From the NCBI GenBank assembly GCA_903869365.1, contig CAIPYV010000076.1, forward strand, positions 1-39,187: a stretch of 39,187 nt of DNA, read 5' to 3'. The first letter of the stretch is position 1. Every line of letters starts with the position of its first letter. The stretch comes from an uncultured Chlorobiaceae bacterium (GTDB taxonomy: Bacteria > Bacteroidota > Chlorobiia > Chlorobiales > Chlorobiaceae). Shown piece by piece: positions 1-39,187 of this stretch. The notes beneath the pieces are model-generated. The model was not told the DNA's origin and did not search any database. It saw only the letters and a list, made by a program, of their open reading frames with translations. The position numbers were made by a program, and so were the translations under genes.

Positions 1-393
1 GCTTGCCGCCTTGAAATTGCACTCGGTTATCAGACAAACAAAGTAGATACGTTTTATCATGTGGTTGATCCTTTAGATGACTCGGTAACACAGTTCACCT
101 CTATGGTCAATGGTTATTATGATGTCGAGCTTAATAATTCAAGTATCTCCCCGTATGTGACTGCTGGTATTGGTGGAGACATCATTACCTCCAAAAATGA
201 AGGTGAAGCAGATCGTACGACCACAGTATTCGCCTGGCAGCTTGGTGCTGGTATTGGCATAAAGGCTACCAGTAACCTTACTATTGATTTTGGTTATCGC
301 TTTCTTAAACCTTCATCGTTCACTGATAGTTTTGGAACGTACAAGTTTTCAAACAGTAATTTCCTTGCCGGTATTCGCTATGAGTTTAATTGA
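1..393 (+). CDS. Outer-membrane beta-barrel protein, C-terminal part (5' end outside window)
   Basis: The reading frame is open from base 1 to the TGA at 391-393, giving about 130 residues of a protein that begins before the window. The sequence alternates polar and hydrophobic residues with Gly/aromatic turns (YVTAGIGGD, LGAGIGIKAT, IDFGYRF, LAGIRYEFN) and ends with a beta-strand close to the C-terminus. That is the pattern of small OmpA/OprF-like or opacity-type beta-barrel domains (OMP_b-brl) in the outer membrane. The full length and the signal peptide cannot be seen. A hairpin terminator follows within 20 bp, so this is the last gene of its unit. The family assignment is by pattern only and the function is unknown. 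Confidence 0.75.
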   Translation, partial: ACRLEIALGYQTNKVDTFYHVVDPLDDSVTQFTSMVNGYYDVELNNSSISPYVTAGIGGDIITSKNEGEADRTTTVFAWQLGAGIGIKATSNLTIDFGYRFLKPSSFTDSFGTYKFSNSNFLAGIRYEFN

Positions 394-411
394 TTGAGCC
401 CATCCACATGT

Positions 412-448
412 AGCCGCCTGTCGATGTAAAAATAGGCGGCTTATGTTT
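412..448 (+). terminator. Rho-independent terminator after the beta-barrel gene
   Basis: AGCCGCCT (412-419) and AGGCGGCT (434-441) form a perfect 8-bp GC-rich stem with a 14-base loop, followed by the T-rich run TATGTTTT. It lies 18 bp after the stop codon at 393. Confidence 0.8.
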
Positions 449-874
449 TCATGCCTTTTCATCAAGTTGTCACTGATCCTGTTTTTTGGGACGTGGTTAT
501 TATCGTTTTATCACTTTTTATCATAATATATCGCCTACTTTGCTGTATGTGTCGCGCACTTCAGTATAAGCAGGCATTCCGTGAGAGATTGGTGTCAAAA
601 AAAAAGCAAAAGCTACAGAATACAAATATTTTTGCCTCATCTTATCATTATGAAATGAGCCAGAAAGCAATACCTTTTTCAGACGATTTTTCTGCATGTT
701 CTTACACCTGCGATAGATACTGATTATCAATCCAGGGAGGAAGAAACGCTTTGTACCCTATTTTTCTATTTGTTCTGAAGTTGAAAATGTTTTAAATTGA
801 GTAAAATTCGGTAATAACTTACCGGAATTAATTTTTCAACAATACCTTTCTTCCAAACTCTAAACAAAACAGCT
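449..874. other. Gap between the beta-barrel gene and csmB; no convincing gene
   Basis: This AT-rich stretch holds a possible 90-codon frame at 451-723 with one hydrophobic segment. It has no ribosome binding site and starts directly on the terminator T-run, so I do not call it. The part next to csmB contains an inverted repeat at 805-829, listed separately. The csmB promoter probably lies here, but no -35/-10 pair can be picked with confidence. Confidence 0.5.
805..829 (+). promoter_or_regulatory. Inverted repeat in the csmB upstream region
   Basis: AATTC-GGTAA (805-814) and TTACCGGAATT (819-829) form a 10-bp stem with one bulged base and a 4-base loop, 45 bp before the csmB start codon. 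There is only a short, mixed T-rich run after it. It could be an operator, or a 5' hairpin that stabilises an abundant chlorosome-protein mRNA. The structure is seen; the role is inference. Confidence 0.4.
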
Positions 875-1096
875 ATGTCAAACGGAACAAATGATGTATC
901 AGGCGCCATCAGCAATCTTTTTGAGACCGTAGGAAAACTTGCCCAGTCACAGGTTGAGTTGCTGACCAGCGGAATTAAAACAGCAACATCGCTTATTGAG
1001 CCTCTTGGAAAGACAGCCTCCGATCTTGTAGGAAGCCTTTTAAATGCACTTAATCAGGCATTGCAGTCTGTATCTTCAGCTATTACAAAAAAGTAA
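875..1096 (+). CDS. csmB: Chlorosome envelope protein B (CsmB-type)
   Basis: This is a 73-residue, Gly/Ala/Ser-rich amphipathic protein starting MSNGTNDVSGAI and containing the segments ETVGKLAQSQVELL, IEPLGKTASDLVGSLLNALNQ and LQSVSSAI. These match the CsmB/CsmF family of green sulfur bacterial chlorosome envelope proteins in length and in the central 'EPLGKTASDL' block. These proteins sit in the lipid monolayer around the bacteriochlorophyll aggregates. There is no signal peptide, as expected for a chlorosome at the cytoplasmic face. The gene is monocistronic: a hairpin lies upstream and a very strong terminator at 1111-1150. No good Shine-Dalgarno is visible before the ATG. CsmF is the alternative name, but the N-terminus fits CsmB better. 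This gene is the main evidence for the organism group. Confidence 0.85.
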   Translation: MSNGTNDVSGAISNLFETVGKLAQSQVELLTSGIKTATSLIEPLGKTASDLVGSLLNALNQALQSVSSAITKK

Positions 1097-1110
1097 GAGT
1101 TGCCGTTTTA

Positions 1111-1150
1111 AAAAAAGCACCTTATACCTGAGTATAGGGTGCTTTTTTTT
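1111..1150 (+). terminator. Strong rho-independent terminator after csmB
   Basis: The arm AAAAAAGCACCTTATAC (1111-1127) pairs with GTATAGGGTGCTTTTTTTT (1132-1150) around the 4-base loop CTGA, with a single T-G wobble. A run of T follows. It lies 14 bp after the csmB stop and 24 bp before the next gene. Confidence 0.92.
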
Positions 1151-1174
1151 TGCTTTCCGCAAAGGGTTACCCCT

Positions 1175-2179
1175 ATGACCATTCAGAATAATATCACCGA
1201 ACTTTTCAGTGCACACTGCAGCAAAACCCTTTCTATCACTAAAATACAGGGAGATGCCTCAAGTCGTCAATATTTCAGGGTAGCAGGCAGACTCGGAACT
1301 TCTATCGCCTGTTACGATCCTGCATTTGAAGCATCAACCCCCAACGATTATCCCTTTCTGGTACTGCACAGCCTTTTATCACGTCATGCCATTCCGATAC
1401 CTGCGCTGATAGCCATTGATACCGAACACGCACTCCTGCTTCTTGAAGACTGCGGGGATCTCCTCCTGCAGAACATTTTCGGTTCATCATTAGAGCACAC
1501 CGCTCCTGTCCTGTACCGAGAGATCATCGATATTCTTATACAGATTCAGAGCATACAGGGGCAAAAAAACAAAATTCCGTTCAGCATCTGTTTCGATCAT
1601 GAAAAGCTGATGTTTGAATTTGATTTTTTTATCTCTCATGCTCTGCTCAACTACTTTTCTCCTGCTTTCGATCGTCACTCTGTCAGCAGATTACGAGACG
1701 AATTTGAATCCATTGCAGAGATCCTTGTCAAACCTCAACACTTTGTTCTGAATCATCGGGATTTTCACAGCCGAAATATTCTTGTTCACCACCAAAAACC
1801 CGTGATTATAGACTTTCAGGATGCACGCATGGGCCTCCCGCAGTATGATGCCGTCTCTCTGCTCCGTGACTCTTATGTCAAGCTCAACCCTGAGCTGACC
1901 GAAGAGCTGAAGGTCTATCACTACAATGCTCTCTGCACCCATGAACTGAACACCATGAGTTTAGACGAGTATCTTTATTATTTCGATATCATGGCCTTTC
2001 AACGAAATATCAAGGCAGTTGGCACCTTCTGTTACCAGACCTGCGTTAAACAAAACAGCACTTTCAAACACTCGATTGCACCGACACTAAGCTATCTGAC
2101 TGATTATATTAACGTAAGAAAAGAGCTGAAAACTGCAGGGGAGATCCTTTATACTCTTCTCGAAGGTACTGCTGCATGA
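1175..2179 (+). CDS. amgK: AmgK-like cell-wall sugar kinase (aminoglycoside phosphotransferase fold)
   Basis: This is a 334-residue APH-fold kinase. It has the Brenner-type catalytic motif HRDFHSRN and the metal-binding IDFQD about 15 residues later, preceded by an N-lobe with 'GDASSRQYFRV'. Length and motifs fit AmgK, which phosphorylates the anomeric position of N-acetylmuramate or N-acetylglucosamine in cell-wall recycling. The next gene is a sugar-1-phosphate nucleotidyltransferase (MurU-like), overlapping by 4 bp (ATGA at 2176), which is the classic amgK-murU pair. The frame is open further upstream to a GTG at 1139. I choose the ATG at 1175 because the longer form would begin inside the csmB terminator. 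Substrate specificity is inferred from context. Confidence 0.8.
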   Translation: MTIQNNITELFSAHCSKTLSITKIQGDASSRQYFRVAGRLGTSIACYDPAFEASTPNDYPFLVLHSLLSRHAIPIPALIAIDTEHALLLLEDCGDLLLQNIFGSSLEHTAPVLYREIIDILIQIQSIQGQKNKIPFSICFDHEKLMFEFDFFISHALLNYFSPAFDRHSVSRLRDEFESIAEILVKPQHFVLNHRDFHSRNILVHHQKPVIIDFQDARMGLPQYDAVSLLRDSYVKLNPELTEELKVYHYNALCTHELNTMSLDEYLYYFDIMAFQRNIKAVGTFCYQTCVKQNSTFKHSIAPTLSYLTDYINVRKELKTAGEILYTLLEGTAA

Positions 2180-3138
2180 AAGCATTTATCCTTGCTGCAG
2201 GCTTCGGTACCCGATTGCGTCCATTAACCGATCATATCCCCAAACCGCTGATCCCGATTCTGAATATACCGAGCCTTTTCTATACCTTTTTTTTGCTGAA
2301 ACAGGCGGGAATCACTGAAATTATCTGCAACATTCACCATCACTCTCTTGCCCTCAGACGCTTTATCGAATCAAGCGATCTCGCTGACCTTACGATCACG
2401 TTTTCAGAAGAGCCGGTAATTCTCGGCACAGGAGGCGGCCTGAAAAAATGCGAAAAACTTCTTGGAACGGAAGAATTCCTCTTGGTCAACAGCGACATTA
2501 TTTCGGATATTGATTTCAGGGCACTGATACACCACCATCACCACTCTGGCCGGCCAGGAACCCTTACTTTATATGAAACACCGGAAGCAACAGCAATAGG
2601 ACATATCGGTGTTAAAGATATGCTTGTCAAAGATTTCAGAAACACCCGCCATACAGGACTTGTTTCTTCGTATATCTATACCGGCGTTGCTGTTTTCACT
2701 CCAAAAATCTTCAGTTTTTTGAAAGATGAATTTTCTGGAATTGTTGATACAGGATTTACTGGGCTTATTGATAACGGAGGCTTGAGCTATTACCTTCATG
2801 AGGGGCTATGGAAAGATATCGGTTCCATGCCGAACTACTGGCAGGCAAATCTCGATAAAACCCAGGAAATAACCAGCATGTCTGACCAGATGAACCTTGC
2901 GATTGGCATGCATCCGCATGCAATATCTCCAGAAGCAGTCATCAATACAGATGCTGAAATTTCCGGTTCAGTTATTGGGAAAGGATGCCGCATAGCAGCC
3001 GGATGTATTATCAGAAATTCCGTTCTCCTGCCTGGAGTAACGGTTAAACCTGAAACAACCATCATCAATGCCATTGTCGATACCTGCAGTACGACAGTAA
3101 TTGAGCATCAGAAACAAGACAGGGAAAAAGCATGGTAA
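2176..3138 (+). CDS. murU: MurU-like sugar-1-phosphate nucleotidyltransferase with left-handed beta-helix tail
   Basis: The N-terminus carries the nucleotidyltransferase signature LAAGFGTRLRPLT...PKPLIP (about residues 6-27), followed by a GTGGGLK loop and 'LVNSDII', the metal/nucleotide aspartate region. Residues from about 245 on ('INTDAEISGSVIGKGCRI', 'RNSVLLPGV') look like hexapeptide left-handed beta-helix turns, so the protein (320 residues) is longer than Pseudomonas MurU. The predicted reaction is UTP + MurNAc-1-P to UDP-MurNAc, which feeds recycled muramic acid into peptidoglycan synthesis. The start overlaps the kinase stop by 4 bp, and its end overlaps the next gene by 7 bp. On sequence alone it could be a general hexose-1-phosphate transferase; the MurU call rests on the neighbours. 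Confidence 0.72.
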   Translation: MKAFILAAGFGTRLRPLTDHIPKPLIPILNIPSLFYTFFLLKQAGITEIICNIHHHSLALRRFIESSDLADLTITFSEEPVILGTGGGLKKCEKLLGTEEFLLVNSDIISDIDFRALIHHHHHSGRPGTLTLYETPEATAIGHIGVKDMLVKDFRNTRHTGLVSSYIYTGVAVFTPKIFSFLKDEFSGIVDTGFTGLIDNGGLSYYLHEGLWKDIGSMPNYWQANLDKTQEITSMSDQMNLAIGMHPHAISPEAVINTDAEISGSVIGKGCRIAAGCIIRNSVLLPGVTVKPETTIINAIVDTCSTTVIEHQKQDREKAW

Positions 3139-4295
3139 CAACTGGACTCGACATCCTGCTCAGAAACACCAAAAGCCTTTGTAAAAGGAACATAGCACTC
3201 ATTGTCAATCAGACATCCGTGACTCCTGAATTGCAATACTCATGGAACATTCTGAAAAAACAAGGATTGCACCTCAAAAGGATTTTTTCTCCTGAACATG
3301 GTCTTTTCGCTACCGAACAGGATCAGATTTCCGTCAGTTATCAGCCGGACATTGAGTGTGAAATAGTGAGCCTTTACGGCAACACAGCAGAGTCACTTCT
3401 TCCCGACAAGGCACTGCTTGATAATATTGATCTTATCCTCTTTGATATTCAGGATGTTGGCTCACGTTATTACACCTATATCAACACCTTGGCACTGTTT
3501 ATGGAAGCTGTTGCCGGCAGTGATATTGAAATTATAGTACTCGACCGCCCGAACCCTCTGGGTGGAAGCATTATCGAAGGGCCGCTGCTTGATCCGTTAT
3601 TCCACTCATTTGTAGGTATTTTCCCTATACCCATCCGACACGGAATGACGGCAGGGGAGCTTGCCCACCTCTATTGTAGAGTAAAAAAACTCGATATCAA
3701 CCTAAGCGTTATCGCAATGGAAGGCTGGAACCGTTCTATGCTCTTCCCTGAAACCGCACTGCCCTGGATTCCGCCATCACCGAACATGCCGACCTATGCG
3801 ACTGCAGAGGTTTATCCCGGAATGTGCCTGTTTGAAGGGATCAATGTTTCCGAAGGAAGAGGTACAACAACACCCTTTCAACTTTCCGGTGCACCGTTCA
3901 TCAAGCCTTACGAACTAGCCGAACATTGTGCAAAAAACGGACTCGAAGGAGTTCTTTTCCGTCCGGTATGGTTCAAACCGACATTTCATAAGTTTAACGG
4001 GGAAGTTATAGGAGGCATCTGGTTGCAGGTTACCGATCACTCACGCTTCAGACCATTCGCCACAGGAGTTGCCATGACTGCTGCACTGCAGGAACTCTAC
4101 CCTGAACATTTGCATTTTCTCAACGGAGTGTATGAATTCAACGACACCCATCCTGCTTTTGATCTTCTGGCTGGCAACAGTCATATCCGTACCATGATAC
4201 TCAGTGGTCTCAATACCGGCAGCATTATTTCGTCATGGCAACATGACGAAGCTGAATTTTCAGAAATCAAAAAAGGCTTTCACCTCTACGATTAA
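3132..4295 (+). CDS. namZ: NamZ-like exo-beta-N-acetylmuramidase (DUF1343, GH171)
   Basis: This 387-residue protein has the typical DUF1343 blocks: IVNQTSVT, FSPEHGLFATEQ, LFDIQDVGSRYYTYINTL, LDRPNPLGG, IPIRHGMTAGELA and FEGINVSEGRGTTTPF. The family founder, Bacillus NamZ, releases terminal MurNAc from peptidoglycan fragments. The glutamate in the PEHG block (about residue 55) is the conserved active-site candidate. Its position between AmgK/MurU-like enzymes and a transporter fits MurNAc salvage. The protein begins directly at the fold (MVTTGLDILL) and shows no signal peptide, unlike secreted NamZ. It would therefore act in the cytoplasm, unless the start is wrong or export is unusual. The ATG overlaps the previous stop codon by 7 bp. 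Confidence 0.82.
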   Translation: MVTTGLDILLRNTKSLCKRNIALIVNQTSVTPELQYSWNILKKQGLHLKRIFSPEHGLFATEQDQISVSYQPDIECEIVSLYGNTAESLLPDKALLDNIDLILFDIQDVGSRYYTYINTLALFMEAVAGSDIEIIVLDRPNPLGGSIIEGPLLDPLFHSFVGIFPIPIRHGMTAGELAHLYCRVKKLDINLSVIAMEGWNRSMLFPETALPWIPPSPNMPTYATAEVYPGMCLFEGINVSEGRGTTTPFQLSGAPFIKPYELAEHCAKNGLEGVLFRPVWFKPTFHKFNGEVIGGIWLQVTDHSRFRPFATGVAMTAALQELYPEHLHFLNGVYEFNDTHPAFDLLAGNSHIRTMILSGLNTGSIISSWQHDEAEFSEIKKGFHLYD

Positions 4296-4312
4296 CTATG
4301 CCTTTATAAACC

Positions 4313-5722
4313 ATGCAGACCATCGATCTTGCAATCATTATTCTCTTTCTCATTGGCAATACACTCTTCGGTCTATGGCATGGCAAAAGCAATAATAATT
4401 CCAGAGACTATTTTCACGGCGGTCACAATCTCCCCTGGATTATTTCCATGCTCTCCATTGTCGCTTCCGAAACTTCGGTACTGACCTTCGTCAGCGTGCC
4501 CGGTCTTGCCTATCGGGGCGACTGGAGCTTTCTTCAACTTGCAATGGGTTATATCATCGGCAGAATCATTGTCAGTTTTGTGCTCTTGCCCATGTATTTC
4601 AAACATGGAGTCAGTTCGATTTATGAAATCATCGGCATAAGATTCGGGCCTGCCATGCAAAAACTGGCAGCTCTTGTGTTTCTTGTAACCAGAACGCTTG
4701 GAGATGCTGTCAGATTTCTGGCTGCCGGTGTCGTTGTGCAGGTAGTCACCGGATGGAATCTGCCACTTTCCATCATGATCATCGGTATTGTCACCCTGAT
4801 CTATACCCTCTCAGGAGGTATTAAAGCAGTTATCTGGCTTGAAAGTTTTCAGTTTGCGCTATACCTTCTCGGCGGTATTCTCTCTATCGTATTTCTTCTT
4901 TACAACATAGACAGGACCCTTCCTGACATCCTTGCGACACTCGGCAGCTCAGGAAAACTCAATATCATCAATACAGACACGCATATTTTCACCAACCCCT
5001 TTACCTTTTTCAGCGCCTTTATCGGCGGTATTCTGCTCTCCCTTTCTTCCCATGGAGTTGACTATATGATGGTACAGCGAGTACTCGGTTGTAAAAATCT
5101 GAAATCAGCCAAAAAAGCAATGATTGGTAGTGGATTTTTTGTTTTTTTCCAGTTTTCAGTGTTTCTGTTTGCAGGCTCTCTGATCTCAATCTTCATGCAT
5201 GGAGCCACAGTGGAAAAAGATCGGGAGTTTGCCTTTTTTATTGTGCATTACCTCCCTGCAGGATTAAAAGGATTACTGATAGCTGGCGTGTTGTCAGCCG
5301 CCATGTCCACCCACAGTTCTGCAATTAATGCCCTGGCCTCCTCAACGGTAAACGACATCCTTGGAGGCAAGGCTTCGCTCGGCTTCTCAAGGTGGATCAG
5401 TTTTTTCTGGGCCGTACTGCTCATCATCGTTGCACTCATGTTTGACACTGGTAACAAGGCGATTGTCATGGTCGGCCTCGAAATCGCTTCGTTCACTTAT
5501 GGAGGCCTCCTTGGACTCTTTCTGTTATCAAAAAGCAAAAGATCTTTTCATCCTGCAAGTCTTGGCATTGGACTGGTTGCCAGTATGGGCATAGTTTTCG
5601 TCCTGAAATTTCTAGGACTTGCATGGACCTGGTATATTACCGTTTCGGTTGCAGTCAATCTTTTGACTGCCACAGGTATTGATATTACCTTCTTTAAAAA
5701 AAGAGCACAAAAGTTCCAATGA
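4313..5722 (+). CDS. Sodium:solute symporter (SSS family), likely for amino sugars
   Basis: This 469-residue integral membrane protein has about 12-13 hydrophobic segments. It shows SSS-family features: 'SNNNSRDYFHGGHNLPW' after the first helix, 'ASETSVLTFVSVPGLAYRGD', 'YTLSGGIKAVIW' and 'AAMSTHSSAINALASSTVND', which corresponds to the Na2-site helix. It starts 17 bp after the NamZ-like gene, in the same operon. Related symporters occur beside MurNAc/sialic-acid-type sugar catabolic genes in Bacteroidetes relatives. Uptake of MurNAc or a muropeptide sugar is a reasonable guess from context, but the substrate is not readable from the sequence. Confidence 0.85.
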   Translation: MQTIDLAIIILFLIGNTLFGLWHGKSNNNSRDYFHGGHNLPWIISMLSIVASETSVLTFVSVPGLAYRGDWSFLQLAMGYIIGRIIVSFVLLPMYFKHGVSSIYEIIGIRFGPAMQKLAALVFLVTRTLGDAVRFLAAGVVVQVVTGWNLPLSIMIIGIVTLIYTLSGGIKAVIWLESFQFALYLLGGILSIVFLLYNIDRTLPDILATLGSSGKLNIINTDTHIFTNPFTFFSAFIGGILLSLSSHGVDYMMVQRVLGCKNLKSAKKAMIGSGFFVFFQFSVFLFAGSLISIFMHGATVEKDREFAFFIVHYLPAGLKGLLIAGVLSAAMSTHSSAINALASSTVNDILGGKASLGFSRWISFFWAVLLIIVALMFDTGNKAIVMVGLEIASFTYGGLLGLFLLSKSKRSFHPASLGIGLVASMGIVFVLKFLGLAWTWYITVSVAVNLLTATGIDITFFKKRAQKFQ

Positions 5723-5804
5723 ACTTTTTCTGAAAACACGTATCTTGCTCAACATTTCGCGCCCCCCAAAAAAAACTCGCAACCACTCTTATAACCTGTC
5801 CATC

Positions 5805-6164
5805 ATGAAAATTCTTGTTGTAGAAGATGAAGCAGCTGTCAGAAAATTTATCTGCACCCTACTGAAAAGAGAAAATTATACCGTTTTCGAAGCTGACAAT
5901 GGTATAAACGGCCTTTTGCTTCTGAAGGAGCAAAAAGATATTGCTGTAATGATCACCGACCTCATCATGCCTCAAAAAGAAGGTATTGAAACCATTATTG
6001 AGGTAAAAAAACATTATCCATCCATAAAAATTATCGCCATTTCCGGTGGAGGACAAGTCGGTCCAGAAAATTTCCTTGTTCTGGCCGATGCCCTCGGAGC
6101 GGATACCACCCTAAAAAAACCATTCAGCGGCCATGAACTTCTGCATGCCATTAATAATCTGTAA
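5805..6164 (+). CDS. Single-domain response regulator (CheY-like receiver)
   Basis: This is a 119-residue receiver domain with no output domain. The acidic pocket is VVEDE (Asp8/Glu9), the phosphoacceptor Asp52 lies in MITDLIMP, the switch Ser80 in AISGGG, and the conserved Lys104/105 in TLKKPF. The frame is open further upstream, but the ATG at 5805 gives a normal receiver start (MKILVVEDE) and the longer version would overlap the symporter gene. It lies 82 bp after the symporter. It ends 55 bp before the convergent reductase gene. No cognate kinase is adjacent. Confidence 0.9.
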   Translation: MKILVVEDEAAVRKFICTLLKRENYTVFEADNGINGLLLLKEQKDIAVMITDLIMPQKEGIETIIEVKKHYPSIKIIAISGGGQVGPENFLVLADALGADTTLKKPFSGHELLHAINNL

Positions 6165-6219
6165 GCATCACCGAGAAAGCACCTGACAAAACGTCCGACA
6201 GATGTGACGTAAAAGCATT

Positions 6220-6921
6220 TTATTCAGGAAGGCGGTCATAGTATTTCTCAAGCCCCTTTTGCTCTTCCTCGGCTTCATTGATCACTTCAAATGTTTTATT
6301 TTTTGCCTTGTCAAGCCATAATGCCACAACAAGAAGTTCCGCGACATCAGAACGATTAATCCACCCGCTCCACAACCTGTCGCCGATATCAACATGGAGC
6401 TTATGATGCAGAGGTTCACCATCCTTCAATCCTCCTGGTCTTACAATGGTATACGTTCGGCCCGCCTGTGAGAATACCTTTCTCAGATGCTCTTCAGCTT
6501 CCCATTTTTTAAGCAGTACCCCACCAAAAAGATTGAGCGGATGATACCACTTTGTAACAGCCATAGAACTGACTATTCCAAAATGTTTTACTCCTTTTTT
6601 TGCCGATTCATCAATAAGCCTGATCACCCCATCCCTATCCACCTCACCTGGAGAGGACTCTCCTGAAACCGAACTGGAGCCAAGTGCAGAAATAACCGCA
6701 TCACACCCTGTTACGGCATCAGCAATATCGACATCGCTTTGAATCTTGCCAGTGACAATTTCAACGCTCTCACCAAACATACTGAGCGCCTTCTCCCTCT
6801 CCCTCGAAAACACTCTTACCGGTACACCGTAATGGAGAAGTCTTCTCACGACCCATTGCCCTGTTTTTCCCGTTGCCCCAGCAACAAGAACTTTCCCTTT
6901 ATATGCTGTTGCGGTATCCAT
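6220..6921 (-). CDS. NAD(P)-binding SDR-type oxidoreductase (NmrA/SDR_a5-like)
   Basis: This 233-residue protein starts with a Rossmann motif VLVAGATGKTGQWVVRRLL, an atypical-SDR glycine pattern GxxGxxG. It then has VRVFSRE (likely the NADP 2'-phosphate region), 'CDAVISALGSS', 'HFGIVSSMAV' and 'YTIVRPGGL'. This is the layout of small NAD(P)H-binding reductases or NmrA-like proteins. The canonical YxxxK pair is not clear, as is common in atypical SDRs. The substrate is unknown. In green sulfur bacteria related folds act in pigment synthesis (for example the vinyl reductase BciA), but this protein is too short to be assigned there. It is monocistronic, with an AT-rich promoter region between it and the divergent pentapeptide gene. 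Confidence 0.8.
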   Translation of the reverse strand: MDTATAYKGKVLVAGATGKTGQWVVRRLLHYGVPVRVFSREREKALSMFGESVEIVTGKIQSDVDIADAVTGCDAVISALGSSSVSGESSPGEVDRDGVIRLIDESAKKGVKHFGIVSSMAVTKWYHPLNLFGGVLLKKWEAEEHLRKVFSQAGRTYTIVRPGGLKDGEPLHHKLHVDIGDRLWSGWINRSDVAELLVVALWLDKAKNKTFEVINEAEEEQKGLEKYYDRLPE

Positions 6922-7108
6922 GATACAATCGTTAATAATTTGAAAACAACTTATTATTTAATAATGCATTAATAAATAAACCACTTGCGACCACAATAAA
7001 TTTTCTCCACACAGCACTTATTTTATTACTTTTTATTAAAACAGAGTTACCTCTCTGAAAAGAGCCCTTGTTACGTTTTTTACGCTTTAAACATTAAAGA
7101 GAGCAGTT

Positions 7109-8455
7109 ATGAAACTTCAACGATCCATCATTGCGATTCTTCTGTCAGGTATGACGCTTTTGATGGCACAACCTGCATCAGGTTATGATGAGGAAACTCT
7201 TGGTTTGCTAAAAAAAAGCGTATCAGAATGGAATGCCATGCGCCTCGCTCAACCCGGAAAAAGCATTGACCTGTACAAGGCAAAACTGGAAGATGACAAT
7301 CTGACTGGAGCAAACCTCAGTAAAACTCTTCTTATCAGCGCGGAACTCAACGGTTCAACGCTCAACATGGCAGACATGAAGGCATCAAACCTCACCATGG
7401 CATCTCTTCAAAAAGCGAATCTGAAAAATACTGACCTGTCTGGGGCCTGCCTTGTCAAGGCAAATCTCAAACGATCGTTTATGAAAGGTGCTAAAGGTAT
7501 TGCAGCAAATCTTCAAGGTGCCAACCTGAGATGGAGCATGATGGCAAACTCAGACTTCAGTCAGGCCGACCTGACAAAGACCATTCTTTTTGAGGCTGAT
7601 CTTCAAAATGCGAACTTGAAAGGAACAAACCTCAAAGACGCCATGTTCATAGAACAGGCTGATCTTGCAGGAGCTACACTATCCAATAATACCATCCTGC
7701 CATCAGGGGAAAGAGCTTCATCGTCATGGAGTTCACGACATAATGCAAAATTTATAACCGAACCGGAGATGGGCCCATTCACCTATGACACTCCGCCGAC
7801 CCTTGAATTTGCAAAGAAAGTGAATGACTCAAGTACCTCGCCTGCCGAAACGACTGTTGCAGCACAGACTGAAAGCAGAAAACAGGCGGCATTGATTGCT
7901 GAAGATGTTGAATCATGGAATAAGATGCGGAGCAAAAACCCTGAAGTAAGTATCACCCTGAAAGAAGAAAAACTGGAAAACGCTCAGCTCAAAGGCATTA
8001 ATCTTCAACAGGCTGTTCTTGCCGGATCAAATTTTGAAGGCGCGTCTCTTGATAACGCCAATATGGCAGGTGCAGATCTTCGCAAAGCCAACTTCCATAA
8101 AGCCGACATGAAGTCCGCCCAACTCCAGGGCGCAAACCTTCAGGGCGCAAACCTTGACCGTGCCTTTCTCAAAGGCGCAAACCTCAGCAAAACCAACCTT
8201 TCCAATGCAGTTCTTTATGGTTCCATGCTCGTCGGTGCAAACCTGAGCGACGCCAATCTTGAAGGCGCATCTCTTTTTGATGCTGATCTTGAAGGTGCCA
8301 ATCTTGAAGGTGCCAATCTCAATGGCACGAACATTACCGATACAAATTTCAAGAATGCAACACTCTCTCCACTCACCACGCTTCCTTCAGGAAAAAAGGC
8401 TACACAAAGCTGGGCTGCACTGAAAGAAGCCACATTTATAAGCTTAACGAAATAA
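7109..8455 (+). CDS. Exported pentapeptide-repeat protein with two duplicated lobes
   Basis: This 448-residue protein starts with a signal peptide (about 1-25, MKLQRSIIAILLSGMTLLMA...). It has two halves with the same plan. Each half opens with a short head (SVSEWNAMRLAQPGKSIDL near 31 and DVESWNKMRSKNPEVSITL near 270), continues with A(N/D)Lxx pentapeptide repeats, and closes with a cap (LPSGERASSSWSSRHNAKFI and LPSGKKATQSWAALKEATFI). The halves are joined by a Ser/Thr/Pro-type linker around 225-260. The repeats predict right-handed quadrilateral beta-helices. AGAG in the upstream AAAGAGAGCAG serves as ribosome binding site. The biochemical function is unknown. It ends 3 bp from the convergent gene at 8459. 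Confidence 0.88.
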   Translation: MKLQRSIIAILLSGMTLLMAQPASGYDEETLGLLKKSVSEWNAMRLAQPGKSIDLYKAKLEDDNLTGANLSKTLLISAELNGSTLNMADMKASNLTMASLQKANLKNTDLSGACLVKANLKRSFMKGAKGIAANLQGANLRWSMMANSDFSQADLTKTILFEADLQNANLKGTNLKDAMFIEQADLAGATLSNNTILPSGERASSSWSSRHNAKFITEPEMGPFTYDTPPTLEFAKKVNDSSTSPAETTVAAQTESRKQAALIAEDVESWNKMRSKNPEVSITLKEEKLENAQLKGINLQQAVLAGSNFEGASLDNANMAGADLRKANFHKADMKSAQLQGANLQGANLDRAFLKGANLSKTNLSNAVLYGSMLVGANLSDANLEGASLFDADLEGANLEGANLNGTNITDTNFKNATLSPLTTLPSGKKATQSWAALKEATFISLTK

Positions 8456-8458
8456 CAA

Positions 8459-8752
8459 TCAGACCACTTCGTTCAGGCCAACAAAGCGCTTACGATAAAG
8501 AAAATACTGAAGCAGGCGGGCTTTTTTAATATTGGGATCACTGGCTTCAAGCCTGTGTTTTTTCCCTGTCCTGGTAACCACATCAAGCGTCCCGTCATCA
8601 TTGACGCAGGCAACTTTCCAAAACTTGTCTACCACATAATGATACTCCTCACCATGCTCCAGAGGATAAACCTGCTTAGCCCTGGGACCAGGACAAAAAG
8701 AACTTTTAGGCTTATGGTAAACAATCTTGTCACCGACCCTGAACTGTATCAT
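8459..8752 (-). CDS. Small conserved-looking protein, SH3-like N-terminus, unknown function
   Basis: This 97-residue protein starts MIQFRVGDKIVYHKPKSS, which resembles SH3/KOW-like or CarD-type small beta-barrels. A middle part (KVACVNDDGTLDVVTRTGKKHRL) and a basic C-terminus (KKARLLQYFLYRKRF) follow. There are no signal peptide or membrane segments. A very good Shine-Dalgarno (AAGGAGG, 5 bases before the ATG) supports the start and a real gene. It is separated from the upstream ArsA-like gene by about 117 bp, so it may have its own promoter. I do not recognise a specific family. Confidence 0.75.
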   Translation of the reverse strand: MIQFRVGDKIVYHKPKSSFCPGPRAKQVYPLEHGEEYHYVVDKFWKVACVNDDGTLDVVTRTGKKHRLEASDPNIKKARLLQYFLYRKRFVGLNEVV

Positions 8753-8869
8753 CTCGACCTCCTTTTCGGCCAGAAAACCGAACGTTATTAATAGTGATGT
8801 AACTGACTATGTATATAAAATATATCTATAAAAAACTATTTTTCCCCTGGATTATTTATCCACAGTGAG

Positions 8870-10045
8870 TTATTCAATAAACCGGATAATGAGTCGATTA
8901 TCTTCCATCTCGGCACCCTTTGTTTGTAGTGTTGCAAGAACTTGAGGAAGAACCATGTTGCGCCGGTGATTTCCAATACTGATAGTCAGTTCGTCACCGC
9001 TTTTACTAAGCTCTATCTTGTCTTTGGGAATACCAGGAAGAAAGAGCTCCAGATTGAACCCTTCTGGCGTCTGACTTATCTTAAAAGTAGTCTGATTGTA
9101 GTATACCTGTGCAGGATCCTCATCACCATAGAGTAACTCTTTAAGCTTTTCAAGTGCTTCAATGCCACATATTTCACGGGTATAAAGGGGTATCTCCTTA
9201 ACAGGTAGTGGAGTGAAATTGTCAATGATTTCCTGACGGTAAATCTTCTGATTCTCTTTCCAGTATCGGAAATACGGATCATGCACTTCTGAAGGAATAA
9301 TCCGGTTGGAAATCACCAGATCTACAGAAATATTATACAGACCAAGATAAGCATACGCTCGAAGAGACTCCTTGATCACCATTTTTTCGGGATTGGTTAC
9401 CAGACGCACAGAAGTAATGGTATGGTCAATCAGAATCTTGCCGAGTTCATTGATATGTTCATAAAACTCATAGGGAATATCCATCATCTTCCTGTCTGGA
9501 AGCGAAAAACCAGCAAGAGGACGAAAAATCGGCTCTACAAGCGGCCTGAGATAAAGGGCAACATTTTCCAGTGGCTTGTACAACCGTCTCATATACCACC
9601 CGGCTACCTCAGGGATGCTTAACAGCCTTAAGGCAGTCCCCGTCGGCGCTGAATCAATGATCATAACATCATAATGCCCCTCCTTGTGATGGCGAAACAC
9701 CCTCACAAGACCAAAAATCTCATCCATTCCCGGCAGAATGGCAAGTTCCTCGGCCTGCACACCATCAACTCCTCTGGCCTTTAAGACTTCGGTAATGTAG
9801 CGCTTGACGGTTCCCCAGTTCTCTTCAAGCTCCTGAAGCACATCGAGTTCTGCTCCCCAAAGATTGTCACAAATTTTTTTTGGCTGATGACCAAGCTCAA
9901 CGTCGAAACTGTCAGCAAGTGAATGGGCAGGATCAGTACTCAAGACAAGGGTTTTATAACCCAGTTCCGCACAACGTAACCCAGTAGCGGCAGCCATAGA
10001 GGTCTTGCCAACACCACCCTTACCAGTCATGAGAATAAGCCGCAT
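8870..10045 (-). CDS. ArsA/Get3-like ATPase with C-terminal HSP20-like domain
   Basis: This 391-residue P-loop ATPase starts [19 protein letters not shown], the deviant Walker A GKGGVGKT with the signature lysine. It continues with [15 protein letters not shown] (switch I/A-loop) and [19 protein letters not shown] (switch II). The last about 90 residues ([35 protein letters not shown] region) form an alpha-crystallin/HSP20-like domain. This architecture occurs in green sulfur bacteria and cyanobacteria. There is no metalloid-binding cysteine set, and no arsenic genes are adjacent, so arsenite transport is unlikely. A Get3-like chaperone or protein-targeting role is more plausible. The start at 10045 has GAGGAG in front. 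It lies 30 bp downstream of the HTH-PAS gene and is probably co-transcribed with it. Confidence 0.85.
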
Positions 10046-10075
10046 ACAAACTCCTCGGGTATTGAGCAATAATAA

Positions 10076-10750
10076 CTAATTCTCTGCATGCCTCAGAATT
10101 ATGGCATATTCACTTAATTCTGTCATCATTTTGCCTCTTATATACAAACACCAGTCAACATTAATATACTCCCCACTCCCTGTTTTGAATCGCGACTGAA
10201 AGGAAACAATATCATCTCCCGAACGCGGGTGTTGGAGCGCGCTTTCAACTGCAGCATAATCTTCCGGATGGATTAAACTGGCAAACAAAACTCCTGATAG
10301 CGCACCCTTTGCATACCCTAAAAAGGTTTCGATCGATCCCGTTAAATCAACAAGACATTCTGCATGATCAATAACCGCATAAGCGTCAATCTCTGTCTTG
10401 CAGATATCGACACCTCTACCAGAGTGCATATTGAATTGCCTGAACAGATTATCGATTTCAACACGATGCCGTGACACTGCCATGACATTACTGAGCGGAG
10501 CCACCACAGCATCACCTTTCGCATATCCACTCTGCAGCCATTTGATATCAGCACCATCTTTTTCGAGGCGCGCCAGCATTTTTTTACCCGGCTGGCATTT
10601 CCCCTTGAGATACGGAGTCATTTGTGCGGGATATTTTATCCCGGTTGTTCTGCAAAACGAGTTGATTGAACCATGTTTTTTCAGAATGTATTCCCTGAGG
10701 CGCTGACTGAATCCGCTGTTTGAAGCAACAAGAAGAGGCAATTCGTTCAT
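10076..10750 (-). CDS. HTH-PAS regulator or sensor protein
   Basis: This 224-residue protein has an N-terminal segment (about 10-70: FSQRLREYILKKHGSINSFC...YLKGKCQPGKKMLARL) that reads as an XRE/CI-type helix-turn-helix. A PAS domain follows at about 105-220 (AVIDHAECLVDLTGSIETFLGY...LIHPEDYAAVESAL...FKTGSGEYINVDWCLYIRG). The combination suggests a one-component regulator sensing a small ligand or redox state, but no cofactor residues can be named. The preceding TTG in frame is less likely than the ATG at 10750. It probably forms a unit with the ArsA-like gene, 30 bp downstream. Confidence 0.7.
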   Translation of the reverse strand: MNELPLLVASNSGFSQRLREYILKKHGSINSFCRTTGIKYPAQMTPYLKGKCQPGKKMLARLEKDGADIKWLQSGYAKGDAVVAPLSNVMAVSRHRVEIDNLFRQFNMHSGRGVDICKTEIDAYAVIDHAECLVDLTGSIETFLGYAKGALSGVLFASLIHPEDYAAVESALQHPRSGDDIVSFQSRFKTGSGEYINVDWCLYIRGKMMTELSEYAIILRHAEN

Positions 10751-10858
10751 CAATACTTTTGTATTCTATGGTGCTTGATTGAGATATAACTATATGTAGA
10801 TAAATATAAAGCTAATTGATTGACTTTTCCACACAGTTTTATGTATAGAGAGTGTCTT

Positions 10859-12772
10859 TCAGATCTGAACGAGAAGGCCTATCTCAATGACCTGACCAGC
10901 AGGAAGATTATAGTATGCTGTTGCACTGAGCGCATTACGGGCCATTAAAGCAAAAAGTTTTTTTCGCCACAACTCCATTTTAGACTTGATTCCTGTTACA
11001 ATTTTTTCCCGACTCAGGAAAAAGCTGATGGCTTCAGGTTTGAATCCCAACCCCTGATGGTTTGCCAAGGCAATCACCTGACGGATATTTGGATATTCAA
11101 GAAATCCGTACCTCGCCACAACCTTGAAAAAACCGTCATCCAGCTTTGTTACCTCTACTTTATGACTCCCCCGAACCCTCGGAACCCTTTCAACACTGAA
11201 ATGAAACAGCGCTACTTCCGAATGCAGCACCTTGTTATGTCGAAGATTATGCAGCATGGCCATTGGAATCGTATCAGGATTAGCTGTCAGATAGACCGCC
11301 TGACCATTCACTCTCTGAGGCTGCTGCAATAAGAGACTTTGCAAAAACTCTTCTACCGTCAATGTCCGCTCCTTCAACTGTTGAAGCAGAAGCAAACGAC
11401 CCTGATTCCAAGTAATCATAAGGGTAAATACGGCAAGACCTATCAACAACGGAAACCATGCACCATGAAAGAGTTTGGTCATACTTGCTCCGAAAAATGA
11501 AAGATCAATAATTGCAAAAAAGCTGATCATGACATGAAGAGCTGTCCTGTTCCATTGCCAGATATCACTCGCAACGTAATAAAATAAAATAGTCGAAATC
11601 AGCATGGTTGCGGTTACGGCAACACCGTAAGCCGCAGCAAGATGGCTTGACGAACCGAAGCCGGCTACAAGACCGATGGTTGCAATCATTAACGTCCAGT
11701 TAGCCGCTGGAACATAAATTTGCCCTATGTGCCTTGCAGAGGTATGCGTCACCGTCAAACGGGGGAGATAGCCAAGTTGGATAGCCTGCTGAGTCAAAGA
11801 AAAAACGCCGGTGATCAGCGCCTGAGAAGCAATAATGGTTGCAGATGTAGCCAGAACAACCATCGGAATCATTGCCCATGATGGCACAAGGCCGTAAAAA
11901 GGATTGTGCGACTGCTGAGGAAAAGTCAGCAGCAGCGCCCCCTGTCCGAAGTAGTTCATCAGCAATGCCGGAAGAACAAGCAGTACCCAGGTCAATCGGA
12001 TGGGACTTTTGCCGAAATGACCCATATCTGCATAGAGAGCCTCCGCTCCAGTAACAGAAAGAAAAACTGCTCCAAGAACCATAAAGCCCTGAATATGATT
12101 ACTGAACAAAAAAGAAATACCGTACCAGGGAAGTATCGCCTGCAGTACCTGTGGATATCGGAAAATTTCAACTAACCCGAGAATACCGATAACAGCAAAC
12201 CAAAGAAAGATAATCGGACCAAAAAGTGCACCGACTTTTGCTGTACCATGATGCTGAAACAGGAAAAGAGCTGCCAGTACTACAATAGTAACCGGTATAA
12301 CAAGATCCTTGAAGGCCGGAGCAATAATCTGAACTCCTTCTACGGCACTGAGCACGGAAATTGCCGGAGTAATCATTCCATCCCCATAGAGCAAAGCAGC
12401 CCCGAACAAACCGATAGCAACCAGAAACCAGCGTTCATAGCCATTTTTTTTGCTATGCGTGATAATCAATGCTGTAAGAGCCAGAATTCCCCCCTCTCCA
12501 TCGTTATCAGCTTTCATGATAAAGGTCAGGTATTTCAGGCTGACAATCAGAAGAAGAGACCATACAAGCAGTGAAAGAACTCCAAGAACATTCGCTTGTG
12601 TCACTGGAATACTATAGTCACCATGAAAACACTCACGGAGAGCATAGAGAGGGCTGGTGCCGATATCACCGAATACCACCCCAAGGGCCGCAAGAGAGAG
12701 TCCAGCGAACCGTTTCAGACCGGATTCCCCTGAATGGAGAGTTACATCTTTCTTTTCAGAGAGTGTTGACAT
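10859..12772 (-). CDS. kup: Kup family low-affinity potassium transporter
   Basis: This 637-residue membrane protein carries the KUP signature near the N-terminus (LSLAALGVVFGDIGTSPLYALRE). About 12 hydrophobic segments follow up to about residue 450, with family motifs GEGGILAL, GDGMITPAISVLSAVEG and SVTGAEALYADMGHFG. The soluble C-terminal domain (about 475-637) contains 'GQAVYLTANPDTIPMAMLHNL'. Length and motifs are those of a full Kup K+:H+ symporter. The gene stands alone, with a 474-bp gap upstream. No K+ regulatory element was recognised. Confidence 0.95.
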   Translation of the reverse strand: MSTLSEKKDVTLHSGESGLKRFAGLSLAALGVVFGDIGTSPLYALRECFHGDYSIPVTQANVLGVLSLLVWSLLLIVSLKYLTFIMKADNDGEGGILALTALIITHSKKNGYERWFLVAIGLFGAALLYGDGMITPAISVLSAVEGVQIIAPAFKDLVIPVTIVVLAALFLFQHHGTAKVGALFGPIIFLWFAVIGILGLVEIFRYPQVLQAILPWYGISFLFSNHIQGFMVLGAVFLSVTGAEALYADMGHFGKSPIRLTWVLLVLPALLMNYFGQGALLLTFPQQSHNPFYGLVPSWAMIPMVVLATSATIIASQALITGVFSLTQQAIQLGYLPRLTVTHTSARHIGQIYVPAANWTLMIATIGLVAGFGSSSHLAAAYGVAVTATMLISTILFYYVASDIWQWNRTALHVMISFFAIIDLSFFGASMTKLFHGAWFPLLIGLAVFTLMITWNQGRLLLLQQLKERTLTVEEFLQSLLLQQPQRVNGQAVYLTANPDTIPMAMLHNLRHNKVLHSEVALFHFSVERVPRVRGSHKVEVTKLDDGFFKVVARYGFLEYPNIRQVIALANHQGLGFKPEAISFFLSREKIVTGIKSKMELWRKKLFALMARNALSATAYYNLPAGQVIEIGLLVQI

Positions 12773-13246
12773 GGTCGATCAAGAAAAAAAATGGCCGAGG
12801 AGCGCCCGGTTAAAATTCAAACCCCATACTGAATTGCATTACTGAGCAAAATGAGGCGCGCGTTAATATAGCCAATAGTTAAGAAAGATAAATCAACTAT
12901 CCCATCCAACGGGGCGGAATGCGCCTCAGCCTATCCATCCCGAAGCCACTGCCCACTAGTGAATATTATTCATAATAATGAATAATTCACCGATCATTCA
13001 ACATAAAAATTTTATAAACCAAAACAGCAATTAACCCAAAAATAGTGGTCAAAATGGTGGTCATACCAGATCAAAACCGCTGTTAAACGCTTTAAAAACA
13101 GGGTTTTCTATGACTATTGTTTGCTTTGTATTATTTTTATTATATTAATGCCTGTAGCAAGACTGAATGGTATATTGATTTTTATTCATTTTACCACCTC
13201 TTTTCAATGTACTGTTTCATGAACAGCACCTTAAACCGATGAGTCT
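12773..13246. other. Intergenic region between divergent kup and rlpA
   Basis: No gene is visible here. It must hold the kup promoter (leftward) and the rlpA promoter (rightward). It contains a dyad at 12959-12990 (listed separately) and a short imperfect direct repeat ATAGTGGTCA / AATGGTGGTCA near 13042-13061. The rest is AT-rich without recognisable structure. Confidence 0.5.
12959..12990. promoter_or_regulatory. AT-rich dyad, possible operator
   Basis: ATTATTCAT and ATGAATAAT are perfect 9-bp arms around the 4-base spacer AATA. They extend outward with GTGA/TCAC after a 2-base bulge. The whole element spans 32 bp, between kup and rlpA, about 190 bp from the first and 260 bp from the second. 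An AT-rich dyad like this is compatible with a regulator of the Fur or similar type, but nothing identifies the protein. Confidence 0.4.
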
Positions 13247-13744
13247 ATGACGTATGACAAACAATTTTTTTCTTTATCATTTTTCGCAATTCTGATCGCA
13301 ATCGGCTTCTCATTAAGCCTGAACGGAATTCATTTTTCAAGCATAGCAGCACACTTCAATCCATTCTTTAACTCCGCTGAAGCAGCCCAGCAATCAAGCA
13401 CAACGGAAACCGCTTCAGATAAAACCAACGAACTGCTTCTTATTAGTGAAGGCAAAGCATCCTATTACGCCAATCAGTTTCACGGTAAAAAAACGGCGAA
13501 CGGCGAAACGTTCAATATGCATAAACTGACCGCAGCACATCCTTCTTTGCCTTTCGGTACCTGGGTTAGAGTAACAAACCTGAACAATGACAAGGATGTC
13601 ATCGTTCGCATTAATGATCGCGGACCGTTTATCAAAGGAAGAATCATCGATCTCTCTAATGATGCAGCCAAAGAAATAGGAATTATGCACTCAGGCACTG
13701 TTCGCGTAAAACTTGAAGCGCTCAAATCAGAACCATCAGCATAA
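13247..13744 (+). CDS. rlpA: RlpA-like septal ring lytic transglycosylase family protein
   Basis: This 165-residue protein has a hydrophobic N-terminal export signal or anchor (about 7-27). The double-psi beta-barrel domain of RlpA (about 68-160) contains GKASYYANQFHGKKTANGE, AAHPSLPFGTWVRVTNL, VIVRINDRGPF and RIIDLSNDAAKEIG. The catalytic-type residues of the family (the NDRGPF Asp and the upstream HGKKTANGE His/Glu region) are present. It acts on naked glycan strands in the cell wall. There is no lipobox cysteine and no SPOR domain, so this is the minimal form. The methyltransferase gene is convergent. Confidence 0.88.
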   Translation: MTYDKQFFSLSFFAILIAIGFSLSLNGIHFSSIAAHFNPFFNSAEAAQQSSTTETASDKTNELLLISEGKASYYANQFHGKKTANGETFNMHKLTAAHPSLPFGTWVRVTNLNNDKDVIVRINDRGPFIKGRIIDLSNDAAKEIGIMHSGTVRVKLEALKSEPSA

Positions 13745-13755
13745 GTCCCTTGTAG

Positions 13756-13780
13756 GTTGGGGTGACTCCTGAACCCCAAC
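13756..13780. other. Hairpin between convergent rlpA and methyltransferase genes
   Basis: GTTGGGGT (13756-13763) and ACCCCAAC (13773-13780) form a perfect 8-bp stem with a 9-base loop, 11 bp after the rlpA stop. No T-run follows on either strand, so it may be an mRNA 3'-end stem or a weak bidirectional terminator. Confidence 0.45.
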
Positions 13781-13811
13781 AAAGCTCATAAAATCGGCCT
13801 TTTTGGGAACG

Positions 13812-13859
13812 AAACAGCAAACGTTCTGAGGCGTTTGGCTATGGAAACCTTTGCTGTTT
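13812..13859. repeat. Inverted repeat at the 3' end of the methyltransferase gene
   Basis: AAACAGCAAA (13812-13821) and TTTGCTGTTT (13850-13859) are perfect 10-bp arms separated by 28 bases. They straddle the stop codon of the leftward methyltransferase gene. No poly-T follows. It could stabilise or end the transcript. Confidence 0.4.
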
Positions 13860-14564
13860 TGTAAAAACCATGACCAGTCCGGAATCTCGATCATTCCTGT
13901 ACCCTGATTTATCGAAACCGGCATAAACACCCGCCAGAGAGAATCCCGCATCCTGGTGCAAACGAAGCAGAGCATCAGAAGTAATTGGATAGAGCTGAAA
14001 TTGCTCGTTGAACACACTTACTCCGTCAACAGTAAGCTCCACTTCAAAAGCCACCCCTTCATGCGAAATCCGAGAATATCGACGACGAAAGATCACCATT
14101 CCATCTCCAATGGTTTTAACTGGAAAAGGATACTCGTTGAAGCCCAGCAGGTAGTCCCAGTTCACCACCTGCACAATCCAGAACCCACCTGTTTCAAGTG
14201 CTGCATAACCATCAGCAAGGAAATTTTTTAACCGTTCATGGGTAATGTGGGCGATGACATTACCTATCGAATAGATAAGCTGAAAAGAAACCTGAAGAGA
14301 ACCAATCTCTGTGATGTCCATGCATCGAAATACCCCATGCGGGTAGGCAATTGTCGCAGCGTCAATCATCATCCGATCAAGATCAATCCCTGTAACCCGG
14401 AAACCATCACGCAGAAACATGCCGCAATAGTGACCAGGTCCACATCCAGCATCAAGCACCGCTCCCGGGGATCTTCCCGCGTACTCCCGCAGAAAAGCAT
14501 AGACCTGCTTCCTGACAGGAAAGATCAGTTCATAATAAGGAGCAAAATCCGAATAAAATGACAC
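13839..14564 (-). CDS. Class I SAM-dependent methyltransferase
   Basis: This 241-residue Rossmann-fold methyltransferase has motif I VLDAGCGPGHYCGMFL (about 35-50), the acidic end of beta-2 VTGIDLDRMMIDAA, and motif II/IV-like LIYSIGNVIAHI. The substrate is not apparent. The start is GTG, with AGGAGG ten bases upstream. An ATG between them is in another frame. It lies 26 bp after the DsbD gene on the same strand and is probably the last gene of that operon. Confidence 0.85.
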   Translation of the reverse strand: MSFYSDFAPYYELIFPVRKQVYAFLREYAGRSPGAVLDAGCGPGHYCGMFLRDGFRVTGIDLDRMMIDAATIAYPHGVFRCMDITEIGSLQVSFQLIYSIGNVIAHITHERLKNFLADGYAALETGGFWIVQVVNWDYLLGFNEYPFPVKTIGDGMVIFRRRYSRISHEGVAFEVELTVDGVSVFNEQFQLYPITSDALLRLHQDAGFSLAGVYAGFDKSGYRNDRDSGLVMVFTKQQRFP

Positions 14565-14590
14565 GTTGCCATTACCTCCTGAGACGATCG

Positions 14591-16438
14591 TTATGAAGCC
14601 TTCAAATACTTGGTTATATGATCAATAAATTTATTGGCATCAAGAATCCCGACAATTCTGCTTTCAGGAATTTCCTTACCACTTTTATCAAAAAAAATGA
14701 TTCCGGGAGGCCCGAAAAGCCCAAATCGCTTCATTAAGGCACGATCATCATCGGTATTTCCAGTGACATCCACCTGGAGCAGGGTAAGGTTCTTGAACTG
14801 TTCAAGAACCTTTGGGTCATGAAAGGTAAACCGATCCATCTCCTTGCAAGCCACACACCAGTCTGCAAAAAAATCAAGCATAACAGGCTTGTTGGATGAT
14901 TGAAGCGCACGGTCAAGATCCGCAGTCGATCGGATACGGGTAAAATTCACCTTCTTCTCTTCACCTGAACCTGCCGTCGATATCGATGCTGCATGAAATT
15001 GCGCAAGGGGTTCCAGAGCATTCGTCCCGCCTGAAGCCGCTCCGACAAGTTCAAACACTCCGATAATAAACAAGACGATGCCAAAAGTTTTTCCAAAACG
15101 CTGGGCAATGGAGAGCTTGTCGGGCGAAGCTTTGAAAACACCAAGAAAAACCGCACAAAGTATGGCGAAAGCACCCCAGAAAAGCATGACCGCCGGAGCT
15201 GGTAGAATTGGTGAAACCATCCAGATAGCCACTGCGATCAACAGAAGACCGAACACATATTTAACACCGATCATCCATGCACCGGCCTTCGGCAACAGAC
15301 TGCCCGCAGACAACCCGACAAGCAGCAGGGGAACACTCATTCCCATCGCCATCGAAAAAAGGGCGAGGCCACCGAGAAACACATCACGTGTCTGGCTGAT
15401 ATAGACCAGAGTACCGGCAAGAGGAGCAGCAACGCAGGGGCCGACAATAAGTGCTGATAAAGCTCCCATAATAAAGACCCCTGCAAAACGGCCACCCTTT
15501 AAATTCCTTGATGTGTTGTTCAGTTTGTTTTGGATGGAGACCGGCATTTGCAGCTGATAAACATCGAACATCGAAAGAGAAAGAACCACGAGCAGTAGAG
15601 CAAACACCGCGAGAACCCATGGCTTTTGCAATGCGCCGGCAAGCCCCTCACCAGCTAATCCCGCCGCTACACCCAGACTGGTATAAACCAACGCCATTCC
15701 CAGACAGTACGCGACCGCCATTAAAAAGCTGCGGCGACGATTCACATCTCCCTCCCCAACAATAATTGAAGAAAGAATGGGTATCATCGGCAGAACACAA
15801 GGAGTAAAAGACAACAGCAGACCGAAGGCAAGAAACGCAAAAGAGATTTTCCACAAGCTTCCACCCGCAAGAGTGGCTTTGGCAAGAGAAAGATCATTGT
15901 CAGCAGTACTCTCTTTCGCCGTTCCCTGAGTAATCGGTTTATCCGTTCCAGGAGTATCTGTCACCGCCTGCTCAACCGCTGGCGAAAGTAACCCGGGCTT
16001 CTTAGGATCAACCTTGAAAAGACGAGTCATTGGTGGATAACAGAGGCCATCCTCAGCGCACCCCTGATACTCAACATGCAGAGTAAAGAGACCATCAGCC
16101 TTGACCAGAGGCACGTCAACCGTCAACTGGTCATGGTAGATCTCAATTTTTTCGCTGCCTGCAGGATCAGGTACCTTGATGCCTTTGGGTAAAACAGGCT
16201 GCTTCAACTCAGCGCTCCCGCTTTCAACACTGATCTTCACCTTGTCACGATAGAGCTTATACCCTTTGGCTATATCCCAATGCACGACAACTGAGTGGTT
16301 GTTCTTCAACTCCGCCTTGACATTGAAAGCCTGTTCCGGATCAAGAAAATCAGTCGCAAAACAAGCATGTACCCGAAGAAAAAGGGCAATCAGAGCGACA
16401 AAAAAAACGGCGTACCGCTTAAAAAAGTAATGATTCAT
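14591..16438 (-). CDS. dsbD: DsbD, thiol:disulfide interchange protein (transmembrane electron donor)
   Basis: This is a full-length three-domain DsbD of 615 residues. It has a signal peptide at about 1-28 and an N-terminal periplasmic domain with the redox pair Cys127/Cys133 (GCAEDGLCYPP). Eight membrane segments follow, with the conserved FTPCVLPMIP and VGPCVAAPLAG cysteines, then a C-terminal thioredoxin domain with Cys528/Cys531 (ADWCVACKEMD). It carries reducing equivalents from cytoplasmic thioredoxin to periplasmic partners. The gene lies downstream of TlpA, DUF4266 and ApbE in one direction. It could keep the TlpA-like protein and cytochrome c apoproteins reduced, which fits the many c-type cytochromes encoded further upstream. 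Confidence 0.93.
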   Translation of the reverse strand: MNHYFFKRYAVFFVALIALFLRVHACFATDFLDPEQAFNVKAELKNNHSVVVHWDIAKGYKLYRDKVKISVESGSAELKQPVLPKGIKVPDPAGSEKIEIYHDQLTVDVPLVKADGLFTLHVEYQGCAEDGLCYPPMTRLFKVDPKKPGLLSPAVEQAVTDTPGTDKPITQGTAKESTADNDLSLAKATLAGGSLWKISFAFLAFGLLLSFTPCVLPMIPILSSIIVGEGDVNRRRSFLMAVAYCLGMALVYTSLGVAAGLAGEGLAGALQKPWVLAVFALLLVVLSLSMFDVYQLQMPVSIQNKLNNTSRNLKGGRFAGVFIMGALSALIVGPCVAAPLAGTLVYISQTRDVFLGGLALFSMAMGMSVPLLLVGLSAGSLLPKAGAWMIGVKYVFGLLLIAVAIWMVSPILPAPAVMLFWGAFAILCAVFLGVFKASPDKLSIAQRFGKTFGIVLFIIGVFELVGAASGGTNALEPLAQFHAASISTAGSGEEKKVNFTRIRSTADLDRALQSSNKPVMLDFFADWCVACKEMDRFTFHDPKVLEQFKNLTLLQVDVTGNTDDDRALMKRFGLFGPPGIIFFDKSGKEIPESRIVGILDANKFIDHITKYLKAS

Positions 16439-16480
16439 AGAGTAATCGGAAAAAAATTATGAGATTCTTCAGAAACCACT

Positions 16481-17383
16481 TTACGTATTCTTGTAATACA
16501 TCTCGCCAAGATGATCCACAGCAAGATATCCCATCCCGGAATCTTCCAGAAAAGCCAATCCGTCAGCCTCTTTCAGCATTGCTATAGTCGAGTAGCTCCC
16601 GGCCGTAATGGCTAAAGGAGCCACAACCGTCACTGAACGCCAGTAGGTGACCGGATACCCTGAGCGTGGATGAATAATATGGCAGTAGCGATGGCCGTCC
16701 ACTTCAAAATAACGCTCATAATCGCCGCTTGTCGCTAATGCTCCGGTAACGAGAGGAATCGAAGCAATCGTACGGCCTTTATGACGCGGATCCTGAATCC
16801 CTATCAACCAGGGAGTTTCGTCAGGTTTTGGACCAACCACCCGTATATCCCCGGCAAGGTTAACATACCCATACCTGATACCTTTACTATAAACCAGAGC
16901 CGCAGCCCGATCAGCCGCATACTCTTTACCGAAGCCACCAAAATCTATCTCCATCTGTGCAACAGGTAAACGAATGGAGTTACCCTGACGCTCGACACTC
17001 TGCCAGTGAATCAAGCTGCATTGCCTCCTCAATACCTGCTGATCAGGCACCACAGCTTTTCCAAAATCCCAGGCCTTGCGCAAAACACCTGCCGTAATAT
17101 CAAACAGTCCACCACTGTTTTCATACAACGTATCAGCATACTGAAACAAGGAAAGTGTCTCAGCATCACACTCAACCAGCTCATCACCTGCAGCTGCGTT
17201 GATCCGCGAAACGATACTTTCCGGCCTGTAACGGGAGTACTGACGCTCTATTCTCGAAACTTCTTCAATGGCACACCCGGCAATTGACTGCGCTTCCTTT
17301 TTACTGACCCCTGCAATAACTATCTCACAGCCACATCCCATGGCTTCAAATCGAAAATGAAAGCTATCCATACTCCTCTTCAT
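16481..17383 (-). CDS. apbE: ApbE-like FAD:protein FMN transferase
   Basis: This 300-residue ApbE-family protein has the typical blocks SRIERQYSRYRPES, DFGGFGKEYAADRAA, YVNLAGDIRVVG, ATSGDYERYFEVDGHRYCHIIHP and a late TAGSYSTIAML. The enzyme attaches FMN from FAD to Thr/Ser of target proteins. The N-terminus (MKRSMDSFHFRFEAMGCG) shows no signal peptide or lipobox. An in-frame TGA a few codons upstream rules out a longer protein, so it seems cytoplasmic. A second ATG at 17371 is an alternative start. It sits between the DUF4266 lipoprotein and DsbD. Candidate targets in the locus are the two DUF3570 proteins, each with a Dxx(S)GA(S) motif. Confidence 0.9.
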   Translation of the reverse strand: MKRSMDSFHFRFEAMGCGCEIVIAGVSKKEAQSIAGCAIEEVSRIERQYSRYRPESIVSRINAAAGDELVECDAETLSLFQYADTLYENSGGLFDITAGVLRKAWDFGKAVVPDQQVLRRQCSLIHWQSVERQGNSIRLPVAQMEIDFGGFGKEYAADRAAALVYSKGIRYGYVNLAGDIRVVGPKPDETPWLIGIQDPRHKGRTIASIPLVTGALATSGDYERYFEVDGHRYCHIIHPRSGYPVTYWRSVTVVAPLAITAGSYSTIAMLKEADGLAFLEDSGMGYLAVDHLGEMYYKNT

Positions 17384-17411
17384 TATACATTGTCAGCCAC
17401 TGAGAGGTTTT

Positions 17412-17651
17412 TTAATTACAGCCGCAGCCCCCGCCGCCGACTCCAGCGCCCCCTGATGCCGCCTCTTTGCTGCTATAGATATGCTCAGTGTACTTCGTAT
17501 CAAGCGGATCACCCTCAAAGGTCATTTCAGGCCTGGCGAGCGTCTCTTTTTCCCATGGCTGAACCGCAGTACCAAGAGCACAGCCCGATAAACCAAGCAT
17601 AATCATCAAAAGCAGAGCATAAACCGGTTTTTGAAAGAGATTTTTCTTCAT
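17412..17651 (-). CDS. DUF4266 small lipoprotein with Gly/Cys-rich tail
   Basis: This 79-residue protein has a lipoprotein signal (lipobox LSGC, Cys about 24) and the DUF4266-type core AVQPWEKETLARPEMTF...YTEHIYSSKEAASGG. Its unusual C-terminus is GAGVGGGGCGCN, two cysteines separated by one glycine at the very end. It overlaps the TlpA gene by ATGA (4 bp). DUF4266 genes commonly travel with DUF3570, TlpA-like and ApbE genes, as here. The function is unknown. The CGC end could bind a metal or be a thiol target of TlpA/DsbD (inference). Confidence 0.85.
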   Translation of the reverse strand: MKKNLFQKPVYALLLMIMLGLSGCALGTAVQPWEKETLARPEMTFEGDPLDTKYTEHIYSSKEAASGGAGVGGGGCGCN

Positions 17652-18160
17652 TTCTTTGCCTCCAATGCAGCCTTGATTTGTTTTTCAAGACTTTCCCGAT
17701 CAGCATCTTTGAAGCCCAAATGCTGGAATATTATTTTGCCGTCACGACCAATAAGAAAACTTGTGGGCATGCCTTTTACTCCATAATTCCTTGGCACAAC
17801 CCCTTTGGAATCAAAAGCAATAGTGAATTTTGCAGGTATTTGAGCCAGAAACTTTTTCGCATCCTCACTTTTTGAATCAAGGTTGACGCCAATGATCTTC
17901 AGCCCCTGAGAGCGGTATTTTTCCTGTGTATCATTCATCCACGAAAACGACTGCCTGCACGGGCCACACCACGATGCCCAGAAATCAACATAAACCACAG
18001 AACCAGCTGTTTTCGAAAGCTTGACCGTGCCCTGCTCACCCGGCAGTTCAAAATCTGGCGCATTACTACCAACCTCAAGCGCGTATGATACCCCGCTGGT
18101 CATAAAAAAGAATAACGCAAGAAGGATAACCCGAATGTTTTTACTCTTAAAGTTTACCAT
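17648..18160 (-). CDS. TlpA-like periplasmic thioredoxin
   Basis: This 170-residue protein has an N-terminal export signal (about 8-27). The TlpA/ResA-type thioredoxin fold has the active site WASWCGPCRQ (Cys65/Cys68), with the cis-Pro loop in GMPTSFLI. Such proteins reduce periplasmic disulfides, for example in cytochrome c apoproteins or dedicated partners. The start ATG at 18160 gives a proper signal peptide. The longer frame to 18235 adds a non-typical leader. It overlaps the DUF4266 gene by 4 bp and follows the first DUF3570 gene by 84 bp. Confidence 0.9.
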   Translation of the reverse strand: MVNFKSKNIRVILLALFFFMTSGVSYALEVGSNAPDFELPGEQGTVKLSKTAGSVVYVDFWASWCGPCRQSFSWMNDTQEKYRSQGLKIIGVNLDSKSEDAKKFLAQIPAKFTIAFDSKGVVPRNYGVKGMPTSFLIGRDGKIIFQHLGFKDADRESLEKQIKAALEAKK

Positions 18161-18244
18161 AGTCGGAGATTTGAATTGAAAAAAATTATTTATAGAACAA
18201 ACAAGATTATAAGAACGTCGAAGCACATCCCGCATAATGAGCTG

Positions 18245-19480
18245 TCAAAACTCCCTTGAAACACCGAGCTGAATACTTCTTGCCTTCAACGGAGTCAATC
18301 TCTTATCCCCTCCGCCCGACAAACTCCACTGGGCACGTTGTTCATACTGCTCATATTTGGCATCAACAAGCCAATCTTTATTGATTTGTTTACTGACCTT
18401 CAAGCCGAGAGTAGCCGCTCCAAATGCCGACAGGCGCTGGTCTTCCGAATAATAGACGGCACCTGCAGGCGGTGGAGTTGGTTTGGTCGGATCAGCCAGC
18501 TCTGCAGCGCCAACAGCAAGATAAAAGTCAGCCTCGTTTTGCGTATAGAGCCGGACAAGAGGCGAAACACTCCAACCTTTAAACACAGGCTGAACATACT
18601 CAGCATCAAACGTATGAGCACGGATACCAAAGGTGTCTGAGTAATAGCGATAGGAGAGATGGACAGTCCCGTCGGTGCCATTATCATCAAAATGGTGGTT
18701 CCATCTGGCTAAAGCAGTAACACTGTTGCGCTCCCTTGGCCTGCTGTCATAGAGTTTATAGGGATCCGAGTAGTAACCTTTTCCATTAGAGTATGCAAAA
18801 TTGAGCTGGACAATGTCCACCGGGGTTAACACCCTCGTCAATCCAACCAATCCAGCCGCAACCTGTTTTGTTTCATCAAGATTCGGTTGATTTTCAGGAT
18901 TGATGGAATCGTTGTTGAAGCTGCCGCCAAGAGTAACCGTCGTGTTTTTATCTTCCGTCGATAGACTGCCCTTAACCGAGAGACCGCGGGAGACATAATC
19001 GGACTCTGTGGAATAGCTGGTACTGGCGCTCAGAGTTCCCCTCGAAAAATACCGTGTAAGCTGAACATCAACTGCCCGACGCAAATCTTTCATCGTGGTC
19101 AAACCCGATGAGTGATACGCTGGAGATGCACCGGAAACCGAATCAGAGGTATACGTCGTCCCTACAGACCATTTACCGGCTACCGGAACCACGGCCATCA
19201 TCGTGTAAGCATCAACCCCAATCCGGTTCTGGTAACCAGAGCTTGATGAGCTTGATGCCGCCACAGAAGATGCCCCTGAAACAGTATTTACTCCATTGGC
19301 ATTACTTCCTGACTGAGTAACAATTCCCTGACTGTCCTGATAATTAAGATATTTAAAACTCACGACACCTCGTTCCGGCACAGCATCCCCATAAGCGAAC
19401 TCCACAGATGGCAAAGCCAAAGCGGCAGTAAGAAGAGCGGTACCAATAACTGTTGACGTTGTTGTCGAAACTGATTTCAT
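18245..19480 (-). CDS. DUF3570 outer-membrane beta-barrel protein (copy 1)
   Basis: This 411-residue protein has a signal peptide (about 1-31). The DUF3570 start block (ERGVVSFKYLNYQDSQ) is followed by repeated amphipathic strands and a C-terminus ending SIQLGVSREF, an aromatic last residue typical of outer-membrane barrels. Residues 113-119 (DSVSGAS) match the ApbE flavinylation consensus Dxx(S/T)GA(S/T). Relative to copy 2 it carries an extra Ser/Gly-rich insert at about 57-82. It lies upstream of tlpA, DUF4266 and apbE. The start at 19480 is preferred over an in-frame ATG at 19516 because it gives a normal signal peptide. The function is not established. A role in redox at the cell surface is inferred from context. 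Confidence 0.88.
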   Translation of the reverse strand: MKSVSTTTSTVIGTALLTAALALPSVEFAYGDAVPERGVVSFKYLNYQDSQGIVTQSGSNANGVNTVSGASSVAASSSSSSGYQNRIGVDAYTMMAVVPVAGKWSVGTTYTSDSVSGASPAYHSSGLTTMKDLRRAVDVQLTRYFSRGTLSASTSYSTESDYVSRGLSVKGSLSTEDKNTTVTLGGSFNNDSINPENQPNLDETKQVAAGLVGLTRVLTPVDIVQLNFAYSNGKGYYSDPYKLYDSRPRERNSVTALARWNHHFDDNGTDGTVHLSYRYYSDTFGIRAHTFDAEYVQPVFKGWSVSPLVRLYTQNEADFYLAVGAAELADPTKPTPPPAGAVYYSEDQRLSAFGAATLGLKVSKQINKDWLVDAKYEQYEQRAQWSLSGGGDKRLTPLKARSIQLGVSREF

Positions 19481-19616
19481 AATGTTCTCGGGTGTTAAGA
19501 TTGAGATGAAATGCATCTTTTCTGATATACCATTATTATAACTGCTATTTCTGTATACCGTTATGAAAGATGTAAATGCACCAAAAACTTAACTATTGTT
19601 GCTGTAGTATCCAAAG

Positions 19617-21650
<2,034 letters not shown>

Positions 21651-21733
21651 ATATTCCCCCTGTATTTTAATAGGTTATCGTATCATTAATAATCACAGAC
21701 ATTGCTTTCGCGATACCACGCTCATCTGCACCA

Positions 21734-22855
21734 CTAAAAGTGTCGCGACAAGCCAAGTTGAATACTTCTCGCTCTGAATCGAGCCAAACCTGTGTCTCCG
21801 CCTCCGGTTATACACCATTCGGCACGCTGCTCGTAACTCTCTAATTTTGCATCAACAAGCCAATCCTTGGCAATTTTTTTCTCAAGTTTGATGCCGATCG
21901 TTATGGCGCCAAAAGCAGAAAGGCGCTGATCCATAGAATAATAGGTGGGCAGATCTGCTGAGGGATCAGGAAAATCGGATAGATAAAAATCTGCGGCAGT
22001 TTGTGAGTAAAGTCTCACGAGCGGCGTTACCGTCCACTCTTTTGGCAGTGGCTGGACATATTCCACACCAAAAGTATGTGCTTTAATACCATAAGTGTCG
22101 GTATAATAGCGGTAAGAAATTCTGGAAGTTCCGTCTTTTCTATCAAAATGATGGTTCCATCGAGTCATGACCGTCTTGCTTTCCCGCTTGTCCGGCCTTT
22201 CGTCAAACAACTTGTACGGATCACTATTATAGCCCTTGGCCCTCGAATACCCGATATTAAGCTGCACGATGTCCTGCTTCGTCAAAACCCGTGTAACACC
22301 AATCAGCGCTGAAACGCCCCTTTTGTCATAAAATAAATCTTTATTGACGGTCGGGTTGATGGTATCGGAGGTATAACTGCCGCCGAAAGTGAAGGTTGTA
22401 TTCTTATCCTCTGTCGAAATGCTCTCCTGTGCTGAATAACTGCGCGAAATGTAATCGTTCTCCTTTGAATAGCTGCTTCCCAAGGTGACCGATCCTGATT
22501 GAAGGTAGCGCGTAACACTCAGATCAACAGCTTCACGGTGGTCTTTCATCTTGGAAGCACCTGAAACTATATGAGAATTATATTCCGGAGATGCACCCGA
22601 AACAGAATCATTGGTGTAGGTCGTACTTATCGACCATTTTCCTGCTATTGGCGCCATACCCATAACCGTATAGGCATTGACGGTCACTCTCTCCTGATCA
22701 GGTTGGCTGTCTTTATAATTCAGATACTTGAAACTGACAAGACCACGTTCCGGTGCAGCTTCAGCAAACACGCTCTGAGATAATGGCAGGGACATAGCTG
22801 CAGCAAAAAGGGCCGCTCCTATAACATTTGTTGTTTGTTTCGTGACAGATTTCAT
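21734..22855 (-). CDS. DUF3570 outer-membrane beta-barrel protein (copy 2)
   Basis: This 373-residue paralogue of the protein at 18245-19480 shares its signal peptide type (MKSVTKQTTNVIGAALFAAA...), the ERGLVSFKYLNYKDSQP block, and the C-terminal barrel end SIQLGLSRHF. Residues 83-89 read DSVSGAS, an ApbE-type flavinylation motif, and a second SGAS follows at 98-101. The frame stays open upstream to a TTG at 22924, but the ATG at 22855 gives the clean signal peptide and has GGGG about 8 bases before it. Upstream lie a DUF4266 tail remnant and an 11-bp-period TTAAG array. It is the first intact gene of this leftward locus. Confidence 0.88.
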   Translation of the reverse strand: MKSVTKQTTNVIGAALFAAAMSLPLSQSVFAEAAPERGLVSFKYLNYKDSQPDQERVTVNAYTVMGMAPIAGKWSISTTYTNDSVSGASPEYNSHIVSGASKMKDHREAVDLSVTRYLQSGSVTLGSSYSKENDYISRSYSAQESISTEDKNTTFTFGGSYTSDTINPTVNKDLFYDKRGVSALIGVTRVLTKQDIVQLNIGYSRAKGYNSDPYKLFDERPDKRESKTVMTRWNHHFDRKDGTSRISYRYYTDTYGIKAHTFGVEYVQPLPKEWTVTPLVRLYSQTAADFYLSDFPDPSADLPTYYSMDQRLSAFGAITIGIKLEKKIAKDWLVDAKLESYEQRAEWCITGGGDTGLARFRARSIQLGLSRHF

Positions 22856-22886
22856 TGGTAGTGCCCCAATATTTAGAATTACATTT

Positions 22887-22922
22887 AATTGCAGCCGCAG
22901 CCGCCAACACCTGAGACCTCTC
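22887..22922 (-). pseudogene. Remnant of a DUF4266 gene (C-terminal tail only)
   Basis: On the - strand the codons after an in-frame TGA read E-V-S-G-V-G-G-C-G-C-N-stop. This copies the end of the intact DUF4266 lipoprotein (S-G-G-A-G-V-G-G-G-G-C-G-C-N-stop at 17412). No recognisable DUF4266 sequence lies further upstream. It sits 32 bp before the second DUF3570 start, so an ancestral DUF4266-DUF3570 pair was probably lost to deletion. Confidence 0.6.
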
Positions 22923-23083
22923 AAGCTGTTATGATATGCCCCTGTCTGCCTTCAGAATCTTTGTTGCCTTATGAGATATTGATATAATCTCATTGATGCC
23001 TTTAATGGAAATCAGGGGGTATAATCACTAAACAAACTGCGAATTATAGCAGTTACATAACATGATAATAGTAATCAATAGTA

Positions 23084-23122
23084 ACTTAAAGCGACCTTAA
23101 GGCACTCTTAAAAAACACTTAA
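23084..23122 (-). promoter_or_regulatory. Four tandem NTTAAG direct repeats with exact 11-bp period
   Basis: On the - strand the order is TTTAAG-n5-TTTAAG-n5-CTTAAG-n5-TTTAAG. On the + strand CTTAA begins at 23085, 23096, 23107 and 23118. A fifth, imperfect GTTAA follows at 23130. One-helical-turn tandem half-sites are the hallmark of OmpR/PhoB-family response regulator binding. NTTAAG-n5-NTTAAG is also the layout known for streptococcal CiaR. It lies about 230 bp upstream of DUF3570 copy 2, on the side that would control that locus. The pattern is seen; the regulator is inference. Confidence 0.6.
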
Positions 23123-23254
23123 AAATACAGTTAAGTATGGTTGTCCTTAATTCGGAAATGTGAAAGACAGCTGTGTCTGGAGCAAATGATTTCGGGCAGA
23201 GTTTAAATAGAATTGAGGCAATGGAGAGAATGAAAGGGGAGTAGAGAATGGTTC

Positions 23255-23292
23255 AAAAATAAGGAAGCCTGTTTTAGCACAGGCTCCTTATT
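23255..23292 (-). terminator. Rho-independent terminator of the cytochrome operon
   Basis: Read leftward: AATAAGGA-G-CCTGT, loop GCTAAA, ACAGG-CT-TCCTTATT followed by TTTG. This is a long stem with a small internal mismatch and a T-run. It starts 24 bp after the cupredoxin stop codon and marks the end of the electron-transfer transcript. Confidence 0.85.
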
Positions 23293-23316
23293 ATAATTAT
23301 TGCTATTTGCAGAGAA

Positions 23317-23916
23317 TTATTTTGCAAGTTTTATAGCTACAGTGGCAGTTTTACCATCCGCTACAGTTACTGAGGTCTCCTGTGCTTTGAGTTTTTCGCT
23401 CCAGGCAGTAATTTTGTAGGTTCCAGCAGGAACATTGTTAATAGTGAACTTTCCATCATGCTCGGAGACAGCGGCATATTGATTTTCCGTCACTACCACC
23501 CAAGCTGACATTTCGGAATGAACATTACAGAGCAAATTAATGGCACCAGGCTTGTCAAAGGTAACAGGCTTTGACATTCCAGGATTATAGGTACCAAGAT
23601 TGAATTTTTTTGCAGCTGATGCGGAAAATATATTGTGATTGACCTTATCATCATTTTTAAAGTCAACCGTTGAGCCAACCGGTACAGCTGTTACATGAGG
23701 AACAAAGACAAGGCTTTTCTGATCAACAGAAGCATGCTGCGGCGTAACAGGGCCCTTCACACCTAAAAGATAAACAACAGCGTCACCCTTGTACTTTGGA
23801 ATGCTTGCATCAACGGTACCAGTAATGGTGCCACCGCAAAAAGCATTCGAAGCGATGAACCCGAAACTTGTCATCAACAATGCTGTTTTCAAAAACTTGG
23901 TTTTACATGTAACCAT
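23317..23916 (-). CDS. Periplasmic cupredoxin with C-terminal CarboxypepD_reg-like domain
   Basis: This 199-residue protein has a signal peptide (about 1-27). It contains a cupredoxin domain with a type 1 copper set, His94 (NHNIFS) and Cys130/His133/Met136 (LLCNVHSEM). A C-terminal beta-sandwich (about 150-199: HDGKFTINNVPAGTYKITAWSEKL) resembles carboxypeptidase regulatory-like repeats. Such fusions are often annotated as methylamine-utilisation-type or plastocyanin-like proteins. It would carry single electrons in the periplasm, or bind copper. The ATG at 23916 is chosen over 23928 because GGAG lies 6 bases before it. It is the last gene before the terminator and a plausible soluble partner of the bc complex and cytochromes. 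Confidence 0.85.
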   Translation of the reverse strand: MVTCKTKFLKTALLMTSFGFIASNAFCGGTITGTVDASIPKYKGDAVVYLLGVKGPVTPQHASVDQKSLVFVPHVTAVPVGSTVDFKNDDKVNHNIFSASAAKKFNLGTYNPGMSKPVTFDKPGAINLLCNVHSEMSAWVVVTENQYAAVSEHDGKFTINNVPAGTYKITAWSEKLKAQETSVTVADGKTATVAIKLAK

Positions 23917-23996
23917 TTTCTGCTCCATAAATTAGGTTATTAATAAATATTTTTTTCTGGATCGATATCATACAACTGACAAATGCAATGTTTCGT

Positions 23997-24443
23997 TCAA
24001 CTGCCTGCAAGGGTTTTTATATAGGCAACAATAAACTCTGTCTCCTCGCTATGAAAAGATTTTCCCCATGGAGGACACATGTTTGACTTTCCAACCGATG
24101 CAGAACCTTCGTTGATCGCTTTAAAGAGTTTATCGTCCGGCAAGGTTTTCATAAACGCCTTATCGGTAAAATTAGCGGGTGTTGGCGTCAATCCGTAATA
24201 CTGCCCACTTCCATCACCGGTCTCTCCGTGACATACCGCACAGTAGTGGGAAAAAAGTCGCTTGCCTTCCTTTAAAGCATACGGGATCTTCTGCCCGGCG
24301 ACCGCTGCTGAATCGACAGCAACGTCCGGGTTTTTTTGACCAGCTTTACCAGCTTTGCCCTGCTTCTTGCCACAGCCTGCTATCACAAGCATCGAAAGAG
24401 CTGCAAGGAGAGCGATCTTCCTGATTTTTAGGATTTTTTGCAT
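23997..24443 (-). CDS. Monoheme c-type cytochrome lipoprotein
   Basis: This 148-residue protein has a lipoprotein signal (lipobox VIAGC, Cys24), a Lys/Gly-rich spacer, and a class I cytochrome c domain with CAVCH (68-72). The C-terminal helix is ETEFIVAYIKTLA, and a Met in SNMCPPWG is the possible axial ligand. Lipidation would tether it in the periplasm. Its ATG overlaps the stop codon of the eight-heme gene by one base (TAATG), so the two are translationally coupled and probably work together. Confidence 0.9.
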   Translation of the reverse strand: MQKILKIRKIALLAALSMLVIAGCGKKQGKAGKAGQKNPDVAVDSAAVAGQKIPYALKEGKRLFSHYCAVCHGETGDGSGQYYGLTPTPANFTDKAFMKTLPDDKLFKAINEGSASVGKSNMCPPWGKSFHSEETEFIVAYIKTLAGS

Positions 24444-27058
24444 TACTTGGCGTCCAGTTTCAGTGTCATCAAATAGTTAGTTAAGTAAATTCTTTCCGTC
24501 TCTGTGAAGCCGTAATTAGGCTCAACAATATCGGCTTTGAATTTCCGTGCATTTTCAAGATGCTTGAAAATGAATCCAGGTTTCAAGCGGTTACCCACAT
24601 TCGTCAAATTAGGTCCAAGAGCTCCACCTTCCGTAACTATCTGATGACAAGCCTTGCAGCCCTTCTGCTCATAGAGCTGCTTGCCCTTGGCGACCTGTTC
24701 CGGTAAAGTCATCGAGGTGATTTTCGGTATCTCTTTCGGAATATCGCTTGAAAGAAGCTCCTGCTGGAAAAAGTTAATAACAACATCAACATCCGTTTTG
24801 TTCGTATCCTCAACCTTCTGTTTACCAAGATTGAACCTCGGCATGGTAACCTTAGCCTGAGGTTTTCCCGATGTCAGACCGAACTTCGGCATCTGCTGCA
24901 AGAGCGGTCGTATCACATCCGGGTTGGCAAGGAAGTTGCGAATCCATCCTTCCTGCAGTTTGCTGCCAGCAATAGAGATATCTGGCGCATAATCTGCTCC
25001 GATCCCACGGATCGCATGGCAATTGGTACATTTGACATCAGCAATGACCTTGGCGAAGTCCCCTGTGAATTTATACGAAGGCACACCAGCCATTCTATCG
25101 AGTTCCTGACGTGAAGGAACAAGAAAACGAGTAGGAACACTTGCATCAGTAAAACCGTAAAGAACTGCAGCCAATTCATTGATCTCTGACTCGGCCAGAC
25201 GGAAATTAGGCATCCGTAATCCAAGCCGATAGCCCCTTGGATCTCTCAGTTTCTGCTTGATATAACTCAAACGGTCATTGGGAATGGATTTCTTGAGCTT
25301 TCCAAAATCAAGCATATCTACAGGCTTGCTTCCAATAGAGGAGAGCTCCATTCCAATCTTTTCGCGCATTTCATTATTTCTAAGGAAGGTAACACCCTGC
25401 TTCCTCAGAGATGGAGCAACCTGAACCATATCCTCCATACCCTGAAGCTTATGGCAGCCATAGCAGCCATATTTCTGTATCAGCTCTTTTCCTTTTACAA
25501 TAGAGGCCGCCTTGATCTCAACAGGCTGAACATATTTATACTCCGCCTCTTCATCCTGATACTCAGTTGTTATGTAAGCAACAAGTCCATTGATCTCCTC
25601 ATCTGTAAAGCGGAAACGGGGCATCTTGGTACCAGGGAAATAGTCGTTTGGATTTTTAATCCATTTAAACATCCACTCCTTGTTGACCTTGCTACCGACT
25701 TTACTTAAATCCGGTGCATAGACTTTAACATTATTTCCCCCTCTCCCACCAGTGATATGGCAGAGATTACAGCGCGACTGTGCCCACAATGCCTTACCTT
25801 GCTCAATAAGCTTTGCATCAGGTTTGTTCTTGGTATTATCAACATCATGGCGTGTTGTTCCTGACATGCTGAACAGATAATCAGCAATAGACTCTGCCTG
25901 ATCCTGAGTAAAATAGAACTTGGGCATTCTCGCTGTTGCAAAGTATTTCTTAGGATCCATCAACCAGTTGATAGCCCATGAATAATTAACCTTGGAACCA
26001 ACTTGAGTAAGAACTGGCCCTACATCACCAACAGTCTCATAACCAGGAATTTTGTGGCAGCTGTAGCAACCATACTTCTTGATCAGCTCAGTACTTTTGA
26101 TAATCTTTTCTGCACCTCGAAGCCCTTTGATATCACCATGACAGTTCAGGCACGATGTCTGTGTCATGTCACCCTGAAGCATCGGCTCATCCCAATGCTT
26201 GATATTACCATGTGCCTTTTCAGCCGAAGTTGTCGCACGGCCTTGCCCACGATGGCAGAACGTACAACCAAACTTGGCTGGATCATGATGATCAAGATAG
26301 ACAAAACTTGCCGGATGCCTTGTGAAAGGTTGCTTGCCTGAAACCTGACTTTTGCCATCTATTCCTATGTGGCACGATTGGCATCGATCAGCTTTGTCAA
26401 CGTCCGATATATGAATCTGCTTGATCTCAATCGGAAATTTCTCATTATTGGCAATCTTCTCCTTTTTCTCCTCAAGACCATTTTTCATGTTCGCTATTTC
26501 GGCCCTGATACCTGCCGTTACAGAAGTAAGAGACGATAATGAACTCTTGAGAGACTCTTCAGCTTTCTGCTGTGCAGCAACACGCAGTGCAACAGCATCA
26601 ATACTGCGCTGAAGCACATCCATCTTCGCCTTATAATCTGGCTGTTGTGTTTTAGTGAAGTAATACTCAGTTTCAAGAAACTGCCCTCGAAAATCTCTTA
26701 GCTCTTTCTGGCTTTTCGTAAGCGTTTCATGAGCAGCTTCAAGCTGGCTGTTCAGCTTTGCAAACTTTTCCTGATTCTCTTTGCTTTGAAAAACCGCTTC
26801 CGCCTTTTCAAGCTTGGACTCCAGCTCAGCAAGCTTTCTATGTCCACCAGATCGTTCAAATTCAACAACTGCACGACGATACTCCTTTTCAAGTTTATCG
26901 TGCTTCATGCTCTTATATTCCGCCTGGTATTTTTTCCATGGCCTCAGGCCAAATTCATCATCCCATACTACCCATACAGATAGCGCTAACAATACTACAC
27001 TGAAAAACACAAAGATGTAGAGCCTTAAGGATGAGCTGCTTTTATTCTCATTCGCCAT
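24443..27058 (-). CDS. Membrane-anchored eight-heme c-type cytochrome with coiled coil
   Basis: This 871-residue protein has one N-terminal membrane helix (about 11-33), then a long Lys/Glu-rich coiled coil (about 45-205). The periplasmic part has eight CXXCH sites, at about residues 226, 265, 303, 331, 430, 532, 677 and 801. The last five hemes sit in repeated cytochrome c-like modules with the pattern 'CxxCH...GP/APDLS..GSKV...W...W(I/L)..P...F....MP.F..T..E...'. The ATG at 27058 is preferred over an in-frame TTG two codons upstream. It directly follows the two cytochrome b-type genes in the operon and likely takes the place of cytochrome c1 or f in the complex. I know no named family that covers the full architecture. 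Confidence 0.9.
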   Translation of the reverse strand: MANENKSSSSLRLYIFVFFSVVLLALSVWVVWDDEFGLRPWKKYQAEYKSMKHDKLEKEYRRAVVEFERSGGHRKLAELESKLEKAEAVFQSKENQEKFAKLNSQLEAAHETLTKSQKELRDFRGQFLETEYYFTKTQQPDYKAKMDVLQRSIDAVALRVAAQQKAEESLKSSLSSLTSVTAGIRAEIANMKNGLEEKKEKIANNEKFPIEIKQIHISDVDKADRCQSCHIGIDGKSQVSGKQPFTRHPASFVYLDHHDPAKFGCTFCHRGQGRATTSAEKAHGNIKHWDEPMLQGDMTQTSCLNCHGDIKGLRGAEKIIKSTELIKKYGCYSCHKIPGYETVGDVGPVLTQVGSKVNYSWAINWLMDPKKYFATARMPKFYFTQDQAESIADYLFSMSGTTRHDVDNTKNKPDAKLIEQGKALWAQSRCNLCHITGGRGGNNVKVYAPDLSKVGSKVNKEWMFKWIKNPNDYFPGTKMPRFRFTDEEINGLVAYITTEYQDEEAEYKYVQPVEIKAASIVKGKELIQKYGCYGCHKLQGMEDMVQVAPSLRKQGVTFLRNNEMREKIGMELSSIGSKPVDMLDFGKLKKSIPNDRLSYIKQKLRDPRGYRLGLRMPNFRLAESEINELAAVLYGFTDASVPTRFLVPSRQELDRMAGVPSYKFTGDFAKVIADVKCTNCHAIRGIGADYAPDISIAGSKLQEGWIRNFLANPDVIRPLLQQMPKFGLTSGKPQAKVTMPRFNLGKQKVEDTNKTDVDVVINFFQQELLSSDIPKEIPKITSMTLPEQVAKGKQLYEQKGCKACHQIVTEGGALGPNLTNVGNRLKPGFIFKHLENARKFKADIVEPNYGFTETERIYLTNYLMTLKLDAK

Positions 27059-27123
27059 GTTCAAGAGTTTTTTTGGGCTTTTAGAATGACCATTTACCGT
27101 ATACCAGAGCTTATTGACCAGCG

Positions 27124-28008
27124 CTAAACGCTAAACCACGGGGTTATCCATACATACTTGATAAGAAAAACCAGCCTGAGAACCATCTTGATAGGGATGG
27201 CCATCATGGTTATAAACAAAAAGATGATGGTGACATACCTGATCATACCCAACTGAGTGAGCAGTTCAGGATTATTTTTCTTCCAGTACCTGTACGGAGC
27301 AATCATACCTCCAACCATATAGGATCCCACAACTACTGCACCAATGATAAACCCTGCAAGAGATCTCGATTCAATACCTATGAGGGCTGTCAAATCCCTG
27401 GTAGGCTCGAACACAACTCTCGAATGATCCCACTCCTGCCATGGCCAATACCACAGCCAACCCGGTCCTCTGAAAAAAACTCCGATGACAATCAAAAGAA
27501 GCCAGAGAACAAAAAATCCAAATGAGAAAATGATGATTGAATATTTTCTCTCTGCAAAAGTATAATAACCATTTCCCTTGGGATTGATATCGATATAGGG
27601 AATTGCAAGCAGGCCGACAACAATCAATGAAGGCAGCACAACACCTGCAAGCCACGGATCGAAATAGACCAGAAGTTCCTGAAGACCGAGAAAATACCAC
27701 GGTGCCTTTGCCGGATTTGGGGTTAAAGTCGGGTTGGCAATTTCCTCCAAAGGAGCATCAACCAATATCGACCATACCGTAAGACCAACCATGACAACGA
27801 GAGCAATAATCAACTCAATGCGCACAAGCGGTTTGAAGGTATCGACAAACCGATCGTTCTCGCCGTCAACAGGAAGTCCCGCTGCAAGAAGCCTGTCATT
27901 CTGATAGGCTTGCTGAAAAGCCCATACCATATAAAACGACACCATAATGACCATGATCACAATGGCGATATTATCAGGCTGGGTAATGATTTCAATAAAA
28001 GGGTTCAT
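27124..28008 (-). CDS. Cytochrome b subunit IV-like protein (bc complex)
   Basis: This membrane protein of about 294 residues has a first short helix, then the subunit IV/C-terminal cytochrome b core. The Qo-site region reads NPAKAPWYFLGLQELLVYFDPW, the PEWY-loop position in a 'PWYF' form known from some bacterial split bc complexes. Additional helices extend it beyond the about 160 residues of PetD. There are no heme-binding motifs. It is encoded 20 bp after the b6-like gene, so the cytochrome b is split as in b6f-type complexes. The ATG at 28008 is used rather than an upstream TTG. Confidence 0.88.
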   Translation of the reverse strand: MNPFIEIITQPDNIAIVIMVIMVSFYMVWAFQQAYQNDRLLAAGLPVDGENDRFVDTFKPLVRIELIIALVVMVGLTVWSILVDAPLEEIANPTLTPNPAKAPWYFLGLQELLVYFDPWLAGVVLPSLIVVGLLAIPYIDINPKGNGYYTFAERKYSIIIFSFGFFVLWLLLIVIGVFFRGPGWLWYWPWQEWDHSRVVFEPTRDLTALIGIESRSLAGFIIGAVVVGSYMVGGMIAPYRYWKKNNPELLTQLGMIRYVTIIFLFITMMAIPIKMVLRLVFLIKYVWITPWFSV

Positions 28009-28028
28009 AATCAACTATGCCCGTTCTG

Positions 28029-28802
28029 TTATTTTTGAGGTTTTGAAATTCCACCATCTTTTCTGACTCGCCAGAAATGAACCAACATCAAAATGGTAGC
28101 TACAAGTGGAATAGCAACACAATGCCAGATATAAGATCTGAGCAGCGCATTGCCGCCAACCTGCGCACCACCAAGAAGCGCAAAACGCACATCATTGTAT
28201 GGAGTTATATGAAGATACTCACTGAATGGCCCCTGATATCCAAGTAACGGGGTAGCAGCGCCCATATTTGTTCCAACAGTTATCGCCCAGAAACCAAGCT
28301 GATCCCATGGTGTGAGATATCCGGTAAAACTCAAAAGAAAAGTCAGTACCAGCAGAATAACTCCAACACCCCAGTTGAACTGACGAGGAGCTTTATAGGA
28401 TCCTGTCATGAACACACGGAACATGTGAATCATCACAACAATAACCATGAAGTGCGCTCCCCACCGATGGAGATTTCGGAGAATAACACCAAAGGGTACC
28501 TGAAATTCAAGATCCTTGATATCGGTGTAGGCCTGGTCTATTGATGGATGGTAATAAAACATCAAAACAACACCCGTTATAATAAGAATGATAAAGGCAA
28601 AAAAAGTAATACCTCCCATTCCCCAGGTAAACCGAAGCTTGACGGCACTTTCACGGACCTGCACAGGATGCAGATGAAGAAAGACGTTGCCGAATACAGC
28701 CTGGGCACGGTCTCGTACAGTATTACGGTAATCTCGTCTGAATACGGATTTCCATATCAGATTCTTTTTGACTTTGTCAGTTATCTCTGGTAGGCTTTTC
28801 AT
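28029..28802 (-). CDS. Cytochrome b6-like subunit (bc complex)
   Basis: This 257-residue protein has four main membrane helices. The two b-heme ligand pairs are visible: His112 and His126 (LHRWGAH...IHMFRVF, spacing 14), and His227 and His242 (YIWHCVA...LVHFWRV, spacing 15). The 14/15 spacing is the b6-type pattern. The N-terminal region has no cysteine equivalent to the one that binds the extra c-type heme in b6f, so that heme may be absent. It forms the quinol-oxidising core together with the subunit IV-like protein and the Rieske protein encoded in the same operon. Confidence 0.92.
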
Positions 28803-28832
28803 AGTCCCGTCACATTTTATTTGCTAAACAGT

Positions 28833-29171
28833 TTACTGATACCCTCGCAACCTCTTTAACTGCCTCTCATAATCGGCTTCATCCTTGCGCGAGCCGTCCG
28901 GATTAACCATCTCGACCCCTGTCCACGGGCAATCTATGGCACATATATTACAGCCCGTACAACTCTCATCCACTTGAGCAATACCGGTAAAATTCAAATC
29001 GGACTCTACAATTGTTATGGAATTTGATGGACAGGTTTGAACACAAATCCTGCAGCCGGTGCAGAGCTCCGAAATAACCCTTGCCGCCGCACGTTTACGC
29101 GCTCCGGAAACTCTCTGCAATGGCGATGGATTCCGTAGCGCCGTTATCTTTTCATCACTACCCATGTTCAT
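28833..29171 (-). CDS. 2x[4Fe-4S] ferredoxin-type protein in the bc operon
   Basis: This 112-residue protein has two full cluster motifs: Cys37/40/43/47 (CTGCRICVQTCP) and Cys71/74/77/81 (CTGCNICAIDCP). A basic N-terminal extension and a charged C-terminal tail flank them. There is no signal peptide or Tat motif, so it acts in the cytoplasm. A low-potential ferredoxin inside a Rieske/cytochrome b operon is unusual. It may link the complex to cytoplasmic NAD(P)H or ferredoxin pools, or be a peripheral subunit. It lies 24 bp after the Rieske gene and 30 bp before the b6-like gene. Confidence 0.88.
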   Translation of the reverse strand: MNMGSDEKITALRNPSPLQRVSGARKRAAARVISELCTGCRICVQTCPSNSITIVESDLNFTGIAQVDESCTGCNICAIDCPWTGVEMVNPDGSRKDEADYERQLKRLRGYQ

Positions 29172-29195
29172 TAATTTTCAGTTAACTGATAACCA

Positions 29196-29768
29196 TCACA
29201 CTCTCAACAAACTCTCAGGATACACCTCATTGGACTCCTTTCCCGGAACACCTGGATATTTTATTGTCTTGTCGACCAGGAGCTGGCCGTCTTCAGCAAT
29301 ACTTATTTTAAAGCGATCCATCGGTCTTGGTGCAGGCCCTTCAAAATTCAAGCCTGTGATATAATAACCACTCCCATGGCAGGGGCATTTAAATTTTTTC
29401 TGCGCTTCCATCCAGCTGGGCGTACACCCAAGATGGGTGCATTTTGTCTCCATGGCAAAGAAACTGCCATCCTGGAGTCTGATAATCCATGTACTGAACT
29501 CCCGTTGATACTGGGAATTGACAGCCCCTGGAGGATAATCCGCCGGAAGCCCGACCTTGAACTGAGATGGCGGTTCAAACAGTACCCTCGGGTACAAAAA
29601 CCTCAAAAAAGCTGCTGAATTCAGGGCGAGGAACCCTGCAAGACCTCCCCAACCTACACGGGTCAGAAATTTCCGCCGTGCGCTGGACTCAGCCGCGCCA
29701 CCATCACTCTTCCCCTGACCAAATTTTTCTTCCTGTTGCTCTGTTACGAGCTCTCTGTCATCCTGCAT
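29196..29768 (-). CDS. Rieske iron-sulfur protein
   Basis: This 190-residue protein has a Tat-like twin-arginine N-terminus (SARRKFLTRVGWG, about 29-41) followed by one membrane helix. The Rieske fold holds the [2Fe-2S] ligands Cys110-Thr-His112 and Cys128-Pro-Cys130-His131, with Cys115 and Cys130 as the disulfide pair (CTHLGC...CPCHGSG). It is the high-potential electron acceptor at the quinol oxidation site of the bc complex encoded just downstream. It is separated from the Cyc2-like gene by 173 bp that contain a hairpin. Confidence 0.93.
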   Translation of the reverse strand: MQDDRELVTEQQEEKFGQGKSDGGAAESSARRKFLTRVGWGGLAGFLALNSAAFLRFLYPRVLFEPPSQFKVGLPADYPPGAVNSQYQREFSTWIIRLQDGSFFAMETKCTHLGCTPSWMEAQKKFKCPCHGSGYYITGLNFEGPAPRPMDRFKISIAEDGQLLVDKTIKYPGVPGKESNEVYPESLLRV

Positions 29769-29859
29769 AGCAGTTTTTTTTTGCTTTCAATGAGATCTTT
29801 TCTGAACTGAAACCTGTACTCTTACCATTCACGCAACAACACGTTAAACCTCTCAGATA

Positions 29860-29912
29860 GAGACAGGCCCAACTCTCACTATCACTTGATAAAGAGAATG
29901 AACCTGCCTTTC
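29860..29912 (-). other. Stem-loop between the Cyc2-like and Rieske genes
   Basis: Read leftward, a pyrimidine/purine-rich arm near AGAAAGGCAGG (about 29902-29912) pairs with CCTGTCTCT (about 29860-29868), with nested pairing CTCT-TTATC/GATAG-TGAGAG inside. No T-run follows. It may be an mRNA-processing or stability element that gives the outer-membrane cytochrome and the bc genes different mRNA levels (inference). Confidence 0.35.
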
Positions 29913-29941
29913 TGATAATGCTACCTAATCCAGTTCAACAA

Positions 29942-31192
29942 TTAAAACGCCAAAGCAGTGTTCAATGTAAAGGTGTTTTGATTGTTTTCACCACTTGTTG
30001 ATGTTGGTAGTGTGCCCTTGGTGAAAAGCTTGTACGAAGCAGCTACAGAAACATTGGCCCTGAGCCATGCTGTAACCGAAGTTGTGACCGTGGGATTATT
30101 CTGATCAACACCTACCACACCAAGATTAGCGTACCTCACCCTTGCCAGAAGCCATGGATAAACATAATACCCTGCATCAACCGCATAGTTGCTCAACTGC
30201 AGATCACTATCCTTACTGTACGCAACACCGGCTGTCAAGTTGCCATAGTTTCCGGCAATATCTGCACCGTAAACTAACGTTTCATTCGCATAATTGCCAG
30301 TTGTATAGACACCTTTGTTTGCATTAACCAAACCAGCACCAATAGCCAGACTGTTGTCAAGCCCGACATACTCATTACCGTAGACACCGCCAGCACCGCT
30401 CAGCAGGCCTGCACCGAACAATTTATATTTTGCTCTTATATACCGGGTATCATCAAGCTTGTTGGTATTAATGTTAGGGATTGTTGCTGTTGAGGTAGGC
30501 GCACTGGCAACACCGGCAATAAGATTGAAGCCACCCTCTTTACCTACAGTGTAATTGAATTCCGTACTTGTACCTGATCCAGGAAATACACCTGTGTATA
30601 CCGAAATTGGGCTTGCGGCACCAGACCATGCACTGAATCCATCACCAAAACCGACGTTAACACCTGGAGCAAACGCCCAAGTTACTCGCAGGTTGGTTGT
30701 TGTAGCTCCCTTGACAAAGTTCTCCAAAGCACCGACAACACCGATATTTTCTCCGACTGTACCACCAAACAAAATACGAGCATCAATAGGGCCACCCTGA
30801 TACAAAGTTTGTTGCTTGGTAACCACGCCTTTATTATTCGTTACCTGATCAGCATAATTGACCAGGGGACCTGTAATATACAACGCAAACGGAGCAAAGC
30901 CCGGAATATCAGTCGGCCAAGGTGAACTTGGGAAAGTTTCCTTCCAGCCCGCGGCACCCATTTTTGTCTGTTCCTGCTTGGCATGATCCTCTTCCTCTCC
31001 ACCCGGCCAACGGTAACCGTTGTTCTTGAATGCTTCACCAAAGGCATTCCTGATCGGGAAACCGGAATGGCAGGTATAGCATGATGTCTGATACTTTCTC
31101 GCAAACGCAGGCACAGCGGAACTGTCCTGGCTCCAGAACAAGGCTGGTACCATGCAAAGCGATGCAATTGATGCAAAGGTCGATTTTCTCAT
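29942..31192 (-). CDS. Cyc2-like porin-cytochrome fusion (single heme c)
   Basis: This 416-residue protein has a signal peptide (about 1-26). A single heme site CYTCH (38-42) lies in the block VPAFARKYQTSCYTCHSGFP...FGEAFKNNGYRWPGG, the N-terminal heme-plug signature shared with Cyc2-type outer-membrane cytochromes. The rest is beta-strand-rich Gly/Ala/aromatic sequence ending TFTLNTALAF, as in an outer-membrane barrel. Proteins of this type pass electrons across the outer membrane; true Cyc2 oxidises Fe(II). This sequence also resembles a broader porin-cytochrome family of unknown donors, so the exact substrate is unproven. It is the first gene of the operon with a bc complex and periplasmic cytochromes. 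Confidence 0.78.
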   Translation of the reverse strand: MRKSTFASIASLCMVPALFWSQDSSAVPAFARKYQTSCYTCHSGFPIRNAFGEAFKNNGYRWPGGEEEDHAKQEQTKMGAAGWKETFPSSPWPTDIPGFAPFALYITGPLVNYADQVTNNKGVVTKQQTLYQGGPIDARILFGGTVGENIGVVGALENFVKGATTTNLRVTWAFAPGVNVGFGDGFSAWSGAASPISVYTGVFPGSGTSTEFNYTVGKEGGFNLIAGVASAPTSTATIPNINTNKLDDTRYIRAKYKLFGAGLLSGAGGVYGNEYVGLDNSLAIGAGLVNANKGVYTTGNYANETLVYGADIAGNYGNLTAGVAYSKDSDLQLSNYAVDAGYYVYPWLLARVRYANLGVVGVDQNNPTVTTSVTAWLRANVSVAASYKLFTKGTLPTSTSGENNQNTFTLNTALAF

Positions 31193-31297
31193 AGATCGAT
31201 TTTTTTTGATTTGTTATGATTGGCTTTTAAACAAGAGACACAAAATTCCGAGGCAATACACAATGGTAACTCTCTATAAGACACCAATATTAGGAGC

Positions 31298-31313
31298 ATC
31301 ATAATCTTATGAT
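31298..31313. promoter_or_regulatory. Perfect palindrome upstream of the Cyc2-like gene
   Basis: ATCATAA-TC-TTATGAT has 7-bp arms and a 2-base centre, about 105 bp upstream of the Cyc2-like start codon. The size and AT-rich make-up suit a dimeric regulator. A Fur-like metal regulator is one option, but the motif is not a clear Fur box. Confidence 0.45.
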
Positions 31314-32040
31314 TGAGCAACAACCAGAAGAACTGAATCTCCGCGGTAAAGTATGAACTACAAAAACGTATTATATGAGGGAATCGGGAATGAAAGACAA
31401 AAAAATGTTCTCAACCACTACTATTCGCCCCGGGAAATCGCAAACAAGAACGTAGAAATTTTGCACAACGTATCAACAAATCAAAGCAGACGCTCAACAA
31501 CAAATCAGTATGTATCGATCAAGGATACCTTAAATATGGTATAAAAAACTCTTAAAAGTAAATTTTTTCTTAAAAAAAATTACATCTTCCTGTTTTTTCA
31601 CACAATACCGCAGTTTCGCTATACAACCCGCTATAAAGACATCAGGCAAGAGACTCAAATTTCATCATGTAGATAACGTACGATCTCTTGATAGCATTCC
31701 GAATCAAGTTCATTATACACAATTGTTAATTAATTGTTAAAACTATTTCTTAAAAAAATAACTGCCGGCACAAATTACGCATAAAGGGCACCGGCACAAA
31801 AACAACAACAGCATATATCCGCCATTTTATACGCCACTGCATCTGTTATACGATATAATCAAGTGATATTTGTTAAACTCTTTTTCCCCTGTTATATTTA
31901 TGAGCTTCACGCAAAGGAACTCCAGAGCAATCACCCGCAAATAAAAGAAGTTGCAGTGACGTTGTGGCTGTTATTTTATTACCATTGCCTTGTATACGTT
32001 TAATGCACCCATAAATATTTAGCTGGCATTCAACGAATAG

Positions 32041-32113
32041 CGGCTACTTCAGGTTAACTGATAGCCGGTAGGGGAGAGCATGGCTTTGTAAGCCTGTTGA
32101 ATATGCTCCTCTC
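32041..32113 (+). promoter_or_regulatory. Structured leader upstream of the ccs genes (possible cis-RNA)
   Basis: Two stem-loops stand in tandem. P1 is CGGCTA-(CT)-TCAG, loop GTTAA, CTGATAGCCG (32041-32067), which pairs fully except for a 2-base bulge. P2 is GGGGAGAGCAT with ATGCTCCTCTC (32071-32081/32103-32113, one mismatch), enclosing a smaller GGCTT-TGT-AAGCC hairpin (32082-32094). The element ends 70 bp before the ResB start. I recognise no known riboswitch class. It could be an attenuator, a cis-regulatory RNA or a small RNA. Confidence 0.45.
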
Positions 32114-32183
32114 GTTGAGCAGGCATAGTCTCCTCGTCTTTATGAATTATTTATTATAATAAAGCTTAATTCAGGTTGTCATT

Positions 32184-33422
32184 ATGATGGTTGTTCGGCG
32201 TCAGTGGTTTCAGACTCCATGGGAGTTCAGGGAATCTGCTCTTTTTTCTGCACTTGCTGTCACTGCAGGTTTTGCCATTCAATTTGCGGCTTCGGGGAAC
32301 GGTATTGCAATGCCGCACTTACCCTTTAATGCAATAGCACTCTCTCTTTTAGCTGCTATCGTATTGATAACCGGCTTGGTTTTCAGGAACACTCCTGTTG
32401 TCAAATGGTTCGGCGGTATCCCTCTTGGACTTTGCCTGATTCTGGCAATCGCTCTTCTCTCATTGATTGGCGGAGTGGTACCTCAGCAGGCCGCAGCAAA
32501 AAGCTCGCTGCCGGCACTGTTCGGCTTGAATCAGATTTTTTCAAGCTGGCCATTTGCTCTTACTGTATTGCTGTTTCTTGCCAACCTCGGTATTTCGCTT
32601 TCATGGAAACTTGTACCGTTTAAACCGCAGAACATCCAGTTTATCCTGTTTCATGCAGGGTTCTGGATCGCCCTGTCATGCGCCGTTGTCGGCAGCGGCG
32701 ATCTTCAACGACTCGTGGTACCGATCAATGTAGGGAAAGCAAATAACCTTGGCTATACCATGGAAAGCGATACCCCGCAGCAGCTGCCGTTTTCTATTTT
32801 TCTGCATGACTTTTCGCTTGAAGAGTATCCTCCCCAGCTGCTCCTTTACGACCCGCATAACGACAAGCTCCTGATGAACAAGTCACAGGCAATTCTGGAG
32901 GTACGGAAGGGGACAACCGCAACATGGCAGGGAATTGAAGTTCTGGTACTCGACTACTTACCCTATGCTCTTCCGGGAAAAGACGGAATACCTCAACCTG
33001 CAGCGCGCGCTGCAGGCATCCCTTTTGCAAAAGTCAGGATCAACACCGCATCTTCACTACGCGAGGCTTGGATCAGCACCGGCAGTCCCTTGCTGAAACC
33101 TGATGCGGCTCAACTTGACGGGCTCTATCTTATCATGGTGCCGGGCACGCCAAAAGCATTCCGTTCGGCAGTAACCGTGCAGGATACAAAGGGTCATGAA
33201 ATCATGGCAAATCTTGAGGTAAACCATCCGGTCAATTTTTTCGGATGGAAACTCTATCAGATGGGCTATGATGAAAAAGCCGGTCGATGGTCAAAGTTAA
33301 GCCTGATCGAAGTGATTCATGATCCATGGCTGCCAGCGGTTTATCTTGGATTTTTTATGATCATGGCAGCGAACATTCTCTTTTTCTGGAGTGGAATTAA
33401 ACGAACAGAGGCTAAAAAATGA
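32184..33422 (+). CDS. ResB/CcsB-like cytochrome c biogenesis protein (system II)
   Basis: This 412-residue protein has about four membrane helices in the first 185 residues and a large periplasmic part (about 185-375, with DFSLEEYPPQLLLYDP and LEVNHPVNFFGWKLYQMGYDE). A final membrane helix precedes the basic end (PWLPAVYLGFFMIMAANILFFW). The 'NHP..F.GWKLYQ.GYD' block is characteristic of ResB-like proteins, which together with CcsA/ResC export heme and attach it to apocytochrome c. It overlaps the next gene by 4 bp (ATGA). A second ATG at 32187 is an equal alternative start. Confidence 0.88.
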   Translation: MMVVRRQWFQTPWEFRESALFSALAVTAGFAIQFAASGNGIAMPHLPFNAIALSLLAAIVLITGLVFRNTPVVKWFGGIPLGLCLILAIALLSLIGGVVPQQAAAKSSLPALFGLNQIFSSWPFALTVLLFLANLGISLSWKLVPFKPQNIQFILFHAGFWIALSCAVVGSGDLQRLVVPINVGKANNLGYTMESDTPQQLPFSIFLHDFSLEEYPPQLLLYDPHNDKLLMNKSQAILEVRKGTTATWQGIEVLVLDYLPYALPGKDGIPQPAARAAGIPFAKVRINTASSLREAWISTGSPLLKPDAAQLDGLYLIMVPGTPKAFRSAVTVQDTKGHEIMANLEVNHPVNFFGWKLYQMGYDEKAGRWSKLSLIEVIHDPWLPAVYLGFFMIMAANILFFWSGIKRTEAKK

Positions 33423-34216
33423 TAGTGAATTTTAACACTGCAGCTTGGGTGGCTATTATATGCTGGGCGATTGGTTCTGTACTCAGTCTCCTTGCAAATC
33501 GAACTCGCATCCTTAAACTTCCTGCTTTTGTTCTCTCTTTTGCGGGTTCAGCAGTAATGGCTGGATTTATTGCATTTTACTGGTCGGCTCTCGACCGTCC
33601 ACCTCTTAGAACACTTGGCGAGACCCGACTGTGGTATGCAGCCCTCATTCCGCTCGTCGGCTTTCTTGTTGAGTACCGCTGGAAAATCGGATGGCTGAAG
33701 TACTACTGTATGGCGCTCGCGGCATTTTTCCTCGGCATCAATATGCTTCATCCTGAAGTCTTCGACAAGACGCTGATGCCTGCGCTGCAAAGCCCCTGGT
33801 TTATTCCTCATGTCGTGGTCTATCTTGTAGGCTATGTTATGCTTGCAGCATCTTCTATCACAGCAGTGCACAATGTCTACCTGCAGCTGAGATCCAAAGG
33901 GGATCATACCGGTGAATCTGTTTCACACTATCTGGCCCTCCTTGGTTTTGTACTCTTGACCTTCGGCCTCATCTTCGGCGCACTCTGGGCAAAAGAAGCA
34001 TGGGGTCATTACTGGACATGGGATCCAAAGGAGACCTGGGCATTTCTGTCATGGCTCGCCTATCTGGGATACCTTCATGCATTCCGCTACAAGATAGATC
34101 AGAGCAAACTGCAATGGTATCTGGCTCTTGCTTTTCTTGTGCTTCTTGTCTGCTGGTTCGGAGTTAACTATCTTCCTTCAGCACAGAACAGTGTCCACAC
34201 CTATACGCAAAGCTGA
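33419..34216 (+). CDS. ccsA: CcsA/ResC-like cytochrome c biogenesis protein (system II)
   Basis: This 265-residue protein has about eight membrane helices and the tryptophan-rich WWD-type heme-handling motif WGHYWTWDPKETW (about 195-207). The flanking heme-ligand candidates are His131 and His220. It forms the heme-delivery pair with the ResB-like protein, with which it overlaps by 4 bp. Placed next to an operon encoding ten c-type heme sites (8+1+1), it is probably the maturation machinery for those cytochromes, perhaps also for others in the cell. Confidence 0.92.
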   Translation: MIVNFNTAAWVAIICWAIGSVLSLLANRTRILKLPAFVLSFAGSAVMAGFIAFYWSALDRPPLRTLGETRLWYAALIPLVGFLVEYRWKIGWLKYYCMALAAFFLGINMLHPEVFDKTLMPALQSPWFIPHVVVYLVGYVMLAASSITAVHNVYLQLRSKGDHTGESVSHYLALLGFVLLTFGLIFGALWAKEAWGHYWTWDPKETWAFLSWLAYLGYLHAFRYKIDQSKLQWYLALAFLVLLVCWFGVNYLPSAQNSVHTYTQS

Positions 34217-34360
34217 CAAAACGACATGGAAAGAACTTTTCAAGCATGAACCAATAAATTTTATTACCTTGATAGGCAAATAACAGTCACGGTTACCCTA
34301 TTGACCAGAAAATCAAAGCATTAGTATGCCGGCTGTTCACACTTTACTGAACAACCTCTT

Positions 34361-35347
34361 ATGTTACACGCCTCTTTGAAAGCAGGAATGACTGCTTGGG
34401 CATTATCAAATGCCATATACACATCCTCAGGCATCGCCTTGCGCTCAAAAAATAAAATTCGCTGGACAATCATGGCTGCACTCTATCCCAGCGAGTCATT
34501 AGACTGGTTTAACTGGCTGGATATTAAAGATATGCGCTCATTTTCAGAGCAGATACCTTACCTGACATTTAAACCCATGCGTGTCTTTATGTCCACCAAG
34601 TGGAACATTGCACACAGAAAAAAGGTCATTGAGGATACCTATAGTTTTATCCGGACATTCAAAGGGCCGCTGCAAGAGGCTATTCTGAACACTGAGGGCT
34701 CTACACTAGCCAGTTTTAATCTTAACGGATATGGTGATGTTAAAATAATACTCTGTTATGACAACAGTCTGCGAAAGGAAGGAGTTTTGATGGTCTCACT
34801 GAAATGTGCTTCCTTGAATGAGCCAATTATTCAAGTAGCCTTTTCTCTTGAACAAAAGTCAGCGACAAGCAGAGCTTGTTATATAGGATGCATCCAGGGA
34901 AGATCCAACAAAGATGAGATTAAGGCAATAACCAAGGTAATGCATGGACTGAGGCCGCATGTCGTCATGTTATTCATTGTCCAGGAGATTATAAGTGCGT
35001 TAAATCTGACACACCTCTTCGGTGTTGGCAATACGATACACCCTCATCATCAGAAATATTTGATCCACCTGCCTTTCGTACACCACACAACCTTTGATTA
35101 TGATTCGCTCTGGAAAGAGTTAGGCGGCGTTTCCGAACCAGATGGCTGGTTTAAACTGCCCATGACAACTGAACGCCGAACAGATAAAGAGATGAAATCC
35201 AACAAAAGGGCCATGTATCATAGACGTTATGCCATGATGGATACTATCTCCATGCAGATAAAATCCTCTATCGCTATAAAAAAAAGTATTGTTCACAACA
35301 CTCCCGCGCCAGCCGAAAAAGAAAGCTCCGATGTCTCCCAATCCTGA
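34361..35347 (+). CDS. DUF535 family protein (VirK/YbjX-like)
   Basis: This 328-residue protein carries DUF535 features: LTFKPMRVFMSTKWNI near the start, YIGCIQGR in the centre, and the C-terminal block KRAMYHRRYAMMDTI. Members include enterobacterial VirK and YbjX, linked to envelope or antimicrobial peptide resistance, with unknown biochemistry. There is no signal peptide. It starts 144 bp after ccsA in the same direction and may or may not be co-transcribed. It ends with a low-complexity polar tail (PAPAEKESSDVSQS). Confidence 0.8.
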   Translation: MLHASLKAGMTAWALSNAIYTSSGIALRSKNKIRWTIMAALYPSESLDWFNWLDIKDMRSFSEQIPYLTFKPMRVFMSTKWNIAHRKKVIEDTYSFIRTFKGPLQEAILNTEGSTLASFNLNGYGDVKIILCYDNSLRKEGVLMVSLKCASLNEPIIQVAFSLEQKSATSRACYIGCIQGRSNKDEIKAITKVMHGLRPHVVMLFIVQEIISALNLTHLFGVGNTIHPHHQKYLIHLPFVHHTTFDYDSLWKELGGVSEPDGWFKLPMTTERRTDKEMKSNKRAMYHRRYAMMDTISMQIKSSIAIKKSIVHNTPAPAEKESSDVSQS

Positions 35348-35769
35348 CATGCCCCTCACAAAAAAAACATCAAACTCATCTTATAAGTCATATCTGCCCC
35401 TATCTGTCATATAAGGGGTCTGCTCACGAACCGGAAAAAATAGCACGCTAAGCCTCATCCTTCAGTTCGTAACGGGCTGAGTTTACCTTTTTCTACCATT
35501 CTGTGCTCTGTTGCCAGATGTAATCACCTGTCAGGTTAATGTGCTCCCATCCCAATGGTGTTGTTCGTATATTTTGCTAAAAAAGCGTAACTTTTAAGTG
35601 CAGAATTTCACTTCGGCTCTTGCTCAGAAAAAATAAATTGTATTTTTTTTGGGGGGCGCTTCAGGCACCGGATTTTAAAGTACGTTAAGGATTATTGGAT
35701 GAACAACACTATTTGTTGCCTCAGCACTCTCCACTTTCCACTTTCCACTTTCCACTTTCTTTCCGACCG
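35348..35769. other. Intergenic region with simple repeats between convergent genes
   Basis: No gene is visible. It contains a CCCCTAT/ATAAGGGG-type hairpin near 35396-35418, the run TTTTTTTTGGGGGGCGC at 35643-35659 (its complement also occurs at 5759-5775), and the tandem CCACTTT repeat at 35731-35758. It lies between the convergent DUF535 and histidine kinase genes. Confidence 0.5.
35731..35758. repeat. Tandem repeat CCACTTT x4
   Basis: Four perfect 7-base units, directly beside the 3' end of the histidine kinase gene. They are preceded by CTCAGCACTC, which resembles the CTCAGCACT-type repeats found inside that gene. Confidence 0.9.
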
Positions 35770-38625
35770 CTACGGTTCGAGCAGCACCTTTATCAGCTCG
35801 ATCAGCTCGCTCTTGTTGATGGGTTTGGTGATGAAACTATCGCAGCCAGCTTCTTTGGCTTTTTCCTTTTCTTCTTTTGAGGTAAATGCAGACTGCGCAA
35901 TAATGGGCAGATCAGGCCGCTGCTCTTTAATCAGCTTTGTCGCCTCATATCCGTTCATGACGGGCATTTTAATGTCCATCAGCACGATATTGATTTCTGG
36001 GTGATGCTCAACGAGTTCTACTGCTTCCCATCCGTTTTCGGCACAGATAATGGTGATGTTCTGGCCTTTCAGGTTTCGTTGAAGCAGGAGTGTGCTCGTT
36101 GCATCGTCTTCAACAATTAAAATAGTCGTGAGTGGTGAAGTGAGTGCTGAGTCCCGGGTGCTGAGTACTTTGTACTTATTACGTTGAGCTTGGTGCTCCT
36201 TGTTTGGGTTATAGGGAAGCGTAAAGGAAAAGTTACTTCCTGCACCCTCGACTGATGCCACAGCGATGGTGCCGCCCAGCATCTCAACGAACGCCTTGGA
36301 AATGCTCAACCCCAAGCCTGATCCCTCATGATTCCGAGTCAGCGAGTTATCAACCTGATGGAATCGCTCGAAGATCTTCTCTTTTTTACCAGCAGGAATA
36401 CCAATGCCGGAATCGATAACATAAAACTCAAGCATCTCCTCTTTTTTGCTGTAGCCGATATCAATACCACCTTTTACAGTGAATTTCAAGGCATTCTGGA
36501 TCAGGTTGGTCACTATCTGGGTCAGTTTTCCGCTGTCCGTTGTTATGACGCATTCAGAGTCACTCAATCCTTCCGTACAGCGTAAGCGCAATCCTTTTTT
36601 CTCAGCTTCAAGCCTGAAAAAAGCCAAAATAGTACGCAAGATCTGATTGACCGAAGTTCTGGACTCATAGAGTTTTACCTCCCTGGCATCAATTTTGGAG
36701 ATATCCATAAGATCATTAACCAGATTGAGCATACGTTCCCCACTCTGATGAATCAACCCTATATACTCAGCCTGCTCCTCTCCGGTAAGATGAGGATCTT
36801 TAAGCAGTTCAGAAAAGCCGATGATCCCATTCATGGGGGTGCGTATCTCATGACTTATATTGGCGATAAATGCCGACTTCAAGCGATCACTCTCTTCCGC
36901 TGCAAGTATTCGGTCAGTGACGTCGTGAACGATTGAATAAAAAAGTTTTTTTCCACCGATGATTACCGGATTACTGAATACCTCCACATGACGAAGCGAG
37001 CCATCCCTTTTCCGGTGTTGAAACGAAAACTGATATATCCCTTTTGATATACCTTCGTTCATGACACCCAACAACTCTTCGCGAGTGAGCGGATTGATGT
37101 GATGGATACTCATCATGCGAAGTTCTTCAACTGACCACCCATAAAAGTCTGCTGCAGCCCGATTGGCATCGATAAGAGCACCTGCCTCGGGATCAACAAT
37201 CAACTGAATCGCAGAGTGCTGCTCAAACATCGCCCTGAACCGCTCTTCACTTTGCAGCAGATCTATTTTTTGCTGCTTGCGATCAGTGATATCCGTCGTC
37301 GTGCCGATAATTCTATAAATATGCCCACTGGCATCACGAACAGGATTCAGTGCGGTTTCCCACCACATATCGTTACCATCGAAAGGGATAAACTCCTCAT
37401 ACGTTATCGGGATGCCACCTTGTACACAGGCATCATAGTGCAAGTTGATTGCTTTACCTGTTTCAGGGCCAAAAGCCTCTTCCGGAGTTTTTCCTGAAAA
37501 ATCAAGACAAAGGATGCCGATCAGTTTCGCATTGACCGCATCGTTTTCCTTATAGCGGTAAGTACCATCCTGCAGCACATCAACAATAAAAACACTGAAA
37601 TTAACATCATTGAAAATACTCATGAGATATTGCTCGTTTTCAAGCAATGACTCTTCATATTGCTTACGGATACCCTCCTGCTGTTTACGATCACTGATAT
37701 TACGGAGCAAACCGATCATGCCGCAGATCTCCTGATCCTGATAATATTGCAGATGAACTTCACCGTAAAAAACCGAACCGTTTTTTTTCTTGAACTTGAA
37801 TGCATAAACCAGATTCTTTGCCTGATACAGCAAAGTGTTGTTGAATACCTGCAAGGCTTCAGGAATATCTTCTTCATCCATGTAATCGGTAAAAGAGTGA
37901 CCAATAACCTCATCAGGACGATACCCGAAAACCTCCTCCATAAGCGGTGACACAAAGGTTAAAATACCCATAGCGTCCGTCACATAAACAACCTCGGTAA
38001 TTTGCTCAGCAATGGAACGAAAGTTCCGCTCACTCTTGCGTAAACCCTCCTCAGCAAGCTTTTGAGCCGTAATATCCGACAGAATCATCCGGCAAGCATA
38101 CTCCGTATCACTCACCGCAGCTTCAAGGCGAAAGAAACGAACAGCATGATCAGAGGCCACAAGCGTAACCTCACAGACTCCCGGCACTCTCCTGGTGAAC
38201 ACACCCTCAAGCAATACATCAATGAGCGGACACGCTTCAGCAACAAAAAATTTGTTCAACGGCATGCCAAGCAACAAAGCGCGATCAACACCAAGCAGTT
38301 TGGTAGCCGTCAGGTTAGCCTGCAGAATAGTACTCTTCCTCCCCAACGTCAGATAACCAACAGGCGCAAAGTCATACAGCTCAGTGAACCTGCCAAGACT
38401 CTCCTCAAGCTCAATCTTCTGGCAAGCCAGTTCCTCCCGCTGCATTTCAAGCTCAACCCGATGAACCTCCAGCTCATGGATCAACCGTTTCAACTCTTCG
38501 GGGGAGTTTGAAGCGCTGAGTGCTGAGTCCTGAGCGCTGAGGTTTTGTTGGTGCAAGCGTGCTTCAGCTTGCTTGCGCAGCTCTGCAGAAGGTTCGGATT
38601 TGATGCTGTGCTGCTTTTTTGCCAT
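35770..38625 (-). CDS. Hybrid histidine kinase: four PAS domains, kinase core, receiver
   Basis: This 951-residue soluble protein has a coiled N-terminus (about 1-80), four PAS domains (about 80-190, 205-320, 345-460, 475-590), and a HisKA domain with the phosphoacceptor His in NISHEIRTPMNG (about 610). The HATPase domain has N-box NLIQNALKF, G1 VIDSGIGIP and G2 EGSGLGLSIS. A C-terminal receiver (about 833-951) carries the acceptor Asp in VLMDIKMP and the conserved Lys in ITKPIN. There are no membrane helices. The frame extends to 38688, but MAKKQHS at 38625 looks more natural; neither start has a clear ribosome site. Two linkers contain DNA copies of a 25-base repeat. Ligand and partner are unknown. 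Confidence 0.88.
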   Translation of the reverse strand: MAKKQHSIKSEPSAELRKQAEARLHQQNLSAQDSALSASNSPEELKRLIHELEVHRVELEMQREELACQKIELEESLGRFTELYDFAPVGYLTLGRKSTILQANLTATKLLGVDRALLLGMPLNKFFVAEACPLIDVLLEGVFTRRVPGVCEVTLVASDHAVRFFRLEAAVSDTEYACRMILSDITAQKLAEEGLRKSERNFRSIAEQITEVVYVTDAMGILTFVSPLMEEVFGYRPDEVIGHSFTDYMDEEDIPEALQVFNNTLLYQAKNLVYAFKFKKKNGSVFYGEVHLQYYQDQEICGMIGLLRNISDRKQQEGIRKQYEESLLENEQYLMSIFNDVNFSVFIVDVLQDGTYRYKENDAVNAKLIGILCLDFSGKTPEEAFGPETGKAINLHYDACVQGGIPITYEEFIPFDGNDMWWETALNPVRDASGHIYRIIGTTTDITDRKQQKIDLLQSEERFRAMFEQHSAIQLIVDPEAGALIDANRAAADFYGWSVEELRMMSIHHINPLTREELLGVMNEGISKGIYQFSFQHRKRDGSLRHVEVFSNPVIIGGKKLFYSIVHDVTDRILAAEESDRLKSAFIANISHEIRTPMNGIIGFSELLKDPHLTGEEQAEYIGLIHQSGERMLNLVNDLMDISKIDAREVKLYESRTSVNQILRTILAFFRLEAEKKGLRLRCTEGLSDSECVITTDSGKLTQIVTNLIQNALKFTVKGGIDIGYSKKEEMLEFYVIDSGIGIPAGKKEKIFERFHQVDNSLTRNHEGSGLGLSISKAFVEMLGGTIAVASVEGAGSNFSFTLPYNPNKEHQAQRNKYKVLSTRDSALTSPLTTILIVEDDATSTLLLQRNLKGQNITIICAENGWEAVELVEHHPEINIVLMDIKMPVMNGYEATKLIKEQRPDLPIIAQSAFTSKEEKEKAKEAGCDSFITKPINKSELIELIKVLLEP
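36141..36165. repeat. 25-base repeat inside the kinase, linker before the receiver
   Basis: TGAGTGCTGAGTCC-type sequence, identical to 38517-38541 at 22 of 25 positions. It encodes the linker residues STRDSALT between the HATPase and receiver domains. The rest of this linker also looks low-complexity. Confidence 0.75.
38517..38541. repeat. 25-base repeat inside the kinase, N-terminal region
   Basis: Second copy of the repeat at 36141-36165 (22 of 25 identical). It encodes SAQDSALS in the N-terminal linker of the same protein. Confidence 0.75.
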
Positions 38626-38746
38626 TGGGGGGTGGGTTTCTGAGAGTCGCTTTCTGCAACTGAAGCAAACATGGTGCAGCACATGCATAGTTGAAGAAAA
38701 TACTATATATTATCGGAATACACCAAAAAGATAACAGTTTCACATT

Positions 38747-38938
38747 TTAGTACTTCCCAATAACCACAGACAAAAACAACCATGGCAAACGAGACTTCAC
38801 ACGATCAACCAACTCAATACCGCTCATCCCCGGCATCCGAAAATCCAAAACAATAACAAGAGCAAGAACCTCCTCCCCAGAAGCAGCAAACAACTTCATA
38901 TACGGCTCCCTGCGAAGACAACTTTTCAACGCATTGAA
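38747..38938 (-). pseudogene. Decayed receiver-domain fragment
   Basis: The reading frame gives IFNALKSCLRREPY, then FAASGEEVLALVIVLDFRMPGMSGIELVDRVKSRLPW and a nonsense end. This is recognisably the middle of a CheY-like receiver with the acceptor Asp in LDFRMPGMSG. The N-terminal acidic pocket is missing and an in-frame stop lies just upstream. About ten residues seem deleted before VIVLDF, and the conserved Thr and Lys parts are lost. It lies between the kinase gene and the recombinase gene, so a response regulator was truncated here. Confidence 0.75.
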
Positions 38939-38967
38939 AATTCAAATCCGCAAAACAAAACCACTCC

Positions 38968-39187
38968 CTACAACCCCAAATACCTATAATACGTCGCCCT
39001 CGAAATCTTCAACGTCCCGCAAATCTCCCCGATACTGATGCCCTTGTTCTTGCTCATCTTCTTCGCCATCAGCACCCGCGCATCATCCCCAGCAGTTTGC
39101 GGCCTGCCGCCTTTGCGCCCTCTTGCCCTCGCAGCAGTCAGCCCCGCCATAGTGCGCTCCTGAATCAGCCGCCGCTCAAATTGCGCC
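38968..39187 (-). CDS. Serine recombinase (resolvase/invertase), C-terminal part; 5' end outside window
   Basis: The frame is open from the window edge to the stop at 38968. It reads AQFERRLIQERTMAGLTAARARGRKGGRP, the conserved E-helix and linker of Tn3-type resolvases and Pin/Hin invertases. A C-terminal helix-turn-helix follows (SIGEICGTLKISRATYYRYLGL). The catalytic serine domain lies beyond the window. Whether the gene is intact and what element it belongs to cannot be judged here. Confidence 0.85.
   Translation of the reverse strand, partial: AQFERRLIQERTMAGLTAARARGRKGGRPQTAGDDARVLMAKKMSKNKGISIGEICGTLKISRATYYRYLGL

Follow-up and report, generated by a model that had tools for sequence, protein, structure and literature searches.

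A membrane-anchored octaheme cytochrome with a predicted helical hairpin as the probable cytochrome c1/f stand-in of a second Rieske/cytochrome b complex in green sulfur bacteria

The locus lies on contig CAIPYV010000076.1 of an uncultured Chlorobiaceae bacterium (GCA_903869365.1), and the window is the whole stretch of DNA analysed, 39,187 nt. An operon on its reverse strand begins with a Cyc2-like fused cytochrome-porin (29942..31192) and continues with a Rieske protein (29196..29768), a 2[4Fe-4S] ferredoxin-like protein (28833..29171), a cytochrome b6-like protein (28029..28802), an extended subunit IV-like protein (27124..28014) and an octaheme cytochrome c (24443..27058). A monoheme cytochrome c (23997..24443; PF13442), which overlaps the octaheme stop codon and is kept 3' of the octaheme gene, follows, and the series closes with a protein of cupredoxin and carboxypeptidase-regulatory domains (23317..23928; PF00127, PF13620) bearing a CNVHSEM copper motif. 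Divergent from the operon, on the forward strand, are ResB-like and CcsA-like cytochrome c maturation genes (32184..34216; PF05140, PF01578).

The octaheme gene starts at a natural ATG at 27058 within the open reading frame 24443-27064(-), encodes 871 residues and has a stop codon that overlaps the ATG with which the following gene begins at 24443. The eight CXXCH sites that an earlier note on this DNA had claimed are all present (residues 226, 265, 303, 331, 430, 532, 677 and 801), far above the mean of 0.005 and maximum of 1 in 2000 shuffles of the protein. The single membrane anchor it had claimed is also there, as the sole hydrophobic segment and a model helix (residues 10-33, 26960..27031). 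The transmembrane segment, the coil and all eight hemes are kept in every complete homologue. Pfam and NCBIfam scans assign class-I cytochrome c, c7/c3-like and cbb3-type domains to the protein and found no homology to cytochrome c1 or f. AlphaFold2 was run on the whole cytochrome with 25 homologues, and only the transmembrane helix and the hairpin described below are confident in the model, with a pLDDT of about 30 for the heme domains and a pTM of 0.29. Foldseek searches with this model gave no match at E <= 0.001, the rows returned being coiled coils and single class-I cytochromes.

The hemes had been described as lying in repeated modules, which holds for the five class-I-type cytochrome c domains of the C-terminal part (hemes 4-8, 24455..26107; PF00034/PF13442) but not for hemes 1-3, which form a different, triheme module (26108..26446). 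In this module His248 and His258 are conserved in 65/65 octaheme homologues and His283 in 60/65, a pattern that suggests bis-His ligation of hemes 1-3. Met378, Met479, Met616 and Met739 occur in 65/65 homologues, which suggests His/Met ligation of hemes 4-7. Bis-His hemes are usually of low potential, and hemes 1-3, which look bis-His, would be a poor fit as the first acceptor from the Rieske protein, short of an upward shift in their potential or a path around them. Where the Met ligand of heme 8 would lie, the window protein has Glu846. This position is Glu or Gln in Chlorobia, in G148 and G314 and in hairpin-less octaheme forms, and Met in 13/13 loci linked to cytochrome oxidase subunit I (COX1). 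This suggests an exit heme that differs with the type of operon, across the split between forms with and without the hairpin.

The genes upstream encode the remaining parts of a Rieske/cytochrome b complex. In alignment the Rieske protein (PF00355) shows the CTHxGC and CPCHGS boxes as CTHLGC and CPCHGSGY. It has both the Ser and the Tyr known to raise the potential of Rieske clusters, while the other Rieske protein of the host genome has Ala for Ser, and we infer from these residues that the operon Rieske is of high potential. The cytochrome b6 (PF00033, E 1.7e-40; nearest solved chains cytochrome b6) and subunit IV (PF00032; about 6-7 hydrophobic segments) homologues are encoded together, both above the family cut-offs. 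Aligned to its relatives, subunit IV has APWY as the Qo motif. PEWY is the typical motif, although variants occur in known complexes, and PEWY is present in the other complex of the host, a single further Rieske/cytochrome b pair on contig C80. The heme cN cysteine is absent from the operon cytochrome b, where a Gly lines up with the Cys in the FYCLGGIT stretch of solved cytochrome b6 chains. Among the nearest named families for cytochrome b, subunit IV and part of the octaheme cytochrome are ExtP, ExtQ and ExtS (NF040969, NF040970 and NF040971); all of these matches fall under the curated cut-offs, that of ExtP to the operon cytochrome b6 scoring 259.8 bits against 290.

Gene order ties the octaheme cytochrome to this core. 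It lies directly 3' of cytochrome b6 and subunit IV in 28/28 Chlorobia loci with upstream sequence. Distant homologues were sought within the phylum Bacteroidota and fetched by the cytochrome itself, not by cytochrome b, and in 48/48 loci from other Bacteroidota families cytochrome b or subunit IV is again directly upstream. An anchored c-type subunit is thus encoded with Rieske/cytochrome b genes at 76 loci, all of which have the homologue beside bc genes. The proposal of the earlier note that the octaheme protein takes the place of cytochrome c1/f is therefore well supported at the level of genes. Long-linker octaheme forms are also found in other Bacteroidota. Within the family Chlorobiaceae the gene is present in 34/86 genomes. 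A scan of named genomes, covering close relatives only, gave 31 relatives that are uncultured or enriched Chlorobiaceae, mostly from lakes, with one from Chloroherpetonaceae; a search of plasmids found no homologue.

The membrane-anchored octaheme cytochrome is probably the output-side stand-in for c1/f in a second, b6f-like Rieske/cytochrome b complex, with the hairpin as a docking side arm. In such a complex menaquinol would be oxidised at the Qo site and the Rieske cluster would pass one electron to the octaheme subunit. The electron would then move along the heme domains, in a heme order that we infer, to heme 8, and from there to the monoheme cytochrome and the cupredoxin of the operon. 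These two would form a periplasmic pool common to the Cyc2-like porin-cytochrome of the outer membrane and, in phototrophs such as these, the reaction centre, if the direction of flow is as proposed.

The replacement of cytochrome f by a multiheme protein is already known, in one case with long helices. In Kuenenia stuttgartiensis, the Rieske/cytochrome b complexes Kustd1480-1485 and Kuste4569-4573 have a hexa-/octaheme cytochrome c in place of cytochrome f, and an AlphaFold3 model gives Kustd1485 long helices that wrap the complex (PMC12954380). Tetraheme replacements of cytochrome f are also known, as cited in PMC3578206. The Kuenenia and Chlorobia complexes both have a b6-like cytochrome b, an extended subunit IV-like protein and a multiheme cytochrome c for f; compared by description and not by sequence, the former have an NAD(P) oxidoreductase and a reported heme cN, whereas the latter lacks the oxidoreductase gene as well as the heme cN cysteine. 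With bc1 and b6f the Chlorobia complex shares a Rieske protein, cytochrome b with subunit IV and an anchored c-type subunit. It differs from them in having eight hemes and a hairpin for one heme and APWY for PEWY, and in the lack of detected c1/f homology. New here are the family in Chlorobia and other Bacteroidota, the length-quantised hairpin, the exclusion between the hairpin and an NAD(P)-oxidoreductase gene, and the partner-dependent ligand position of heme 8. No description of an octaheme complex in green sulfur bacteria was found in the open-licence literature searched.

The first gene of the operon encodes an iron-oxidase-like porin related to Cyc2. The Cyc2 signature is AXPXFAR[QK][TY] before a single CXXCH, with PXL after the heme (Keffer et al., PMC8406198). 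The operon protein carries this motif before its single CXXCH, as AVPAFARKYQTSCYTCH, but lacks PXL after the heme site, where it has PIR; its near relatives have PNR, PTR or PAR there, and L044 has PKL. Its model has 16 main strands and the best VIA-align matches are to OprO/OprP (Z 20, rmsd 3.1-4.4 over 282-292 residues), the porins to which Cyc2 has been likened (PMC8406198). Cyc2 and the operon protein thus have in common a single CXXCH, the signature motif and a 16-stranded OprO/OprP-like porin, the operon protein differing in its PXR. The host genome also encodes a canonical Cyc2 on contig C127 and further paralogues, and the operon porin is a paralogue of this canonical form. A family-wide association of the octaheme gene with canonical Cyc2 was tested and rejected, as canonical Cyc2 occurs in 10/34 genomes with the octaheme gene and in 12/52 of the others (86 genomes, Fisher p 0.61). 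The octaheme cluster of Chlorobium L227-S-6D (L025) does, in contrast, include a canonical cyc2 together with the small cytochrome that belongs to it.

The porin gene raises the question of electron exchange with the outside, and such a complex may connect electron donors outside the cell with photosynthesis. Electrons could be taken up from the Cyc2-like porin through the octaheme cytochrome to quinone, driven by the proton-motive force, or be disposed of in the dark to Fe(III) or humics. The porin is directly upstream in 24/25 Chlorobia loci with enough flank, L004 being the one without it, and the hosts come largely from lake metagenomes. The L025 cluster is consistent with exchange of this kind, as is a Trout Bog Chlorobium with three encoded Cyc2 homologues and reported photoelectrotrophy (PMC12285243). 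Against it, canonical Cyc2 and the octaheme gene do not co-occur beyond chance over the 86 genomes, and the operon paralogue lacks PXL, leaving outside exchange a possible but tentative reading. It is also conceivable, with similar reserve, that lake green sulfur bacteria have here a self-contained module in which the octaheme complex joins a Cyc2-type conduit to the quinone pool and heme 8 is re-ligated for each partner, with Met for an oxidase and without Met for the monoheme cytochrome and Cyc2-like porin. A conserved operon in which a Cyc2-like porin is joined with its own bc-type complex offers defined genes for testing how photoferrotrophic or electrotrophic green sulfur bacteria pass outside electrons from the Cyc2 step into the membrane chain.

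The ferredoxin-like protein, with eight Cys (PF14697) and without a hydrophobic signal segment, is encoded between the Rieske protein and cytochrome b in Chlorobia. By analogy with the proposed NAD(P)-reducing complexes of Kuenenia (PMC12954380), it could take low-potential electrons from a bifurcating complex or return ferredoxin electrons to quinone in a cyclic flow. Relatives without the hairpin would fit such a role, as an NAD(P)-oxidoreductase/Fe-S gene accompanies 19/19 short-linker complexes, but it is found beside 0/58 hairpin complexes. The missing heme cN cysteine also leaves no clear exit on the n-side, so that bifurcation is unlikely for the Chlorobia complex. In the cytochrome b tree all short-linker forms fall in one supported clade (100/98), and the exclusion between the hairpin and the NAD(P)-oxidoreductase gene therefore counts as one event; independent origins of this exclusion were considered and dropped for the same reason. 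More generally, the associations of the hairpin with partner genes follow clades and are not independent events.

The part of the octaheme subunit that would serve as the docking side arm is the helical region between the membrane anchor and the hemes. An earlier claim of a long coiled coil of about 160 residues agrees with a helical region of about 165 residues (39-203) but not in shape, as an antiparallel hairpin is predicted and not a single rod. The AlphaFold2 model, with a pLDDT of 80-91 over most of this region, has helices at 39-69, 72-90, 93-137 and 140-203. The breaks at 70-71, 91-92 and 138-139 give a 31-residue stem followed by arms of 66 and 64 residues, so that the hairpin proper comprises residues 72-203 with a turn near 138 (26450..26845). 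A heptad period of 3.55 is found in both arms near the tip, a signal equalled or exceeded in 0.55% and 0.25% of shuffles. VIA-align of residues 88-179 returned antiparallel hairpins, namely the seryl-tRNA synthetase arm, the LSD1 tower and prefoldin. The closest fit, to the synthetase arm 6h9x, has Z 9.8 and an rmsd of 0.6 A over 74 residues; as long helices often give Z values near 10, these matches show arrangement and not kinship. The geometry of the hairpin near the membrane belongs to the same model, with its pTM of 0.29, and is to be taken as provisional.

Comparison of lengths shows how the hairpin is set into the protein. From a conserved Trp after the transmembrane segment (W..Q motif) to heme 1 the linker measures 185 residues in Chlorobia and 191-195 in other long forms. 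In short forms, which lack the hairpin, it measures 39-47, a bridge of about 40 residues. The near-constant lengths and the gap between the two classes indicate the gain or loss of a single block of about 150 residues. A hairpin set into a short linker has its end returning to its start, with both ends at the same base, and since it replaces a linker of about 40 residues the base and the heme domain need not be a hairpin-length apart.

Apart from the base and the membrane helix, conservation is highest in a patch near the hairpin tip (residues 116-137, 26648..26713), where distant homologues reach 2.69 bits per column, compared with 1.5-1.6 for the shafts. In Chlorobia, too, this patch is the most conserved part. 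In a circular-shift test a wider window (116-158) ranked 1/154 in Chlorobia and 14/154 in distant homologues, the signal in the latter being limited to 116-137. A conserved tip suggests docking on something that these complexes all share, for which the complex itself is the simplest candidate. The hairpin thus probably grips the complex instead of carrying hemes across the cell envelope. It would be a side arm whose base lies at the place of the short linker of its relatives, with no role as a spacer toward the outer membrane, and its tip would dock on a constant part, presumably the Rieske protein, cytochrome b/subunit IV or the dimer mate.

These results bear on the suggestion in the earlier note that the coil is a stalk keeping the heme chain clear of the membrane, so that it runs as a wire through the periplasm toward an outer-membrane barrel. 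The presence of a Cyc2-like outer-membrane porin-cytochrome as operon gene 1 would suit a wire, and by helix geometry each arm of about 65 residues could span about 100 A. However, a predicted hairpin that substitutes for a linker of about 40 residues is not a rod, and its occurrence does not follow the barrel. Cyc2-like porins lie beside hairpin forms (Chlorobia and G148) and beside hairpin-less octaheme forms (L044, L087, L089 and L091). The inner-membrane protein COX1 follows the complex in the same cluster at 11 hairpin loci under a distance rule, and at 13 when cut or more distant genes are included; no locus among those compared has both COX1 and a Cyc2-like porin. With both partner types accompanying the hairpin and porins also occurring without it, the presence of the hairpin is not tied to a partner in the outer membrane. 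The operon moreover encodes a soluble monoheme cytochrome and a cupredoxin, making a fixed wire unnecessary, and a stalk of this kind is improbable. Likewise improbable is the idea of a separate periplasmic carrier encoded beside bc genes. The contact between the octaheme cytochrome and the complex is putative, which leaves this idea some room, but it sits very poorly with the strict gene order at 76 loci, the membrane anchor of the octaheme cytochrome itself and an operon without any other anchored multiheme or c1/f-like candidate.

As the probable c1/f stand-in, the octaheme cytochrome belongs to a family in which the output subunit is modular: related cytochrome b cores occur with five or eight hemes, with or without a hairpin of fixed length, and with an oxidase or a porin. 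Comparison within such a family can put the design rules of bc complexes to the test. Three forms are found, namely octaheme proteins with a long linker, octaheme proteins with a short linker and five-heme proteins with a short linker; one match (L049) has four hemes. The hairpin octaheme complexes L043, L045 and L070 of other Bacteroidota have the same order of Rieske, cytochrome b, subunit IV, octaheme and cupredoxin genes as Chlorobia and a hairpin of the same length class, but in these three COX1 follows and heme 8 has Met, whereas heme 8 in Chlorobia has Glu.

The genes lying close to the bc operon on the minus strand (14591-19516 and 21734-22924) encode DsbD, an ApbE flavin transferase, a DUF4266 CXC protein, a TlpA-like thioredoxin, and two DUF3570 proteins. 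This set is the ApbE/DUF3570/DUF4266 system of PMC8238504, in which flavinylation of DUF3570 from Chlorobium luteolum was demonstrated. Both DUF3570 proteins of the window carry two SGAS flavinylation motifs each. The ApbE/DUF3570/DUF4266 genes adjoin the bc operon in many Chlorobia loci, though not in all. Also on the minus strand, a gene at 19617-21650 encodes a repetitive Big_5 Ig-like protein with its domains separated by a long Thr-Pro repeat.

Three related genomes (loci L077, L078, and L081) harbour both a hairpin octaheme and a pentaheme bc operon, spaced ~11 kb apart. In Chlorobium L227-S-6D, the bc cluster contains an insertion (L025:13779-15788) that consists of a canonical cyc2 and the gene for its small monoheme cytochrome; it separates the cupredoxin gene of the cluster from the thioredoxin gene.

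The host genome itself encodes two further Cyc2-like porin-cytochrome paralogues on separate contigs, at L055 (G000:C134) and L056 (G000:C114), each adjoined by a small monoheme cytochrome gene. It also contains a gene for a COX1-family oxidase subunit (G000:C30:58142-59422), which is unexpected for an anaerobic phototroph and may be contamination.
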